Part shown: piece by piece, positions 1-64,000 of the stretch
Layout: each line of letters begins with the position of its first letter
Numbering within the stretch: the stretch's first letter is position 1
Assembly: GCF_963556105.2 (NCBI RefSeq)
Contig: NZ_OY829944.1
Coordinates: 1,647,501-1,711,500 of the forward strand
DNA from: an uncultured Tolumonas sp.
GTDB lineage: Bacteria; Pseudomonadota; Gammaproteobacteria; Enterobacterales; Aeromonadaceae
Direction of reading: 5' to 3'
Length of the DNA stretch: 64,000 nucleotides
The notes under the pieces: generated by a model
Database searches by the model: none
Seen by the model: only the letters and a program-made list of their open reading frames with translations
Told to the model about the DNA's origin: nothing
Translations under genes and position numbers: made by a program

Positions 1-544
1 GTACTTTGCCGCCATCGATCGGATACAAATAAAACGACGTAATTTCTTCGCTTTCCTGCACTTTCTGACCGATACGGAATGGACGCCAGCCTGTCCAGCC
101 ACCTTCTTGCTGAGTCGCTTGCTGATACAGGTCAGATTCCAGATTGATAAACAAATCAGCTAATTCGGTGTAAGCCGCCGCCCATGCGCTGATCAATTCA
201 TCTGACGCGGCATCACCCAAAACTTCTTTAATTGATGCGAGTAAGTGGCGACCGACGATAGCGTAATGCTCTGCCCGGATACCTAAACTAACGTGCTTGT
301 GGGCGATACGCTCGACAACCGGTAATAACACCGACGGATCATCAATATTTTCTGCATAAGCAGCCACAGCCATCGCCAGCGCTTCTTGCTGACGACCTGA
401 ATTTTGGTGTCCCTGATTGAAGATATTTTTCAGTTCAGGGTTATGGGTGAACATCCGCTGATAGAAATGTTTCGTCAGCGCCACCCCATTGGTTTTTAAT
501 ACTGGAACAGTGGCTTTAACTAATGCTTTTTGTTGTTCGTTCAT
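1..544 (-). CDS. hmp: Flavohaemoglobin (nitric oxide dioxygenase), 3' end outside window
   Basis: About 181 N-terminal residues of a flavohaemoglobin, which oxidises NO to nitrate with O2 and NAD(P)H in the cytoplasm. The start MNEQQKALVKATVPVL and the globin fold with KHVSLGIRAEHYAIVG (proximal haem His region) are typical. The reading enters the FAD domain (EEITSFYLYPIDGGK) and is then cut by the window edge. The family is about 400 residues, so more than half is missing here. It lies 79 bp downstream of ytfE on the same strand and probably shares its transcript, which suits a joint response to NO. Confidence 0.96.
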   Translation of the reverse strand, partial: MNEQQKALVKATVPVLKTNGVALTKHFYQRMFTHNPELKNIFNQGHQNSGRQQEALAMAVAAYAENIDDPSVLLPVVERIAHKHVSLGIRAEHYAIVGRHLLASIKEVLGDAASDELISAWAAAYTELADLFINLESDLYQQATQQEGGWTGWRPFRIGQKVQESEEITSFYLYPIDGGKV

Positions 545-584
545 AAAGTCTCCATGACCAAAACACGCGATGACCAAAATTCAG

Positions 585-604
585 GGGGATACGTTGGTAT
601 CCCC
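585..604. other. Perfect hairpin between ytfE and hmp
   Basis: Eight-base arms (GGGGATAC / GTATCCCC) around a four-base loop lie in the 79-bp gap between ytfE and hmp. No strong T-run follows on the minus strand, so it is more likely an mRNA processing or stability element, or a weak attenuator, than a full terminator. Confidence 0.45.
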
Positions 605-623
605 GGCATAATGGAATGGCTGG

Positions 624-1289
624 TTATGCTTGCGCGGTTGCGTTGGCAAACAGAATGTTGTTTTCCAGATGGATATGCTGCATCAGGTCTTCACGTAATT
701 GTGTCAGGCCGGTATACAGGGCTCGCCATGTCACACAAGCGCCTGCTGGAGGTGTAATGTCATTGGTCAGACGCATCAGTTCGTCTAAACCTTCACCGTG
801 TTGCTCATGCTCAAAACGCATCATGGCAATCGGGCCCTGTGCCGGGTTGTTAAAACCTTCTTTTAGCATCGGGAACAGGATCTGCTCTTCTTTCTGCATG
901 TGACTTTCCAGCTCCTGCAGCATATTGGTCAGATGAGCGCCCAGACCTAACGGGCAGCCTGGTTTATCCGCGTGAACATGTTCAACACGACGAGCCAGAC
1001 GGATCAATTCTGGTAATTGAATGCGGTGCAGGGCATGAAAACGTTCCAAAATAAAATCAATCAGCGCAGATGGTGTCGTGGTACGCCAGTCAGTTTCGTC
1101 GCTTGGCAACTGTTGAACTTGTTCCAGTTCAGCCACTACTAACGCGGCATCGAGATTACGTTGAGCGATCGCATCTTGTAACGGCTGTTGGCCACCGCAG
1201 CAAAAATCTAATTTGAATTTGTGGAATACACGGGTCGCACCAGGAATTTCACAAGCGATGCTGGCGATAGTTTGTTCGAGTAAGGCCAT
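624..1289 (-). CDS. ytfE: Iron-sulfur cluster repair di-iron protein (RIC/YtfE/ScdA)
   Basis: 221 residues, the usual length for YtfE, which repairs Fe-S clusters damaged by nitric oxide and oxidative stress. The N-terminal ScdA_N part carries the DFCCGGQQ motif (about residues 30-36). The C-terminal haemerythrin-like four-helix part shows the His/Glu ligands in HALHR, HLTNMLQELESHMQKEEQILFP, RFEHEQH and HIHLENNILF. I chose the ATG at 1289 because AAGGAG lies just upstream and the longer frame would run through the FNR box. hmp follows on the same strand. Confidence 0.95.
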   Translation of the reverse strand: MALLEQTIASIACEIPGATRVFHKFKLDFCCGGQQPLQDAIAQRNLDAALVVAELEQVQQLPSDETDWRTTTPSALIDFILERFHALHRIQLPELIRLARRVEHVHADKPGCPLGLGAHLTNMLQELESHMQKEEQILFPMLKEGFNNPAQGPIAMMRFEHEQHGEGLDELMRLTNDITPPAGACVTWRALYTGLTQLREDLMQHIHLENNILFANATAQA

Positions 1290-1320
1290 GGTGGCTCTCC
1301 TTGGGTGATAATAGGGTAGT

Positions 1321-1334
1321 TTGATCTCGATCAA
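1321..1334. promoter_or_regulatory. FNR-type box upstream of ytfE
   Basis: TTGATCTCGATCAA is a perfect match to TTGAT-N4-ATCAA, the FNR/DNR-class consensus. On the minus strand a TATTAT -10 candidate follows at 1313-1308, which puts the box centre near -26. It would overlap the -35 region, so repression fits better than class II activation. It could also act on divergent norR, whose start is 119 bp away. Confidence 0.7.
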
Positions 1335-1452
1335 TCTATTGCAGACATCGTGCCGAAAGTTAATATATTGAAAAATATAGATATTTAATTTTTATGGTTT
1401 TTTTTACCTTTGACTGATAGGGTTAAATAAACCATTTAGGGTGATAATTACC

Positions 1453-2994
1453 ATGTTTGATGCGTCACTGTTACTTGATCTCACCACTGAGCTACCACGA
1501 TCGGTGCGGCAGGAACGGCTGGTTTCCGCGATTCGGGTTCATTTTGGTTGCGGAGCGGTGGGTTTACTGAAATTAGACGGCGATTGTCTCTGCCCGGTGG
1601 CGGTGGATGGTTTGGCGCATGAAACGTTGGGGCGCCGTTTTGTTGTGGCGCAGCATCCTCGTCTGGCCGCTATTTTATCCAGCCGTTCAACCGTGCGATT
1701 TGAACCGGGAAGCCCATTACCTGACCCCTATGATGGCTTGCTGGATTCACAACGCGGGCTGCCATTACCCGTACACGACTGCATGGGGATCAGCCTGTAT
1801 CTGGAAGGGCAATTGTGGGGCGCTTTAACGCTGGATGCGTTTGAAGGGGCAGTATTTGATGATCAGGCGGCTGATAAATTAACGCACAGCGCTTTTCTGG
1901 CCGAAGCGGTGGTGCGTATGAGCCGTTTGGAAGAAGAGATCCGGGCGTTGCGTGCGGGCAGTCGGGTATCCGAAACGTTATTGCTGGATGAACAAAATGC
2001 CGGTGATGGCGAGATCATTGGGCAAAGTGCGATTTTGTTGAAGTTGTTACATGAGCTGGATGTGGTCGCCAATTCTGAATTGCCGGTGTTGTTGCTGGGG
2101 GAAACTGGCGTGGGGAAAGAGTTATTTGCCCGCCGCTTACACAGTAAGTCGCCGCGACACAATGCACCGCTGATCCATGTCAACTGTGCCGCGTTGCCGG
2201 AATCACTGGCGGAAAGTGAGTTATTTGGTCATGTCAAAGGGGCATTTTCTGGCGCGATGAGTGATCGTCCTGGCCGATTTGAAGCGGCTAATGGCGGCAC
2301 GTTATTTCTCGATGAAGTTGGTGAATTACCGCTGACGGTGCAGGCTAAATTGCTGCGCACGTTACAAAATGGCGAGATCCAACGGCTCGGTGCGGATCAG
2401 CCGCGAAAAGTCGATGTGCGCATCATTGCGGCAACCAATCGTCAGCTGCATGAGCAGGTGAGAGATGGGCAATTTCGGGCTGATTTGTATCATCGTTTGT
2501 CGGTGTATCCGGTACCGATCCCGCCACTACGGGAACGCGGTAATGATGTGTTGTTACTGGCCGGCAATTTTCTGGAGCTCAACCGTGCCCGTCTTGGTTT
2601 TCGCAGCCTGCGATTATCGCCGGCAGCCGAGCAGGCTTTGTGTAGTTATGACTGGCCGGGCAATGTGCGTGAACTCGAGCATGTGATCAGCCGGGCTGCT
2701 TTGCGTGCAGTCAGCCGAGGGGCCGTCAGAACAGAAATTGTTACGCTGGAACCGGAACATCTGGCGTTGGATGCCACAGTGACCAGTATGGCTAAAACAA
2801 AGCAGACTTTGCTGCCTCAGGCTGAGCATGACGAACAGGTCGTATCGCTAAAGATTGCCGTGGATGGTTATCAGCGTCAGGTGATCCGTCAGACGTTGGA
2901 AGCTTGTCAGGGCAACTGGGCTAATGTAGCGCGACGGTTAGATCTTGACCCGAGTAATTTGCATAAACTAGCGAAGCGGCTGGGGTTGAAATAA
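1453..2994 (+). CDS. norR: NO-responsive sigma-54 activator NorR
   Basis: 513 residues with NorR order: N-terminal GAF domain (about 1-170) that senses NO through non-haem iron, AAA+ domain (Walker A GETGVGKE, Walker B GGTLFLDEVGE, about 190-420), and C-terminal Fis-type helix-turn-helix (NWANVARRLDLDPSNLHKLAKRL). The sigma-54-contact loop reads GAFSGA instead of GAFTGA (about 263-268). ATG 1453 is preferred over the in-frame GTG at 1441 because it matches the E. coli NorR N-terminus and has AGGGTG upstream. It lies directly upstream of norVW, its known target in E. coli. Confidence 0.95.
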   Translation: MFDASLLLDLTTELPRSVRQERLVSAIRVHFGCGAVGLLKLDGDCLCPVAVDGLAHETLGRRFVVAQHPRLAAILSSRSTVRFEPGSPLPDPYDGLLDSQRGLPLPVHDCMGISLYLEGQLWGALTLDAFEGAVFDDQAADKLTHSAFLAEAVVRMSRLEEEIRALRAGSRVSETLLLDEQNAGDGEIIGQSAILLKLLHELDVVANSELPVLLLGETGVGKELFARRLHSKSPRHNAPLIHVNCAALPESLAESELFGHVKGAFSGAMSDRPGRFEAANGGTLFLDEVGELPLTVQAKLLRTLQNGEIQRLGADQPRKVDVRIIAATNRQLHEQVRDGQFRADLYHRLSVYPVPIPPLRERGNDVLLLAGNFLELNRARLGFRSLRLSPAAEQALCSYDWPGNVRELEHVISRAALRAVSRGAVRTEIVTLEPEHLALDATVTSMAKTKQTLLPQAEHDEQVVSLKIAVDGYQRQVIRQTLEACQGNWANVARRLDLDPSNLHKLAKRLGLK

Positions 2995-3060
2995 CCCAAC
3001 GTTAGTCTTGCTTGCCTATCTTCTTTTCATTTCTCCTCTTTTTATTTTCTTTCGTCTTTT

Positions 3061-3087
3061 TGATGGCTTTCACCTTGTAAGCCATCA
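3061..3087 (+). promoter_or_regulatory. Inverted repeat containing a possible sigma-54 -24/-12 element for norV
   Basis: Nine-base arms TGATGGCTT and AAGCCATCA are separated by nine bases. Within this, 3064-3079 can be read as TGGC-N7-TTGTA, aligned to the sigma-54 consensus TGGCAC-N5-TTGCA but with GT instead of GC at -12. NorR works with sigma-54, so a promoter is expected in this gap, but the match is imperfect. It may instead be a terminator-like stem behind norR (no T-run follows). Confidence 0.35.
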
Positions 3088-3172
3088 GATTGATATCACA
3101 GTAAATTTATTTCTATACAACTTACCGTGCACTACCAATGTCTGCTGATGATGTAAAAAAAGTCATTTTTAT

Positions 3173-3195
3173 AACTTGCATTTAAAATGCACATT
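3173..3195. promoter_or_regulatory. NsrR-like operator 1 upstream of norV
   Basis: The core TGCATTTAAAATGCA is an almost perfect palindrome and closely matches the 11-1-11 NsrR consensus (AAGATGCATTT-N-AAATGCATCTT). It is centred about 66 bp before the norV ATG. The nsrR gene lies in the same locus. Confidence 0.7.
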
Positions 3196-3211
3196 AAACT
3201 AAGATGCAAAC

Positions 3212-3232
3212 ACTGCATATGAAATGCATATT
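3212..3232. promoter_or_regulatory. NsrR-like operator 2 upstream of norV
   Basis: The core TGCATATGAAATGCA is a second palindrome of the same type, 38 bp (centre to centre) from the first and only 18 bp before the norV ATG. It probably overlaps the core promoter or 5' UTR, a placement suited to repression by NsrR. Confidence 0.6.
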
Positions 3233-3249
3233 ATGTTGAGGACGAAATC

Positions 3250-4662
3250 ATGACTTTGCACGTTAAGAACAATATCTACTGGGTTGGCAAACAAGACTGG
3301 GAACTGCGTGAATTTCATGGCAGTGAATATTCCACACATAAAGGCTCCAGCTATAACAGCTATCTGATCAAAGAAGAGAAGGTTGCGTTGATTGATACTG
3401 TGTGGAGCCCATATGCCGATGAGTTTGTGACGAATCTGGCGAATGAAATTCCGTTAGAGAAAATCGACTTCATCATTGCCAACCACGCTGAAATTGATCA
3501 TAGCGGTGCATTGCCAGCGTTACTGGCGAAGATCCCAAATACCCCGATTTACTGCACCGCCAATGGTGTGAAATCGTTGAAAGGGCATTTCCACCAAGAC
3601 TGGAATTTCCAGGTCGTCAAAACCGGTGATTCTCTTGATCTGGGGAATGGTAAAAAGCTGGTGTTTGTCGAAGCGCCGATGCTGCACTGGCCTGACAGCA
3701 TGATGACCTATATGACCGACGATGCGGTGTTATTCAGTAATGACGCGTTCGGTCAGCACTATGCCAGCGATCAGCTGTATAACGATCTGGTTGATCAGAA
3801 TGAACTGCATAATGAATGCATCAAGTATTACGCGAATATCCTGACCCCATTCAGCAAACTGGTGATACAGAAAATTCATGAAGTGCTGTCATTCAATCTG
3901 CCACTGGACATGATCTGTACCTCTCACGGCATTATCTGGCGTGATAATCCGGCGCAGATCGTTGAGCAATATCTGAAATGGGCTGATTCCTATCAGGAAA
4001 ATCAGATCACGCTGGTCTATGACACCATGTGGGAAAGCACCCGCAAAATGTCGGAAGCGATTGCCTCTGGTATTCGTAAGGCCGACCCGAGCGTGACAAT
4101 TAAACAATTCAATCTGGCCAATTCCGACAAGAACGATGTGCTGACGCAGATCTTTAAATCGAAAGCGATTTTGATCGGCTCTCCAACCATCAATAACGTG
4201 ATGTTGCCGCAGGTCGCCGCGTTGCTGGAAGAGATCCAGGGGTTACGTTTTACCGGCAAAACTGCCGCTGCATTCGGTAGCCATGGCTGGAACGGTGGTG
4301 CGGTAAATCGTATTACACAGCGTTTGAAAGAGAGTGGTTTCAACACGTTGGAAGGCACCAAAGTGGAGTGGCGCCCAACACAAGAAGCGCTGCAAGAATG
4401 CGAAGCCTACGGTAAAAATCTGGTGGCGCAATTAGGTGGCGTATCTGCTTGTGAAGCGAAACAAACGGTGACGACTGAATTGCCATCCATGGTTTGTCGT
4501 ACTTGCTCATGGGTTTATGATCCGGCAGAAGGCGAAGTGAATCAGGGCGTTGAACCGGGAACGGCGTGGGAAGATGTGCCGGAAAGTTTCCTCTGTCCGG
4601 TCTGTTTTATGGGCAAAGATGATTTCGACCCGAAAACTGAATCTGTCGCCAAAGCGGCGTAA
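3250..4662 (+). CDS. norV: Anaerobic nitric oxide reductase flavorubredoxin
   Basis: 470 residues (E. coli NorV 479). It reduces NO to N2O in the cytoplasm without oxygen. The metallo-beta-lactamase-like di-iron domain shows H79-x-E81-x-D83-H84, H146 and D165. A flavodoxin domain (FMN) spans about 253-395. A C-terminal rubredoxin has paired CxxC motifs (CRTC near 420, CPVC near 450). RBS and start are clear. norW follows after 12 bp and supplies electrons. Two NsrR-like boxes and norR lie upstream. Confidence 0.97.
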
Positions 4663-4674
4663 AAGGAGACCATC

Positions 4675-5820
4675 ATGGCAGCACATCATCCGGTCGTGAT
4701 CGTTGGCAGTGGTTATGCCGGTCTGCAACTGGCGCGACAATTTCGCCGTCATGCGCCCGCCACACCACTGGTTATTGTCTGCGCCGACGATGGCGCCGAC
4801 TACCCAAAACCGCAGCTGAGTCATGCGATCAGTAAACGTCAGTCAGCAACCGATCTGATCCGAAAATCGGCGAAAGAAGTTGCGTTGGAATTAAAGGCAT
4901 TATTGCTGACTGGGCAACAAGTGAAAGCGATTGACCCTGAACGACAAGTGATTCAACTGGCGGCGCGGGAATTACCTTATCGCGATCTGGTGCTGGCCGT
5001 AGGGGCTGAGGCGTGGGTTCCGCCCATCGGTGGCGATGCGATAGATGAGATCATCACGCTGAACAGTTTGCAGCATTATCAGCAATATCAGGAGCAATTG
5101 GCGAACAGCCAACGGGTCTTGATCGTCGGCAGTGGTCTGATTGGCAGTGAGCTGGCGAATGATTTTCTGCTGGCTGGAAAACAGGTGACTTTGTGTGATC
5201 CGACTGACCGCTTGTTATGTTCGTTAACACCTGAATTTGTCAGCGAACGGTTACATAACGTGCTGGCTCAGGCTGGCTGTGAGTTTGCTTTCAATACAAC
5301 CCTCGCATCATTAAATCAGCAAAGTGATTGCTTACTGGCAACATTCAGTGATGGTTCATCAGTTGTAGTTGATAGTGTGGTGTGTGCTGCCGGGTTGCGT
5401 CCGCGGATCGCGTTGGCGCAAGCTGCTGGGCTTAATGTAAACCGGGGCATCGTGGTCGATAAGCAGCTGGCAACCAGCGCACCGCATATTTATGCGCTGG
5501 GTGATTGTGCCGAAATTGACGGGCAATTATTACCTTATTTGCAGCCGATCACCCTGAGCGCACAAGCGTTAGCGAAAACATTGGCTGGCGAACAGACTCG
5601 GGTGCAGTGGCCGGTGATGCCGGTCAATGTGAAAACCAGCAGTTATCCGGTTCAGCTGGCTGGCGAAGTACGCAGCGATGATTTGATCTGGCAGTTAGAT
5701 GAAGATGACAACGGTCTGACTGGGCAGGCATTCCGACAAGATGCCTTAGTTGGTTTTGTCACCAGTGGGCAACATATCACGCGTAGTATGGCGTTGATAA
5801 AGCAGTTGTCTGAAAATTAG
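4675..5820 (+). CDS. norW: NADH:flavorubredoxin reductase
   Basis: 381 residues. It passes electrons from NADH via FAD to the rubredoxin domain of NorV. The N-terminal FAD motif is VIVGSGYAGLQLA, the NADH motif VLIVGSGLIGSELA lies near 145, and the ALGDCAE FAD motif near 280. AAAGGAG precedes the ATG. It is co-transcribed with norV. Confidence 0.95.
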   Translation: MAAHHPVVIVGSGYAGLQLARQFRRHAPATPLVIVCADDGADYPKPQLSHAISKRQSATDLIRKSAKEVALELKALLLTGQQVKAIDPERQVIQLAARELPYRDLVLAVGAEAWVPPIGGDAIDEIITLNSLQHYQQYQEQLANSQRVLIVGSGLIGSELANDFLLAGKQVTLCDPTDRLLCSLTPEFVSERLHNVLAQAGCEFAFNTTLASLNQQSDCLLATFSDGSSVVVDSVVCAAGLRPRIALAQAAGLNVNRGIVVDKQLATSAPHIYALGDCAEIDGQLLPYLQPITLSAQALAKTLAGEQTRVQWPVMPVNVKTSSYPVQLAGEVRSDDLIWQLDEDDNGLTGQAFRQDALVGFVTSGQHITRSMALIKQLSEN

Positions 5821-5900
5821 CCTAAGCTATGAGGTATGTTCTCGATTCAGTTGCATTTTAGTTCTGATGCTTTTTATTTCCGTTAGGGTAAGGGGCGTAT

Positions 5901-6644
5901 ATGACTGACTGGGTAAACGGAAGAGTACATGAGGTCATTCGCTGGAATGACCGGCTCTGTTCGATCAAGGTAAAAGCCGATTTAGCCCCGTATGTCGCGG
6001 GGCAATTTGGTAAGTTGTCACTGATCATTGATGGCGAACGGGTAGGGCGTGCCTATTCGTTTGTAAACCCACCGCAAGCGGAATATCACGAGTTTTATCT
6101 GATCAAAATTCCGGAAGGCCGGCTATCACCACATCTGTTTAATTTGCAGCCTGGTGATGAGTTGCAAATTTCGCATGAAGCCAGTGGATTTATGACGTTA
6201 GCCGAAGTGCCGGAAGGGCGCGATCTCTGGATGATGGCAACCGGTACGGCCATTGGGCCCTTTCTGGCTATTCTTGCCGAACAACAGGTGTTTCAGCGCT
6301 TTCAGAATATCGTGTTGGTGCATGGTGTTCGTGAGCGGGAAGATCTGACCTATCAATCGCTAATTCAATCGTTTAAGACACAATGGTTACAACGTTTTCG
6401 CTATATTCCGATTGTAAGCCGGGAAGAGTGCCCGGATATTCTGCAAGGGCGCATTCCCGCGTTACTAGATAATGGGTTACTGGAGGCATCGGCAGGGTTG
6501 GTGATTTCGCCAACGTGTACGCAAACGATGCTGTGCGGGAATCCGGCGATGGTGAAAGATACCCTTCATGCTTTAGAACGAAAAGGGCTGAAAAAGAATC
6601 TCCGGCGGGAACCGGGGCACATCACCATGGAAAATTACTGGTAA
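5901..6644 (+). CDS. fpr: Ferredoxin/flavodoxin-NADP+ reductase
   Basis: 247 residues, matching E. coli Fpr (248). The FAD-binding RAYSFVNPP motif lies near 55-63, the NADP/FAD segment MATGTAIGPFLAIL near 112, and the aromatic C-terminus ends ENYW. It exchanges electrons between NADPH and ferredoxin or flavodoxin. It sits 80 bp behind norW and converges on nsrR with a 4-bp gap. It may be part of the nor transcript, which would tie reductant supply to NO or redox stress, but I see no direct proof of that link. Confidence 0.93.
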   Translation: MTDWVNGRVHEVIRWNDRLCSIKVKADLAPYVAGQFGKLSLIIDGERVGRAYSFVNPPQAEYHEFYLIKIPEGRLSPHLFNLQPGDELQISHEASGFMTLAEVPEGRDLWMMATGTAIGPFLAILAEQQVFQRFQNIVLVHGVREREDLTYQSLIQSFKTQWLQRFRYIPIVSREECPDILQGRIPALLDNGLLEASAGLVISPTCTQTMLCGNPAMVKDTLHALERKGLKKNLRREPGHITMENYW

Positions 6645-6648
6645 GCCA

Positions 6649-7113
6649 TCAAACTGTTTTTTGTGTGGGAACGGGAATGGCATCAACGTCGATCTGCAAT
6701 ATCGCAATGATCTGATCGGCGTTGTTTACCAGATCAGACAACGTAAAATCATCCATCGCCGTCAGAAAAGCTTCCATTCCCACTTTTAAGACTCGCGTCA
6801 GACGACAAACAGGCACTAATTTGCAGCCGGGCGAGCCGCAATCCACACCATCCAGATTATTTTCTAAATCCCGGATCACCTGACCGATGCGAATATCACG
6901 CGGCAATCGTGCCAGCGTAATACCGCCGTTTTTTCCACGCGTCGAACTGAGATAACCCAGACTGACCAACTCCACAACAACCTTCACCATATGGTTACGC
7001 GAGATGTCGTAGTAGTTGCTGATTTCAACCACGCTACTCCGTGCACCGGGCGGCAGGCAGGCCATAAACATCAGGGTGCGCAAACCATAATCTGTATACG
7101 TGGTTAATTTCAT
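6649..7113 (-). CDS. nsrR: NO-sensing Rrf2-family repressor NsrR
   Basis: 154 residues. The N-terminal winged helix (MKLTTYTDYGLRTLMFMA, SRNHMVKVVVELVSLGYLSSTRGKNGGI) matches NsrR closely. The three [Fe-S]-ligand cysteines appear in CGSPGCKLVPVC (about 92-103). NO attack on the cluster releases repression of genes such as hmp, ytfE and norV. A weak NsrR-like palindrome (near 7198-7216) upstream may allow autoregulation. Confidence 0.95.
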   Translation of the reverse strand: MKLTTYTDYGLRTLMFMACLPPGARSSVVEISNYYDISRNHMVKVVVELVSLGYLSSTRGKNGGITLARLPRDIRIGQVIRDLENNLDGVDCGSPGCKLVPVCRLTRVLKVGMEAFLTAMDDFTLSDLVNNADQIIAILQIDVDAIPVPTQKTV

Positions 7114-7343
7114 TTTATTAGCTCATCAGAATTTACCCTGAAAATATATCACAACCTCATTCACAGCAGCGCTGCATCAGGGAAAAAATAGATATTTCCA
7201 ATGCATATTTAATGTACGAACGGCATCAGGCTCGGTTATAGCAGTGTTACTCCAGCCAGCACTGAGGAAAGTCTTGTTGAGTCATAAGTCTGATGGTCAT
7301 TGGCGTTTTCCGGTTTTAGTAGGTAAAAATCAGGTTTCACTGA

Positions 7344-8012
7344 CTAATAGGCAGGCGGGGTACTAGGTGCATCTTCTGGCCAAAGATCAGTAAAAACGAC
7401 CTGTTCCATGGGTAAGCGTTTACCCCAGCCAAGAATATCCAAGAGAGGTTTTTCAGGAAATTGAGCCACGGAACCAATACAGAGAATAGCAATTGGTGTT
7501 GCGCCTTCCGGCATTTTTAATAGTTTTGCCAATTTCTCGGGTTCAAAAAAAGAGACCCAACCTAAGCCTGCACCTTCGGCGCGTGCTGCTAACCACATGT
7601 TCTGGATAGCACAAGCCGCAGAAGCCAGATCCATCTCAGGCATGGTTCGGCGGCCAAAAATATGCGCTTCACGACCTTGCATTAACGCGATCACCACAAC
7701 TTCCTGACAACTGGCAAGACCTTCAATTTTTAATTTCAGAAACTCTTGCTGACGGCTGGGTAGCTGACTGGCAGTTGATTGACGTTCTGCCTCTACTAAA
7801 TCTGCCACTTGTTGCCGAATCTCCGGGCTCTTGATATGGATCATGCGCCATGGCTGCATATAACCCACAGACGGGGCAAAATGGGCGGCATGGAACAGGC
7901 GATCCATTAAACCTTCGGGTAGTTTTTCTTGCGTGAATTCGCGAATATCCCGACGTTCATAAATGGCCTGATAAACACCCTCAATCTTTTCCTGACTAAA
8001 ACGATGATCCAT
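7344..8012 (-). CDS. bluB: 5,6-dimethylbenzimidazole synthase BluB
   Basis: 222 residues of the nitroreductase fold. BluB cannibalises FMNH2 with O2 to make dimethylbenzimidazole, the lower ligand of vitamin B12. The N-terminal YERRDIREF, the FAPSVGYMQPWRMI segment and GLGWVSFFEPEKLAKLLKMPEG are characteristic. No other cobalamin gene is nearby. I looked for a cobalamin riboswitch in the 290-bp upstream region and found no convincing one. Confidence 0.9.
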   Translation of the reverse strand: MDHRFSQEKIEGVYQAIYERRDIREFTQEKLPEGLMDRLFHAAHFAPSVGYMQPWRMIHIKSPEIRQQVADLVEAERQSTASQLPSRQQEFLKLKIEGLASCQEVVVIALMQGREAHIFGRRTMPEMDLASAACAIQNMWLAARAEGAGLGWVSFFEPEKLAKLLKMPEGATPIAILCIGSVAQFPEKPLLDILGWGKRLPMEQVVFTDLWPEDAPSTPPAY

Positions 8013-8056
8013 AAATTACTCGTGTGCTAAAAAATTAAATTGAACGTAATGGAATA

Positions 8057-8093
8057 AGCCAGTCGAAACAAGGTGTTCCTTTTCGATTTGGCT
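8057..8093. other. Long imperfect hairpin between bluB and a divergent SDR gene
   Basis: Arms AGCCA + TCGAAA and their complements are separated by a small asymmetric bulge, with a further AAGG/CCTT pairing inside. It lies about 45 bp upstream of bluB in a 290-bp divergent intergenic region and has no adjacent T-run. It could be a 5' UTR structure or a regulator site. The rest of 8013-8302 shows no gene. Confidence 0.4.
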
Positions 8094-8302
8094 CGAAATC
8101 ACGTCAGTACACTGGCATTGGCTTTTAGCATGACATAGTGGCTGATGCACGATGCATGAAATTGTATCGACAAAGATAAACAGCACCTTGGCAAATTATC
8201 CGCTGCTCATTACCTGCTAACCTCTTACGGCTGGTTTTATATCGTGATATACAATTTACCCAGTCAGGTAGCGATTAATTACCCAGGTCATAAGGAATTA
8301 CC

Positions 8303-9013
8303 ATGAAATTAGCCATCATCAGTGGCGGGTCTAAGGGGCTAGGTCATGCGATAGCCGAAAAGCTTATTGTGGATGGTTATCAGGTAGTGGAGTTTTCACG
8401 GAGTGCGCCGCATGCGTATTCCATCAAACTGGATTTCTCCGCGCCTGATCTTATGTTGCCGGCATTGTCGGCAAATTTGGAAACGTTGGCAGCAAAACAA
8501 TGGGATGAAATTGTCGTGGTCAGTAATGCCGCATCCCTGAGCCCGATCGGGCCAACATCGAAGAAAAATTCGATGGCGGTTTTGGCCAATATTAATATCA
8601 ATTTTACCAGCGCCATTTTGTTTATGAGTGAAGTGATAAAACATTTCCAATCACATCCATGTCGTAAGGTAGTCGCGAGTATCTCATCAGGGGCGGCTTT
8701 AAAAGCCTATTCCGGTTGGTCGCTCTATTGTTCTGCCAAAGCCGGGTTGGAAAGTTATGTGCGCACAGTCGCCGTAGAGCAGGAAACTGAGACATCGCCG
8801 TTTGTGATACTGAATGTTGACCCCGGGGTGATGGATACCGACATGCAGTCGTTGATCCGTAGCTCGCATAAGGATGATTTTCCGGCGGTGGATTATTTCA
8901 TTCACCGGAAGGAATCGGGTGAGTTAAGAACGCCGGATCAGGTTGCTATTGGTGTAGTAAAAATATTACATTCTGATGCAAAGAGCGGCACACGGATTGC
9001 CGTATTTAGCTGA
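8303..9013 (+). CDS. Short-chain dehydrogenase/reductase (sepiapterin/benzil-reductase-like)
   Basis: 236 residues, a classical SDR. The NAD(P)-binding SGGSKGLG motif lies at 8-15. The catalytic region has SISSGAALKAYSGWSLYCSAKAGLE, with Ser, Tyr and Lys (YxxxK) in place near 130-155. The length and the VDPGVMDTDMQ segment after the active site resemble benzil or sepiapterin reductases, but the substrate cannot be read from sequence. The start is supported by AAGGAATT upstream. A small protein gene follows after 11 bp. Confidence 0.85.
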   Translation: MKLAIISGGSKGLGHAIAEKLIVDGYQVVEFSRSAPHAYSIKLDFSAPDLMLPALSANLETLAAKQWDEIVVVSNAASLSPIGPTSKKNSMAVLANININFTSAILFMSEVIKHFQSHPCRKVVASISSGAALKAYSGWSLYCSAKAGLESYVRTVAVEQETETSPFVILNVDPGVMDTDMQSLIRSSHKDDFPAVDYFIHRKESGELRTPDQVAIGVVKILHSDAKSGTRIAVFS

Positions 9014-9024
9014 GTTAATGAGCC

Positions 9025-9348
9025 ATGCCGCAATCAAACAGCAAATATGTAATTTACCGTCATGTGATCACCGGGGCGTATCAGGTTTTTGAAACCAACA
9101 ATAAAAAAGAGGCGATCCGGTTTATTAAGTCGATCCGTTATCACATCATCAAAAAAACGCCGTTAGATTCTGGCTATTATCTGGTCATCAAAAGACAAGT
9201 ACGCATTCAAAATAATGAATTATTGAACTGGGTGAAAGAACAGAAACAGGCACAGACGTTTACGCCGGAAGAACAGAAAAAAATCGGAGCGCTGGCGTTC
9301 GGGCTGTTGTGTTTAGTGGTTGTGGTGGGAATTGCAGTTTTTCGATGA
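9025..9348 (+). CDS. Small protein with C-terminal membrane anchor, function unknown
   Basis: 107 residues that I do not recognise. It has a basic soluble part (about 1-80, containing RFIKSIRYHIIKKTP), a charged linker (KEQKQAQTFTPEEQKKIG) and one hydrophobic stretch near the C-terminus (ALAFGLLCLVVVVGIAVF), so it looks tail-anchored in the inner membrane. It is probably co-transcribed with the SDR upstream, and its stop codon lies inside the terminator stem. Confidence 0.7.
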   Translation: MPQSNSKYVIYRHVITGAYQVFETNNKKEAIRFIKSIRYHIIKKTPLDSGYYLVIKRQVRIQNNELLNWVKEQKQAQTFTPEEQKKIGALAFGLLCLVVVVGIAVFR

Positions 9349-9374
9349 TATCGGCTGTAACACCGATATCATCG
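9343..9374. terminator. Bidirectional terminator-like hairpin
   Basis: Perfect 12-bp stem (CGATGATATCGG and complement) with an 8-base loop between two convergent genes. Flanking T/A runs are weak (TTTTT lies just before it on the plus strand, which serves the minus-strand reading poorly), so strength is uncertain. Confidence 0.7.
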
Positions 9375-9381
9375 GAATATG

Positions 9382-10671
9382 TTAACTGAAGATGCGGTGT
9401 GCCCAGGTGGTTAACCCTGAGGCCACACTACCGAACAGATCACCGAAAATGATGCGTGCATCGGGATATGCCGCACGAATATAGGCATCAACGATAGGTG
9501 AACGCGCGGTACCGCCGGTTACGTAGATAACATCGGGTGCAACCTGAGCCTGTTGTTCTACTTCCTTCATCAAACTGATGAATTTATTCAGTTCATTACT
9601 GATCGCAGTCTGTAGTTGCTCGCGGTTGATGTCGGTGCGTAAACCTGCTTCGAGATAAGCCATATCAACGGAAGTCACTTCAGTGGATGATAAGGCAATT
9701 TTGGCCCCTTCTGCACTCTGGCTGATGTGGTAACTGAGCATGCTTTCATAGATATGCAGCAAACGATCGAGCACTGTATCAGGGCGAGCATCGCGTAACA
9801 GCTTATGAATTTCACGGCCATTTACGGCAGAATAGAAAGTAGTTTGCGCATCGACGTTGTTGATACAAACCGCATTCCAGAAGATATTCGCCGGTGTAGG
9901 CAGACCGGTTTTTAGCAATTCATCTTTACCAAATAGCGGCGCTAACTGGCGGAACGCCAGTTTAATATCCAAGTCCAGACCACCGATACGGTCGCCGGAA
10001 TAACCTAAGATCGATTCATTGCGGTCGGTCAACTCACGATAGGCTGGGCCAACTTTGATCATGGAGCAGTCAGTCGTACCACCGCCGATGTCGACGATCA
10101 GCGCAGTCAGGTTTTCATTCAGCGAACGTTCGTAGTCCAATGCTGCGGCAATCGGTTCAAACTGAAATTCGATCTGTTTAAAACCCGCGTCGGTAGCGGC
10201 GGAGGTCAGCACCTGTATTGCCTGCTGGTTCCCTTGTTCACCTTGCGTGCCATGAAATTTAACCGGTTTACCAATGACCACCGATTCGAGCGGTTGCGCA
10301 GTCTGTGTTTCGCCCAGACGTTTGATATTGCTCATCATCAGACGAACAATTTTTTCATAGGTCAGCAGCTGTTGTGGTTTGAGACGTGCACCTAAGAACG
10401 ATTTAGGTGATTTTACGAAAAAACCATCCTCTGGGGACTCCAGAAATTTGGTGATCGCATCGTTACCGAAGATCTTTTCACCGTCACCACTCATTGCGTG
10501 GGCCAGTGTTTGATCTTGTGGGCGCAATTGCATGAATTGTTGCGATTTACCGATATATACCGTCGAGGAAATAAAGCGGCTGCCATTATCCAGTGTTAGC
10601 AGTTTAGGCTGGTTGTCTTCCCAGATACCTAATGCTGAGTTTGATGTTCCAAAGTCCAGGCCAGCGTACAT
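9382..10671 (-). CDS. yegD: Hsp70-family chaperone-like ATPase (YegD-like)
   Basis: 429 residues, close to E. coli YegD (450). It has an actin/Hsp70-type ATPase fold: phosphate 1 motif GLDFGTSNSALGIW at 4-17, phosphate 2 VDIGGGTTDCSMI near 197, and adenosine motif YVTGGTARSPIVDAYI near 380. It lacks the substrate-binding lid of DnaK. The cellular role of YegD is not well known. It is a single gene, followed on the plus side by a convergent hairpin. Confidence 0.88.
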   Translation of the reverse strand: MYAGLDFGTSNSALGIWEDNQPKLLTLDNGSRFISSTVYIGKSQQFMQLRPQDQTLAHAMSGDGEKIFGNDAITKFLESPEDGFFVKSPKSFLGARLKPQQLLTYEKIVRLMMSNIKRLGETQTAQPLESVVIGKPVKFHGTQGEQGNQQAIQVLTSAATDAGFKQIEFQFEPIAAALDYERSLNENLTALIVDIGGGTTDCSMIKVGPAYRELTDRNESILGYSGDRIGGLDLDIKLAFRQLAPLFGKDELLKTGLPTPANIFWNAVCINNVDAQTTFYSAVNGREIHKLLRDARPDTVLDRLLHIYESMLSYHISQSAEGAKIALSSTEVTSVDMAYLEAGLRTDINREQLQTAISNELNKFISLMKEVEQQAQVAPDVIYVTGGTARSPIVDAYIRAAYPDARIIFGDLFGSVASGLTTWAHRIFS

Positions 10672-10756
10672 AGCAGATTGTCCTCGTTTATCGCGGCCGG
10701 CGAAATTACCACAACCTTCCGGCTATCACCAGAAACAATCGCGTAACCGACAACGC

Positions 10757-11839
10757 TTAACCGGCGATAGATGATTCCGTAATGGTTTTGCGTGCGATGA
10801 TGCGGGCCAGCGCTGGGCCAAGAATGATCACCAGAAACAGACGCACTGTCTGTAGTGCCATGACAAATTCCAAATCAACGTTATGACTACTGGCGGCAAT
10901 GACGGCGATAGAATCCATACCGCCGGGGCTGGTGGCGAGATAAGCAGTTAAAGGATCAAGGTGGAAGTGTTGCACTAACCACCATGCTAAGACACCACAA
11001 AAACCAACCAATAAGACAATCGAGAAAACGATCTGTGGCAGAGCCCGTATGGCGTGTTTTAAAACTGGTCGAGTGAACCCAAGACCAATACGCCAGCCCA
11101 TGACCGCATAAGCCATACTGAGCAACCATTCCGGCAGATCTATTTTCAATAAATGACCACTTTGTAATGCCATGCCCAGCAGCATAGGCACCAGCATTGC
11201 TCCGGATGGAATACGGGCCAGACGCGCAATAATTACACCTGCCAAGGCCAGTAATACCGTTTCAGCAGTGGCCCATTGTAATGGCGGAAACCAGATGATT
11301 GGTATTGCTGTTGCGGCCGAGGTATCTACCCAAAAGCGCGCAATAATAGAAGCGGCACTGGCAACCACGATGACTCGTAAATATTGCATAAAAGCAACCA
11401 GACGGGCATCTGCGCCAAATTCCTCAGCCATCAACACCATTGCTGCGGCTGCACCGGGGGAGGAACCCCAGATTGCGGTTGTACCGGGCAATACTTTTAA
11501 TTTACTGATGACCCAGCCCATAAGACTGCTGGCGGCGATAGTTGATAACACGATAAACAGAAATAAAGACCAGTGCTGCGCAAAGGTGGGCAGCATTCCG
11601 GATGAGATCGATTGTGCAACCAGACAGCCGATAAACGCTTGCGCGACAACAAATAAATTGCGGGGAATTTGTAATGAACCACCCTGTAAGCTCCAGACAA
11701 TACCGGCGAGCATGGGGCCAAGCAACAGGGCTCCGGGCAGGTTGATGAGCTCCATCACCAATGCAAATAGCGCTGAAATCAATATCAACAACAGCCACTG
11801 TAACGTGAAATGCATTTTTTCCGGCTGGAATTTACCCAT
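10757..11839 (-). CDS. AbrB-family inner-membrane protein
   Basis: 360 residues with about ten hydrophobic segments and two copies of the AbrB duplication motif (GALLLGPMLAGIVWSL near 30 and PSGAMLVPMLLGMAL near 210, plus TSPGGMDSIAVIAASSHNVDLEFVMALQTVRLFLVIILGP). Relatives are often mislabelled ammonia monooxygenase; the real role is probably transport or regulation. The substrate is unknown. Confidence 0.8.
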   Translation of the reverse strand: MGKFQPEKMHFTLQWLLLILISALFALVMELINLPGALLLGPMLAGIVWSLQGGSLQIPRNLFVVAQAFIGCLVAQSISSGMLPTFAQHWSLFLFIVLSTIAASSLMGWVISKLKVLPGTTAIWGSSPGAAAAMVLMAEEFGADARLVAFMQYLRVIVVASAASIIARFWVDTSAATAIPIIWFPPLQWATAETVLLALAGVIIARLARIPSGAMLVPMLLGMALQSGHLLKIDLPEWLLSMAYAVMGWRIGLGFTRPVLKHAIRALPQIVFSIVLLVGFCGVLAWWLVQHFHLDPLTAYLATSPGGMDSIAVIAASSHNVDLEFVMALQTVRLFLVIILGPALARIIARKTITESSIAG

Positions 11840-11965
11840 TCTTGTTGTTCTTCCACGACAAAATTTCTCACGAAAGATGATACGCCTCTGAATGGTCTGA
11901 GCCGCGATTTTTTTATGAATTTAATTCATCTGAAATTATGAATGAAAGTCAGATTGAACAAATCT

Positions 11966-11986
11966 AAATAATAATGGTTATCATTT
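11966..11986. promoter_or_regulatory. Fur box upstream of tonB
   Basis: ATAATAATGGTTATCATT is a good match to the 19-bp Fur consensus. It sits inside a longer symmetric stretch with AACAAATC and GATTTGTT arms (11958-11996). A second partial box (ATGATAATC) lies about 15 bp further on. It lies about 57 bp before the tonB ATG, so iron repression of the whole operon is likely. Confidence 0.75.
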
Positions 11987-12042
11987 GGATTTGTTCAGTG
12001 TATGATAATCCTATTGTTTTTCTTTGATTCGATGCAATAGCG

Positions 12043-12747
12043 ATGATTGATAGCGCGGTTTCCTATTCACCAAATCGCTCTGGTTTGCCGGTGTTCAGCG
12101 GTGTTGTTCTTCTGCATGTGCTCGGTCTGGCGGGCATGCTGAATTATCAATCAGCGGTAGTAAAGCCCGAAATGACAGTAGCGACACCATTAACGGTGCG
12201 CTGGGTGACGCCGGTGGAAGAAGCAAAACCTGATCCTGTTATTGAACCGCAACCAATGGTGGAACCTGAACCACTACCGTTACCGCCGCCAGAAGTGAAA
12301 AGGCCATCACCGGTGAAAGTGAAACCGAAGCCACTTAAAAAACCGAAGCCGGTAGTAAAGCAGGTGCCACCGGAGATCAAACCGAAAATAGAACCGGCAG
12401 TTTTTGCTCCGGTGCAACAACCGAAGCCTGTACCAACCAAAGCGGAAATCGCACCAGCACCGGTTGAAGCACCAAAGTTTAATGTGGCTTATTTGTCGAA
12501 TCCGGCACCAGTTTATCCGCGGCGTTCCCGGATGCTGGAAGAGGAAGGAACCGTAAAATTGCAGGTACATGTTTCCGCAGAAGGCAACGCATTAAGTGTG
12601 CAACTGTTTAAAAGTAGTGGTTTTCCCCGTTTGGATGATGCGGCATTCAATGCCGTAAAAAACTGGCGTTTTGTGCCGGCAAAACGGGGCGACCAATCCA
12701 TCGAAGGCTGGGTGATTGTTCCCGTTTCGTTCAAATTAAGGAGCTGA
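12043..12747 (+). CDS. tonB: Energy transducer TonB
   Basis: 234 residues: one N-terminal transmembrane segment (FSGVVLLHVLGLAGMLNY), a long Pro/Lys/Glu-rich periplasmic spacer (about 65-145) and a C-terminal TonB fold (YPRRSRMLEEEGTVKLQVHVSAEGNALSVQLFKSSGFPRLDDAAFNAVKNWRFVPAK). It passes proton-motive force to outer-membrane siderophore or haem receptors. exbB follows after 6 bp. Confidence 0.95.
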   Translation: MIDSAVSYSPNRSGLPVFSGVVLLHVLGLAGMLNYQSAVVKPEMTVATPLTVRWVTPVEEAKPDPVIEPQPMVEPEPLPLPPPEVKRPSPVKVKPKPLKKPKPVVKQVPPEIKPKIEPAVFAPVQQPKPVPTKAEIAPAPVEAPKFNVAYLSNPAPVYPRRSRMLEEEGTVKLQVHVSAEGNALSVQLFKSSGFPRLDDAAFNAVKNWRFVPAKRGDQSIEGWVIVPVSFKLRS

Positions 12748-12753
12748 TAAAAG

Positions 12754-13512
12754 ATGGAAACACAGCAAGAAGTAACACAAATGGGGTTAGCCCATGTATT
12801 AACCCAAACGACAGGGATGGGTTTAATTCCGGTTGTTTTGCTGCTTCTTATGTCAATCGCCACGTGGTATTGGATTGTTTTAAAGGTTTATCAGAACTGG
12901 ACATTACGCCGGAATAGCAATGCCTTTCTTGATGCTTTCTGGGCTAGTCGCAATTTGACGCAGGTCGAAGAACAGGTATTGAAACAAGTTAAGCCAGAGC
13001 CTTGTGCTGAACTCGTGATCAGTGGCTTGCAAGCTGCGCGTCAGCTACAAAACCCGGAGCAGGGTTTGGTTGAAATGGGCTCACGAGAAGAGTTTGTATT
13101 ACGAGCGCTGCGCCGCTCAGTAACCCGAAGCACGTTGCGTCTGGAGGCTGGATTAACCTTACTGGCTTCCGTGGGTTCCGCTGCGCCATTCGTTGGTTTG
13201 TTTGGCACGGTGTGGGGCATTTATAACGCCTTGTTGGGGATCAGCGTTTCCGGTCAGAGTACCTTAGACAAAGTGGCTGGCCCTGTCGGTGAAGCATTGA
13301 TCATGACAGCATTTGGTCTGGCGGTTGCTTTACCGGCGGTGCTGGCTTACAACGCGTTTGTGCGCGTAAACCGGGTTTATCTGGCAGAACTCGATGGATT
13401 TGCCCACGACGTATTTGCTTTGCTGACCACGGGTCACGCGAAAGCTGCAGTGCAGCCACAAGCTAAAAAATCCCGCGCTGCCGTTACTGAATTACAGGCA
13501 GGAGAAGCGTAA
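12754..13512 (+). CDS. exbB: ExbB-type proton channel subunit (MotA/TolQ/ExbB)
   Basis: 252 residues with three transmembrane segments. The conserved core ASVGSAAPFVGLFGTVWGIYNALLGIS (about 145-172) and GPVGEALIMTAFGLAVALPAVLAYN carry the family signature. It forms the energising complex with ExbD and TonB in the inner membrane. Its stop overlaps the exbD start by one base (TAATG). Confidence 0.94.
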   Translation: METQQEVTQMGLAHVLTQTTGMGLIPVVLLLLMSIATWYWIVLKVYQNWTLRRNSNAFLDAFWASRNLTQVEEQVLKQVKPEPCAELVISGLQAARQLQNPEQGLVEMGSREEFVLRALRRSVTRSTLRLEAGLTLLASVGSAAPFVGLFGTVWGIYNALLGISVSGQSTLDKVAGPVGEALIMTAFGLAVALPAVLAYNAFVRVNRVYLAELDGFAHDVFALLTTGHAKAAVQPQAKKSRAAVTELQAGEA

Positions 13513-13931
13513 TGGCGTTTGGCAAATTATCGGATGATGGCGGTGGGCAGCCACAAAGCGAAATCAACATGATCCCATTAATCGACGTCATGTTAGTGCT
13601 TCTGATCGTATTTATGATCACTGCCCCCTTGCTCAGTAATGCCGTAAAGGTCGATTTACCGCAGGCGAGCAGCTCACCGGAAGATATCAAAAATAATGAT
13701 ATCAAACTGGCATTGAAAGCCAGCGGCGAATTGTTCTGGAGTGGCGAGGCAATTAGTCGCGAAGCGTTGGAACTACGCCTGCAGAATGCCGCCAAGCAGC
13801 AACCAGTTCCCGAGTTGCATATTCATGCGGATCGCAATCTCGATTACGGCAAAGTGGCCGACATCATGGCGCTCTCTTCCCGCTCTGGGGTGAGCAAGAT
13901 TGCATTTGTCAGTGAACCAACAGGAGAGTAA
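13512..13931 (+). CDS. exbD: ExbD-type biopolymer transport subunit
   Basis: 139 residues: short cytoplasmic N-terminus (SEINMIPLIDVMLVLLIVFMIT, containing the essential membrane Asp), one transmembrane helix and a periplasmic domain ending in YGKVADIMALSSRSGVSKIAFVSEP. It is part of the tonB-exbB-exbD operon. Confidence 0.94.
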   Translation: MAFGKLSDDGGGQPQSEINMIPLIDVMLVLLIVFMITAPLLSNAVKVDLPQASSSPEDIKNNDIKLALKASGELFWSGEAISREALELRLQNAAKQQPVPELHIHADRNLDYGKVADIMALSSRSGVSKIAFVSEPTGE

Positions 13932-13933
13932 CC

Positions 13934-14194
13934 ATGGTGATATTCAGTTTGGTTTGTACTGCCATTGTTGTCACTTGTCTTTATGCCTTGAAGCACAAGT
14001 TACTGGCTTGGCCACTTCAAAGACAGGCGGCCAAATCAACTGCCCGCATGGCGTTTGGTCTGGCATTACTGGTTTGTATGTTCCGTTTTGGTTTTTGGGC
14101 CGGTGTTTTTTCTCTGACCGCCATGCTCATGCTGGCGGCTATTGTGATCCCATTTTTGTTTACACGCCTGATGCATAAGCCGGAGCTGCGCTGA
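13934..14194 (+). CDS. Small membrane protein of the TonB/PepSY operon, unknown function
   Basis: 86 residues with about three hydrophobic segments. Small proteins like this (for example the DUF3325 and DUF3649 groups) commonly sit between ExbD and PepSY proteins in iron-uptake operons, but I cannot fix the family. It starts 2 bp after exbD and its stop overlaps the next gene (TGATG), which shows translational coupling. Confidence 0.7.
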   Translation: MVIFSLVCTAIVVTCLYALKHKLLAWPLQRQAAKSTARMAFGLALLVCMFRFGFWAGVFSLTAMLMLAAIVIPFLFTRLMHKPELR

Positions 14195-14454
14195 TGTGGT
14201 CTCGCTTATTATCAGGCGCGGTGCTGGGGTTTCCACTCTCTGCTGTGTTGTGTGGATTATTAGCTTATATTCCACCGGGTAACTGGCAATCGCTTTGGGT
14301 GCCGGCTTTGTTGCTGTTTTTTCCATTGTGGATTGGCGTCATTGGCTGGTCGCTGGCGCGGTCTCCGCAGCAAATCTGGCGCAAACTTGTGTCAGCCAAT
14401 GTGGTCATTATTCCTTTTTTCCTCGCATTAAAGCACTTCGTTTGGGTTAGTTAA
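14194..14454 (+). CDS. Second small membrane protein of the TonB/PepSY operon
   Basis: 86 residues with three hydrophobic stretches and the motif GWSLARSPQQIWRKL between helices, resembling the DUF3649 type. Function unknown. It is coupled to the preceding gene by a one-base overlap and followed 2 bp later by the PepSY gene. It is probably an accessory part of iron or siderophore uptake. Confidence 0.7.
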   Translation: MWSRLLSGAVLGFPLSAVLCGLLAYIPPGNWQSLWVPALLLFFPLWIGVIGWSLARSPQQIWRKLVSANVVIIPFFLALKHFVWVS

Positions 14455-14456
14455 TT

Positions 14457-16031
14457 ATGGCGATGCCATCTGCTGATATCTCTATATTTCGTCGTTTACA
14501 CACTTGGGTTGGTCTGATTGCTGGCATGGTGCTGTTTGTGGCTTTTTATGCCGGTGTGCTCACGCTGTTTCGTGGCGAAGTCACACAATGGCAGCAACCG
14601 GAATTACGCGTACAGACAACTGCAACGCAAGCCGAATATCAAGCATGGCTGGATCGTTTTATCGTGTTACATCCGCAAGCCAGTGATGAGTTTTGGATGA
14701 TCTTGCCGGGTGAATATGAAGCACAATTACGTTTTATGTGGACGGAAGCCGACAAACCGAAACGGCAAATGGTAACTCAAGCCGAGTTGCAGGCACGATT
14801 TGAGGAAAATGATGCTGAGGAAAAAAACGCTGATGGAAACGCCAAAATGGGTGATTTGGCGCAGCTGATTAATACCGTGCATTTCTCGCTGGCCATTCCC
14901 GGTATGACTGGTCGGACTTTTTTAGGTGTGGTCAGTCTGCTTTACGCCTTGGCACTGGTGACCGGTATCGTTATTCATTTGCCACGATTGACGAAAGATT
15001 TTTGGTTATTACGCAGACAACAAGGTGAACGTCGGCATTGGCTTGATCTGCATAATCTGATTGGCGTGCTCAGTCTGCCTTTTCACCTGATATTCGCCTG
15101 GACCGGTGCAATCTGGGGGCTGTCAGCGCTGCTGTATGGTCTGTTTAACAGCGCCATTTTTGATCAGCAACTTTATGCCGCAACCGGGCAAACCTTTATG
15201 CCAATGAGTAGTGTACAGCGAACAGGAGTAGTGCAAGCGCCTCTTCCGGCAGATCTCTTGTTGCGGAAGTTGCCGAATACCGCGGAATTCACACCCAAAT
15301 GGCTGCATTACAAAAATTATGGTGATAGTTCGGCGCAAGTTGAGATTGTCACGCAACAGGAAAAGCAACTAAGCCAAAGTAAACTGGTTGTGTTGAACGC
15401 AACCACTGGTCAGTTAGTACAAGATCAGACTGGTGATAACGAATCGTTAAACCACGGCATGATGATGGGGCTTTACTCCCTGCATTTTGGCGATTTTGGC
15501 GGCATAGCCATTCGACTGTTATATGCTGTTTTGGGGATTGGCGGCTGTTTTTTGTTTTATTCCGGCAACCAGCTTTGGATCAATGCCCAGCTGAAAAACC
15601 GGCAAGTTAAAATTCAGCGACAAGGTATTGCCATGGCGAAACTGACCAACGGTTTCTGCATCGGTTGCTGTATTGCTATCTCAGTATTGTTTGTCTTTTC
15701 AGCGGTGATGGCCGAGCACCCGAATATTGCCACATTACAGAGAAAGGTATTTTTTATCGTGTGGGGCATAACGATGCTTTTCAGTTTTATTCGCCCGATT
15801 GCGCAGGGGCGAAGCGAACTGCTTTATGGCTGCGCAGGCGTCACTTTTTTGATCCCACTGGCGGATTTATGGGCCAACCATAGTCAGTTGTTTGCCGGCT
15901 TTATCACGTTAAAAACGGCATTTCTCTGGGTGGATCTGGCAGCACTGCTCTATGCACTGTCGTTTTGGCGGCTGGCGCAACGCGCGACTCGTTATGTGAT
16001 GGATTTTTCAGGTAATATAGCCCGATGCTGA
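14457..16031 (+). CDS. PepSY-associated transmembrane protein
   Basis: 524 residues with a helix at the N-terminus (HTWVGLIAGMVLFVAFYAGVLTLF), a large periplasmic loop, then several helices (about 155-180, 200-225, 350-375 and a C-terminal bundle). The HLWxGL-like start and WLDLHNLIGVLSLPFHLIFAWTGAIWG segment are typical of PepSY_TM proteins, some of which act as ferric-siderophore reductases. The iron role is inferred from the Fur box and TonB context. Confidence 0.85.
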   Translation: MAMPSADISIFRRLHTWVGLIAGMVLFVAFYAGVLTLFRGEVTQWQQPELRVQTTATQAEYQAWLDRFIVLHPQASDEFWMILPGEYEAQLRFMWTEADKPKRQMVTQAELQARFEENDAEEKNADGNAKMGDLAQLINTVHFSLAIPGMTGRTFLGVVSLLYALALVTGIVIHLPRLTKDFWLLRRQQGERRHWLDLHNLIGVLSLPFHLIFAWTGAIWGLSALLYGLFNSAIFDQQLYAATGQTFMPMSSVQRTGVVQAPLPADLLLRKLPNTAEFTPKWLHYKNYGDSSAQVEIVTQQEKQLSQSKLVVLNATTGQLVQDQTGDNESLNHGMMMGLYSLHFGDFGGIAIRLLYAVLGIGGCFLFYSGNQLWINAQLKNRQVKIQRQGIAMAKLTNGFCIGCCIAISVLFVFSAVMAEHPNIATLQRKVFFIVWGITMLFSFIRPIAQGRSELLYGCAGVTFLIPLADLWANHSQLFAGFITLKTAFLWVDLAALLYALSFWRLAQRATRYVMDFSGNIARC

Positions 16032-16061
16032 CATCATTGATGTTAAGACCGGGAGTCGTGA

Positions 16062-17093
16062 GTGAGCGATCTAACCAACCGTAAACGTTCTTATGCCACA
16101 ATTCGGGATGTTGCTGCCAAAGCCAAGGCAGGTAAAACCAGTATTTCGCGTTATCTGAACGGCGAATTTCATCTGTTATCCGATGATCTGCGTCAGCGGA
16201 TTGAAAGTGCGATACAGGAACTGGAATACCGCCCTAATCAGATGGCCCGCAGCCTGAAATATGGCCGCACACGGCTGATAGGCCTGATCATTGCCGATAT
16301 CAGTAACCCGTTTTCGGTCGAGGTTTTAAAAGGCGTTGAGGCCGAATCGATCAAACAGGGTTTTATGACGGTAGTTTGTAACGCCCGTAACAGTATTGAA
16401 CTGGAATGTGAATTCCTGAATTTACTGAATGGTTATCGGGTGGATGGCCTGATCATCAATTCCGCCGGTATCAATGCGCATTTTCTGCAGGCGCTAAAAG
16501 CCACCACATTACCCTTCGTGTTACTCGATCGTAAAATCGATGATTTTCCCTGTGACATGGTGGGGCTGGATAATCCACAAGCGGCACAATTAGCCACCAA
16601 TCATTTGATTGAACAAGGCTTTGAGGCGTTATTATTCCTGACAGAACCGGTGCGTTATATCAGCGCACGGCAGGAACGCCTGCAGACATTCCATCAAATG
16701 TTGGAACAGCATCCGCATATCAAAGGTGAAGGCCATGAAGTGGTGTTGCCGGCAGCCGATGAAATTGAACACTTGATAGCAGAGTTTTGCGCGAATCACC
16801 GCGGTATGCGTAAAGCGGTGATCGCGGCCAATGGTGTACTGACCTTGCAAGTAGCTCAGGCACTTAGCCGTTTAGGGCTGAACTGGGGTTCCGATATCGG
16901 CTTCTTAAGTTTTGATAATCTGGAATGGGCCGCCTTGGCCGGTAAAGGCATCACCTCAGTCTCGCAACCAACCGCGGAAATGGGGCGAAAAGCAGTGACG
17001 TGTCTGTTAGATAAACTCGATAAACCGGACCATCCGCCAGCACAATATCTATTTAATGGTGAGTTGATTATTCGCGGTTCGACGACGTTATAG
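16062..17093 (+). CDS. LacI-family transcriptional regulator, probable 2-ketogluconate (PtxS-type) regulator
   Basis: 343 residues, GTG start. N-terminal LacI helix-turn-helix and hinge (YATIRDVAAKAKAGKTSISRYLNG...RPNQMARSLKYGRTRLIGLI), then a periplasmic-binding-protein-like effector domain. In Pseudomonas, PtxS of this family controls kgu genes through TGAAACCGGTTTCA. Here a very similar TGGGACCGGTCCCA precedes kguE, and no other LacI gene lies nearby, so I infer the pairing. It is separated from kgu by cowN and the CooA gene. Confidence 0.85.
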   Translation: MSDLTNRKRSYATIRDVAAKAKAGKTSISRYLNGEFHLLSDDLRQRIESAIQELEYRPNQMARSLKYGRTRLIGLIIADISNPFSVEVLKGVEAESIKQGFMTVVCNARNSIELECEFLNLLNGYRVDGLIINSAGINAHFLQALKATTLPFVLLDRKIDDFPCDMVGLDNPQAAQLATNHLIEQGFEALLFLTEPVRYISARQERLQTFHQMLEQHPHIKGEGHEVVLPAADEIEHLIAEFCANHRGMRKAVIAANGVLTLQVAQALSRLGLNWGSDIGFLSFDNLEWAALAGKGITSVSQPTAEMGRKAVTCLLDKLDKPDHPPAQYLFNGELIIRGSTTL

Positions 17094-17105
17094 ATTGGCT
17101 TTAAA

Positions 17106-17131
17106 TATCTCCGGCTAATTAACCGGAGATA
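17106..17131 (+). terminator. Hairpin after the LacI-type gene
   Basis: Nine-base arms TATCTCCGG / CCGGAGATA with an 8-base loop start 13 bp after the stop codon. No clear T-run follows, so it is a tentative terminator or 3' stabiliser. Confidence 0.5.
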
Positions 17132-17248
17132 GGTGTGCTTACGGGTGAGGAATAAAGTTTCATTCTCGTTGTGGGTGGGGCAATTTTTTCAGTGCCATGT
17201 ACATGCTCCAATAAGCAGATCACCCACTTTGGTGACAAAGGAAGCGGT

Positions 17249-17554
17249 TTAGCAGCATTCGATCTCGATTTTATCCAGCAGTTTGAGCGCTTGCTCATCA
17301 TTGTATTGCTCGAACAGTTCGCGGATCTGGTTCAGGTTGCTGTGAATAAGAAACAGGTCGTCTGGTTTTGGGTCACTGCCTCCTTCGCGTTTCTTGAGAA
17401 AATAATCCCAAAATTTATTGCTCTTGGCGGGATCGTTCACATGCGCCAGTATCATCTCCATCAGAAGACGGGCGTTACCCTCACAGTCGATGCCGTCGAA
17501 GCTGATGTAACGGTCTGGTGTGGCTTTGTTTTGCTGACAAGCACATTTACCCAT
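17249..17554 (-). CDS. cowN: CowN, protector of nitrogenase against carbon monoxide
   Basis: 101 residues. The core DRYISFDGIDCEGNARLLMEMILAHVNDPAKSNKFWDYF...DDLFLIHSNLNQIRELFEQYNDEQALKLLDKIEIECC matches the CowN family, which sustains N2-dependent growth when CO is present. The N-terminus (MGKCACQQ) is short and Cys-rich. The gene is 77 bp downstream of a CooA-like CO sensor, with a CooA-type operator in between. No nif genes are visible in this window, so diazotrophy is an inference. Confidence 0.9.
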   Translation of the reverse strand: MGKCACQQNKATPDRYISFDGIDCEGNARLLMEMILAHVNDPAKSNKFWDYFLKKREGGSDPKPDDLFLIHSNLNQIRELFEQYNDEQALKLLDKIEIECC

Positions 17555-17629
17555 AGTTTAAATTCCTTCTTGTTCTGAATCGCGGATTGGTATCTGGAAT
17601 CCAGTCTACTATGGGTGTTTGTGGGCGTC

Positions 17630-17645
17630 TGTCAGCCAGCCGACA
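17630..17645. promoter_or_regulatory. CooA-type operator upstream of cowN
   Basis: TGTCAGCCAGCCGACA fits TGTCA-N6-CGACA, the operator bound by CO-activated CooA. It is centred about 83 bp before the cowN ATG and overlaps the last codons of the CooA-like gene itself. Confidence 0.75.
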
Positions 17646-18291
17646 GAGCTGCCATTGAACCACATGGCCAACGTTGTAAAGCCTCTGCATTGGGGATCAG
17701 CCATTGATGTCGATGTGGGCGTAACAAGACGCCGTCGCGTTCCAGTCGGTTGAGGAGTGCAGAAAGGGTTTGTCGGGAGGTACCGAGCAGCAAGGCTATA
17801 TCTTTGGTATTCAGTTCAATCGGAAGCCAAGTTCCTTCGGTTTCTATGCGTCCCCGGCGCTTAGCTGTTTCCAGTACAAACCGGATGAGGCGGGCAGGAA
17901 CATCCCGAAATGCCAAATCGGCAGTCAGTTCCAAGCTGTTGTTCAGTAATCGGCCCAATACTCGCATCATGGGAGCCACCAGTGCAGGTTGGTCTTTCAT
18001 CTGGAGCAGAAAACGGTGACTGGGCATCACTTTTAATCGACAATCACTCACTGCCATCAGATAGGTTGGGGTGTGAGTGGTGAAGAGATCTCCTGGTTCC
18101 AGATAGGCAAGCGTTAATTCTTTTTCTTCGGTTGCCATATAAACCCGCATCCGGCCTGCTTCAAGAAGCAGCACCCGATCCTCTCTCTCTACTGGGGTAG
18201 AAAACAGCTGTCCCTTCGCTATTTTCAGGTTTTGAAATCCAACAAGTTGCGCTGTGATGTTGGCAGCACCCTCAGGCTTGCATGGTCCCAT
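17632..18291 (-). CDS. cooA: CooA-like CO-sensing CRP/FNR-family regulator
   Basis: 219 residues: N-terminal cyclic-nucleotide-binding-like domain, C-helix and Crp-type helix-turn-helix (NTKDIALLLGTSRQTLSALLNRLERDGVLL). The sequence GDLFTTHTPTY aligns with the CooA segment GDMFCMHSG, keeping the haem-ligand His (His77 of R. rubrum CooA); the Cys75 position is Thr here. It lacks the FNR Cys cluster. The N-terminal ligand region reads MGPCKP, and the start could lie slightly elsewhere. Neighbour cowN and the operator between them support a CO response. Confidence 0.8.
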   Translation of the reverse strand: MGPCKPEGAANITAQLVGFQNLKIAKGQLFSTPVEREDRVLLLEAGRMRVYMATEEKELTLAYLEPGDLFTTHTPTYLMAVSDCRLKVMPSHRFLLQMKDQPALVAPMMRVLGRLLNNSLELTADLAFRDVPARLIRFVLETAKRRGRIETEGTWLPIELNTKDIALLLGTSRQTLSALLNRLERDGVLLRPHRHQWLIPNAEALQRWPCGSMAALSAG

Positions 18292-18558
18292 AACGTTCTC
18301 AATTTTCAGGGGTGAATCAGATCATCCAGCAAGATATAGACCAGCTCAAATAGGGGGTGTTTTGAGTGATTTTCCTGAGAATAGGGTTAGGGAATGGCAG
18401 TTTTGTCGTAAATCCCACAGCCTTAGAAATAATCGATTGATTTCAACCTTTGTTATCTGGGAACTGCCCTTTATTGACATAATTACAAGCAAATCAAATG
18501 ATAAATAATTGAAGTGAGGAGTAGCTAATCGCAACTCATTTTGGGGCGTTTATTGTTA

Positions 18559-18619
18559 GAAATGGCAGCAAGTTGCTGTTACTTGTGCCATTTCAGTAGG
18601 GGATTTATTCATCTCCTAC
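18559..18619. other. Two adjacent hairpins in the 348-bp gap between CooA gene and eda
   Basis: Hairpin one (18559-18594) pairs GAAATGGCA and CAAGT with their complements (14 bp, one bulged base). Hairpin two (18596-18619) pairs GTAGGGGAT with ATCTCCTAC (one G-T). They lie just behind eda on the minus strand and may terminate or protect the kgu-edd-eda mRNA. A plus-strand TTGACA at 18474 lies before them. The rest of 18292-18639 shows no gene. Confidence 0.5.
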
Positions 18620-18639
18620 AGTACTGTTCAACGACATGA

Positions 18640-19287
18640 TTAACCGCGTAGTGATTTAACCAACTCAACCGCTTCTTTGGATAATTGTGTTACGCGTTGC
18701 CAATCACCTTGTTTCAGCGCATCGGCTGGTAACATCCACGATCCACCCACGGTTCCCACGCAAGAAAGTGCCAGATAGTCATTCACGTTTTTCGGGCTTA
18801 TGCCGCCAGTCGGACAAAACCGAATTTGTGGCAAGGGTGCTGAAATAGCTTTTAAAGCCGGAGCTCCGCCGTTGGCTTCTGCCGGGAAAAACTTCAGATG
18901 ATCATAACCCAGACTGTAGGCGGTCATGATTTCGCTGGGGGTGGCAACCCCCGGTATCAGCGGCACCGCTTTTTGGCGGGCATGTTGCAGTAATTCAGTG
19001 GTACAGCCAGGGGAGATCACGAACTGCGCACCGGCTTCCACGGCGGCATCATATTGTTGTGGGTTCAGTACGGTGCCAGCCCCGACTAACGCATCGGGCA
19101 ATGCTTCTCGGATCGCTTTAATGGCTTGCAGCGCGGCAGGGGTGCGCAGTGTTACTTCATACACGGTGATGCCACCCGCAGCCAGAGCTTGCGTCATCGG
19201 CACTGCCTGATTCAGATCATCGATCACCATAACCGGAACCAGCGGCGAGGCGGCGAAAATCGCGGCCGGAGATAAATTCCAATTCAT
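18640..19287 (-). CDS. eda: KDPG aldolase (2-keto-3-deoxy-6-phosphogluconate aldolase)
   Basis: 215 residues. It splits KDPG into pyruvate and glyceraldehyde-3-phosphate, the last Entner-Doudoroff step. It shows VTLRTPAAL (catalytic Glu region is EVTLRT), GAGTVLNPQQ, and the Schiff-base Lys in DHLKFFPAEANGG (near 133). It is the last gene of the kgu-edd-eda operon, 15 bp after edd. Confidence 0.95.
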   Translation of the reverse strand: MNWNLSPAAIFAASPLVPVMVIDDLNQAVPMTQALAAGGITVYEVTLRTPAALQAIKAIREALPDALVGAGTVLNPQQYDAAVEAGAQFVISPGCTTELLQHARQKAVPLIPGVATPSEIMTAYSLGYDHLKFFPAEANGGAPALKAISAPLPQIRFCPTGGISPKNVNDYLALSCVGTVGGSWMLPADALKQGDWQRVTQLSKEAVELVKSLRG

Positions 19288-19302
19288 CTTTTTTCCTTGT
19301 AA

Positions 19303-21111
19303 TTAATCAGTAGAGTTAGCAAACAACACGCAAGCACCTTGTTCGGCACTTGAGACGTTTTGGCGGAATAATGAAAAATATTCTCGTCCCATGCCACGGT
19401 GTTGGTGATGCAAATCGGGTTTGGCGGTGGCGCGTTGGCTGATATCGGTTAGCACTTCCAGTCTGCCTTCGGTGGCATCCAACAAAATGCGATCGCCAGT
19501 TTTCAAATGCGCCAGTGGACCGCCTTTCGCGGCTTCCGGGGTGACATGAATGGCGGCAGGAATTTTTCCAGAGGCGCCGGATAACCGGCCATCGGTGACC
19601 AACGCGACTTTATAACCAGCTTTCTGCACATTACCGAGAATTGGCATTAACTTGTGCAGTTCCGGCATACCATTCGCGGCAGGGCCACTAAAGCGCACGA
19701 CAATGATGGCATCGCGGTTCAGTTGACCAGCTTTATAAGCCGTTTCAACGTCGTGTTGTGAATCAAAAATCAGTGCATCGGCTTCCACGATCTGGTGTTC
19801 AGGCGCTACAGCACTGACTTTAATGACCGCACGCCCGAGATTGCCGGATAGCAGTTTTAAACCGCCGGAAACATGAAATACCTGATCTTTTGCGGCAATC
19901 ACATCGGACTGTTTTGACTCGGCCACTTCCTGCCAGTAAAGCTTGCCATTATCTAAAAATGGCTGCTGGAAATGGGCGCTCAAATCGCCGCTGAATGTTT
20001 GTGCATCAGTGTTCAGCAACCCACGTTCCGCGAGTTGTTTCAGTAATAACGGTACGCCGCCAGCCTGATGGAAGGCGTTAATATCGGCCGGACCATTCGG
20101 GTAGACCCGGGCCAATAGCGGCACAACGTCGGAAAGATCACTGAAGTCATCCCATGTCAGCAGTAAACCCGCTGCACGGGCTACTGCCACCATATGCAGG
20201 GTGTGATTGGTGCTGCCGCCGGAAGACAACAGCGCGACCAAACCGTTAACCAGTGAACGTTCATCCACGATTTGCCAAAGCGGGCGATATTGCGAGCCGC
20301 CAGCCACTTGTGAGGTAATTAGCGCGGAGGCTTTTTCTGTCAGCGCCAGCCGCAGCGGATCATCCGGATGCACAAATGCCGAGCCTGGTAACATCAGGCC
20401 CATCGCTTCAAACACCAGCTGGTTGGTATTGGCTGTGCCATAAAAAGTGCAGGTGCCATGGCTGTGATAAGCCTGATTTTCCATCGACTGCAAGGCATCA
20501 CGCCCCAGTTTTCCGGCCGCATATTGTTGTCGGATCTGCACTTTCTTATCATTACTGATGCCAGTGCTCATTGGCCCTGCGGGTATAAATGCGGTTGGCA
20601 GATGACCAAAGGCCAGCGCCCCCATCAGTTGACCGGGGGCGATTTTGTCGCAGATCCCCAGCAGTAAGATGGCGTCAAAGGCGTTGTGACTCAGTGACAC
20701 GGCGGTGGCTTGTGCAATGACATCGCGGGAAAACAGCGACAGATCCATGCCAGCCTGACCTTGCGTGACGCCATCACACATGGCGGGTATACCACCAGCC
20801 ACTTGCGCCGAATGACCCAGCGCGCTAACCACCGCTTTGATTTGTGCCGGATAGTTGGCATAGGGCTGGTGGGCACTCAGCATGTCGTTATACGCCGTGA
20901 TGATCCCGACATTACAACGCGTCATATCCATCAAAGTGGATTTCTGTGCCTGCGGGCAGGCGGCCAGCACGTGCGCCAGATTACCGCAAGCCAGCTGTGT
21001 CCGCGGTCTGCCTTGTGCCGCTTGCTGTTGCATCAGCTCAATATATTGCTGACGACTTTGTTCGCTGCGATGACGAATACGTTCAGTTACTTGCCGGATT
21101 ACAGGATGCAT
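19303..21111 (-). CDS. edd: 6-phosphogluconate dehydratase
   Basis: 602 residues, the typical Edd length. It dehydrates 6-phosphogluconate to KDPG using a [4Fe-4S] cluster. It contains the IlvD/Edd features MTRCNVGIITAYNDMLSAHQPY, MCDGVTQGQAGMDLSLFSRDVIA and GICDKIAPGQLMGAL (cluster cysteines), and VTDGRLSGASGKIPAAIHVTPEA at the C-terminal part. It sits between kguD and eda. Confidence 0.96.
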   Translation of the reverse strand: MHPVIRQVTERIRHRSEQSRQQYIELMQQQAAQGRPRTQLACGNLAHVLAACPQAQKSTLMDMTRCNVGIITAYNDMLSAHQPYANYPAQIKAVVSALGHSAQVAGGIPAMCDGVTQGQAGMDLSLFSRDVIAQATAVSLSHNAFDAILLLGICDKIAPGQLMGALAFGHLPTAFIPAGPMSTGISNDKKVQIRQQYAAGKLGRDALQSMENQAYHSHGTCTFYGTANTNQLVFEAMGLMLPGSAFVHPDDPLRLALTEKASALITSQVAGGSQYRPLWQIVDERSLVNGLVALLSSGGSTNHTLHMVAVARAAGLLLTWDDFSDLSDVVPLLARVYPNGPADINAFHQAGGVPLLLKQLAERGLLNTDAQTFSGDLSAHFQQPFLDNGKLYWQEVAESKQSDVIAAKDQVFHVSGGLKLLSGNLGRAVIKVSAVAPEHQIVEADALIFDSQHDVETAYKAGQLNRDAIIVVRFSGPAANGMPELHKLMPILGNVQKAGYKVALVTDGRLSGASGKIPAAIHVTPEAAKGGPLAHLKTGDRILLDATEGRLEVLTDISQRATAKPDLHHQHRGMGREYFSLFRQNVSSAEQGACVLFANSTD

Positions 21112-21132
21112 ACTTCAGTTCCTTTTAGACAA

Positions 21133-22110
21133 TCAACGGGCTCGTACTGCCGGATTAACGCAGTTCACCGAAACGTCGTTGTTGAGTGCGGCAATCAAGT
21201 TATCGACGGCACAACGCACCATCGCATAGCGGGTTTCATGTGTTGCCGATCCGATATGCGGCAGGGCGACCACATTCGATAATGACAACAGTGGTGAATC
21301 GGCTGGCAGCGGTTCTTTCTCAAACACGTCTAGCCCCGCGCCTCGGATAACACCTTGTTGCAAGGCTTCAATCAAGGCGGCTTCATCGATAATTTTTCCG
21401 CGTGAACCATTGATCAAAAAGGCGCTTGGTTTCATCTTCTGCAGCTGTGCTTTACCGATGAATTTTTCGGTTTCTGGCAACAGCGGCAATACCACACAGA
21501 CAAAATCAGACTGTGCAAGCAGGTCATCTAATTCGCAGCGGCGGGCTTTGAAATCCTGTTCCGCCATCGGGTTTGCTACATCGTTGTAATACAGCACCGA
21601 CATGCCAAAACCGGCATAGGCACGTTTAGCGACGGCATAACCAATACGCCCCATACCAAGAATGCCGATGGTTTTACCGTTTACATCGGTGCCATAACAA
21701 TCGACCCCAATACTGCGGGTCCAGCGACCTTCCTTCACCATTTCTGCCATTTCAATCACCCGGCGGGCGCTGTTTAACACCAGCGTGAAGATGGTATCGG
21801 CGGTGGTTTCAGTCAGTACACTCGGGGTATGCATCAGATTGATTTTCCGTTCTGTTAAATCAGGCACATTAAACTGGTCAACGCCGACAGAGATGGTGGA
21901 AATAGCACGCAGAGCAGGAGCCGCATTCAGATAGTCGGCAGTGATGGGGCAACTTGCCCCAATCAGTCCTTCTGCGTTACTGAGTGCGCCAATAAAATCT
22001 GCGCGATTTGCATCAGTAATGCCCTCAAAGAAAGCCACGTTGAAGTGGCTTTGCAGACGTTCCAGCTGGTCAGCAGGGATTTTTTTGTACAGTACAACAT
22101 TCGGTTTCAT
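21133..22110 (-). CDS. kguD: 2-keto-6-phosphogluconate reductase (D-2-hydroxyacid dehydrogenase)
   Basis: 325 residues. The NAD(P)-binding motif [16 protein letters not shown] lies near 150, and the catalytic Arg ([10 protein letters not shown]), Glu (DVFEKEPLP) and His ([13 protein letters not shown]) are present. The family includes 2-ketogluconate and glyoxylate reductases (GhrB/TkrA). The operon position between the 2-ketogluconate transporter and edd indicates that it reduces 2-keto-6-phosphogluconate to 6-phosphogluconate. A close paralogue lies at 31925-32905. Confidence 0.88.
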
Positions 22111-22122
22111 GCTAATTCCCTC

Positions 22123-23403
22123 TTAAGCTGCTTGCGGTAATGAGTGGGCTGATTGCTCGTCAGCGTTTGGTTTTACGATCAGCGTCAGGATGACAGACAC
22201 AAACAGTGCACTGCCCATGAAGATGTAAGACGCACCTGGGCCACCGGTCGCACCGTTCAGATAACCCACCACCCATGAACCGATGAAGGAACCCAACGCA
22301 CCCATGCTGTTGATCAGTGCCATCGCGCCGCCGGCGACATTTTTCGGCAGCATTTCCGGAATGATGGCGAAGAACGGGCCATATGGGGCATACATAGAAG
22401 CACCAGCAATTACTAACAATGTGTATGACAACCAGAAATTATCAGTACCCAATAAGAAGGAACCCAGAAAACAGATCGCACCGATAAGCAGCATTGGCCA
22501 TACAAACAGTTTGCGGTTTTGCATGCAGTCAGACAGCCAAGACACGGTGATCATCGCAATGGTAGCGGCCAGATACGGAACGGAAGATAACCAGCCGGTT
22601 TGGACCATGCCCATATTGGAGGCACCACGAATGATGGATGGCAACCAGAGCACGAAACCATACACACCAATACTCCAGCAGAAATATTGCGCGCATAACA
22701 GGATCACATTCTTGGATTTAAACGCTTCCGCATAGTTACGAACTGGTTTGATGTTCTTCTGTTCGTCAGCCATGATTTCGCTCAGGTCATCTTTTTCTTG
22801 CTGCGTCAGCCAGTTAACCTGTTGCGGTTTGTCACGTGCGGTTTTCCACCAGTAGAAAGCCCACAGTACGGCAGGTAAACCTTCCAGAATGAACATTTCA
22901 CGCCAGCCCAAAGCCTGGATCAGATAACCGGAAAGCACCGACATCCACAGCACTGTGACGGGGTTACCCAGGATCAGAAAGGTATTGGCACGTGAGCGTT
23001 CAGATTTAGTAAACCAGTTACTGATATAAATCAGCATTGCCGGCATGACCGCCGCTTCCACCACGCCGAGTGTAAAGCGGATGATGATCAGCATCGGAAT
23101 ATTACTGACTAAGCCAGTTAAGGCAGCACAAGCACCCCATAACAATACGCAGAGGAAAATCAGTTTCCGCACGCTGCGTTTTTCAGCGTAAATCGCGCCG
23201 GGGATCTGAAAGAAAAAATATCCCAGGAAAAACAGTGACCCGAGCAGGGATGACATCCCTTTGGTGATGCCCAAATCTTGGTTAATACCGGCAGCGGCAG
23301 CAAAACTGTAATTGGCCCGGTCGAGATAAGCCAGACTGTAGGTAATAAACACAATCGGCATGATGTGCCACCATCTGGATGGGGCTGGGAGCTTAGTATT
23401 CAT
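22123..23403 (-). CDS. kguT: MFS transporter, probable 2-ketogluconate permease
   Basis: 426 residues with about 12 transmembrane segments of the anion:cation symporter type (SLAYLDRANYSFAAAAGINQDLGITKGMSSLLGSLFFLGYFFFQIPGAIYAEKRS). The motif region GVVEAAVMPAMLIYISNWFTKSERSRAN is typical. Specificity follows from the kguE-K-T-D gene order known in Pseudomonas. Gaps to its neighbours are 12 and 20 bp. Confidence 0.88.
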   Translation of the reverse strand: MNTKLPAPSRWWHIMPIVFITYSLAYLDRANYSFAAAAGINQDLGITKGMSSLLGSLFFLGYFFFQIPGAIYAEKRSVRKLIFLCVLLWGACAALTGLVSNIPMLIIIRFTLGVVEAAVMPAMLIYISNWFTKSERSRANTFLILGNPVTVLWMSVLSGYLIQALGWREMFILEGLPAVLWAFYWWKTARDKPQQVNWLTQQEKDDLSEIMADEQKNIKPVRNYAEAFKSKNVILLCAQYFCWSIGVYGFVLWLPSIIRGASNMGMVQTGWLSSVPYLAATIAMITVSWLSDCMQNRKLFVWPMLLIGAICFLGSFLLGTDNFWLSYTLLVIAGASMYAPYGPFFAIIPEMLPKNVAGGAMALINSMGALGSFIGSWVVGYLNGATGGPGASYIFMGSALFVSVILTLIVKPNADEQSAHSLPQAA

Positions 23404-23423
23404 ACTGGTTCCTCTTTAAATTG

Positions 23424-24422
23424 TTATGCATAAACCATGTCGGTTTCTTCATTCATCGTCATCTCTGCAATCAGAGCTTTTCTTGTTGGAAGACCTTCAC
23501 TATCACCAATTACCTGAATTGCCCGGGCACCAATAAAGTTACCGCGAGCGACAGCATTTTTTATTGTTTTTCCTTCCAGTAATGCGCTGATAACGCCAAC
23601 AGCAAAACCATCACCAGCACCTACGGTATCTACGACGTTTTTCACGAACACAGCAGGGACGACCCCTTTTTCACCCGCTGCTGTTTTGTAATACGCACCT
23701 TCTTCGCCGGTTTTAATGACGACGGCTTTCACACCACGATCGAGATAGAAATCAGCAACGGTTTCCGGTGTCGTAAAGCCGGTCAGAATGCGGCCTTCTT
23801 TCATGCCGGGCAGTACCCAGTCGGCGGCAAAAGCCAGTTTGTTCAGCTGTGTCACCATCTCTTTTTCGGAGCGCCACAGCACAGGGCGCAGGTTCGGATC
23901 AAACGAAACGGTTTTGCCATGTGCGCGCATCCACTGTGCGGCATAAGCGGATAATTCGTATGACGTCGGTGACAATGCTGCCGCGACACCACTTAAATGC
24001 AGATGACGAGCACTGCCAAAATAGGCTTCGTTAAAATCAGCCAGTGAGAGGTGGCTGGCTGCGGAACCTTTGCGGAAATACTCCACAATGGGATCGGTCC
24101 CATTTTCGGCTTTAGATTTAAGCTGAAAGCCGGTAGGGTAGGCGTTATCGATGGTAACCGCCCGGCGATCGACCTGTTCTTTATCTAATGTGTCTTGAAT
24201 AAAGCGGCCAAAAGAGTCATGACCCAAGCGGCTTACCCAGCCACATTTCAGTTCAAGACGCGCCAGACCAATGGCGACGTTCAATTCTGCACCAGCGGCA
24301 CGGCGCACAAATTGTTCCACACGATGTAAATCACCGGTTTGTGTGGCGACAAACATCATCATGGCTTCACCGAAGGTGACGACATCGAGTTCGGCAGATT
24401 TAGTGTGAGCTTGTGTTGTCAT
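23424..24422 (-). CDS. kguK: 2-ketogluconokinase (PfkB family)
   Basis: 332 residues of the ribokinase/PfkB family: VTFGEAMMMFVA at the start, GLARLELKCGWVSRLGHDSFG, and the C-terminal signature DTVGAGDGFAVGVISALLEG with the catalytic Asp. It would phosphorylate incoming 2-ketogluconate at C6. Its coding sequence contains a near-copy of the kguE operator (24087-24104). Confidence 0.88.
   Translation of the reverse strand: MTTQAHTKSAELDVVTFGEAMMMFVATQTGDLHRVEQFVRRAAGAELNVAIGLARLELKCGWVSRLGHDSFGRFIQDTLDKEQVDRRAVTIDNAYPTGFQLKSKAENGTDPIVEYFRKGSAASHLSLADFNEAYFGSARHLHLSGVAAALSPTSYELSAYAAQWMRAHGKTVSFDPNLRPVLWRSEKEMVTQLNKLAFAADWVLPGMKEGRILTGFTTPETVADFYLDRGVKAVVIKTGEEGAYYKTAAGEKGVVPAVFVKNVVDTVGAGDGFAVGVISALLEGKTIKNAVARGNFIGARAIQVIGDSEGLPTRKALIAEMTMNEETDMVYA
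24087..24104. promoter_or_regulatory. Possible intragenic second operator inside kguK
   Basis: AATGGGATCGGTCCCATT differs from a perfect palindrome at a single position and from the upstream operator at the same place. It lies about 1.19 kb downstream of that operator, in codons for a conserved segment (TDPIVEYF), so it may be chance or a looping auxiliary operator as in lac. Confidence 0.4.
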
Positions 24423-24428
24423 TTATCA

Positions 24429-25178
24429 TTACACCTCATTCAATTTAGCCACGTAATAACGGGTTACTTCAGTCAGATCTTGGCCTTCCAACGGGAATTC
24501 GATACCGCGAGGCACATTGGTCGGCAGCATTGCCAGCAAGTCTTTCCAACTGCCATCGCTGTTATCCAGCGCGATAGCTTTTACTTTGCCCTGGTCATTA
24601 TGGCTGGCTTTGACATGCACATAAGCAACCTGGGCAGCCAGTGCTCTGGCAGCAACAAACGCGTTTTCGTCCAACCAGCTCCAGTTCGCCATATCAAAAG
24701 TCATGGCAACCGGTAATTTCTGTGAAATCACCATACCGAAGAACGTGATCAACGGGCTGATGCGACCGCCATCTTGGGTTTGATCGTTTTCAATCAACAA
24801 CTTAACCGGCTGTGCTTTGAGCACTGCACTAATACCAGTTAAATCGGTATCGTTAGTCATTGAGCCCAGTGGTAATTTCAGTGTGCGGGCTTTCAGGCGA
24901 GCCGCATTTTTCAGGTGCAGTGCCAGTCGTTCCAGCTCTGGCTGACCATCTTCTGTCAGCAGCGATTCCGGCACGGAATAAACTGCAAACAGGCCATGGG
25001 CACTGATTTGCGAAGCCAGCTCATCCAGTTGGTCGGTTGACGTTAGCAATTCATGGCGGATCTCTACGCCGTCAGCGCCACTGGCTTTAATCATCGGCAG
25101 CAGGGCTGCTTGTCCGCCAAGCTCTCTAACGGTGTCAGCCCCATAGGCTGAAGTGACGATGACAATTTCCTTACTCAT
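24429..25178 (-). CDS. kguE: KguE-type sugar phosphate isomerase/epimerase-like protein
   Basis: 249 residues of the xylose-isomerase-like TIM-barrel family (AP_endonuc_2), with metal-site residues in VEIRHELLT, LLIENDQTQDG, MTFDMANW and YVHVKASH. In Pseudomonas kguE heads the kgu operon and its exact biochemical role is unclear. It is the first gene here, with AAGGA before the ATG and the LacI-type operator about 100 bp upstream. Confidence 0.85.
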   Translation of the reverse strand: MSKEIVIVTSAYGADTVRELGGQAALLPMIKASGADGVEIRHELLTSTDQLDELASQISAHGLFAVYSVPESLLTEDGQPELERLALHLKNAARLKARTLKLPLGSMTNDTDLTGISAVLKAQPVKLLIENDQTQDGGRISPLITFFGMVISQKLPVAMTFDMANWSWLDENAFVAARALAAQVAYVHVKASHNDQGKVKAIALDNSDGSWKDLLAMLPTNVPRGIEFPLEGQDLTEVTRYYVAKLNEV

Positions 25179-25276
25179 ATAAATCCTTATTAATCAGGTG
25201 TATACAATCAATATCTTTAGGGTGTGAAGACCAGTAAAAGATATTTGATGAAGATATTCTGTTCTATGAGGTGATT

Positions 25277-25292
25277 ATGGGACCGGTCCCAT
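25277..25292. promoter_or_regulatory. LacI-family (PtxS-type) operator of the kgu operon
   Basis: ATGGGACCGGTCCCAT is a perfect 16-bp palindrome with the central CG typical of LacI-family sites, 99 bp before kguE. It shares TG--ACCGGT--CA with the Pseudomonas PtxS site. The candidate regulator is the LacI-type gene at 16062. Confidence 0.75.
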
Positions 25293-25433
25293 CAAAAGAT
25301 CCATTTTCGCTTTTTGAAAATATGAGGCGGGTCACTATTCCATGGGAAATATAGGTCTTTTGGTTGGTTACCTGTAACAAATGAGCTCTATATGAGGCTT
25401 GTCGATAAGATGATTTAGTTAAACGGAAATATG

Positions 25434-25464
25434 TTTGCATGTTTAATCTTGTTTTTGCATGTTT
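25434..25464. promoter_or_regulatory. Direct repeats upstream of the DeoR-type gene
   Basis: TTTGCATGTTT occurs at 25434-25444 and again at 25454-25464, exactly 20 bp apart (two helical turns). Direct repeats of this kind are usual DeoR/GlpR-family sites. The pair lies 54 bp before the start of the regulator, which suggests autoregulation. The rest of 25179-25517 holds the kgu operator and the two divergent promoters. Confidence 0.6.
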
Positions 25465-25517
25465 GTGCTTCTTTGGCTATGATTCATCCAGAGTAAATAG
25501 GCAGAAATAAGAGATTT

Positions 25518-26324
25518 ATGAATTCCAGCGATGTGATTGATTGCTTACCGGAAGAACGGCAGCGTTCCATTCTTGAATTATTGACGGAAGAGGGGCGGGT
25601 CGTTGCTTCTGAATTGGCCCGTAAATTTAATACCTCGGAAGACACTATCCGGCGTGATCTGCGGGAACTGGCGGCGGCGGGGTTGTGTAAACGGGTTTAT
25701 GGTGGCGCCTTGCCGGTTTCACCAGCTTCCGGGTCGCTGGCCGAACGTGCAACACAAAACCCGGAACGTAAGCAGGCGTTAGCGGAATGCTTAATTAAGC
25801 TAATCACGCCAGGGCAGGTTGTTTTTATTGATGCCGGTTCGACCAATCTGGCTATTGCGCAGGCTTTACCTACAGATCTGAAACTCACGATCATCACCAA
25901 TGCGCCTGCTATCGCCGCAGTTTTGGCGGAACGGGAGAACATTAATCTTGTTCTGCTGGGGGGAACTATCAACCGAACTACCGGTGCGGCCTTGGGTGCG
26001 CAGACTTTACGCGATGTCGCCAATATCCGCCCAGATCTCTACATTCTGGGTGTCTGCGCGTTGGATGCAGAACTGGGGCTGACGGCATTTGATTTGGAAG
26101 ATGCTGAATTTAAACGTCTGGTTGTGTCACAGGCCAAGTCAGTGATAACCGCCATGACGACCGATAAATTAGAAACATCGGCGCCTTTTCGCATTACTGG
26201 CACCGAGCGTTTGTCGGTGTTGATCGTTGAAGCGGATGCTGATGCAACATTACTAAAATCAATATGCGGACCCGATGTTCATATCCATATAGCTGCGGCT
26301 ATTCATCATATTCCAGCGAAATGA
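25518..26324 (+). CDS. DeoR/GlpR-family transcriptional regulator
   Basis: 268 residues. N-terminal DeoR helix-turn-helix (RQRSILELLTEEGRVVASELARKFNTSEDTIRRDLRELAAAGLCKRVYGGAL) and a C-terminal sugar-phosphate sensor of the phosphosugar isomerase fold (FIDAGSTNLAIAQAL, LLGGTINRTTGAALG). It is divergent from kguE. It may control the PHP/phosphoribosyltransferase genes behind it, the kgu operon, or both. Confidence 0.9.
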   Translation: MNSSDVIDCLPEERQRSILELLTEEGRVVASELARKFNTSEDTIRRDLRELAAAGLCKRVYGGALPVSPASGSLAERATQNPERKQALAECLIKLITPGQVVFIDAGSTNLAIAQALPTDLKLTIITNAPAIAAVLAERENINLVLLGGTINRTTGAALGAQTLRDVANIRPDLYILGVCALDAELGLTAFDLEDAEFKRLVVSQAKSVITAMTTDKLETSAPFRITGTERLSVLIVEADADATLLKSICGPDVHIHIAAAIHHIPAK

Positions 26325-26364
26325 CACTGATTATTTATGTTTCTTTTTAGTGAGAGAATGAATT

Positions 26365-27255
26365 ATGTCTAAAATTGATTTACATATGCATTCAGCGTTC
26401 AGTCTCGATGCCGATCTACCGGTGGAAATATTAATTGAGAGATGTTTGGCTCATCAGGTTTCTACTTTGGCTATCACTGATCATAACTCCGTACATTCGG
26501 TTAATGTAGCTAAAAAATATACACAAAATAAAGGAATGACTATTTTATCGGGTATTGAAATTGACTGTTCATTTCAGGGCGATAATTACCATTTATTAGG
26601 TTATGGTTTTACCGGTGATCTGAGTGATTTTTATGATCTTGAAAAGCAGATCACGAAACTACAAGCAGATGTTGTTCCCATCAAATTGCAAAAACTGAAA
26701 GATCTTGGCTTCTGGCTAGATGTCGATCATCTGCATCTGTTGTCCAAAGGTAATATTCCGCAGGAAGAACAAATGGCGGAGTTAATCCTTGATGATGAAA
26801 GGAATATTTCTCATCCACTATTGTCAGTTTATCGCGGTGATGGTGCCAGAGCTGATATGCCGCTGATCAATTTCTACTGGGATTTCTTTGGTGCAGGTAA
26901 ACTATGCCATACGCCAATGGCTTATCCGGCATTGGCCGACATGGTGTCATTGATAAAAGAAAATAAGGGCATTCCGGTTATTGCTCATATTGGCGCTAAT
27001 GTGAAAACCGATCATTTGAATGTATTAAATGAAATGAAAGCTGTTGGTGTGATGGGGGTAGAAGTCTTCTCCAGTTACCATAATGCAGAATTGGCTAATC
27101 AGCTTTATAACTATGCAGTTGAAAATAATTTGTTTGTAACTTGCGGCAGTGACTTCCATGGTGAAAATAAACCTAAAATAGAAGTTGGTAGCTGTAATTA
27201 TAATCCGGAAGCTGAAAAATCAATCAAACAATTTCTGGAGTCAGCAGTAGCCTGA
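26365..27255 (+). CDS. PHP-domain metal-dependent phosphoesterase
   Basis: 296 residues. PHP-fold metal ligands are visible in DLHMHSAFSLD (HxH), AITDHNSVH, LSGIEIDC, IAHIGAN and GSDFHGE. Such stand-alone PHP proteins hydrolyse phosphoesters such as 3',5'-nucleoside bisphosphates or cyclic phosphates. An inserted domain (about 95-190) follows the first metal motifs. The gene is AT-richer than its flanks, 40 bp behind the DeoR gene. Substrate unknown. Confidence 0.82.
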   Translation: MSKIDLHMHSAFSLDADLPVEILIERCLAHQVSTLAITDHNSVHSVNVAKKYTQNKGMTILSGIEIDCSFQGDNYHLLGYGFTGDLSDFYDLEKQITKLQADVVPIKLQKLKDLGFWLDVDHLHLLSKGNIPQEEQMAELILDDERNISHPLLSVYRGDGARADMPLINFYWDFFGAGKLCHTPMAYPALADMVSLIKENKGIPVIAHIGANVKTDHLNVLNEMKAVGVMGVEVFSSYHNAELANQLYNYAVENNLFVTCGSDFHGENKPKIEVGSCNYNPEAEKSIKQFLESAVA

Positions 27256-27322
27256 TTTCATATTTAATTTATATATCATTAAATCAGATCGCCCGCCATT
27301 TTTATTGGTGGGTTATTAACCT

Positions 27323-27862
27323 ATGATAGGCTGCGGTATTATGAATAAACATATTGGTAAAACAGTATTTAACCCTGAACAAATTAAAACCGGTGTAAAT
27401 CGGGTTGCCGATCAACTAAACAAGAAATTTAGTAATGACGATGTTGTTTTTATTACGGTTGTACCGGGTGGTATTTTGTTTACTGCTGATTTGGTCAGAC
27501 AGTTAAATTTTGATGTCTCCATGGATTACATTTCTTGCCCGCATACACCGGGAGAAAAAAACAACGCCTCAGCCATCATCTATCATCAAAACATAAATAT
27601 AACTGACCGGCATGTGGTTTTGGTTGACGATGCAATCGAATCAGGTGGCACGATGAAGCGGCTCGTTGAGTTTTTAGCACAAAATTACACTGCAAAATCC
27701 ATCTCGGTTGCGACGCTGTTTGTTAAACCGGGTCGGGTAAATATTACAGTAGATCAGCATTTTGCCTACGAAATGGAAAATGATGATTTGCTGGTAGGCT
27801 ACGGACTGCCCTGGAATGATAAATACCGCAACCTACCTTTCGTGTCTGCATTAATTAAATAA
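27323..27862 (+). CDS. Phosphoribosyltransferase-family protein
   Basis: 179 residues (or 173 from the ATG at 27341). It resembles type I phosphoribosyltransferases such as hypoxanthine PRTase: FITVVPGGILFTADLVRQL near 47, and a PRPP loop HVVLVDDAIESGGTMKRL (about 97-114) in which usual Thr/Gly positions are kept. YGLPWNDKYRNLPFV is the typical C-terminal base-binding region. It is AT-rich and follows the PHP gene after a 67-bp gap that contains a short GC hairpin. The base accepted is unknown. Confidence 0.75.
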   Translation: MIGCGIMNKHIGKTVFNPEQIKTGVNRVADQLNKKFSNDDVVFITVVPGGILFTADLVRQLNFDVSMDYISCPHTPGEKNNASAIIYHQNINITDRHVVLVDDAIESGGTMKRLVEFLAQNYTAKSISVATLFVKPGRVNITVDQHFAYEMENDDLLVGYGLPWNDKYRNLPFVSALIK

Positions 27863-27915
27863 TGCGTGTCAGATATGACTGGCTAACTAAACCAGCATTC
27901 AGACTATTGCTGATG

Positions 27916-29112
27916 TCAGTGTTGGCCAGATTTTGCGTTTAATGTCAGCAGTAATAACGTTACCCCACAAAATCCGGCGCCAGCCAAAAATGTGGTTGAG
28001 GCGCCGAAGCTGTCCCATAACCAGCCTGCGATAACACTGGCAATCAATAAGGCGATCCCACTGGCCAGGTTAAAAAAGCCAAATGCCGTGCCTCGCAGAT
28101 CGGCGGGGGCGGTATCGGCGACCAATGCGGCCAGAATGCCTTGAGTTAAGCCCATATGCAGACCCCAAAGCACAATGCCAAGTAATAACATGCTCCAGTG
28201 CCCATCCACTGCTAATGCCAGGTCGGCAGCGAATAACATGACCAAACCATAACCCAGTAATTTATACCGGCTGACATGGTCAGACAGATGACCAAACGGA
28301 TAAGCAGACAGTGCATAAACGATATTCATCAGCACCATAACCAGTGGGATGTAGGCAATCGGTACACCGCTGTTTTGAGCGCGTAAGACTAAAAATGCTT
28401 CGCTGAATCGGGCGAGGGTAAAAATACTGCCGATACCCACTATCCACCAATAACGGCTATCGAGTCGTTGCAGATTAGCCATAACCAACGGATTAGTCCG
28501 GTGTGCAGTAGCATGCGATTCTGGTTCTGAAATACCCAAAATCAGCAGTAACACAGCCAAAAACCCTGGGATCACGGCGACCCAAAACACAGCCCGAAAA
28601 TTATTGGCCCAGAGCAGCATTAACCCGACGGCCAATAGTGGCCCGACAAAGGCACCGACCGTATCCAGCGATTGGCGTAAACCAAAAGCAGCCCCGCGTA
28701 ATTCTGGCGGTGTAATATCGGCGACCAGCGCATCACGCGGTGCGCCACGAATACCTTTCCCCACACGGTCAGTCAAACGGGCGGTGAGCACTAACCCGAT
28801 GCTACCAGAGAGCGCAAAGACCGGTTTAGTGAACGCACCCAGTGCATAACCAGTTACAGCCAGCCATTTGCGTTTGCCAAAATAATCACTAATAACACCC
28901 GAAAATACCTTCACGATCAGCGCTGTTGCTTCAGCTAACCCTTCAATAAGACCCACCATCAGAGTGCTGGCACCCAATGTGGTGACCATAAATAAGGGCA
29001 ATAAACTGTGGATCAGTTCCGACGATATATCCATCAGCATACTGACAAAACCCAAGACCCAAATCGCGGTTGGAATTTTTCGTAATGAAAGGTATTTCAG
29101 CTCTAATTTCAT
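27916..29112 (-). CDS. MFS transporter
   Basis: 398 residues with about 12 transmembrane segments. The segment DRVGKGIRGAPRDALVADITPPELRGAAFGLRQSLDTVGAFVGP is typical of a widespread group of uncharacterised MFS efflux-type proteins. The start overlaps the stop of the P-type ATPase gene (TAATG), so the two are translationally coupled. Substrate unknown. Confidence 0.85.
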   Translation of the reverse strand: MKLELKYLSLRKIPTAIWVLGFVSMLMDISSELIHSLLPLFMVTTLGASTLMVGLIEGLAEATALIVKVFSGVISDYFGKRKWLAVTGYALGAFTKPVFALSGSIGLVLTARLTDRVGKGIRGAPRDALVADITPPELRGAAFGLRQSLDTVGAFVGPLLAVGLMLLWANNFRAVFWVAVIPGFLAVLLLILGISEPESHATAHRTNPLVMANLQRLDSRYWWIVGIGSIFTLARFSEAFLVLRAQNSGVPIAYIPLVMVLMNIVYALSAYPFGHLSDHVSRYKLLGYGLVMLFAADLALAVDGHWSMLLLGIVLWGLHMGLTQGILAALVADTAPADLRGTAFGFFNLASGIALLIASVIAGWLWDSFGASTTFLAGAGFCGVTLLLLTLNAKSGQH

Positions 29113-31847
29113 TATTTTTCATTCCTGAACAGTAAACGAGGCGTGAGCTTTTTTTCTGCTTCCATCAACAGATACAACAATAAACAACTCGCGACAATGA
29201 TTAACCAGTCATGGAGATCGAGCGCTGCCGTGCCAAATAATGCGTGCATAAAGGGAAAGTAGGTCAGTGCCAGTTGCATGAGTGACAGCAAAAATATGGC
29301 CAGCAGTGCGTAACCATTATCCAGCCAACTGGTCAGGCTTAGCGTTGAATTAAGCAATGAGCGGCAGCTGATCAAATACACCATTTCAGCACCAACTAGG
29401 CTGTTGATGGCAACGGTTCTGGCGCGGGCTAAATCAGCCTGATGCAGGGTACTCCAGTTATAAAGCACCAACGTTAACCCCATTAGTAAGACAGAAACAA
29501 ACGCAATTCGGAATAATAAGATATTGCTGAGTAAGGCTTCATCATTTTGTCGGGGGGCGCGTTGCATCAGATCTGCGGCGGCTTTATCAAACACCAACGG
29601 CAAAGAAAGTGTGATGGCACTGACCATATTGATCCACAAAATTTGCACCGGCGTGATCGGCAGGGTGATCCCCAATAGAATGGCGGCCACCATGACCAGG
29701 GCTTGGCCACCATTGGTTGGTAAGAGGAAAACCAAGGCTTTGCGCAGGTTATCGTAAACAGTCCGCCCTTCTAGTACGGCGGTGCGCAATGTCGCAAAGT
29801 TATCATCTGCCAGCACCATTCCTGCCGCTTCTTTGGCGGCTTCGGTGCCTTTCATCCCCATTGCCACACCGATATCGGCTCGTTTCAGTGCCGGAGCATC
29901 ATTTACGCCATCGCCAGTCATCGCAACCACTTGTTGCCCCGCTTGTAAGGCGGCGACAAGACGCAGTTTATGGGCCGGCGTAGCGCGGGCGACGATATCG
30001 ATTGCTGCGGCTCGGGTTTGTAATTCGTGTTCTGGTAATTGCTCCAATTCCGTACCAGTTAGAATTTGTAATGGCGCACTTAAACCTAACTGCGCACCGA
30101 TTGCAGCGGCGGTACTGGCATGATCGCCCGTCACCATAATGACGTGGATCCCGGCTTGCTGGCATTGCGCAATGGCCTGTCTGGCTTCTTCGCGGGGCGG
30201 GTCCATGATGCCAACCAGACCTAATAACTTGAATTGGAAAGAGGAAAGATCGGGGCTGGATGAGCCATCAGCCGGTAGTGGTAAAGAACTTGTATTGCTG
30301 TCGGCTTCCGCCAGTGCTAACACTCGTTGTCCCCGGGAAGCAAAATTATCAATAGCGACTTGCCATTCATCGGTATGCAGAGGCAGTGGGCCAGCGGGGG
30401 TCCAAATATGAGAGCAAAAAGAGAGTACGCGCTCTGGTGCACCTTTAAGTAATAACTGAAATGGGGTTTCTGAGCCTGCGGGCGCATTATGCAGCGTTGC
30501 CATATAACCATGGCTCGATTCAAACGGTATTTCCGCCAATCGAGGCGTCGCTTGTTGCACTGCTGCCGGGTCTAAGCCGGCTTTTGCCGCCAGAATAAGC
30601 AATGCGCCCTCGGTCGGATCACCGTGCAATTTCCATGGAGCACTGTTTTGATCAAAACGCGCATCATTGCAGAGGATGGCCGCCGTTGCCAGCCGTTGTA
30701 ATGTCACTTTTTGCGCGGAATGAAGTGGCTGCTGTTCCGTGGTAATTTCGCCTTGTGGATGATAACCGACCCCACCGATTGCCAATTCACCATTACTGAG
30801 TTGAACCGATTGTGCGCTCATTTCATTGCGGGTGAGTGTGCCGGTTTTATCGGTGCAGATCACCGAAACAGACCCCAAGGTTTCCACTGCGGGTAAGCGG
30901 CGGATAATGGCATTGTGGCTGGCCATCCGTTGCACACCGATGGCTAACGTAATGGTAATAACAGCTGGCAACCCTTCCGGAATTGCCGCTACCGCCAGAC
31001 CTACTGCAGCCATGAACAGCTCATCGATTGGATAATTGCGCCAGATCCAGCCGAACAGGAACGTAATTCCGGTCAATATCAGAATTGCTTTGGTCAGCGT
31101 ATGCCCCAATTCCCCCAATTGTTTCATCAGCGGGGTAGCTAGTGGCTCGACGGCGCGCAACATACTGCCGATTTTACCAATTTCGGTATTATCCCCAATG
31201 GCAATAATGACCCCACGCGCACGGCCCTGCGTAACCAAGGTGCCGGCATAAAGCATACAGAGGCGTTCTGCCAACGGTGTTTCTATTGCTACCGGATCAA
31301 CTTGTTTTTGCACACTGAATGATTCACCCGTGAGTGCACTTTCCTGCACAGCTAAATTAATACCTTCAAGCAAACGCAAGTCGGCAGGAACGCGATCGCC
31401 CGATTCCAGCAATACAATATCGCCGGGCACTAATACTTCGGAATCAACCTGCCGCCGCACGCCATCACGTAAGACATGGGTATGTACGCGCAGCATACTG
31501 CGAATCGACGCTAACGCCTGCTCAGCTTTGCCTTCCTGAATAAATCCGAAAATACCATTGATGATCACCACGGCAAAAATGACCGCACCATCTGTCCAGC
31601 GGCCAAGTAACCAGCTCATGATGGCAGCCACAATTAATACGTAAATCAGCACGTTATTAAATTGGCGTAACAGTTTTATCCAATTGCTTTCACCAATTGG
31701 CGGGGTAAGACGGTTGGCACCGAATTGTTGTTGCCGTTGCTGAGCTTGTTCACTGCTAAGACCATCAGCCTGAGAGTTAACCGCTTTTAAAACCTGGTCA
31801 GCGGTGTGGGTGTGAAACTGAGAAGAAGAGAATGCGGGATCAGTCAT
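29112..31847 (-). CDS. P-type (P2-like) cation-transporting ATPase
   Basis: About 911 residues. N-terminal cation-ATPase domain, actuator TGES motif (ALTGESFSV), phosphorylation site DKTGTLTRNEM, hinge MTGDGVNDAPALKRADIGVAMG, and M4 motif PEGLP. In M6 the sequence is NMVSAITLSLPLVFD, unlike the NxxTD of calcium pumps, so the ion is uncertain. I chose ATG 31847 because GGAG lies six bases upstream; ATG 31850 and 31859 are alternatives. It is coupled to the MFS gene downstream. Confidence 0.88.
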   Translation of the reverse strand: MTDPAFSSSQFHTHTADQVLKAVNSQADGLSSEQAQQRQQQFGANRLTPPIGESNWIKLLRQFNNVLIYVLIVAAIMSWLLGRWTDGAVIFAVVIINGIFGFIQEGKAEQALASIRSMLRVHTHVLRDGVRRQVDSEVLVPGDIVLLESGDRVPADLRLLEGINLAVQESALTGESFSVQKQVDPVAIETPLAERLCMLYAGTLVTQGRARGVIIAIGDNTEIGKIGSMLRAVEPLATPLMKQLGELGHTLTKAILILTGITFLFGWIWRNYPIDELFMAAVGLAVAAIPEGLPAVITITLAIGVQRMASHNAIIRRLPAVETLGSVSVICTDKTGTLTRNEMSAQSVQLSNGELAIGGVGYHPQGEITTEQQPLHSAQKVTLQRLATAAILCNDARFDQNSAPWKLHGDPTEGALLILAAKAGLDPAAVQQATPRLAEIPFESSHGYMATLHNAPAGSETPFQLLLKGAPERVLSFCSHIWTPAGPLPLHTDEWQVAIDNFASRGQRVLALAEADSNTSSLPLPADGSSSPDLSSFQFKLLGLVGIMDPPREEARQAIAQCQQAGIHVIMVTGDHASTAAAIGAQLGLSAPLQILTGTELEQLPEHELQTRAAAIDIVARATPAHKLRLVAALQAGQQVVAMTGDGVNDAPALKRADIGVAMGMKGTEAAKEAAGMVLADDNFATLRTAVLEGRTVYDNLRKALVFLLPTNGGQALVMVAAILLGITLPITPVQILWINMVSAITLSLPLVFDKAAADLMQRAPRQNDEALLSNILLFRIAFVSVLLMGLTLVLYNWSTLHQADLARARTVAINSLVGAEMVYLISCRSLLNSTLSLTSWLDNGYALLAIFLLSLMQLALTYFPFMHALFGTAALDLHDWLIIVASCLLLYLLMEAEKKLTPRLLFRNEK

Positions 31848-31924
31848 CATGCGCTCCATGTGCAATGTACGCCGGATTAGTATCCTCCTTAATCATGGCA
31901 CATGGGCGCTTATTGAGAATAAAT

Positions 31925-32905
31925 TTACTGAGTAACTGAAGGATTAACGCAATTTTTTGAGCGATCACCATTTAAAGCCGCTAGCAGGTTTTCTACCGCC
32001 AGTTTTGACATTGCATAGCGAGTTTCATGCGTGGCAGAGCCGATGTGAGGCAGGGCGACCACGTTAGGTAACGTCAGTAATTCTGAATTTACGGGCAACG
32101 GTTCTTTTTCAAATACATCTAAGCCAGCACCTTGAATGCCGCCGGATTTTAAGGCTTCAACTAACGCAGCCTCATCGACGGAAGCGCCACGACCACCATT
32201 AATGAAAAATGCCGAAGGATTCATTTTTGCCAAGGTATCGCGATTTATGATGTGATGGGTTTCCGGCGTGAGTGGTAAGACGTTGCAGACAAAATCGGCT
32301 TCCTTCAGCACTTCATCGAGTGAGCAACGACGGGCGTTTAATTGTTGTTCGGCTTCAGGTTTGGCAGAGCGATTATAGTAAATCACGTTCATATCAAAAC
32401 CAAAGTGTGCACGTTTAGCCACCGCATAACCAATGCGGCCCATGCCCAAAATGCCAATGGTTTTACCATGCACATTTGAGCCATACCAATCTGGCCCGAT
32501 GCTGCTTTGCCATTCCCCGTTTTTCACTTTCTCCGCCAGCTCGGTGATACGGCGCGCAGCACACAAGACCAAAGTGAAAATCGTGTCAGCGGTAGTTTCG
32601 GTCAAAACGCCGGGTGTATGCATCAGCGCAACACCACGTTCGGACAATTTCGCTACGTCAAAATCGTCATAGCCAACAGTAATGGTGGATGCAGCTTTGA
32701 GTTTCGGCGCGGCAGCCATTAATTCATCGGTGAATTTTACACCAGTGCCGATAACACCTTCTGCCTCAGCTAACGCTTCGATAAAAGCAGCACGGTTATC
32801 TGCATTGATGCCATCAAAAAAAGTAACCTGACACTGTTCCTGCAATCGAGCGAATAGGTCATCAGGAATTTTGCGGTAAAGCACGATGTTTGGTTTCATT
32901 TTCAC
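31925..32905 (-). CDS. D-2-hydroxyacid dehydrogenase (GhrB/2-ketogluconate reductase type)
   Basis: 326 residues, a clear paralogue of the kguD product at 21133-22110, sharing [16 protein letters not shown]-type blocks, [16 protein letters not shown] and [16 protein letters not shown]. Catalytic Arg ([10 protein letters not shown]), Glu and His are present. It probably reduces glyoxylate, hydroxypyruvate or 2-ketogluconate with NAD(P)H. It lies in a same-strand row with another dehydrogenase and the ATPase. Confidence 0.9.
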
Positions 32906-32931
32906 CTCGTAGAGTTTGCTAAATATCTAAT

Positions 32932-33879
32932 TTAAGCATGCCGATGAAGGATCTGTTCACCCGCTTGTAAACGGCGGATATTGTCGCAAGCGGCCTCAAA
33001 AATCCCCTGTACAGAAATATCAGTAACGCCGCCAATATGCGGGGTAGCAATGATATTTTGCTGAAAGATGGGATCAGTAGGATCAGGCGGTTCCTGCCAG
33101 AATACATCGAGACCCGCACCAGCGAGGTGACCGGTTTTTAACGCCGTTTCGAGCGCATCTTTATCAATGAGACCACCACGACCGAGGTTGACCAAATAAC
33201 TACCGGCTTTCATCTGGCGGAAGGTTTGCTGATTTAAAATATGGTGTGTCTGCGGGCTATCAGGCAGGCTGAGTACCACAAAGTCAGCTTGTTGCAGTAA
33301 GATTGGCAGCTCATGCAGCGTGCCTAGCCAGTCCAGATGATGGGTTTTAGCAAACGAGGGATCTAGATGCTGCTTGATACCGATCAGGCGCATATCAAAT
33401 GCGGTTAGCCGTTTGGCCAACGCTTTACCGATACCGCCCAAACCAATCAAACCGACAGTTTTTCCTTTCAGCCCTAACCCCATGGGGCGCCCTGATTCAC
33501 GTTGCTGGAAATGTTGAGGAATGGCATGCGCATTACGCGCCAGCGCCAGCATCATGTAGATACCTAATTCAGCAACGGAATCGGCATTGCCGGAGATATC
33601 GGTCGGCACGTTGGCAACGGCAATGTGATGGTGTTTGGCTGCTTCAAGGTCGACCCCTTCCAGACCGGCACCGATTTGCTGGATCAATTTGAGCTGGTCT
33701 GCGGTGGCGAGCAAACGGGCATCGATCTTGGTCATTGTCGGAATGAGCACATCAAAACCTTGCAGCGACTGTGTCGTATAGCCACCCGCTGCCACAAATT
33801 CTACATCAGGTAACGCGTGACGGAATTTATTGAGAATACCACCCCAAGCGTGTTCTTCTGCAGCAAAGAGCACTTTCAT
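32932..33879 (-). CDS. D-2-hydroxyacid dehydrogenase, second type
   Basis: 315 residues. NAD(P) motif TVGLIGLGGIGKALAKRL near 142, catalytic Arg in LVNLGRGGLIDKDAL, Glu in VFWQEPPDP and His in ATPHIGGVTD. It is more distant from kguD than the neighbouring gene, so this is a different subfamily (phosphoglycerate dehydrogenase-like). It is the first of four same-strand genes ending with the MFS transporter. Substrate unknown. Confidence 0.85.
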   Translation of the reverse strand: MKVLFAAEEHAWGGILNKFRHALPDVEFVAAGGYTTQSLQGFDVLIPTMTKIDARLLATADQLKLIQQIGAGLEGVDLEAAKHHHIAVANVPTDISGNADSVAELGIYMMLALARNAHAIPQHFQQRESGRPMGLGLKGKTVGLIGLGGIGKALAKRLTAFDMRLIGIKQHLDPSFAKTHHLDWLGTLHELPILLQQADFVVLSLPDSPQTHHILNQQTFRQMKAGSYLVNLGRGGLIDKDALETALKTGHLAGAGLDVFWQEPPDPTDPIFQQNIIATPHIGGVTDISVQGIFEAACDNIRRLQAGEQILHRHA

Positions 33880-33965
33880 TACTGAACCTCTTTATCTGTT
33901 TGATTTAGCGATCACTATAGAAACAATTGCAGCTGAGTAACAGCCTCCTTTGATGTCATTTGTGG

Positions 33966-34553
33966 TTAGTTATGACTGTTGAGGATTTCGGCTACCCGAT
34001 CTTGAAGCTGTGGCACTAGCTCGCTCTCGAACCACGGATTACGTTTAAGCCAGAGATTGTTACGCGGGCTTGGATGCGGCAGAGGAACCACATTGGGCCA
34101 ATATGTTGGCCAAGCCTGAACGGTTTCAGTTAACGTTCCGGTTTCATTGGGCAGGTGATATGCCAGCGCATAACGACCGATGACCAATGTCAGTTTGATA
34201 TTGCGCAGTTGCGATAACAACTGTGCTCGCCAGGCCGGTGCACATTCCGGTCTTGGTGGCAGGTCACCAGATTTTCCCGTTCCGGGAAAACAGAACCCCA
34301 TGGGTAAAATGGCGACCTGCTGCGCGTCATAAAACACCTCACGCGAAATACCCAGCCAACTGCGCAAGCGATCACCACTGGCGTCGTTGAATGGAATGCC
34401 TGTTTCATGCACTTTTCTTCCCGGCGCCTGACCAGCAATTAAGATCTTTGCCGATGCCTGTAATTGCACAATCGGGTGTGGGCCGAGCGGTAAGTGCTTT
34501 GCGCAAAGTGTGCAGGCACGAACATCGGCGAGTAGTGATTCGAGTGTGGTCAT
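33966..34553 (-). CDS. Uracil-DNA glycosylase-superfamily protein
   Basis: 195 residues. Motif 1 GQAPGRKVHETGIPFND (about 41-57) and motif 2 HPSPRNN (about 158) are those of the UDG superfamily. Four cysteines (C14, C17 in CTLC, plus two in FCFPGTGKSGDLPPRPEC) fit the [4Fe-4S] ligands of family-4-like enzymes. DNA repair or base-excision activity is inferred from family. It is divergent from nasA. Confidence 0.8.
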   Translation of the reverse strand: MTTLESLLADVRACTLCAKHLPLGPHPIVQLQASAKILIAGQAPGRKVHETGIPFNDASGDRLRSWLGISREVFYDAQQVAILPMGFCFPGTGKSGDLPPRPECAPAWRAQLLSQLRNIKLTLVIGRYALAYHLPNETGTLTETVQAWPTYWPNVVPLPHPSPRNNLWLKRNPWFESELVPQLQDRVAEILNSHN

Positions 34554-34720
34554 ATCGGCGTCTCTAGCTGCTGATTAAGTTGAAGTATTGTGCAATATCC
34601 CTGTTCCGCGATATCCAAAATTGTGCGCTATTAGGGCGTTCCATTTTCATTATTGTTCAATTGTGGTGCATTTTGCTGGCTATTCCCAAGAAAAGCCTTT
34701 GTTATCAAGTTGTTTAAAAC

Positions 34721-34735
34721 GGCATGAAACTTGTA
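34721..34735 (+). promoter_or_regulatory. Weak sigma-54-like promoter before nasA
   Basis: GGCATG-N4-TTGTA shows GG and GT with 10 bases between, and the block GGCATGAAA recurs in the nrtA and nirB leaders. If used, transcription would begin near 34745, leaving room for only one hairpin before the terminator. The rest of 34554-34819 holds no gene. Confidence 0.35.
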
Positions 34736-34758
34736 TTAAAAATATTAAATTAGATTTG

Positions 34759-34772
34759 GGACATCGACGTCC
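34759..34772 (+). promoter_or_regulatory. ANTAR-type hexaloop hairpin in the nasA leader
   Basis: GGAC-ATCGAC-GTCC: a four-bp stem with six-base loop, A at loop position 1 and G at position 4, the features required by ANTAR RNA-binding proteins. The 3' arm is also the left arm of the terminator that follows, so the two structures exclude each other. Confidence 0.7.
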
Positions 34773-34802
34773 GCGCTCTCTTAAGGGGCCGGACGTTTTT
34801 TT
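34767..34802 (+). terminator. Intrinsic terminator in the nasA leader
   Basis: Arms ACGTCCG / CGGACGT followed by seven T, ending 17 bp before the nasA ATG. Its position ahead of the gene indicates attenuation rather than termination of an upstream gene, which runs in the opposite direction. Confidence 0.85.
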
Positions 34803-34819
34803 ATTTTTGAGAGGCAAGG

Positions 34820-37438
34820 ATGAGTCGTGTTCATACCAGTTGCACTTATTGTGGCGTCGGTTGTGGGATCACGGTAGATGATGCCAAAACATTAACAGGT
34901 GATACAGAGCATCCTGCGAACAGCGGGGCATTGTGTGTCAAAGGCGGTAGTTTGCTGGAAACGCTGGCGTTTCCTAATCGTCTGTTATACCCGCGATTAC
35001 ATGGTCAACAGGTAGGTTGGGATACTGCGCTCGATGAAATGGCGACACGTTTTAGCCAGATCATTGCGGAAACCGGGCCGGAATCGGTCGCTTTTTATGT
35101 GTCCGGTCAGTTGCTCACCGAAGATTATTATGTGGCTAACAAACTGATGAAAGGCTTCATCGGGGCCGCGAATATTGATACCAACTCCCGCCTTTGTATG
35201 TCTTCAGCGGTGATGGCGCACAGCCGTGCTTTTGGTGAAGATGTGGTGCCCGGTTGTTATGACGATTTGGAACTGGCGGATCTGCTGGTCATCGCCGGTG
35301 CGAATACCGCGTGGACACATCCGGTGATCTTCCGCCGCATCCAGCAAGCGCGTGCACGTCGCCCAGAAATGAAGATGGTGGTGATTGATCCGCGTAAAAC
35401 CATGACCGCAGAACAGGCCGATTTACATTTAGCGGTACGCCCTGGTAGCGATGTCTGGTTATTTAATGGTTTAAGCCGTTATCTGTTGGAACACGATCTG
35501 GTTGATAACGCTTATATCGAAAATCACGTCAACGGCTTTAGTGAGTTGCATGCACTGGTAATGGCGCCGGAATATGAGCTGGCACGGGTCGCGGAAAAAT
35601 GCGGCTTAACCCTCAGTGAATTGCAGACCTTCTACCGCTGGTTTGGTGAGAATGAAAAAGCAGTCACGCTGTTTTGTCAGGGTATCAATCAGTCCAATCA
35701 GGGCACCGACAAAGGTAATAGCCTGATCAACCCGCATCTGTTGACGGGTCGTATCGGCAAGCCGGGCGCATCCCCGTTTTCGATGACCGGACAGCCAAAC
35801 GCGATGGGGGGGCGTGAAGTAGGCGGGCTGGCAACGCAGTTAGCATCACACATGACATTCAACGATGAAAACTGCGATCGCGTGGCTCGTTTCTGGAATG
35901 CGCCCAACATTGCCCGTAAACCGGGCTTAAAAGCCGTGGATATGTTTAAAGCGGTGGGTGAGGGCAAGATCCGCGCATTGTGGGTCATTGCGACCAACCC
36001 GGCGGTGTCGCTGCCTGACTCGGTTCAGGTGCGCGAAGCGCTGGCGAAATGTGAATTTCTGGTGGTGTCTGAAATGACACCGAAAACTGATACCGCGCAG
36101 TTTGCACATCTGTTATTACCTGCGGCTGGCTGGGGCGAACGTTCCGGCACAGTCACCAATTCTGAACGTTGCATGACACGTCAACGTGCGTTCACACAAG
36201 CGCCGGGCGAGGCAAAACCGGACTGGTGGGCATTAACCCAATTAGGTAAACGTCTGGGTTTTGCTGATGCATTCAATTACGACAACACTGCTGATATTTT
36301 CCGTGAACATGCTGAATTGTCCGGTTTTGAAAATACGACACGTCAGTTCGATATCTCTGCGTTGGCAACGATGACCGATGCTGAGTATGAACAATTCACA
36401 CCACGCCAATGGCCGTTACCCGCTGATAAAACTGTAGAAAGCCGCCGTCTGTTTAGCGATGGTGTATTTTCGACCGTCAATGGCCGCGCCAATCTGGTGC
36501 CGGTGACTCCACAAGAGCCAGTTCTCAAACGTAAAGCAGAACGTCAGGAAGGCAGCTGGCTGTTAAATACCGGTCGTCTGCGTGATCAATGGCACACCAT
36601 GACGCGTACCGGTCATCTGCCACGTTTAATGGAAACTGAACCATTACCAAAAGTGTATGTAAACCATCAGACCATTCTGAATAGTGGGTTTACCGAAGGC
36701 GCACTGATCCGCATTAATTCTCTGCAAGGTTCGGTGATGACCTTACTGGGGCGTGATGATGGCCTGCGCGATGGTGAAGCGTTTATGCCTATGCACTGGT
36801 CAGATGATTTCTCATCTTGTTCGGGTGTGAATCGATTGGTGGCGCCGGTAACCGATGCGGTCTCTGGTCAACCCCAATTCAAGCAAACCGAAGTGATGGC
36901 GGAAGCGGTTAATGTGAAATGGCATGGCCTTTGGGTCGGTCAGCATGAACCGGAATTAGAGGTGAGCTGGTGGGCGCGTCGCCCGTTAGATGCGGGGGAA
37001 TGTCGCCGTCTTACCGATGAAAATCGCACTGCCGAGCAAGTCTGGTTCCAACTGGCGCAACAAGGCCGTTGGTTACGCTTACCGCTGAAAGGTGGCTGGC
37101 TGGCGGTGAAGCTCAATCAAGGTCGTATTATCGGTTTGCTGCTGGTGAGCACCACGCATCAGCAAGTGAATATTGATCTGCTGGCTGGGTTGCTGGGCTT
37201 ACCGATGAACAGCACTGCACTTTCTACCACATTGGAACAAGCACTGGCGGGCGATAGCCGCATGATTTGCTCTTGTTTCCGTGTCAGTGAGAAACAGATC
37301 GTTGATGCCATTAGCGAGCAGGGTATTTCAGAATTAAGTGGCCTGCAAAGTTTGCTGCGTTGCGGCACGAATTGCGGCACTTGTGTCGTGGAATTGAAGA
37401 AATTGCTGCACAAACACACCAGTGTTAGTGAAGTTTAG
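34820..37438 (+). CDS. nasA: Assimilatory nitrate reductase, catalytic subunit
   Basis: 872 residues. It reduces nitrate to nitrite in the cytoplasm with a Mo-bis-MGD cofactor. The N-terminal [4Fe-4S] cysteines are in CTYCGVGCG; molybdopterin domains follow (GANTAWTHPVIFRRI, FCQGINQSNQGTDKGN, TGQPNAMGGREVGG). A C-terminal BFD-type [2Fe-2S] domain (CSCF...CGTNCGTC, about 815-860) matches the long NasA form. GAGAGGCAAGG precedes the ATG. No NasC-type reductase is seen here, so the electron donor lies elsewhere or is NirB or ferredoxin/flavodoxin. Confidence 0.96.
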   Translation: MSRVHTSCTYCGVGCGITVDDAKTLTGDTEHPANSGALCVKGGSLLETLAFPNRLLYPRLHGQQVGWDTALDEMATRFSQIIAETGPESVAFYVSGQLLTEDYYVANKLMKGFIGAANIDTNSRLCMSSAVMAHSRAFGEDVVPGCYDDLELADLLVIAGANTAWTHPVIFRRIQQARARRPEMKMVVIDPRKTMTAEQADLHLAVRPGSDVWLFNGLSRYLLEHDLVDNAYIENHVNGFSELHALVMAPEYELARVAEKCGLTLSELQTFYRWFGENEKAVTLFCQGINQSNQGTDKGNSLINPHLLTGRIGKPGASPFSMTGQPNAMGGREVGGLATQLASHMTFNDENCDRVARFWNAPNIARKPGLKAVDMFKAVGEGKIRALWVIATNPAVSLPDSVQVREALAKCEFLVVSEMTPKTDTAQFAHLLLPAAGWGERSGTVTNSERCMTRQRAFTQAPGEAKPDWWALTQLGKRLGFADAFNYDNTADIFREHAELSGFENTTRQFDISALATMTDAEYEQFTPRQWPLPADKTVESRRLFSDGVFSTVNGRANLVPVTPQEPVLKRKAERQEGSWLLNTGRLRDQWHTMTRTGHLPRLMETEPLPKVYVNHQTILNSGFTEGALIRINSLQGSVMTLLGRDDGLRDGEAFMPMHWSDDFSSCSGVNRLVAPVTDAVSGQPQFKQTEVMAEAVNVKWHGLWVGQHEPELEVSWWARRPLDAGECRRLTDENRTAEQVWFQLAQQGRWLRLPLKGGWLAVKLNQGRIIGLLLVSTTHQQVNIDLLAGLLGLPMNSTALSTTLEQALAGDSRMICSCFRVSEKQIVDAISEQGISELSGLQSLLRCGTNCGTCVVELKKLLHKHTSVSEV

Positions 37439-37461
37439 TCGCCAGAGATGAGGGCCAGAAA

Positions 37462-38223
37462 ATGAAAGGATTTGTTTCGTTAGTTGGGGCCGGCCCCGGT
37501 GACCCGGATCTGTTGACGGTAAAAGCGCTGCGCTCTATTCAGCAAGCCGATGTGGTGGTTTTTGATCGTTTGGTCAGTGACGACATTCTTCAACTGATTC
37601 CTGCGTCGGCAGCACGTTACGATGTCGGTAAACGCTGCGGTCAACCGAGTCTTAAGCAGGAAGATATCTCCGAATTACTGGTGACACTGGCTGGGAAATA
37701 CAAACGGATTGTCCGACTTAAAGGTGGTGATCCGTATGTGTTTGGTCGTGGCGGTGAAGAGGCACTGTTACTGGTCGCGAATGGCGTACCGTTTGAAGTC
37801 GTGCCAGGAATTACCGCTGCCATTGGTTGTGCGGCAGCAACCGGTATTCCGCTAACGCATCGTGGGTTATCTCGTTCGGTGACGCTGGTGACGGGTCATG
37901 TGCAAGACGGCAGTGAATTTCACGGCTGGAGTGGTTTAGTCAAAGCAGGTGGCACTTTGGTGTTTTATATGGGGCTCGAGCGCGCAACGGAATTGCGCCG
38001 CGGGTTATTGCAAGCGGGGGCACCGGCTGATCTGCCAATTGCCTTAGTCGTGGCAGGCACGACGCGTCGGCAACGGGTTGAGGTCACGACATTAGCGTGT
38101 CTGGAACAAACCGCACATACTTTAACTGGGTTAACACCCGTTTTGATGATCATGGGTGAGGTGGTTCAGTTACGTGCCGAATTAGGTGATATGGCAGAAA
38201 CCTTACTGCAATCGGTAGCCTAG
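37462..38223 (+). CDS. cobA: Uroporphyrinogen-III C-methyltransferase (SUMT)
   Basis: 253 residues. It methylates uroporphyrinogen III to precorrin-2 with SAM. Motifs are VGAGPGDPDLLTVKAL at 7-22, VFDRLVS, GKRCGQPSLKQEDI and VVPGITAAIGCAAATGIPLTHR. It is the single-domain form without the CysG dehydrogenase/ferrochelatase part. Within a nitrate operon its job is sirohaem supply for NirB. It lies 23 bp behind nasA. Confidence 0.93.
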   Translation: MKGFVSLVGAGPGDPDLLTVKALRSIQQADVVVFDRLVSDDILQLIPASAARYDVGKRCGQPSLKQEDISELLVTLAGKYKRIVRLKGGDPYVFGRGGEEALLLVANGVPFEVVPGITAAIGCAAATGIPLTHRGLSRSVTLVTGHVQDGSEFHGWSGLVKAGGTLVFYMGLERATELRRGLLQAGAPADLPIALVVAGTTRRQRVEVTTLACLEQTAHTLTGLTPVLMIMGEVVQLRAELGDMAETLLQSVA

Positions 38224-38244
38224 TTCTTCTATTAGGAATCATGG

Positions 38245-38805
38245 ATGAGTTATTCGAAGATCCTGATTTATAGCGACGATATAGCCCAGGCCAACCGCCT
38301 GGGTTTGTTGTTAAGTCGTTATGGTCATGAGCCTTATTTAGTCCGGCAAATCGACCCTATGCACCCTCCGGGTGATATTCATGGGGTGATGATTGATTGC
38401 CGGCGTTTACCCGCAGAATGGCGTTTAGTGGCATCGGCCATGGCAAGCCAAGGGTTGCCAGTAGTCGTGTTTATGGAAAATTTACCTGAAAGCCAGCAGC
38501 AAGTGTTATTGGAAGCTGGCGTCACGCTGGTGCCGCATCGTGTCGAAGAGAAAGAGCCGGTAGAAAGCTGGCTGAAACAAGCTCGTCTGCAACAAGAGGT
38601 CATGCGCAAACAGCAACTGGCGGTTGATGATCTCTCCAAACGGTTGGAAGAAAATAAGCTGGTGCAACAAGCTAAAGCACGTTTGATGAAAGTTCAGGGT
38701 TTAGACGAAGAGACCGCTTATAAAGTGATGCGTTCCACCGCAATGAAGAATCACCAGACTATGGGTGATCTTGCTCGCAAAATTCTCGCCACGCTGGTTG
38801 ACTGA
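38245..38805 (+). CDS. ANTAR-domain RNA-binding antiterminator (NasT-type)
   Basis: 186 residues: a receiver-like N-terminal domain (about 1-110), a coiled-coil linker (RLQQEVMRKQQLAVDDLSKRLEENK) and a C-terminal ANTAR domain (AKARLMKVQGLDEETAYKVMRSTAMKNHQTMGDLARKIL). It lacks the NIT nitrate-sensor domain of Klebsiella NasR and so resembles NasT, which normally works with a NasS partner; none is seen here. Its probable targets are the hexaloop leaders of nasA, nrtA, narK and nirB. The nrtA leader starts right behind its stop. Confidence 0.9.
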   Translation: MSYSKILIYSDDIAQANRLGLLLSRYGHEPYLVRQIDPMHPPGDIHGVMIDCRRLPAEWRLVASAMASQGLPVVVFMENLPESQQQVLLEAGVTLVPHRVEEKEPVESWLKQARLQQEVMRKQQLAVDDLSKRLEENKLVQQAKARLMKVQGLDEETAYKVMRSTAMKNHQTMGDLARKILATLVD

Positions 38806-38894
38806 TCCGGTGCGAATGCACCGATTTGAAACAGAACTTCTTATAAATTCGTTAAAAAATGCATAAAAAAGCCATCTTTTAAGGGGTTTTAAGA

Positions 38895-38911
38895 TTGGCA
38901 CGAAAGCTGAA
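38895..38911 (+). promoter_or_regulatory. Sigma-54-like promoter before nrtA
   Basis: TTGGCACGAAAGCTGAA fits the -24 element fully (TGGCACG), with CTGA at -12 instead of TTGC. The nirB leader carries the same element (one change). Transcription would start near 38921, just before the first hexaloop hairpin. This agrees with Ntr control known for nas operons. Confidence 0.55.
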
Positions 38912-38934
38912 TGTATCAAAATTGTAAACGGATC

Positions 38935-38948
38935 AGCCAACGACGGCT
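38935..38948 (+). promoter_or_regulatory. First hexaloop hairpin (P1) of the nrtA leader
   Basis: AGCC-AACGAC-GGCT: a four-bp stem with six-base loop, A1 and G4 present. It lies 19 bases before the second hexaloop hairpin, so together they form the two-hairpin ANTAR motif. Confidence 0.65.
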
Positions 38949-38967
38949 TCCTACAATTTGGTAACTC

Positions 38968-38981
38968 AGGCAATGGCGCCT
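38968..38981 (+). promoter_or_regulatory. Second hexaloop hairpin (P2) of the nrtA leader
   Basis: AGGC-AATGGC-GCCT, loop A1 and G4 present. The 3' part is shared with the left arm of the terminator at 38977, so protein binding here would block termination. Confidence 0.7.
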
Positions 38982-39012
38982 CACTGGAATGAACCAGTGA
39001 GGCGTTTTTTTT
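38977..39012 (+). terminator. Intrinsic terminator in the nrtA leader
   Basis: Perfect 11-bp stem (CGCCTCACTGG and complement), six-base loop and eight T, ending 11 bp before the nrtA ATG. It is a strong terminator placed to attenuate nrtABC. Confidence 0.92.
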
Positions 39013-39023
39013 GGAGCAATGGA

Positions 39024-40388
39024 ATGATCAAATTAAAACGCAATGCAGTGGCTTTGATGGTAAGTGCAGTATTAGTTTCAACTGCGGTGCAGGCGCAGGT
39101 TGGCGCCCCTGAGAAAGAAGAGCTGAAATTAGGTTTCATCAAATTAACCGACATGGCACCACTGGCAGTGGCCTACGAAAAAGGTTATTTCGAAGATGAA
39201 GGGCTGTATGTCACGCTGGAAGCACAAGCCAACTGGAAGGTGTTGCTCGATCGCGTGATCACCGGTGAATTAGACGGTGCACACATGCTGGCTGGCCAAC
39301 CGCTGGGCGCCACCGTGGGTATCGGCACCAAAGCTGATGTTGTGACTGCGTTTAGCATGGATCTGAATGGTAATGCGACTACGGTTTCCAATAAAATCTG
39401 GGACGCGATGAAAGCCAATGTACCAAAAGGTGCAGATGGTAAGCCCGTGCATCCAATCAAAGCCGATGTTTTGAAACCAGTCGTTAAGTCTTACAAAGAC
39501 CAGGGTAAGGCCTTCAATATGGGCATGGTGTTCCCGGTTTCTACCCATAACTACGAATTGCGTTATTGGTTGGCGGCGGGTGGTTTGAACCCGGGTTTCT
39601 ATGCTCCGCTGAAAGGGGACAACACCGGACAGCAACAAGCCGATGTGCTGTTGTCAGTGACACCGCCACCACAAATGCCCGCCACGCTGGAAGCCGGCAC
39701 CATCTTAGGTTACAGCGTCGGGGAGCCCTGGAACCAGGCTGCAGTAGCGAAAGGTATCGGTGTGCCGGTCGTGACTGATGATGATGTCTGGCACAACAAC
39801 CCCGAGAAAGTTTTCGGCGTGTCGAAAGCCTGGGCAGACAAATATCCCAATACTCACATTCATTTAGTAAAAGCGTTGATCCGTGCCGCTTACTGGTTGG
39901 ATCAAAACAACAACGGCAATCGTCAGGAAGCAGTCAGCATGCTGGCTAAACCTGAATACGTGGGCGCGGATGCTAAAGTGATCGCGAACTCCATGACTGG
40001 CACCTTTGAATTCGAAAAAGGTGATAAGCGTCCGGCTGCTGATTTCAACATCTTCTTCCGCCATAACGCGACTTACCCGTATTACTCCGATGCGATTTGG
40101 TATCTGACACAAATGCGTCGTTGGGGCCAGTTGCCAGAAGCCAAACCAGACAACTGGTATGCCGATATCGCGAAGAAAGTATATCAGCCCGAAATTTACC
40201 GTCAGGCCGCAGAAGAGCTGATTGCGGAAGGCAAAATGAAGGCGAGCGATTTTCCTGATTTCGCGAAAGAGACTGGTTACAAGGCACCGGATAACCACTT
40301 CATTGATGGCATTACCTACGATGGCCACAAACCTAACGATTATCTGAAGCAATTCCCGATAGGTTTAAAAGGCGATCAGAAGCTGTAA
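39024..40388 (+). CDS. nrtA: Nitrate ABC transporter, periplasmic binding protein
   Basis: 454 residues from ATG 39024, which has GGAG seven bases upstream and gives a proper signal peptide ([24 protein letters not shown], Sec cleavage after VQA). A longer frame would start inside the attenuator. The body resembles NrtA/CmpA/Nas[45 protein letters not shown]. It binds nitrate in the periplasm for NrtBC. Confidence 0.92.
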
Positions 40389-40389
40389 T

Positions 40390-40513
40390 TACCCTTCGTA
40401 CTTGAAGTTGCAGCATCGTTGACGACGTTCACTTACCCCAATCACATAGCATCTCTATGCTCATGGGGATTCGTTCACTTGTCGCCTCGCTGCAACTCCA
40501 ATTACTTTGGGTA
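40390..40513. repeat. ERIC/IRU-type palindromic repeat between nrtA and nrtB
   Basis: A 124-bp element begins TACCCTTCGTACTTGAAGTT and ends with CCAATTACTTTGGGTA, giving near-inverted ends. Its centre (ACCCCAATCACATAGC, then GCTCATGGGGATTC) matches the enterobacterial repetitive intergenic consensus. It starts right after the nrtA stop and lies inside the operon, so it would be transcribed and could fold into a long hairpin. Confidence 0.85.
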
Positions 40514-40557
40514 TTAAGTTGAAATTAGGACTAAGGCTGAAGTAAGGAGAGTCAACC

Positions 40558-41496
40558 ATGTCAGCATTACTGAATATCAAATGGCAAAATATGGCGTTTC
40601 CATTCGTGGGTCTGCTTGCCTTCCTGTTCTTCTGGCAAATTGCTGCCAGTCAGGTCACTACTACACTGGGCTCTTTACCGGGCCCAGTCGCCACCGCCCA
40701 GCAATTTATGGGCTTGGTGGATGAACACAAAGCAGAACAACAAAAGAAAACCGCCTTTTATCAACGTCAGGAGCAACGTAATGCTGACAAGTTAAAAGCC
40801 GATCCTGCTTTCAAAGCGACGGTGCGCCCGTATACCGGACGCCCAACCTTTTTTGATCAGATCACCACCAGCCTGATCACCGTGGCGACCGGTTTTCTGG
40901 TTGCCAGTCTGCTCGCCATTCCGATGGGCATCATCCTTGGCTTGAATCAGTGGATGTATCAGGCGCTGAATCCGGTGATTCAGATCCTGAAACCGATCTC
41001 GCCACTGGCGTGGTTGCCGCTGGTGACTATGGTGGTGAGTGCGGTTTATTCCAGCGATAGCCCGGTAGTAGCCAAATCATTCATCAACTCGGCATTCACG
41101 GTAACACTGTGCAGCCTGTGGCCCACATTGCTGAACACCACTGTGGGTGTTGCCAACATCGACCCAGACTTAAAAAACGTCAGTCGTGTATTGAAACTCG
41201 ACCCGTTGACGCATGTGCGCAAGATTGTACTGCCATCAGCGATCCCGATGATTTTTACTGGCCTGCGTTTGTCGCTGGGCGTGGCGTGGATGGTGCTGAT
41301 TGCGGCAGAAATGCTGGCGCAAAACCCCGGCTTAGGCAAGTTCGTGTGGGATGAATTCCAGAACGGCAGCTCACAGTCACTGGCACGCATCATGGTTGCC
41401 GTCGTTACGATTGGCTTCATCGGGTTCATGCTGGATCGCGGCATGCTGCAACTGCAGAAATGGTTCTCTTGGGATAAACGCAGTGAACTGCGCTAA
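40558..41496 (+). CDS. nrtB: Nitrate ABC transporter permease
   Basis: 312 residues with about six transmembrane helices. The permease EAA-type loop is LKLDPLTHVRKIVLPSAIPMIFTGLRLSLGVAWMVLIAAEML (about 215-255). A hydrophilic insert (about 60-100, EHKAEQQKKTAFYQRQEQRNADKLK) is typical of NrtB/NasE. GGAGAG precedes the ATG. It is separated from nrtA by the ERIC-type repeat. Confidence 0.93.
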   Translation: MSALLNIKWQNMAFPFVGLLAFLFFWQIAASQVTTTLGSLPGPVATAQQFMGLVDEHKAEQQKKTAFYQRQEQRNADKLKADPAFKATVRPYTGRPTFFDQITTSLITVATGFLVASLLAIPMGIILGLNQWMYQALNPVIQILKPISPLAWLPLVTMVVSAVYSSDSPVVAKSFINSAFTVTLCSLWPTLLNTTVGVANIDPDLKNVSRVLKLDPLTHVRKIVLPSAIPMIFTGLRLSLGVAWMVLIAAEMLAQNPGLGKFVWDEFQNGSSQSLARIMVAVVTIGFIGFMLDRGMLQLQKWFSWDKRSELR

Positions 41497-41514
41497 TTAA
41501 TAGGGATATTGAAA

Positions 41515-42345
41515 ATGAGCAAAACCTATCTCGATTTAAGTGCCGTGGGCATGCGTTTCAAAACCGACAAAGGCTTCTTTGAAGCACTGGTTGATGTGAA
41601 CCTGAAAATTGCCAAGGGCGAGTTTATCTCCCTGATCGGCCACTCCGGTTGTGGGAAAAGCACCGTGCTGAATTTGGTTGCCGGTCTGACCGAAGCCACG
41701 TCCGGCGGCATCATTCTCGATGGTCGCGAAGTTGATGGCCCGGGCCCGGAACGTTCAGTCGTGTTCCAAAACCACGCGCTGCTGCCATGGTTATCGGTCT
41801 ATCAGAACGTTGAACTGGCGGTGCGTCAGGTCATGAAAGAGGCCAGCAAAAAAGAGATTGAAGAGAAAGTGCGTTACTACCTGTCGTTAGTGCAGATGGA
41901 TCACGCGTTGGATAAGAAACCGCATGAGATCTCCGGCGGGATGAAACAGCGTGTCGGTATCGCCCGTGCGTTGTCGATGTCACCAAAAGTGCTGTTGATG
42001 GATGAACCCTTTGGTGCATTAGATGCCCTGACGCGTGCGCATCTGCAAGATTCGGTCATGGAAATTCAGGCAGAACTGAACAACACCGTCATCATGATCA
42101 CGCATGATGTGGATGAAGCCGTGCTGTTGTCTGACCGTATCGTGATGATGACCAACGGCCCGTCGGCCACCGTGGGTGAGATCCTGAATATCGATCTGCC
42201 GCGTCCGCGTGATCGGGTTGAATTAGCCGATAACCCGCATTATCACCATTTACGTCAGCAGGTGCTGAGTTTCCTGTATGAAAAACACAACAAAGTGACC
42301 CGCTTGAAAACGACTAAAACGACGAAAAGTAGTGCCGTAGCGTAA
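41515..42345 (+). CDS. nrtC: Nitrate ABC transporter ATP-binding protein
   Basis: 276 residues from ATG 41515 (TAGGGA upstream). Walker A GHSGCGKST, signature SGGMKQRVGIARAL, Walker B VLLMDEPFGALDAL and the switch His (MITHDVDEAV) are all present. It powers NrtAB, and is the short form without the C-terminal NrtA-like domain of cyanobacterial NrtC. Its 3' end (42247-42340) recurs as a decayed copy before nirB. Confidence 0.94.
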   Translation: MSKTYLDLSAVGMRFKTDKGFFEALVDVNLKIAKGEFISLIGHSGCGKSTVLNLVAGLTEATSGGIILDGREVDGPGPERSVVFQNHALLPWLSVYQNVELAVRQVMKEASKKEIEEKVRYYLSLVQMDHALDKKPHEISGGMKQRVGIARALSMSPKVLLMDEPFGALDALTRAHLQDSVMEIQAELNNTVIMITHDVDEAVLLSDRIVMMTNGPSATVGEILNIDLPRPRDRVELADNPHYHHLRQQVLSFLYEKHNKVTRLKTTKTTKSSAVA

Positions 42346-42410
42346 AGCTTCAGCTAACCAGGAATAGTTATTTATCTATCTATATATCTATTCCTCAACA
42401 TACCAACTTA

Positions 42411-42424
42411 GAGCAAAGGCGCTC
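42411..42424 (+). promoter_or_regulatory. ANTAR-type hexaloop hairpin in the narK leader
   Basis: GAGC-AAAGGC-GCTC, six-base loop with A1 and G4. Loop and 3' arm are shared with the left arm of the terminator that follows. Upstream lies an AT-rich stem (AGGAATAG / CTATTCCT, 42360-42395) with a 20-base loop, which is not a hexaloop. I see no promoter here. Confidence 0.65.
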
Positions 42425-42477
42425 GCCTCTTCCCTGAATCTTTCGGTATCAGTGGGGGAGCGAGCGCCTTTTGGTTT
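42415..42477 (+). terminator. Intrinsic terminator between nrtC and narK
   Basis: Arms AAAGGCGCTCG / CGAGCGCCTTT (11 bp, extended inward by CTC/GAG and C/G pairs) followed by TTTTGGTTTG. It lies ahead of the narK ATG. It can act as the end of nrtABC or as an attenuator for narK. Confidence 0.85.
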
Positions 42478-42502
42478 GTTTCCAAGACAAGATGGAATCA
42501 GT

Positions 42503-43972
42503 ATGAAACAAGATAATAAATTTAATATGCTGTCATTTACCGGCAAAATGAAGATTCTTCATCTGAGTTGGATTGCCTTTTTTATTACCTTTGTGGTGTG
42601 GTTTAACCATGCTCCATTGTTAGGCTCGATTGCCAAATCATTGGATATCAGCATGGCTCAGGTAAAAACGTTGCTGATCCTGAACGTGGCGTTAACCATT
42701 CCGGCCCGTATCATTATCGGCATGTTGACCGATAAGTTTGGCCCGCGTCTGACCTACAGCTTTTTGCTGTTTGCTGGCAGTCTGCCTTGTTTCTGGTTTG
42801 CATTTGCCACTGATTTCACTCAGTTAGCGATGGCCCGTTTACTGCTCGGTTTTGTCGGTGCCGGATTTGTCATCGGTATCCGTATGGTCAGTGAGTGGTT
42901 TCCGGCCAACGAACTCGGTATCGCCGAAGGCATCTATGGCGGCTGGGGTAATTTCGGTTCGGCAGCAGCAGCGATTGCCATGCCAACATTGGCCCTGTTT
43001 TTTGGCGGTGAAAATGGCTGGCGCTACGCAGTGGCAATGTCCGGTTTGATTTGTCTGGCTTTCAGTGTGATTTGGTACTTCAATGTGTCCGATTCACCGA
43101 AGGGCTCTACCTATTTTAAATCTAAAAAAATGGGCGGGTTGGAAGTGACCAGCAAAGGCGATTTCTTCTTCCTGCTGCTGATGAAACTGCCGATGTATAT
43201 TGCGCTGGGGCTGGTTGGCTGGAAATTGTCACCGCACGGCGTGGCACTGATTTCCAATACGATGACCACGGTGTTGTATGTCATTTTTGCGGCGATTCTG
43301 ATTTACGACTGCGTCAGTTCCTATCGGGTCAATAAGGATATTTTTCATACCCCGGTGCCCGAGATCCAGCGTTATCAGTTTAAGCAGGTCGCGGCAGTCA
43401 ATATCCTCTATTTCACGACCTTTGGCTCTGAACTGGCGGTAGTTTCCATGTTGCCGCTGTTCTTTGCTGATCTGTTTAAGCTGGATATGGTGCATGCCGG
43501 ATTGGTGGGTTCATTGTTTGCCTTTATGAATCTGGTGGCACGACCTAGCGGTGGCTGGCTCAGTGATCGTTTCGGTCGCAAAAAGACCTTGATGTTCGTC
43601 ATCGCCGGTCTGGCAATGGGTTACTGTGCCATGTCGATGATCACCAATGCCTGGCCATTATTCCTGGCGGTATTGGTGGTGATCGCCTGTTCATTTTGTG
43701 TACAGGCTGGGTGTGGCGCCGTGTTCGCCGTTGTGCCGCTGATTAAGCGCCGCCTGACCGGTCAGATTGCCGGGATGACCGGAGCCTATGGCAATACTGG
43801 GGGGGTGTTCTTTCTGACGGTGCTGTCACTGGTGGATTACTCAACCTTTTTTATCGTGATTGCAGCTACCGCGATTTTGGGGATCATCGCCATCCTGTTT
43901 ATGAACGAACCGCGCGGCCATATGGTTGAAATTAATGAAGATGGTTCGGTAGAACTCATCAAAGTCGGTTAA
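42503..43972 (+). CDS. narK: Nitrate/nitrite MFS transporter (NarK/NasA family)
   Basis: 489 residues from ATG 42503; the longer GTG frame would start inside the terminator. It has twelve transmembrane segments and the nitrate/nitrite porter signatures GMLTDKFGPRLTYS, GFVGAGFVIGIRMVSEWFPANELGIAEGIYGGWGNFGSA and CVQAGCGAVFAVVPLIKRRLTGQIAGMTGAYGNTGGVFF. It provides a second nitrate or nitrite route next to NrtABC. It is followed by a strong terminator. Confidence 0.92.
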   Translation: MKQDNKFNMLSFTGKMKILHLSWIAFFITFVVWFNHAPLLGSIAKSLDISMAQVKTLLILNVALTIPARIIIGMLTDKFGPRLTYSFLLFAGSLPCFWFAFATDFTQLAMARLLLGFVGAGFVIGIRMVSEWFPANELGIAEGIYGGWGNFGSAAAAIAMPTLALFFGGENGWRYAVAMSGLICLAFSVIWYFNVSDSPKGSTYFKSKKMGGLEVTSKGDFFFLLLMKLPMYIALGLVGWKLSPHGVALISNTMTTVLYVIFAAILIYDCVSSYRVNKDIFHTPVPEIQRYQFKQVAAVNILYFTTFGSELAVVSMLPLFFADLFKLDMVHAGLVGSLFAFMNLVARPSGGWLSDRFGRKKTLMFVIAGLAMGYCAMSMITNAWPLFLAVLVVIACSFCVQAGCGAVFAVVPLIKRRLTGQIAGMTGAYGNTGGVFFLTVLSLVDYSTFFIVIAATAILGIIAILFMNEPRGHMVEINEDGSVELIKVG

Positions 43973-43987
43973 TCTTTAGTTATGACA

Positions 43988-44013
43988 ACGGCTATTGATC
44001 AATAGCCGTTTTT
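43988..44013 (+). terminator. Terminator after narK
   Basis: Nine-bp stem ACGGCTATT / AATAGCCGT around GATC, followed by five T, starting 15 bp after the narK stop. It is a standard intrinsic terminator, though the next gene starts only 28 bp later. Confidence 0.88.
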
Positions 44014-44041
44014 CTATTTCTGACACGATGAGTGACGCAGC

Positions 44042-45769
44042 ATGGCAAAATCCCTTCAGATCCGGGTCGGTGGCTATTCCATTGCGGGGCAAAAAGCCAT
44101 CAATCAGGATGCCTTTGCCGTCAAGATCCCCAATGGCCGTGAGCTGGAGCAGAAAGGCGGCGTCGCGGTCATTGCCGATGGCGTCAGCAGTTGTGAAGAC
44201 TCGCATATTGCCAGTCAGACCGCGGTAACGAGCTTCATCAATGATTATCTGAGCACCTCTCCAAACTGGAGTGTCAGCACCAGTGCCTCTAAGGTCATTT
44301 CCAGCCTGAACCGCTGGCTCTATCAGAAAAACCAGCAAAACCACGGCGTCAAAGACAGCATGTTGACGACATTCACCGCAGCGGTGGTGAAATCATCCAC
44401 GCTGCATGTGTTTCATGTCGGCGACACGCGGATTTATCTCTACAGCAACCAACAACTCGAAAAACTCACCACGGATCATGTCGCGACCAGCGGCAAACGC
44501 ACGCACCTGACCCGCGCACTAGGGGCCGATTCCCACCTTGAAGTTGATTATTTGAAACGCTTACTCAGGGAGGGCGATCGCATCATTATGACCTCCGATG
44601 GTGTGCATGGTGTGCTGACATCGGAAATGATGCGTGAGGTACTTGAACGTGAACATGACCCGGAGGCGCAAGCTAAGGCGCTGGTTAATCTGGCGTTGTA
44701 TAAAACCAGCGATGATAATCTCACCGCGCTGATTCTTGCCGTCGATTCGCTGCCTAATGAAACACTAGATGAAACGCAGCAACGGCTGACGCAATTGCCC
44801 ATTCCGCCTGTATTGCAGCTGGGCAATAAAATAGATGGTTATGAGGTGCTGGATATTATCTTCAGCGGCACGCGCAGCCATATGTATAAAGTCAAAGACA
44901 GTGAAACCGGTGCGTTGTTTGTGCTCAAAGCGCCGTCTGAATATTTCACCGAAGATCTGCTGTATCTGGATGGTTTTATCCGCGAAGAGTGGGTCGGGCA
45001 GACCATTGATCATCCCAATGTAATGAAAACTTATAAGCCGCTGCGTCCGAAACAGTTTATGTATTATCTGGGCGAATATATTGTTGGCTGCGATTTACGA
45101 ACCTGGATCAATGAGCACCCTGAGCCAGCCTTAACCGAGGTTAGAGAGATCACCAAACAGATCATTGCCGGATTACGTGCTTTTCAGCGTAATGACATGG
45201 TGCATCAGGATTTAAAACCGGAAAACATCATGCTCACGGTCGATGGCAAGGTCAAGATCCTCGATTTTGGCACCGTGCTGGTCGCTGGCAGTCAGGAGAT
45301 GAATTCACCGCTGGATAAATCGATCCCGCAGGGCAGTGTGAATTACATCGCACCGGAGTATCTGATGGGATTATCCGGCACCATGCGATCTGACCTATTT
45401 TCGTTAGGCGTCATTGTCTATGAGATGCTGGTCGGCAAACTGCCTTATAAAGAGCGTTCGCCGCGAGCGGGCAAATTAAACAGTTATGCTGAATTGACCT
45501 ATACGCCGGGAAAATACTTCCGCAAAGATCTGCCGGTCTGGGTGGATGCTGCATTACAAAAAGCATTACAGCCCGATCCGGAAAATCGTTACGAGGCATT
45601 TTCTGAGTTCTTAACCGATATTTCAGCACCGAACCGGGCGTTGGAAGCGGATTTACAGCATCGCCCGATCTTGGAAAAGAACCCGGTTTTATTTTGGAAA
45701 CTGACGGCTTTGGCTTTATTACTGGGAAATTTGTTGCAGATGTTTTATCGCATTTTTAATGCAAGCTAG
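44042..45769 (+). CDS. Fused PP2C-type phosphatase and Ser/Thr protein kinase, membrane-anchored
   Basis: 575 residues. The N-terminal PP2C domain (about 1-245) has QDAFAV, VIADGVSS, FHVGDTRIYLY and IIMTSDGVH. The kinase domain (about 265-530) has VLKAP (ATP Lys), HQDLKPENIML (catalytic loop) and ILDFGTV (DFG). A C-terminal helix (FWKLTALALLLGNLLQMFY) anchors it in the membrane. Relatives occur in nitrate assimilation clusters of pseudomonads; the target is unknown. A single protein with opposing activities could set a phospho-switch on transport or reduction. Confidence 0.92.
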   Translation: MAKSLQIRVGGYSIAGQKAINQDAFAVKIPNGRELEQKGGVAVIADGVSSCEDSHIASQTAVTSFINDYLSTSPNWSVSTSASKVISSLNRWLYQKNQQNHGVKDSMLTTFTAAVVKSSTLHVFHVGDTRIYLYSNQQLEKLTTDHVATSGKRTHLTRALGADSHLEVDYLKRLLREGDRIIMTSDGVHGVLTSEMMREVLEREHDPEAQAKALVNLALYKTSDDNLTALILAVDSLPNETLDETQQRLTQLPIPPVLQLGNKIDGYEVLDIIFSGTRSHMYKVKDSETGALFVLKAPSEYFTEDLLYLDGFIREEWVGQTIDHPNVMKTYKPLRPKQFMYYLGEYIVGCDLRTWINEHPEPALTEVREITKQIIAGLRAFQRNDMVHQDLKPENIMLTVDGKVKILDFGTVLVAGSQEMNSPLDKSIPQGSVNYIAPEYLMGLSGTMRSDLFSLGVIVYEMLVGKLPYKERSPRAGKLNSYAELTYTPGKYFRKDLPVWVDAALQKALQPDPENRYEAFSEFLTDISAPNRALEADLQHRPILEKNPVLFWKLTALALLLGNLLQMFYRIFNAS

Positions 45770-45774
45770 GTCAC

Positions 45775-45804
45775 AGAATCTTCGCCATGCTGGTTGACTG
45801 ATCT
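45775..45804 (+). pseudogene. Remnant of the 3' end of an ANTAR gene copy
   Basis: It encodes ..IFAMLVD and a stop, almost the same as the last codons of the ANTAR gene (ILATLVD, 38780-38805), and the similarity continues into the following GGTGC/GCACC palindrome and leader. It starts six bases after the kinase stop. This is the left edge of a duplicated block. Confidence 0.75.
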
Positions 45805-45892
45805 GGTGCAATTGCACCGTCGTGAATCACGAAAACCTCATAAAACCGCTAAAAATACATCTAAAGGCTATGTTTTATGTGACTTTTAAAAC

Positions 45893-45908
45893 TGGCATGA
45901 AAGCTGAA
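45893..45908 (+). promoter_or_regulatory. Sigma-54-like promoter before nirB
   Basis: TGGCATGAAAGCTGAA, one base from the nrtA element at 38896-38911. The predicted start near 45918 places the leader RNA as in nrtA. The conservation within an otherwise diverged duplicate suggests it is used. Confidence 0.5.
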
Positions 45909-45980
45909 TGTATCTAAATTGTTAACGGATTAGCCAACCTGTCTTCCCAACAACTTGGCTTTCCAACAATTTGGTCACTC

Positions 45981-45994
45981 AGGCAATGACGCCT
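45981..45994 (+). promoter_or_regulatory. ANTAR-type hexaloop hairpin (P2) in the nirB leader
   Basis: AGGC-AATGAC-GCCT, with loop A1 and G4 as in the nrtA copy (AATGGC). The first hairpin is altered here: AGCCAA pairs with TTGGCT (45931-45960) across a 17- to 18-base insertion instead of a six-base loop. Confidence 0.65.
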
Positions 45995-46025
45995 CACTGG
46001 TTAATTCCAGTGGGGCGTTTTTTTT
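45990..46025 (+). terminator. Intrinsic terminator in the nirB leader
   Basis: Eleven-bp stem CGCCTCACTGG / CCAGTGGGGCG (one G-T) with six-base loop and eight T, homologous to the nrtA terminator. It lies 119 bp before the nirB ATG, so it attenuates nirBD and what follows. Confidence 0.9.
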
Positions 46026-46028
46026 GAG

Positions 46029-46135
46029 CATTACGCCAGCAGGTGCTGACACAGTAACCGGCGTGAAGAGTGCTAGAACCACTAAAACGGATTTAATTGG
46101 AATCGATCCAATCAAAATAGTGCCGTAGTTTAAGG
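46029..46135 (+). pseudogene. Decayed copy of the nrtC 3' end
   Basis: 46029-46049 matches nrtC 42247-42268 except for one indel and one change (core CAGCAGGTGCTGA). ACTAAAACG (46081) and AAAATAGTGCCGTAG (46114) match the last codons of nrtC (42313 and 42324). No open frame remains. It is the right edge of a duplicated block whose nrtA, nrtB and most of nrtC were lost. Confidence 0.75.
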
Positions 46136-46144
46136 AACATAAAC

Positions 46145-48664
46145 ATGAGCAAGCAACGTCTGTTAGTCGTCGGTAACGGCATGGTTGGCCACCACTTTGT
46201 TGAACAACTGGTCAACGCAGGTGGTCTGGAACAATTCGAAGTCACCGTATTAGGTGCAGAACCTGATAGCGCCTATGATCGGGTACATCTGTCCGAAGTT
46301 TTCGGCGGTCGTGCACCGAAAGAGCTGCAGATGGCTGATCCAGAATGGTATGCCGAAAAAGGCGTGTCACTGATCCTGAGCTGCAAAGCGGAATCGCTGG
46401 ATCTGGCAAACAAGACTATTACTTCCGAACAGGGCGAATCTTATGTTTTTGACAAAATGGTACTGGCAACCGGTTCTTATCCGTTCGTTCCACCTATTCC
46501 TGGTCACGATCGTAAAGGTTGTTATGTCTATCGCACGCTGGCTGACCTGGATGAAATCCGTGATGCCTGTGCTGGTGGCCGCACCGGTGTGGTTGTTGGT
46601 GGCGGTTTGCTGGGGCTGGAAGCGGCTAACGCGCTGCGTCTGCTCGGTCTGGAAACGCACGTTATTGAATTCGCACCACGCCTGATGCCGGTGCAGCTTG
46701 ATCCGGTTGCCGGTGATCTACTGAAAAGCAAAATTGGCAGTTTGGGCGTTAAAGTGCTCGTGGATACCGCGACAGACAAAATCGTCGATGGCGAAGGTGC
46801 GCTGCACCGCATGATGTTTAAAGACGGTTCATATCTGGAAACCGATGTGATCCTGTTCTCTGCCGGTATCCGCCCGGAAGATCGTCTGGCCCGTCAGGCG
46901 GGTCTGGCTGTCGGCGAACGTGGTGGTATCACCATTGATGAACAGTGTGTGACGTCGCATCCGGATGTGCTGGCGATCGGCGAGTGTGCACTGTGGTCAG
47001 GTAAGATTTTTGGTCTGGTAGCCCCTGGCTATCAGATGGCTCGCTCTGCGGTCAGCACATTACTGGGTGGTGAAACCCGCTTTAAAGGTGCCGATATGAG
47101 CACCAAACTGAAACTGATGGGCGTTGATGTGGGCGCCATCGGTGACAGCCATGCCGCCACTGAAGGCGCACAAGAATTACTGCTGCTGGATCGTCCTTCT
47201 GGCATCTACAAAAAATTGGTCACTGATGAAACCGGCAAATTCCTGCTCGGTGCGATCCTGATTGGCGATAACAGCGATTACGATCAACTGCTGCAGTTTT
47301 ATCTGAACAAGATGGAGCTGCCTGATCCGGCTCTATCATTGTTACTGCCGGAAGGCGGTAGTGCGAAACCAACGTCACTGGCGCTACCAGATACCGCGAC
47401 CATTTGTTCTTGCCATAACGTCACCAAAGGCGATGTGGTGGCAGCGGTCAAAGCGGGTAATCACACCGTGGCGGATATCAAAGCCTGCACCAAAGCCGGT
47501 ACTGGTTGTGGTGGTTGCTCGAACCTGCTGAAACAGGTGGTTGATCAGACATTGACTGAAATGGGTATGGAAGCGAATAACCATGTCTGTGAACACTTTG
47601 CGTTTACCCGTCAGGAGCTGTTTCATCAAATTCGCGTCGGTGAGTTGAAAACCTTTGAACAGGTGTTGAGCAAGCATGGCAAAGGCCGTGGCTGCCACAT
47701 CTGCAAGCCGATGATTGGTTCCATCATGGCGTCATTGTGGAACGACCACATTCTGGAAAAGCCGCATCAACCGTTGCAAGACACCAACGATGCCTTCCTC
47801 GGTAACCTGCAAAAAGATGGTACCTATTCCATCGTGCCACGGATTGCCGGTGGTGAAATTACCCCCGACAAGCTGATTGTGCTCGGTCAGGTGGCAAAAA
47901 AATACAACCTCTACACCAAAGTGACTGGCGGTCAGCGTATTGACATGTTTGGGGCGCGCGTTGATCAACTGCCGGTGATCTGGAAAGAGCTGGTCGATGC
48001 CGGTTTTGAAACCGGTCATGCCTACGGCAAATCGCTGCGTACTGTGAAATCGTGTGTCGGTTCGACCTGGTGTCGTTACGGCGTCAAAGATTCTGCCGGC
48101 ATGGCGGTAACGCTGGAGAACCGTTACAAGGGCATTCGTGCGCCGCACAAAATCAAGTTTGCGGTTTCCGGTTGCACCCGTGAATGTGCTGAAGCACAAA
48201 GCAAAGATTTTGGCGTGATTGCCACCGAAAAAGGCTGGAACTTGTATGTCTGCGGTAACGGCGGGATGCGCCCTCGTCATGCCGATCTGTTTGCCACCGA
48301 TTTGAGCGATGAAGACTTAATCAAATACATCGATCGCCTGATGGTGTTCTACATCCGTACTGGTGACCGTCTGCAACGTACTTCCGTGTGGATGGAAAAC
48401 ATGGAAGGCGGTCTGGATTACCTGAAATCGGTCATCATCAACGACAAGCTCGGTATCGTTACTGAACTGGAAGATCAGATGCAGCACCTGATCAATACCT
48501 ATCAGTGTGAATGGAAAACCACCATTGAAGATCCGGAAAAACTGAAACGTTTTGCACCTTTCCTTAACAGTGATGAGGCGTATATGCCGCCACGTCAAAT
48601 CGTGCGTGAACAGGCGATCCCTAAAGCGGATGAAGAGTTAATTTTAATCAAGGAGTTGGTATGA
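46145..48664 (+). CDS. nirB: Assimilatory NAD(P)H nitrite reductase, large subunit
   Basis: 839 residues. It reduces nitrite to ammonium in the cytoplasm with six electrons from NAD(P)H. FAD motif VVGNGMVGHHFVEQL, NAD motif GVVVGGGLLGLEAANAL, BFD [2Fe-2S] domain (CSCH...CTKAGTGCGGC, about 420-460) and sirohaem/[4Fe-4S] domain (SCVGSTWCRYG, SGCTRECAEAQ, about 638-685) are in the usual order. TAAGGA precedes the ATG. It overlaps nirD by four bases (ATGA). Confidence 0.97.
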   Translation: MSKQRLLVVGNGMVGHHFVEQLVNAGGLEQFEVTVLGAEPDSAYDRVHLSEVFGGRAPKELQMADPEWYAEKGVSLILSCKAESLDLANKTITSEQGESYVFDKMVLATGSYPFVPPIPGHDRKGCYVYRTLADLDEIRDACAGGRTGVVVGGGLLGLEAANALRLLGLETHVIEFAPRLMPVQLDPVAGDLLKSKIGSLGVKVLVDTATDKIVDGEGALHRMMFKDGSYLETDVILFSAGIRPEDRLARQAGLAVGERGGITIDEQCVTSHPDVLAIGECALWSGKIFGLVAPGYQMARSAVSTLLGGETRFKGADMSTKLKLMGVDVGAIGDSHAATEGAQELLLLDRPSGIYKKLVTDETGKFLLGAILIGDNSDYDQLLQFYLNKMELPDPALSLLLPEGGSAKPTSLALPDTATICSCHNVTKGDVVAAVKAGNHTVADIKACTKAGTGCGGCSNLLKQVVDQTLTEMGMEANNHVCEHFAFTRQELFHQIRVGELKTFEQVLSKHGKGRGCHICKPMIGSIMASLWNDHILEKPHQPLQDTNDAFLGNLQKDGTYSIVPRIAGGEITPDKLIVLGQVAKKYNLYTKVTGGQRIDMFGARVDQLPVIWKELVDAGFETGHAYGKSLRTVKSCVGSTWCRYGVKDSAGMAVTLENRYKGIRAPHKIKFAVSGCTRECAEAQSKDFGVIATEKGWNLYVCGNGGMRPRHADLFATDLSDEDLIKYIDRLMVFYIRTGDRLQRTSVWMENMEGGLDYLKSVIINDKLGIVTELEDQMQHLINTYQCEWKTTIEDPEKLKRFAPFLNSDEAYMPPRQIVREQAIPKADEELILIKELV

Positions 48665-48990
48665 GCTGGCAGAAAATTTGCGAATTGAACGACCTGATTG
48701 AACATTCCGGCCGTACTGCATTAGTAAATGGGAAACAGGTAGCGGTGTTTTATATCCCGAATGAAATACCGTCTGTGTATGCACTGGATAATTGGGATCC
48801 GCTGGGTGAAGCCTTTGTTCTCTCGCGCGGTATTCTCGGCGATATTCAGGATGAGCTGTGTGTCGCATCGCCTTTGTATAAGCAGCATTTCGCACTGGCC
48901 GATGGGCGTTGTTTAGACGCACCAGGGATCGCGGTAAAAAGTTGGCCGGTCGATGTACGTGGCAATGAAGTCTGGTTAAAAGCGGAATAA
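48661..48990 (+). CDS. nirD: Nitrite reductase small subunit
   Basis: 109 residues with a Rieske-like fold without the Rieske cysteine/histidine pairs, as usual for NirD (KQVAVFYIPNEIPSVYALDNWDPLGEAFVLSRGILGDIQDELCVASPLYKQHFALADGRCLD). It is required for NirB activity. It is coupled to nirB by overlap. Confidence 0.95.
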   Translation: MSWQKICELNDLIEHSGRTALVNGKQVAVFYIPNEIPSVYALDNWDPLGEAFVLSRGILGDIQDELCVASPLYKQHFALADGRCLDAPGIAVKSWPVDVRGNEVWLKAE

Positions 48991-49000
48991 GGAAATCATT

Positions 49001-50221
49001 ATGGGTTGCTGTGATGCAGGTGCAATGAGCGTTCAGGATGCATTAAACACAATGCTGGCGCAAATCACGCCAGTCAGCGAGTGCGTCACAGTGTCTCTGG
49101 CGAATTCACAGGGGCATATCTTAGCGGAGAACGTGTTGTCTCCGCTAAATATGCCTCCGTTTGATAACTCCGCGATGGATGGTTACGCCTTTCGTTTTGC
49201 TGACTGGCGTGATGGCATAGTCATGCCAGTGGCTGGCACCGCTTTAGCCGGACAACCTTTCAGTGGTGAAATTCCGCTGGGGGCCTGCCTGCGCATCATG
49301 ACCGGTGCGCAGGTGCCTGCAGGGTTAGACACCGTGATCATGCAGGAACAAACCGCGCAGACACCAGAGGGCGTGCTGTTCACCCAGTCACCGAAAGCCA
49401 AAGCGAATATCCGTTATCTGGGAGAAGAAATTCGCACCGGTGATGTCGTGCTGATGGCCGGTACGCGGTTACATGCCCGCGCGTTACCGTTATTGGCAAC
49501 ACTGGGGTTGCCGGAAGTGAACGTGCGTCGCCGCCTGAAAGTTGCCATTTTCAGCACTGGTGATGAACTGAAACTACCGGGCACGCCATTACAAGCAGGT
49601 GAGATCTACGACTCAAACCGTTACGGCATCGAAGCCATGTTGAACCGGATGGGCATTGAATGTCTGAATCTGGGCATCATTCCCGATGATCCGGCACAAC
49701 TGCGCGACACCTTTATGCAAGCGGCACAATCTGCCGATGCCATTATCACCTCGGGTGGCGTTTCCGTCGGTGAAGCCGACTACACCAAAGATCTGCTGCT
49801 GGAGTTGGGTGAAGTCGGTTTTTGGTCGGTGGCAATGAAACCGGGCAAGCCGTTTGCGTTTGGCAAGATCCGCGATAAACACTTCTTTGGTTTGCCGGGT
49901 AATCCGGTGTCTGCATTCGTTACTTTCTACCAGCTGGTGCAATCGCCATTACGCAAACTGGCGGGTGAAATTTCTGCCGCGCCATTACGCATTCCTGCTG
50001 TTGCGGAGCACCACTTCCGCAGTGCGAGAAATCGTGTCGATTTTCAACGTGGCCAGATGAGCGTCAATGCCGAAGGGCAGATCACAGTGCGCTCTACCGG
50101 AGCACAAGGTTCCGGCATGTTCACCTCGCTGTGTGCCGCCAATTGTTTCGTTATCGTGGAAAACGATGTACCTGCTGGTACATCTGTCACCGTGGAATTG
50201 TTTAACGAGATCGTGAACTGA
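49001..50221 (+). CDS. moeA: Molybdopterin molybdenumtransferase MoeA
   Basis: 406 residues. It inserts molybdate into adenylylated molybdopterin. Typical segments are NMPPFDNSAMDGYAFR, LRIMTGAQVPAGLDTVIMQEQ, IFSTGDEL, SGGVSVGEADYTKDLL and KPGKPFAFG...GLPGNPVSAFVTF. It lies 10 bp behind nirD and provides the cofactor for NasA. Confidence 0.95.
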   Translation: MGCCDAGAMSVQDALNTMLAQITPVSECVTVSLANSQGHILAENVLSPLNMPPFDNSAMDGYAFRFADWRDGIVMPVAGTALAGQPFSGEIPLGACLRIMTGAQVPAGLDTVIMQEQTAQTPEGVLFTQSPKAKANIRYLGEEIRTGDVVLMAGTRLHARALPLLATLGLPEVNVRRRLKVAIFSTGDELKLPGTPLQAGEIYDSNRYGIEAMLNRMGIECLNLGIIPDDPAQLRDTFMQAAQSADAIITSGGVSVGEADYTKDLLLELGEVGFWSVAMKPGKPFAFGKIRDKHFFGLPGNPVSAFVTFYQLVQSPLRKLAGEISAAPLRIPAVAEHHFRSARNRVDFQRGQMSVNAEGQITVRSTGAQGSGMFTSLCAANCFVIVENDVPAGTSVTVELFNEIVN

Positions 50222-50229
50222 GGTGACAA

Positions 50230-51024
50230 ATGAAAGAGCTAACTGATCAGGAACTACTGCGTTATCACCGTCAGATCAATCTGCGCAGTGTCGATATTGA
50301 CGGCCAGACGGCGCTGAAAAATGCACGTGTGCTGATCGTGGGCTTAGGCGGCCTTGGCTGTGCCGCCGCGCAATACCTGACCACTGCCGGTGTTGGGCAA
50401 CTCACACTGGTAGATGGCGACACGGTTGATGTCAGCAATCTGCAACGGCAGGTGTTACATCATGATGCCCGTATTGGCATGAACAAGGCGGAATCCGCAC
50501 GACAGACCTTAGCGGTGTTAAATCCGAACTGTCAGTTTGAAGTGATCCCGCGTTATTTGGATGAATCATCTGTTTTGTCGCTGGTGGCAGCACACGATCT
50601 GGTGCTCGACTGTAGCGACAAGCTGGATACCCGAAATTTATTAAATCTGACCTGTTTTATGCATAAAACCCCGCTGGTTTCCGGTGCGGCGATCCGCTTT
50701 GAGGGTCAGGTTACTGTTTTTCGCTGGCTGCAAGACGAACCCTGCTACCACTGCTTCAGCCAGTTTTTTTCTTCTAACCAAGTGGGCCAAAGCTGCGTCG
50801 AAGTCGGCGTGCTGGCTCCGATAGTGGGAGTGGTCGGTAGTTTACAAGCGATGGAAGCGTTGAAATTGCTGACCAAGGCCGGAACACCGTTAAGCGGTCA
50901 GTTGTTGTTGATTGATGGCTTAAGCGGGCAGTTTAGATCGATGAAATTAAAGAAGAATAATAGTTGTGCTGTATGTGGGGATGAACCGCGGACGAACTCA
51001 TACTCTGAGACCGACACGCCGTAA
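50230..51024 (+). CDS. moeB: Molybdopterin-synthase adenylyltransferase MoeB
   Basis: 264 residues. It adenylates the MoaD C-terminus. ATP motif VLIVGLGGLGCAAAQYLTTAGVGQLTLVDGD and RYHRQINL are present. Zinc cysteines are in CYHCFS and the C-terminal CAVCGD. The last dozen residues (RTNSYSETDTP) lie beyond the normal MoeB end and are encoded by the palindromic repeat that begins at 50994, so the native C-terminus has been replaced or extended. Confidence 0.94.
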   Translation: MKELTDQELLRYHRQINLRSVDIDGQTALKNARVLIVGLGGLGCAAAQYLTTAGVGQLTLVDGDTVDVSNLQRQVLHHDARIGMNKAESARQTLAVLNPNCQFEVIPRYLDESSVLSLVAAHDLVLDCSDKLDTRNLLNLTCFMHKTPLVSGAAIRFEGQVTVFRWLQDEPCYHCFSQFFSSNQVGQSCVEVGVLAPIVGVVGSLQAMEALKLLTKAGTPLSGQLLLIDGLSGQFRSMKLKKNNSCAVCGDEPRTNSYSETDTP

Positions 51025-51250
51025 ACCCATCCATGGGGGCTTGAGTGCCGCATCCTTGCGGCACACAGTCGCCTTCAGAGTATGAGTTCATCCACCAGAG
51101 TGGATGAAGAAAAATAGAACAAACAGAGGGTAGGTGTAGCCCTTAGATACACAAACGAGAGGAATCTGTTGTCTTGTTTGTAAAGACGACTGTGCGCCGC
51201 AGGACGCGGCGCCCAAGCCTCCAAGGATGGATCCACGGCGTGTCGGTCTT
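50994..51250. repeat. Composite palindromic repeat element between moeB and moaA
   Basis: Outer arms of about 65 bp, 51008-51073 and 51185-51249, are inverted and imperfect copies (both with GACCGACACGCCGT and CACAGTCG parts). A 15-bp inverted pair (GAACTCATACTCTGA, 50994 and 51075) and an 8-bp hairpin (TCATCCAC / GTGGATGA, 51088-51107) lie within the left half. No ORF for a transposase is present, so it is like a MITE or dispersed intergenic palindrome. Confidence 0.75.
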
Positions 51251-51280
51251 ACAAATGAGACAACAGGTTCAACAAACAAA

Positions 51281-51391
51281 ACACACCGAGCGTCACCGCC
51301 TAAGTCACCGATAAGGCGATGCCGCCGAGCAGCAGCGATGTTGCGAGGGTCAGTAAAGAAATGCACTGGCCTCCCGAATTTGGAAAGGTGT
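51281..51391 (+). promoter_or_regulatory. Moco (molybdenum cofactor) riboswitch upstream of moaA
   Basis: It ends with GGCCTCCCGAATTTGGAAAG then GTGTTTATG, and contains the stem GGTCAGT / ACTGGCC around AAAGAAATGC. This corresponds in shape and position to the E. coli moaA Moco RNA (stem changed by compensating bases, loop GAAATG and CTCCC/GGAAAGGTGT kept). The 5' arm ACACACC can pair with GGTGT. The RBS is inside the aptamer, so translation control is likely. Confidence 0.88.
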
Positions 51392-51393
51392 TT

Positions 51394-52371
51394 ATGATAT
51401 TAGAAGACGGTTTTTCCCGCCGCTTTCATTACCTGCGTCTGTCGTTGACCGAAGCCTGTAATTTTCGCTGCACATACTGTCTGCCGGATGGCTATCGCCC
51501 CGCCGGACGCAAATCATTCCTCACTGTCGACGAGATTCGACGGGTGGTGCACGGCTTTGCCGAATTGGGCGTTAAGAAGATCCGCCTGACTGGTGGTGAG
51601 CCTTCTATGCGCCGTGATTTACCCGCCATTATCGAAACTGTTGCTAACACTGCCGGTATCGAAAAAGTGGCGATGACCACCAACGGCTATCGCCTGAAAG
51701 AACGCGCGGCACAATGGTATGACGCCGGCTTGCGTGATCTGAATGTCAGCATCGACAGCCTCGATCCGCGTCAATTTCAGCTCATTACCGGTGAAAACAA
51801 ACTCGCAGAAATTCTGGATGGTATCGAAGCCGCACAAGCGGCGGGTTATCACCGCATCAAAGTTAATTCCGTCTTGCTGAAAAACCTCAATGATCACGAG
51901 CTCTCGCAGTTCCTGTTTTGGATCAAAGGCCAGCCGATTCAATTACGCCTGATCGAATTAATGCAGACCGGTGAGATGGATGCCCGTTTCCAAAAACATC
52001 ATCAAAGCGGTTTACCGATTAAAAAGCGCTTGCTGCGAGAAGGCTGGTTACAGCAGCCGAAAGGGCAAACTGATGGCCCGGCGGAAGTGTTTTCCCACCC
52101 CGATTATTTGGGGCAGATCGGCCTTATCATGCCATACAGCAAAGATTTCTGTGCCAGCTGTAACCGCCTACGTGTCTCTGCGGTCGGTAAATTACATCTT
52201 TGCCTGTTTGGCGAAGAAGGCGTTGCGTTACGTGATTTATTGCAAGATGACAGCCAGCACACCGAATTGCAAACGCGCATCTTGGAAGGTTTAACTCATA
52301 AGCGTGAGACCCATTTCCTGCATCAGGGAAACAGCGGTGTCACACCACATCTGGCATCCATCGGGGGCTAA
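51394..52371 (+). CDS. moaA: GTP 3',8-cyclase MoaA
   Basis: 325 residues from ATG 51394; a longer frame would start inside the riboswitch. Radical-SAM motif CNFRCTYC (N-terminal [4Fe-4S]), [10 protein letters not shown], and the C-terminal cluster motif [24 protein letters not shown] are present. It makes the first intermediate of Moco from GTP. It lacks the usual C-terminal GG; it ends ASIGG, which does carry GG. Confidence 0.95.
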
Positions 52372-52372
52372 C

Positions 52373-52960
52373 ATGCAAAAAATAACGGGATTAGTGCTCG
52401 CCGGTGGTCGTTCCAGTCGAATGGGAACCAACAAGGCATTATTAGAAATTAACGGTGAAACACTGTTGAACCGGGCTGTTCGCTTATTGGAATTGTCAGG
52501 CTGCAAAGAGGTGTTTATCAGTGGCGATTATTATGGGCAACGCAGCGTGCCTGATCGCGCCCAGCTTGGCCCGTTAGCCGGTATTGCGGCTGGATTGGAT
52601 ATCTGTAAAACCGAAAAAATCCTGATTTTACCGGTCGATATGCCCTATATGACCAGTGAGCTGTTGCAGCTGCTAATGCGCTTTACGTTTGCAGGCAATG
52701 GCATTAGTTATGCCGATGCGCAATTCCCGTTATTGCTGCTGAATAACGATGCGAACCGTGAAATTTTGGCAGGATTATTAGCGCCAGAAACACCCGCTAA
52801 TCAGCGCAGTATGCATCAGTTCTGCCGTGCTGCGCTGATCATCGAATTGCCGATATCGCCGAAATATCAATATTGTTTTGAAAACACCAATACGCCGGAA
52901 GAGTGGCAGTTATGCCAACGCCGTCTGAACGAAACCAATCATGAGGGACAATTATTATGA
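52373..52960 (+). CDS. mobA: Molybdenum cofactor guanylyltransferase MobA
   Basis: 195 residues from ATG 52373, 1 bp behind moaA. N-terminal nucleotidyltransferase motif GLVLAGGRSSRMGTNKALLEI, then LGPLAGIAAGL and LPVDMPYM. It attaches GMP to form the bis-MGD cofactor that NasA needs. It overlaps moaB by four bases (ATGA). Confidence 0.93.
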   Translation: MQKITGLVLAGGRSSRMGTNKALLEINGETLLNRAVRLLELSGCKEVFISGDYYGQRSVPDRAQLGPLAGIAAGLDICKTEKILILPVDMPYMTSELLQLLMRFTFAGNGISYADAQFPLLLLNNDANREILAGLLAPETPANQRSMHQFCRAALIIELPISPKYQYCFENTNTPEEWQLCQRRLNETNHEGQLL

Positions 52961-53469
52961 GTCACGCGGCAACCGATTTTGTGCCATTAAACATTGCAGT
53001 GTTAACGGTGTCTGATACCCGTAATGAGGAAACCGATACTTCCGGTCGTTCACTGGTCGATAATCTGCAATCAGCCGGGCACCATCTGGTGGAAAAACAG
53101 ATCGTCATTGACGATAAATACGACATCCGCGCCATTTTGTCGCGTTGGATCGCCGATAAAAACGTACAGGTGGTGTTAGTCACTGGTGGCACCGGTTTTA
53201 CTGGCCGCGACACCACACCCGAAGCCGTTGCGCCGCTGTTTGATAAAACTATCGAAGGTTTTGGCGAGTTGTTCCGTCAGGTTTCCTTTAATGAAATCGG
53301 CACTTCCACCATCCAGAGCCGCGCACTGGCTGGCATGGCTAACAAGACGCTGATTTTCTGCATGCCGGGTTCAACGAACGCGTGCCGTACCGCGTGGGAT
53401 CACATCATTCAGTCGCAGCTCGATTCGCGCCATAAACCGTGCAATTTTGTGCCACATCTGCGTCGCTAA
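52957..53469 (+). CDS. moaB: Molybdenum cofactor biosynthesis protein MoaB
   Basis: 170 residues of the MoaB/MogA fold: VLTVSDTRNEETDTSGRSL, VLVTGGTGFTGRDTTPEAV, GFGELFR and MPGSTNACRTAWD. It probably adenylates molybdopterin; MogA does this job in E. coli. Part of the moa operon. Confidence 0.94.
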   Translation: MSHAATDFVPLNIAVLTVSDTRNEETDTSGRSLVDNLQSAGHHLVEKQIVIDDKYDIRAILSRWIADKNVQVVLVTGGTGFTGRDTTPEAVAPLFDKTIEGFGELFRQVSFNEIGTSTIQSRALAGMANKTLIFCMPGSTNACRTAWDHIIQSQLDSRHKPCNFVPHLRR

Positions 53470-53478
53470 GGAAACGTC

Positions 53479-53964
53479 ATGAGTTTAACTGAAAACCAAC
53501 TGACGCATATCAATAGCAGCGGCGAAGCGCACATGGTCGATGTCAGTGATAAAGAGATCACCACGCGCACCGCGCGCGCTGAAGCGATTGTTTCTATGTC
53601 AGCCGAAACATTGCGAGTCGTGATGGCGGGAGATTATCATAAGGGTGATGTGTTTGCTACCGCCCGTATCGCCGGCATCATGGCAGCGAAAAAAACCTCT
53701 GATCTGATCCCGCTGTGTCATCCGCTGGCGCTGAGCAAAGTTGAAGTCGATTTAACTGCCGACACACAACGTAATCAGGTGCGTATCGAAACGCTGTGCA
53801 AGCTCAATGGCAAAACTGGCGTAGAGATGGAAGCACTGACTGCCGCATCAGTCGCTGCGCTAACCATCTACGATATGTGCAAAGCGTTGCAAAAAGACAT
53901 GGTGATTGAATCGGTGCGGCTGTTGAGTAAAACCGGCGGTAAGTCCGGTGATTTTCAGATTTAG
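53479..53964 (+). CDS. moaC: Cyclic pyranopterin monophosphate synthase MoaC
   Basis: 161 residues. [41 protein letters not shown] (catalytic region), [26 protein letters not shown] and the C-terminal [12 protein letters not shown] are all conserved. It completes precursor Z synthesis after MoaA. Confidence 0.97.
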
Positions 53965-54003
53965 CAGACCGATCATCCAAATGCATGGAAGCCGGAGAAA
54001 CAG

Positions 54004-54246
54004 ATGAAAGTACTATTTTTTGCCCAAACCCGCGAGCTGGTGGGAGTTGATGAGCTAACGATCACCGAACCGTTTGTTACTGCGCAAGCCTTACGCGAGC
54101 AGCTGGCAACCCGAGGCGATAAATGGCAGTTAGCGTTACAGGAATCCCCATTGCTGGTGGCGGTGAATCAATGTCTGGTGCCGTGGGATACGCCGCTATC
54201 CGCCGATGATGAAGTCGCCTTTTTTCCACCGGTAACAGGGGGCTGA
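54004..54246 (+). CDS. moaD: Molybdopterin synthase small subunit MoaD
   Basis: 80 residues with a ubiquitin-like fold, ending FFPPVTGG. The terminal Gly-Gly is the residue pair that becomes thiocarboxylated after activation by MoeB. It is followed after 1 bp by moaE. Confidence 0.95.
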   Translation: MKVLFFAQTRELVGVDELTITEPFVTAQALREQLATRGDKWQLALQESPLLVAVNQCLVPWDTPLSADDEVAFFPPVTGG

Positions 54247-54247
54247 T

Positions 54248-54670
54248 ATGAGTGACCGCATTATTGTTCAGCAGGAAGACTTTGATGTAGCGGTGGAATA
54301 TGCCCGTCTGAGTGACAATCCGGAAACTGGCGCCATCGTCAGTTTTATCGGCAAAGTTCGTAACTTTAACCAGAACAGCGATGTAACGGGATTACATCTC
54401 GAACATTATCCGGCCATGACACAACTCAGTCTGGAAAAGCTGGTGGCAGATGCTCGCACACGGTGGCCAATCCAAGGCTGCACGTTGATCCATCGGGTAG
54501 GCAGTCTCACCGTTAACGACCAGATTGTGTTGATTCTGGTCGCCAGTGCGCACCGTAAAGCGGCGTTTGCGGCTTGTGAATTTCTGATCGATGAACTGAA
54601 AACCAGTGCGCCATTTTGGAAAAAAGAACGGCGCACTGATGGTTCATTACGGTGGGTTCATGCGGAATAG
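54248..54670 (+). CDS. moaE: Molybdopterin synthase large subunit MoaE
   Basis: 140 residues. GAIVSFIGKVRN, LEHYPAMTQLSLEKL, IHRVGSLTVNDQIVLILVASAHRKAAFAACEFLIDELKTSAPFWKKE are the MoaE signatures, including the Lys residues that hold the substrate. It forms the synthase heterotetramer with MoaD and is the last gene of the moa operon. Confidence 0.96.
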   Translation: MSDRIIVQQEDFDVAVEYARLSDNPETGAIVSFIGKVRNFNQNSDVTGLHLEHYPAMTQLSLEKLVADARTRWPIQGCTLIHRVGSLTVNDQIVLILVASAHRKAAFAACEFLIDELKTSAPFWKKERRTDGSLRWVHAE

Positions 54671-54692
54671 GGTTTCATGCATCCTGATTGAA

Positions 54693-55616
54693 TCAGATTT
54701 CCCGCTGCGGTTGCCGCAGGAAATTCAGATTCAATTTGGAAATCGACAGCCCAGCCAAAACCACCACCATGCCCAATATCTGATCTAAGGTCAGTGGCTG
54801 ACCAAACAGATATGAAACGAGAGCGGCAAAGACAGGTAACAGGTTATAAAACACCGAAGTTCGCGCGGCACCCAGATGTTTAACGCCGTTTATCCAGAAT
54901 AAGTAGCCGAGAACGGTCGCAAAAATGCTGATATAGAGTAGCAAAATCAGTGAGAAAGCTGGGAGTTGCAGCATCTCTGTTATGGGTGAAACCTGCGATG
55001 TTAGGCATATCACCAGCAGCGCTAACGTACCGGTAATCATGGTAATTAACGTAAACATGATCGGGGACATCACGGTCATCATGCGTTGAGAGAATAGCGT
55101 GTAACAACACCAGGTCAGCATGGCCGCCATGATGTATAAATCCCCTTGGTTGATCTGTAATTTCACCAACTGTGACAGATGACCGTGAGTGATCACGATG
55201 CAAACACCCAGCAGGCTGACCAGTAAACTGATCCCCTGTTTTAATGAGGGTAATTTTCCTGCCATCAGTGCACTTAGCAAGGTGGTGGTTAACGGGCTTA
55301 ACGCCATGATCAGCGCACCGTTGGTTGGTGTAGTGGTTTTTAACCCGCTGAACAATCCCATATTAAATCCGCCGATCCCGATGATGCCGAGTAAGGTTAA
55401 AGCCAAATAGTGCTGTATCGTCAGCGTCGGCCATTTTTCCCGGGTGATCAGGCAATATATGCCTAACCCAGCAATACTGATGATAAAACGCAGAACGGCC
55501 AGAGAAACATTACTCATATCAGCGAGAATGATTTTAGCGACCGGGAATACACTTCCCCAAAAAAATACACATAGGATCAATAACAGCACGGTCGTGGTTT
55601 GACGTGACGTTTGCAT
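54693..55616 (-). CDS. EamA/DMT-family transporter
   Basis: 307 residues with ten hydrophobic helices in two EamA repeats (NGALIMALSPLTTTLLSALMAGKLPSLKQGISLLVSLLGV and AARTSVFYNLLPVFAALVSYLFGQPLTLDQILGMVVVLAGL). It probably exports metabolites or amino acids; the substrate is unknown. It is divergent from a LysR gene that may regulate it, and convergent on moaE. Confidence 0.88.
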   Translation of the reverse strand: MQTSRQTTTVLLLILCVFFWGSVFPVAKIILADMSNVSLAVLRFIISIAGLGIYCLITREKWPTLTIQHYLALTLLGIIGIGGFNMGLFSGLKTTTPTNGALIMALSPLTTTLLSALMAGKLPSLKQGISLLVSLLGVCIVITHGHLSQLVKLQINQGDLYIMAAMLTWCCYTLFSQRMMTVMSPIMFTLITMITGTLALLVICLTSQVSPITEMLQLPAFSLILLLYISIFATVLGYLFWINGVKHLGAARTSVFYNLLPVFAALVSYLFGQPLTLDQILGMVVVLAGLSISKLNLNFLRQPQREI

Positions 55617-55682
55617 AAGTAACTCCCGTTAAAAAACACTCCGCCAGTTTATTGATTTCATTTATGATTAAAATAAGCATTT

Positions 55683-56630
55683 ATGAGATCAATGATTCCA
55701 ATTATGAAACCTGACTATTCATTAGATGACTTGCGCTTATTCTGGCTGGTGGCACGCTCCGGCAGTTATAAAAAAGCGTCGCAAGAATCTGGTGTGCCGC
55801 TGTCGACACTCAGTCGCCGGATCAGTGTATTGGAAGACGCACTGACTGTCCGGTTGCTGGAAAGAAACGCCCACCGCGTAACATTAACCGAAAGCGGCGA
55901 AGAATATCTGGATCGTTGTGGTCCGTTATTTGACGAGTTGAATGATATCACGCACCAGCTTTACAGCGCGAAACAGTCGGCAAAAGGCAAGTTACACGTT
56001 GCGGCGCCGATTAATCTTGCCCAACAGTGGTTTGTGTCGTTATTGAGCCGCTTTATGCTGCAATATCCACAGATTGACATTGAGTTGACCATATCGAATA
56101 AAAACATTGATTTGATCGAGAATCACGTTGATTTGGCGATCCGCGTTGGCGAGATGACAACGCCCGACTGGATTGTTCGTCACCTGACCGATATCCCGTT
56201 TTGCCTGTGTATGAGCACTGCAATGGCGACGAACTCAGCGGTTTCACTATCGCACCCACAGACGCTTATACATTATCCGGTGGTGGTTTCTAAGCCGGTT
56301 CAGCACTGGCGTCTCATTCATTCCGTGACGCAGGAAGAGTTCAACTTTGATGTGGCGGCTAAAGCCCGGTTTAAGGTGGATGATCTGCATACTGCCATGA
56401 ATGCCGTTCTGGCCGGAATAGGGATCGGGCTGTTTCCTGTAACCATGGTTGCACCCTATATCGCTGCTGGAAAATTGCAGATAGTGCTGCCTGAATGGCA
56501 GGGTCGCAAGCGACCGGTTTATCTGCTTTATCGTGATCGGGTCAACATGCCACACCGTTTGCGATTACTGATCGACTTTATCCTTGAGCAAATACCGGCA
56601 GAGATCCACTATCGTGGTCAGAGTTGCTGA
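55683..56630 (+). CDS. LysR-family transcriptional regulator
   Basis: 315 residues (309 if the ATG at 55701 or 55704 is used). N-terminal helix-turn-helix DLRLFWLVARSGSYKKASQESGVPLSTLSRRISVLEDALTVRLLERNAHRVTLTESGEEYL and a type 2 periplasmic-binding-like effector domain. It is divergent from the EamA transporter with a 66-bp gap, a usual arrangement for a LysR regulator and its target. No clear Shine-Dalgarno site fixes the start. Confidence 0.88.
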   Translation: MRSMIPIMKPDYSLDDLRLFWLVARSGSYKKASQESGVPLSTLSRRISVLEDALTVRLLERNAHRVTLTESGEEYLDRCGPLFDELNDITHQLYSAKQSAKGKLHVAAPINLAQQWFVSLLSRFMLQYPQIDIELTISNKNIDLIENHVDLAIRVGEMTTPDWIVRHLTDIPFCLCMSTAMATNSAVSLSHPQTLIHYPVVVSKPVQHWRLIHSVTQEEFNFDVAAKARFKVDDLHTAMNAVLAGIGIGLFPVTMVAPYIAAGKLQIVLPEWQGRKRPVYLLYRDRVNMPHRLRLLIDFILEQIPAEIHYRGQSC

Positions 56631-57580
56631 TAGCTTTCATCCTGCAACGTAAACTTAAACTGCCGTTGCGATGAGAGAATTACTTGCCTGTGTTTAGTAA
56701 CAAAAATGGCTTCGATATGGGGAATGGTAGCAAGGTAATTCAGTGCTTTCTCGACTCCCATGCCATAGAGCAGGGTGGTATAGATATCGCCATCAATCGA
56801 ATCATCAGAAATGACCGAGACACTCAAGATCTCATTATCTAACGGATAGCCGGTTTTCGGGTCGAGAATGTGATGGTAAATATTGCCGTCAATTTCAAAA
56901 TAGCGCTCATAAACACCCGATGTTACCACCGATTTTGCCACTAAATCGATCACGCCAATTGTTGCATCTGTTTCTCCAAAGGGTTGCTTTAGCCCGATCG
57001 CCCATGAGGTTGCACCATACAACGGTGCGCCCACAGTCAGTACATTGCCGCCTAAATTAATTAACGCATGGTGAATGCCCAAGCGGTGCAGTTCATCACG
57101 CACGCGATCAGCAATATAGCCTTTCGCGATGGCACCAAGATCGATCTCCATGCCTTGCTGCGCTAAAAAAACAGCACAAGTTTGTGGATCGAGGATCACA
57201 TGCTCTGGCCGAGTGAGTGACAGCAGTGATTGAATTTCTGATGCTGGTGGCACCGCGTTGCCAGAAAAGCCGATCTTCCATCGTTTCACCAGCGGGCCAA
57301 TCGCTAAATTAAAACAACTGTCGGCAAGTAAACTGACGGTTTTAGCTTGGTTGATCAAATCAAAAACAGGTTGGCTTACTACAACAGGGTGCAAACCAGC
57401 GGCATGGTTAACGGCCATGAGTTGAGACTGAGCACGATTCACCGTCAGCAGATTTTCTTGTTGTTTAATCAGGCGGAAAACAGCAGCCGCGACGTGTTGA
57501 TTATCTTCAAAGAGTTTGAGCAGGATGGGGGAGCCCATGAGCACGGCAGAATAGGAATAAACGCGTTGTTCTGCTGGCAT
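56618..57580 (-). CDS. apbE: FAD:protein FMN transferase ApbE
   Basis: About 320 residues from ATG 57580 (AGGGTG upstream; a GTG at 57631 gives 17 more residues). Flavin-transferase motifs are GAIAKGYIADRV (DLGAIAKGYIAD), LINLGGNVLTVG, and DPKTGYPLDNEILSVSVISDDSIDGDIYTTLLYGMG with the metal/FAD Asp and Thr. It attaches FMN covalently to a Ser or Thr of a target protein; the target is most likely the neighbouring reductase (57647-60439). Confidence 0.9.
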   Translation of the reverse strand: MPAEQRVYSYSAVLMGSPILLKLFEDNQHVAAAVFRLIKQQENLLTVNRAQSQLMAVNHAAGLHPVVVSQPVFDLINQAKTVSLLADSCFNLAIGPLVKRWKIGFSGNAVPPASEIQSLLSLTRPEHVILDPQTCAVFLAQQGMEIDLGAIAKGYIADRVRDELHRLGIHHALINLGGNVLTVGAPLYGATSWAIGLKQPFGETDATIGVIDLVAKSVVTSGVYERYFEIDGNIYHHILDPKTGYPLDNEILSVSVISDDSIDGDIYTTLLYGMGVEKALNYLATIPHIEAIFVTKHRQVILSSQRQFKFTLQDESYQQL

Positions 57581-57603
57581 ATGAGCACCCTGGATCAGAG
57601 AAG

Positions 57604-57641
57604 GAAAAAGCCGATGTGCTGTACGGAACACACCGGCTTTC
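57604..57641 (-). terminator. Terminator behind the fumarate-reductase-like gene
   Basis: On the minus strand AAAGCCG with TGTG pairs with GCACA and CGGCTTT, followed by TTTCC. It lies in the 66-bp gap between the reductase stop and the apbE ATG. It may reduce expression of apbE relative to the reductase. Confidence 0.65.
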
Positions 57642-57646
57642 GGTTA

Positions 57647-60439
57647 TTACTGTTTTGCCCAGTTCGCCGCGTGGCGACCCGCCATGGTGCCGAAAACGAT
57701 GATATCGGCGACCGCATTACCGCCGATACGGTTACGGCCATGCAGACCACCAGCCACTTCACCCGCCGCAAACACACCTGGAATCACGTTACCGTATACA
57801 TCCAACACTTCAGTGTCAGCGTTAATGGTGACTCCACCCATAGTATGATGCACGCCCGGCGCGATACGGATCGCGTAGAACGGGCCTTCATGAATCGGGT
57901 GACGCAGCGCCGTGGTGCGGCCAAAGTCTTCATCATGCTGTTTTTCAACGAAGAGATTATAGCGTTCTAATGTTGCCAGAAACGCATGCATGTCGAGACC
58001 CAGTTTATCTGCCAACACGCGTGGGCTATCAGCACTGACCACAAATCCTTTGCCAATATACTCATCGGCCGCTTTGTTGTTACGGCGCACCTGCTCATCA
58101 AAAATGATGTATGAGTAATGTTCTGGCAAATTGATGATCGCCGCAGAGACTTTATCCCGCGTTTCCAATTCGTTGAAGAAACGCTCACCTTTTTGATTAA
58201 CCAAAATGGCACCACCACCCCGGATCGCTTCAGAGATCAGATAAGAGGTGGTTTGTTCAACCGTAGGGTGGATCTGAATTTCACCCATATCCACAGTGCC
58301 GGCACCAATGCGTTCCAGCAGAGCAATACCAGTACCGGTCGCGCCTTTGTGGTTGGTAGTCACGAAACCTTTTAGATCTGGGCGGTATTTCACCACCATC
58401 TCCTGATTAGCACTGAAACCACCGGTTGCCATGACAACACTTTTCGCACGAATAGTGAGTTCTTCATTTTCATCATTTTTCACGCGCAGGCCACTAACTG
58501 CCCCGTTTTCCATCAAAATCTCAAGCACATCGGTATCTAACATCACATCAATATCACGTTGAGTGATGTTGCGTTGCAGACCGCTGATCAAGAATCCACC
58601 CACGGCAGAACGGTCAGCCGGGCGATGCGTACGATCAGTGCTCATGCCACCGGTGATGGTAATGTCGTTGAGTTCAATACCGCGATCGGCCAGCCATTCA
58701 ATCGCCTCCGGTGCGTTATTGACAAAGCTACGCAGCAATTCAGGGTTATTGGTGCCCTGACCACCTTTGAGACTTTCCTGATAGAACTTCTCTTTGCAGT
58801 CATGAATGCCTTTCAATTTTTGGAAGCGGGTGCCTGCTGCATTCATTCCAACCGAAGCTTTAATGGTGTTACCACCAATCGTTGGCATTTTTTCAACTAA
58901 CAATACACTGGTATCACGGTCACTGGCTTGAATCGCTGCCGCTAAACCCGTGCCGCCGCTACCGATCACAACCACGTCATAACAAGGCGGTTCCAGGCTG
59001 CCACCTTCTTCCAATGCCATCGCTTTGCAAGATTTGGCCATGGCTTTGGTCACGGCCTTTTTCACGGCTTCACTTTGTGTTGTCGCACCAGAAACAGCAT
59101 CAACATGAGGAGTGTTTGCATCCAGAATTCGGGTTCGGGTCTCTTCAAAACTGGTTGTGAAAGTAACATCGAGGTTGTCGGCAGCTTCCAATTCAATATC
59201 GGCGATACGATCAATTTCCAGACTCACGTTGAGCATCAGCTCATGTGTTTCATCTTGAATTTTTTCTTGGAACACGCCGTTTTTGAATTTGCCGGTTGGC
59301 ATGCTGCTCAGATCGCGGAGCATGGCGTCAACCAGCGAGAAGCGCCACAGCGGCTCAGGAATGGTTAACGCTTCCCGTTGGGTGCTGTCGATGAACAGTT
59401 CGAGCGTTTCACCGCGAGCGATACGGTCTGTCCAGTCCGGGTAGGCGATACAGGCTTTACCCACAGCGACTAAGTCATAACCGTGTTCGATAGCGGTTTC
59501 TGCATCAGATTTATTGACGATACCGCCAACACCCACCATCGGGATCTGTGCCAGTTTCTCAGAACGCATTGCGGTGTATTTCTGAATCAATGGTATCGGA
59601 TCGTGCTTATCAACAATTGATGGACGCAATGTATAGCCCATTGAGAAATGCAAATAATGCAGACCGAGTTCAGCTAATTGTTCCAGCAGATACATGGTGT
59701 CATCGAAACGAATGCCGGGGACTTCCAACTCTTCCGGTGAAAAACGATAGCCGATGATGAAAGATGGGTCGGCATACTGGCGTACCATTTTTTGCGTGAT
59801 TTCCAGCACCGCCAGTGGGAAACGGGCACGATTTTCGCGAGAACCACCCCATTTATCATCACGTTGATTTGAATTTGGTGAGAAGAACTGTTGGATCAAG
59901 TAAGTGTTGGCACCGTGGATTTCGACGCCATCAAAACCCGCTTTAATGGCGCGACGAACACCTTCACCAAACTTGGTGACCATGTCATCCACTTCTTCTG
60001 ATGTCAGCGCAACAGGCGTTGCAGCACCTTCGCGTGGTGCGGCCACCGCACTTGGGCCTACCGGTGTTCTGCCGCCGATCAACTCAGGTTCAACCATCCG
60101 GCCACCGTGATAGATCTGCAAAATAGCTTTAGAACCTTTGGACTGAATGGCTTCGGCAATTTTCGCCAAGCCTTCAATTTTATTGTCGTGATCAATACCG
60201 ATCGCCCCGGGAAACGCTAATCCGCGATCATCGATAAAACCACACTCAACGATCACCGTACCGATGCTGCCAGCGCGTTCGTGGTAGTAGTCAACCAGTT
60301 CATTGGTGACGCTACCATCGAAATAACCAGTACAGGTGGTCATAGGCGCCATCAGAATACGGTTTTTGAGTTGTGTACCATTAGGAAGGGTAAATGGACT
60401 TAGAATTTCATTGTGCAGAAGTTCATTGTGAGAGTGCAT
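57647..60439 (-). CDS. Three-domain soluble NADH:fumarate-reductase-like flavoprotein (OYE + FMN-bind + flavocytochrome c FAD domain)
   Basis: 930 residues from ATG 60439, with GGAG upstream. An N-terminal old-yellow-enzyme barrel (about 1-370) has IHGANTYLIQQFFSPNSNQRDDKWGGS. A middle FMN_bind domain has DAVSGATTQSEAV (near 450), where the Thr is the ApbE flavinylation site. A C-terminal FAD_binding_2 domain begins DVVVIGSGGTGLAAA and ends with GVHHTMGGVTI and GRNRIGGNA, which carry the fumarate reductase His and Arg. This order fits cytoplasmic NADH:fumarate (or acrylate/cinnamate) reductases known from Klebsiella and Vibrio. Substrate not certain. Confidence 0.88.
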   Translation of the reverse strand: MHSHNELLHNEILSPFTLPNGTQLKNRILMAPMTTCTGYFDGSVTNELVDYYHERAGSIGTVIVECGFIDDRGLAFPGAIGIDHDNKIEGLAKIAEAIQSKGSKAILQIYHGGRMVEPELIGGRTPVGPSAVAAPREGAATPVALTSEEVDDMVTKFGEGVRRAIKAGFDGVEIHGANTYLIQQFFSPNSNQRDDKWGGSRENRARFPLAVLEITQKMVRQYADPSFIIGYRFSPEELEVPGIRFDDTMYLLEQLAELGLHYLHFSMGYTLRPSIVDKHDPIPLIQKYTAMRSEKLAQIPMVGVGGIVNKSDAETAIEHGYDLVAVGKACIAYPDWTDRIARGETLELFIDSTQREALTIPEPLWRFSLVDAMLRDLSSMPTGKFKNGVFQEKIQDETHELMLNVSLEIDRIADIELEAADNLDVTFTTSFEETRTRILDANTPHVDAVSGATTQSEAVKKAVTKAMAKSCKAMALEEGGSLEPPCYDVVVIGSGGTGLAAAIQASDRDTSVLLVEKMPTIGGNTIKASVGMNAAGTRFQKLKGIHDCKEKFYQESLKGGQGTNNPELLRSFVNNAPEAIEWLADRGIELNDITITGGMSTDRTHRPADRSAVGGFLISGLQRNITQRDIDVMLDTDVLEILMENGAVSGLRVKNDENEELTIRAKSVVMATGGFSANQEMVVKYRPDLKGFVTTNHKGATGTGIALLERIGAGTVDMGEIQIHPTVEQTTSYLISEAIRGGGAILVNQKGERFFNELETRDKVSAAIINLPEHYSYIIFDEQVRRNNKAADEYIGKGFVVSADSPRVLADKLGLDMHAFLATLERYNLFVEKQHDEDFGRTTALRHPIHEGPFYAIRIAPGVHHTMGGVTINADTEVLDVYGNVIPGVFAAGEVAGGLHGRNRIGGNAVADIIVFGTMAGRHAANWAKQ

Positions 60440-61004
60440 AAGTATCAACTCCAAACTAAAAACTCATAGATTTAAGAAACAGTAGATTTAAGAAATAGAT
60501 TCCCGATGATTATTTTTTTAATTTAAGACTAGTATTGGGGTAATTCTTATTGCAATAAAAACTAATTTTTAACTCGGTTTTCTCATTACGTTATGAGCGT
60601 TTTATAATGTTGGTTAAATTTAATTAACTCATGCAATCGATAATATTTCATTTTTATATTTAATCCTGCTTACTTTATTTACAAAACTATTTCTTTTATT
60701 GGTTAACATCAGCAGTGTTGAATGTGTTTTGTTTCTGTTGTGCTGGTTTAACACTATATTAAATACTTATGTATTTTTTTAACAATTCATTTTCAATTTG
60801 GTGAGCGTTTAGCATTTTATTTTTGTATGTTGCTGTTATTTATCGGTTTATATTTATCAGTGTAGATTGCGAAAGATTTTTTAAGCTGCGATTTGGCAGC
60901 GGTTTTCATTGGTGTTTTAGTTGGGTTTATATGAAATCATTAATAAGTTTTAATTTTAATTAGCACTTGTTTTTATGTTTTATTTTTCTGGTTTTTTCAT
61001 ATTT

Positions 61005-61047
61005 TTGATCAAGATCAACTGTGTGATTTTTTAAAAATGATTATACT
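61005..61047 (+). promoter_or_regulatory. FNR-dependent class II promoter upstream of the DASS transporter
   Basis: TTGATCAAGATCAA at 61005-61018 is a perfect FNR box. TATACT at 61042-61047 is a good -10. Transcription from about 61053 puts the box centre at -41.5, the exact class II distance. The mRNA would have a 254-base 5' UTR. The remaining part of 60440-61306 is very AT-rich and holds no visible gene. Confidence 0.75.
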
Positions 61048-61306
61048 GAATATATAGAAAAGGAATGCCCCTGTTTATTGATGTTTAATTTGGTTAAACA
61101 AGAAAAACAAGTTGTCACTATTTTGTAATTAAAGAAACTAAAAAAATCAGAATTTAAATTTTGCTTATTTAATTGAGCATGTCTTGGTCTGCCAGTTGTA
61201 TTCCTTCCGGGATCGGAGCGAATTGGTTATTCCGGAATTTCCGGGACATGAAAGACGTCGACATGTACCAAAACAACAAGATTTTTAACTACTGTAGATA
61301 AACATT

Positions 61307-62824
61307 ATGAATGAAATTAGCGCTCCAATCGAGGCTTCGTCAGTCGACAAAGCTAAAGCATCTGGTGGTAAGAAAAACCGCCTGTTCTTTATGTTAGCAC
61401 CATTTGTGGTGACGTTACTGTTATTGCTTGTGCCTGTTCCCGAAGGGTTACAGCCTTACGCATGGTATTACTTTGCCATTTTTGTGGGGGTAATTGTTGG
61501 TTTGATTTTAGAACCACTACCAGGAGCTGTTATCGGGTTGACTGGGGTGGTGGCGATTGCATTGACCAGCCAATGGGTATTATTCAGCCCGACAGAAATG
61601 GCGGGGCCAAAATTTAAACTGGCGGCTGAATCATTCAAATGGGCAGTGAGTGGGTTTGGTAACTCGACTGTCTGGCTGATCTTCGGTGCATTCATGTTTG
61701 CCGCAGGTTACGACAAAACTCAATTTGGTCGTCGTTTAGCGCTGATTTTGGTGAAGCATTTGGGGCGTCGCAGCTTAACGCTGGGTTATGCCATTACCTT
61801 TGCCGATCTGTTGCTGGCACCATTTACACCATCTAATACCGCACGCAGTGGCGGCACAATTTTTCCCATCATTGCCAACTTGCCGCCGCTGTATGGTTCT
61901 AAACCCAATGACCCAAGTGCGCGTAAAATTGGTTCATACCTGATGTGGGTGGCGATCACTGCAGCTTGTATCACCAGCTCTATGTTCCTGTCGGCATTGG
62001 CGCCGAATCTGCTGGCATTAGCATTAGTTAAAAGCACCGTCGGTATCAATATTTCGTGGGGCAATTGGTTCGTAGGCTTCCTGCCAGTCGGGATTTTACT
62101 GATCCTGACCATGCCTTTGCTGGCTTATATCTTCTATCCGCCGGAAGTGAAATTTAACGACGAAGTACCTCGTTGGGCGAGTGCAGAACTCGTAAAATTG
62201 GGTCGTCTGACTCGTAACGAAATTCTGCTGTTAGTCTTTGTGTGTTGTGCACTGGCCATGTGGATTTTTGCGGCTAATGTCATTGAACCTGCACTGGCTG
62301 CACTGCTGATCATCGGTATGATGCTGTGGACTGGGGTTCTGAACTGGAATGACATTACCAGCAACAAACCTGCCTGGAACACGTTCTTCTGGTTTGCGAC
62401 ACTGGTGGCATTAGCGAATGGTTTATCAACCACAGGCTTCATCGCGTGGTTAGGTAAAGAAGGCGGTATGTTGATGCATGGTGTTTCGCCAACAATGGCC
62501 ACCATTCTGATTGTAGTCGCGTTCTACCTGCTGCACTATTTGTTTGCCAGTGCCACCGCGCATACAACAGCGTTGTTGCCTGCTGCATTAACGATTGCAT
62601 CGACCATTCCAGGCATGAATATGCAAGTGTTCTGTATGCTGATGGTGACTTCTCTGGGTGTGATGGGCATTATTACGCCATACGGTACCGGCCCAAGCCC
62701 AATCTATTATGGTAGTGGTTATCTGCCGACCAAAGATTACTGGCGTCTTGGCACTATCTTCGGTGCCATCTTCCTGGCGGCCTTGTTGCTCATTGGCTAT
62801 CCATGGATGGCAATGATGTTCTGA
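61307..62824 (+). CDS. DASS-family anion:sodium or antiport transporter (dicarboxylate/citrate/tartrate type)
   Basis: 505 residues with about 12 hydrophobic helices. Family segments are LAPFTPSNTARSGGTIFPIIANLPPLYGS, SNKPAWNTFFWFATLVALANGLSTTGFIAWLG and FASATAHTTALLPAALTIA...TPYGTGPSPIYYGSGYLPTKDYW. It resembles the CitT/TtdT/YflS branch, which often exchanges C4-dicarboxylates for succinate. A fumarase follows, so malate, tartrate or fumarate uptake is likely. Confidence 0.9.
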   Translation: MNEISAPIEASSVDKAKASGGKKNRLFFMLAPFVVTLLLLLVPVPEGLQPYAWYYFAIFVGVIVGLILEPLPGAVIGLTGVVAIALTSQWVLFSPTEMAGPKFKLAAESFKWAVSGFGNSTVWLIFGAFMFAAGYDKTQFGRRLALILVKHLGRRSLTLGYAITFADLLLAPFTPSNTARSGGTIFPIIANLPPLYGSKPNDPSARKIGSYLMWVAITAACITSSMFLSALAPNLLALALVKSTVGINISWGNWFVGFLPVGILLILTMPLLAYIFYPPEVKFNDEVPRWASAELVKLGRLTRNEILLLVFVCCALAMWIFAANVIEPALAALLIIGMMLWTGVLNWNDITSNKPAWNTFFWFATLVALANGLSTTGFIAWLGKEGGMLMHGVSPTMATILIVVAFYLLHYLFASATAHTTALLPAALTIASTIPGMNMQVFCMLMVTSLGVMGIITPYGTGPSPIYYGSGYLPTKDYWRLGTIFGAIFLAALLLIGYPWMAMMF

Positions 62825-62832
62825 TAAATAAA

Positions 62833-62854
62833 CAGTCGCCTTCCGAGGCGGCTG
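62833..62854 (+). terminator. Weak hairpin between the transporter and fumarase genes
   Basis: CAGTCGCCT pairs with AGGCGGCTG (one G-T) around a four-base loop, followed by TTGCTGCATTT. It lies 8 bp behind the transporter stop. The T-run is poor, so it may only reduce read-through to the fumarase. Confidence 0.45.
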
Positions 62855-62953
62855 TTGCTGCATTTGAATCTGTATCACTGCAGTAGACTTTATCTTGCTG
62901 CGATGGTCATAAAAATGATGAGCATAAAAATTTCAAGATGAGAGAGTAGAGCA

Positions 62954-64000
62954 ATGTCGAAGAAGCCATTTTACTACCAAAATCCGTTTCCACTTGCGAA
63001 AGACGAAACAGAATATTATCTGCTGACGAAGGATCATGTATCTGTCAGTGAGTTTGAAGGTCAGGAGATCCTTAAAGTTGCACCGGAAGGTCTGACGTTA
63101 CTGGCGCAACAAGCATTCTACGACGCGTCATTTTTGCTGCGCACTTCCCATAAACAGCAAGTCGCTTCGATTCTGGCGGATCCAGAAGCCAGTGAAAACG
63201 ACAAATACGTGGCCCTGCAATTTTTGCGTAACTCAGAGATCGCGGCAAAAGGCGTGCTGCCAACCTGTCAGGACACCGGCACCGCGATCATTATGGGTAA
63301 AAAAGGCCAGCGCGTCTGGACTGGTGGTGGCGATGAAGCCGCTCTGACCCGTGGCGTTTACAATACCTATACTGAACAAAATCTGCGCTATTCGCAGACC
63401 GTTGCGCTGGATATGTATGAAGAAATTAACACCGGCACCAACCTGCCAGCACAGATCGACCTGTATAGCGTAGATGGCGATGAGTACAAATTCCTGTGTA
63501 TCGCTAAAGGTGGTGGATCAGCCAACAAAACTTATCTATATCAGGAAACCAAAGCGCTGCTGACGCCAGAAAAACTGAAAAATTTTCTGGTGGAAAAAAT
63601 GCGTTCACTGGGCACCGCGGCATGCCCGCCATATCACATCGCCTTTGTGATCGGTGGCACTTCAGCCGACAACGCACTGAAAACCGTAAAACTGGCTTCG
63701 GCTCGTTATTATGATGGCCTGCCAACGGAAGGTAACGAACACGGTCAGGCGTTCCGTGATGTGCAGTTGGAACAAGAGCTGCTGAAAGAAGCGCAAAATC
63801 TAGGCTTGGGCGCGCAGTTCGGCGGTAAATATTTTGCGCACGACATCCGTGTGATCCGTTTGCCGCGTCACGGCGCCTCTTGCCCACTGGCGATGGGTGT
63901 TTCCTGCTCGGCTGATCGTAACATCAAAGCAAAAATTAACCGCGATGGTATCTGGATCGAGAAACTGGAAACCAACCCAGGTCAGTATATCCCGGAAGAA
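62954..64000 (+). CDS. Fumarate hydratase class I (FumA/FumB type), 3' end outside window
   Basis: 349 N-terminal residues; the family is about 548. It interconverts malate and fumarate with a [4Fe-4S] cluster. [18 protein letters not shown] has the first cluster Cys, [18 protein letters not shown] and [20 protein letters not shown] the second region, and [25 protein letters not shown] the C-terminal active-site Cys region. ATG 62954 follows AGAGAGTAGAG. Together with the transporter and the NADH fumarate reductase it makes an anaerobic malate-to-succinate route. Confidence 0.95.

Follow-up and report, generated by a model that had tools for sequence, protein, structure and literature searches.

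We found that, in the 64,000-nt window analysed here (the whole stretch of DNA from an uncultured Tolumonas sp.), the nasA, nrtA, narK and nirB genes of a single nitrate cluster are each preceded by a C:G-closed hairpin with a six-base loop carrying A at position 1 and G at position 4 (the A1/G4 hexaloop of the P2 hairpin), and that in every case the 3' arm of this hairpin lies within the left arm of an intrinsic terminator. The A1/G4 loop and its overlap with a terminator (4/4 each) had been described in an earlier note on this DNA, which is confirmed as an observation and partly supported in its interpretation. These leaders are quite probably nitrate-responsive attenuators read by one NasT-like ANTAR protein, with the nirB leader derived from that of nrtA and its first hexaloop (P1) lost; NasT-type antitermination is the best reading of the sequences. 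The cluster, on the + strand, comprises nasA (assimilatory nitrate reductase, 34820-37438; Pfam Molybdopterin, Molydop_binding and Fer2_BFD) and cobA (tetrapyrrole methylase, 37462-38223; PF00590), names as used here, the ANTAR gene (38245-38805), a nitrate ABC transporter identified by domain search (39024-42345; nrtA 39024-40388, with a signal peptide assigned by eye, nrtB 40558-41496 and nrtD 41509-42345), the nitrate/nitrite transporter gene narK (42503-43972; TIGR00886), a PP2C phosphatase-Ser/Thr kinase fusion (44042-45769; domain search) and the nitrite reductase genes (46145-48990), of which nirB (46145-48664) was identified by domains and nirD (48661-48990) named from its position, length and conservation beside nirB.

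The P2 hairpins, all found by motif scan, are ggacATCGACgtcc before nasA (34759-34772; also by folding), aggcAATGGCgcct before nrtA (38968-38981), gagcAAAGGCgctc before narK (42411-42424) and aggcAATGACgcct before nirB (45981-45994), those of nrtA and nirB being supported by covariation. The corresponding terminators, all on the + strand, span 34766-34797 (nasA; fold, composite score 19), 38977-39004 (nrtA; terminator scan and covariation), 42417-42469 (narK; terminator scan) and 45989-46018 (nirB; terminator scans and covariation). The narK terminator has a long interrupted stem; a simple, stricter scan with loops of 3-8 nt listed the nirB terminator and not that of narK. The C at loop position 6, present in 4/4 window leaders as claimed, is no rule among the recognised leaders of relatives (16/18 for nasA, a set that includes one mis-assigned row, L067, and 16/23 for nrtA). 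The expectation that relatives would keep A1/G4 loops next to terminators was checked and borne out, with the exceptions of the L077 nasA and L082 nrtA leaders, where position 1 is G. The automatic P2 finder missed 5/23 nasA and 2/25 nrtA leaders and mis-assigned L067; another scan did recognise P2, with no P1, in L003, L069 and L072, and inspection by eye identified it in L076 and L077.

In predicted foldings, the terminator fold is favoured over the P2-enforced fold by 9.1-15.5 kcal/mol, and P2 forms in transcripts ending just past it. We examined covariation in an alignment of 25/44 leader stretches, the long ones (narK, L080 nasA) and near-duplicates being left out. The P2 stem columns were paired with the upstream arm in 99% of cells (20 double-change cells), and the identical columns with the terminator 3' arm in 90.5% (38 double-change cells), against 31-57.5% in slid controls. 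The P2 3' arm thus covaries with two mutually exclusive partners, the pattern expected of an either/or switch, in a set that does not contain narK. Across 13 dual leaders both P1 and P2 show double changes. Some covariation measures do not exceed the shuffled controls: as many further pair types occurred in 491 (P2 arm), 51 (terminator) and 127 (dual) of 500 shuffles, and the rows are related. When no signal is given, the nascent leader would fold the terminator and transcription would stop; upon signal, the ANTAR protein would hold the P2 hairpin and, since its 3' arm doubles as the terminator's left arm, RNA polymerase would read through. In this reading nrtA would work through the classical P1+P2 pair, and the other three leaders through P2, either alone or together with a plain hairpin.

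The candidate reader is the product of the ANTAR gene (PF03861, 2.2e-16), the sole ANTAR match in the genome, which together with the A1/G4 rule supports, at the sequence level, the earlier proposal that one ANTAR gene governs all four units through ANTAR-type attenuators. The 186-aa NasT/AmiR-like protein has a receiver-like domain, a coiled coil and an ANTAR domain; ANTAR is its only Pfam match, the NIT domain is absent, and its model (pLDDT 91) has AmiR, EutV and Rv1626 as best PDB matches by Foldseek, so that by Pfam, model and Foldseek it combines the receiver-like and ANTAR domains of a NasT. As to a phosphorylatable receiver of the EutV type, D50 falls in strand 3 of the Tolumonas model, several relatives have Ser in its place, and Val precedes P97, the position at which receivers are expected to have Lys. 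Among the nine RNA-contact residues given for EutV in the available text, five match in an alignment by eye (Lys149, Glu160, Tyr164, Arg168, Met172) and four are changed (Arg142, Asn173, Arg175, Arg177). NasS was not found: in the own genome the PF13379 matches are NrtA and a urea-type binding protein only, and in 11 relatives the one strong match each (E<=1.6e-96) is the NrtA adjoining nasT, in a search that had no NasS positive control and in which the relatives' weaker matches (71.5 bits or less) were left unassigned. The link to nitrate therefore rests on gene context.

We next consider P1. Among the four window leaders, only that of nrtA carries a canonical second A1/G4 hexaloop, agccAACGACggct (38935-38948, + strand; motif scan, alignments), which is kept in 9/9 Tolumonas nrtA leaders. 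Neither this P1 nor its absence from the other three leaders was mentioned in the earlier note. An automatically found P1 candidate in the L070 nrtA leader was judged spurious. The gap between the P1 and P2 stems is 19 nt in the window and 18-22 nt in the 9 Tolumonas, compared with 7 unmodelled nt between the hexaloops in the EutP RNA structure described in PMC8934654. P1 was seen in 0/18 recognised nasA leaders (23 examined; row L067 mis-assigned), and in Tolumonas only 12-13 nt separate the predicted +1 of nasA from P2, so that by sequence nasA leaders lack P1 and have scant space for one. The window narK leader has an upstream hairpin (AGGAATAG/CTATTCCT; 42360-42395, + strand; folding, alignment) without an A1/G4 hexaloop, and no second A1/G4 hexaloop was found in it. 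At the P1 position of nirB (45932-45960, + strand; alignment) a stem AGCCAA/TTGGCT encloses a 17-nt loop, the hexaloop being lost.

These P2-only leaders would be expected to work poorly by the known rules. As described in PMC3369931, ANTAR proteins canonically target a double hexaloop, and deletion of P1 abolished induction at eutP; for NasR, PMC7496416 reports that lone P2 was bound about 12 times weaker than P1P2. In published work on EutV, both hexaloops and a tight linker were required for antitermination. Also against the P2-based reading, in Paracoccus the upstream hairpin HI mattered and HII did not (PMC5424462). PMC8934654 calls the extent to which lone hexaloops serve ANTAR function still to be determined. 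One explanation is that all four leaders are two-site targets, the first site in nasA, narK and nirB being a non-canonical hairpin to which a search for A1/G4 hexaloops is blind. A plain hairpin does stand at the P1 position in nirB, narK and, by eye, Aeromonas-like nrtA leaders, a weak A:U-closed ACGGAT hexaloop occurs in 5/7 nirB leaders, and a passage of PMC8934654 mentions a lone EutX hexaloop characterised by its G4. However, the loops at the P1 site are 4, 5 or ~16-17 nt long without common sequence, ACGGAT, which would compete with the outer stem, is absent in L066 and L005, and the short distance between the predicted start and P2 in Tolumonas nasA speaks against a first site there; we regard this explanation as rather unlikely. 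We take the nasA, narK and nirB leaders as candidate natural single-hexaloop ANTAR attenuators. Whether such attenuators are natural in Aeromonadaceae nitrate clusters, with P1 dispensable, we judge to be evenly balanced; P1, as the recruitment hairpin, may be dispensable if the promoter lies nearby or if a plain hairpin is enough, for a NasT working without NasS.

The nirB leader has a traceable origin. We observed that 204/245 aligned bases (83%) are identical between the nirB and nrtA leaders, with an alignment score of 138.8 against a maximum of 43.8 among 200 shuffles, which makes the nirB leader a paralogue of that of nrtA. The earlier suggestion of independent origin or divergence for three of the loops is not supported. 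The copied cassette (45766-46031, + strand, matching 38770-39019) holds the 3' tail of the ANTAR gene, a palindrome, a sigma54-like promoter, the leader and the terminator, and by sequence it is from nrtA that these parts derive. The palindrome is CGGTGCnnnnGCACCG before nrtA (38808-38823, + strand), a candidate activator site ~73 bp upstream of the promoter element, and TGGTGCAATTGCACCG in the cassette (45804-45819, + strand; sequence alignment). Sigma54-like promoters are predicted on the + strand for nrtA (38895-38911, score 20/25), nirB (45892-45908, 18/25) and nasA (34719-34735, consensus score 18/25, in a sequence common to Tolumonas nasA leaders); the -12 element of the nrtA and nirB promoters is imperfect (CTGAA), and rpoN was found in the genome. 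For narK, the best sigma54-like score was just 12/25 and no + strand sigma70-type site was seen. The placing of narK and nirB inside one operon needs qualifying, as the nirB cassette brings its own putative promoter. A remnant of the nrtD 3' end (46031-46144, + strand; sequence comparison) lies between the nirB terminator and nirB, its match exceeding all 500 shuffles in 5/7 genomes, while in L003 and L005 2/500 shuffles reached the score. Copying of the cassette would have accompanied the arrival of narK and the kinase gene between nrtD and nirB, and the nirB P1 hexaloop would have been lost afterwards.

In three other Tolumonas (L065, L148, L150) a further cassette copy stands before narK, with the older narK leader visibly decaying behind it. 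The window narK leader was rejected as a cassette copy, as it gives no alignment beyond shuffles, and descent of all four leaders from one ancestor was likewise rejected, nrtA and nirB being the sole pair with an alignment better than shuffles. For nasA and narK, whose leaders show no above-shuffle similarity to the others, an independent origin may apply. Among 21 cassettes gathered by the palindrome pattern, a step that also required a terminator, the P2 rule is obeyed in 21/21, and P1 hexaloops occur in 0/12 of the Tolumonas nirB and narK copies, which may reflect a single loss or repeated ones. The nirB and narK leaders could be read as decaying copies, with leaky or constitutive terminators free of ANTAR control, and the loss of P1 in 12/12 copies, the decay of the old narK leader in the three Tolumonas and the missing narK leader in three relatives fit this. 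Nevertheless, all 12 copies, the distant L005 among them, retain P2 and terminator while the P1 surroundings drift; although a terminator was required in gathering the cassettes, none of the fetched Tolumonas loci showed a nirB-side P2 site lacking one, and an unrelieved strong terminator before nirB would stop nitrite reductase, which makes decay improbable.

Finally, we asked how often such composites arise by chance. A scan of 740,924 nt, the window plus 20 fetched loci on both strands, returned 71 hexaloop/terminator composites, and the combination of C:G closing, A1/G4 and a terminator score >=26 occurred solely before nasA, nrtA, narK or nirB. C:G-closed A1/G4 composites scoring >16 in the window are the four leaders only (nasA at 19), with one further composite of score 16 inside cobA at 37922. 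The Rfam gathering search of the window returned the Moco riboswitch only and no ANTAR family. In a covariance-model search, as proposed earlier, of the own genome, the P2+terminator model matched nirB, nrtA and nasA, all of them in the model (E 1.8e-7 to 1.4e-5; next 0.16), and the narK leader, outside the model, was at chance level (E 3.0). A leader was found at E<=0.0013 in 20/22 other genomes, 14 of which supplied model rows; the six that did not (G155, G154, G153, G156, G213, G099) gave E 7.3e-8 to 0.0013. G153 and G156 have leaders, and the ANTAR gene was not found in their assemblies (87% complete); G047 and G025, which have no match to the Tolumonas ANTAR protein, gave nothing below E 0.17. 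That these are ordinary terminators of upstream genes with coincidental hexaloops is hardly credible: the nrtA, narK and nirB terminators do each stand behind another gene (the ANTAR gene, nrtD and the kinase), but the double covariation, the C:G/A1/G4 rule at unrelated leaders, the lack of such composites with a strong terminator elsewhere and the lack of matches below E 0.17 in the two genomes without the Tolumonas ANTAR gene all argue against it. Several other candidates were rejected: L085 in the own genome (dual model) as a chance match within coding sequence that by eye is proC; L099, which precedes a glnK-like gene, lacks the hexaloop stem and looks like the preceding gene's terminator; and seven further candidates in relatives (L152-L158), by appearance chance terminators or coding sequence, a judgement that covers the stronger matches of that search. 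A porin leader gave no match at E<=0.5 in the four relatives with the porin gene and therefore remains a weak candidate.

The antitermination reading has several counterparts. The nirBD-PA1779-cobA operon of P. aeruginosa reportedly, by the title of the work, also uses antitermination for nitrate assimilation. The NasS-NasT systems of Paracoccus, Azotobacter, Pseudomonas and Bradyrhizobium share a receiver-like plus ANTAR protein in a nitrate cluster and, in the accounts available, leader hairpins with termination, either demonstrated or proposed, before nasA, nosR, nirA and narK, whereas in Tolumonas NasS was not found, leaders stand at four units of one cluster, three lack a second hexaloop, and a cassette has been copied; against the antitermination reading, the Bradyrhizobium narK gene with a predicted NasT hairpin rose in a nasT mutant (PMC6759348). 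EutV/EutW of the Enterococcus faecalis eut locus likewise has one ANTAR protein and four attenuator leaders in which P2 overlaps the terminator, but EutV is phosphorylated, being a response regulator that has a kinase, and all four eut leaders carry both hexaloops (both needed, as shown at eutP). NasR/nasF of Klebsiella oxytoca (PMC7496416) shares nitrate assimilation and C:G-closed A1/G4 hexaloops, features that also emerged from the NasR SELEX reported there, but NasR senses nitrate by a NIT domain and nasF has P1 and P2. Within one cluster, a single protein here faces a dual leader, a duplicate of it with one hexaloop and two single-hexaloop leaders of other sequence; this natural experiment opens the single-hexaloop question to direct testing. 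The cluster also illustrates how an attenuator spreads, its promoter moving with it in one block and gene remnants marking the path. A motif search demanding two A1/G4 hexaloops would overlook 3/4 of the leaders. The other Tolumonas examined carry variants of the four-leader set.

We found that the nitrate cluster, which reads nasA (nitrate reductase), cobA, the ANTAR gene (nasT; 38245-38805, forward strand), nrtA-nrtB-nrtD, narK, a PP2C-kinase fusion, nirB and nirD, carries one hairpin 5' of each of nasA, nrtA, narK and nirB, with a 4-bp stem, a C:G closing pair and the hexaloops ATCGAC, AATGGC, AAAGGC and AATGAC, respectively. In all four leaders the 3' arm of this hairpin (P2) doubles as an intrinsic terminator's left arm, and the design claimed in the earlier note, an A1/G4 hexaloop joined to a terminator, is present at all four genes. 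The nrtA leader carries an additional, upstream hexaloop (P1), agccAACGACggct. These composites exceed chance: a scan of 740,924 nt, covering 20 loci plus the window on both strands, finds A1/G4 composites with a C:G closing pair and a terminator score of 26 or more exclusively at these leaders, the nasA leader of the window having a composite terminator score of 19. In an alignment of 25 P2-terminator stretches (out of 44) from the window and 18 loci, with none from narK and with rows related to each other, the shared arm covaries with the P2 5' arm (99% of all cells paired, 20 cells with double changes) and also with the terminator 3' arm (90.5% paired, 38 cells with double changes), the slid controls giving 31-57.5% paired; further pair types at P2 do not exceed shuffles (491 of 500 reach the count). 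Double changes are also seen in each of P1 and P2 of nrtA (13-row alignment). That the leaders are genuine ANTAR attenuators forming one set, whose history is instructive, is well supported; by homology, their mechanism would be antitermination by the ANTAR protein.

The genome encodes one ANTAR domain, in a protein of 186 aa whose predicted structure (pLDDT 91) best matches AmiR, EutV and Rv1626 in the PDB, the nearest solved ANTAR protein by sequence being NasR (5.2e-7); by eye, 5 of the 9 EutV contact residues are the same and 4 differ. NasS, the nitrate sensor partner of NasT in known systems, was not found in this genome, where the second PF13379 match is a urea-type binding protein, and 11 relatives have a single strong PF13379 match each, the NrtA adjoining nasT, with weaker matches too in 10 of them. 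Genome-wide, a model of P1 plus P2 detects the nrtA (2.1e-16) and nirB (2.1e-12) leaders, thereafter falling to chance (0.10). A P2-terminator model recovers nirB, nrtA and nasA (E 1.8e-7 to 1.4e-5, all three being model rows); the narK leader, which is no model row, scores 3.0. The same model finds leaders at E<=0.0013 in 20 of 22 other genomes, 14 of which had supplied model rows and 6 of which were new to the model; two genomes in which this ANTAR protein has no match reach 0.18-0.20 at best.

The nirB leader (45766-46031) is a copy of the nrtA leader (38770-39019), with 204 of 245 aligned bases identical and an alignment score of 138.8, where 200 shuffles reach 43.8 at most. The copied cassette starts inside the ANTAR gene, among its final dozen codons, and spans, besides a palindrome and a sigma54-like promoter, the P1 region together with P2 and the terminator. 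The palindrome, GGTGCnnnnGCACC, lies at 38808-38823 and 45804-45819, about 73 bp 5' of the promoter element; its half-sites resemble those of NtrC, but in the opposite order. rpoN is found in this genome. Between cassette and nirB sits nrtD-end-like sequence, whose match lies above all 500 shuffles in five of seven genomes, with 2 of 500 shuffles not beaten in the other two. nirB follows nrtD without narK or kinase in all 15 non-Tolumonas loci showing both genes (L068-L082) and in Tolumonas locus L004, and the P2-terminator model has no match at these junctions; the cassette precedes nirB in 9 of the 10 Tolumonas loci having sequence upstream of nirB. In the simplest history, the stretch from the nasT tail to nrtD would have been duplicated around narK-kinase and most of the second nrtABD then lost, an order of events that we infer.

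The nirB and narK copies have lost the P1 hexaloop and retained P2. Cassettes were collected by palindrome and T-run, both therefore being present by construction. P1 with C:G closing and an A1/G4 loop occurs in 9/9 Tolumonas nrtA cassettes versus 0/12 nirB or narK cassettes, where the P1 site still has a hairpin, its loop being 4, 5 or about 16-17 nt long; P2, read regardless of loop letters, obeys the rule in 21/21. None of the 18 recognised nasA leaders (23 examined, one mis-assigned) has P1, and in those of eight Tolumonas the predicted start lies just 12-13 nt from P2. P1 candidates occur in 15 of 23 recognised nrtA leaders (25 examined), one of the 15 being judged spurious; apart from that candidate, Aeromonas-like nrtA leaders lack P1. 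A P1-like element arises by chance in 0.028 of 70-nt stretches (mononucleotide shuffle). The interesting step is a putative read-through without P1.

Four ANTAR leaders in one cluster are not new, because they are already known from the eut locus (PMC3369931, PMC8934654). In the open-access literature searched, which includes PMC7496416, PMC6759348, PMC5424462 and PMC3795266, we found neither a naturally occurring, terminator-linked ANTAR attenuator with P2 alone nor a copied ANTAR leader.

Copying has gone further in three relatives (L065, L148, L150): an extra cassette lies 5' of narK, adjoining an inserted LysR/oxidoreductase block, and the older narK leader behind it no longer has its T-run or its right arm. 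The block, between nrtD and narK (L065 8635-11300, oriented), holds LysR regulator, Old-Yellow-Enzyme-like and SnoaL-like genes (named by eye) and could be read in its entirety in L065 and L148. The older leader is present in the window, L064 and L147 and absent in L003, L063 and L066; L005 has no narK or kinase, keeps the nirB leader and shows, by eye, a narK-leader-like trace. In the cassette tree one side is made up of the nrtA copies (86/98), and the narK copies cluster (85/90) with seven of nine nirB copies; the remaining two lie closer to the nrtA side, a placement that is weakly supported, and 2 of the 17 inner branches are starred.

The DNA identity of the window narK (42503-43972) to close relative L063 is just 82.5%, below the 92-94% of nrtD and the nirB 5' part, which suggests that recombination may have exchanged this gene. 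Between narK and the kinase lies a plain terminator (43984-44015), AACGGCTATTgatcAATAGCCGTT with a T-run, which has AACGGC within its left arm, yet no hexaloop stem.

A fifth candidate precedes an alginate_exp-type porin gene (PF13372), with a promoter-like element of the form GG-N10-GC, a single hexaloop hairpin, ggcAATGATgcc, whose stem has 3 bp, and a terminator, an arrangement seen in six copies from five genomes. The own-genome copy (L098 1460-1807; contig position about 24.7 kb, outside the window) has an internal deletion in its reading frame, 80 aa versus about 400, which is whole in relatives. Its leader is a weak candidate attenuator because the P2-terminator model, for which it ranks next after nirB, nrtA and nasA, scores it at 0.16 and does not return it at E<=0.5 in the four relatives that have the gene. 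In the same nitrate/molybdenum neighbourhood as the cluster, 2.3 kb 3' of nirD, we also observe a Moco/tungsten cofactor riboswitch at 51272-51406 (RF01055, 86.3 bits).
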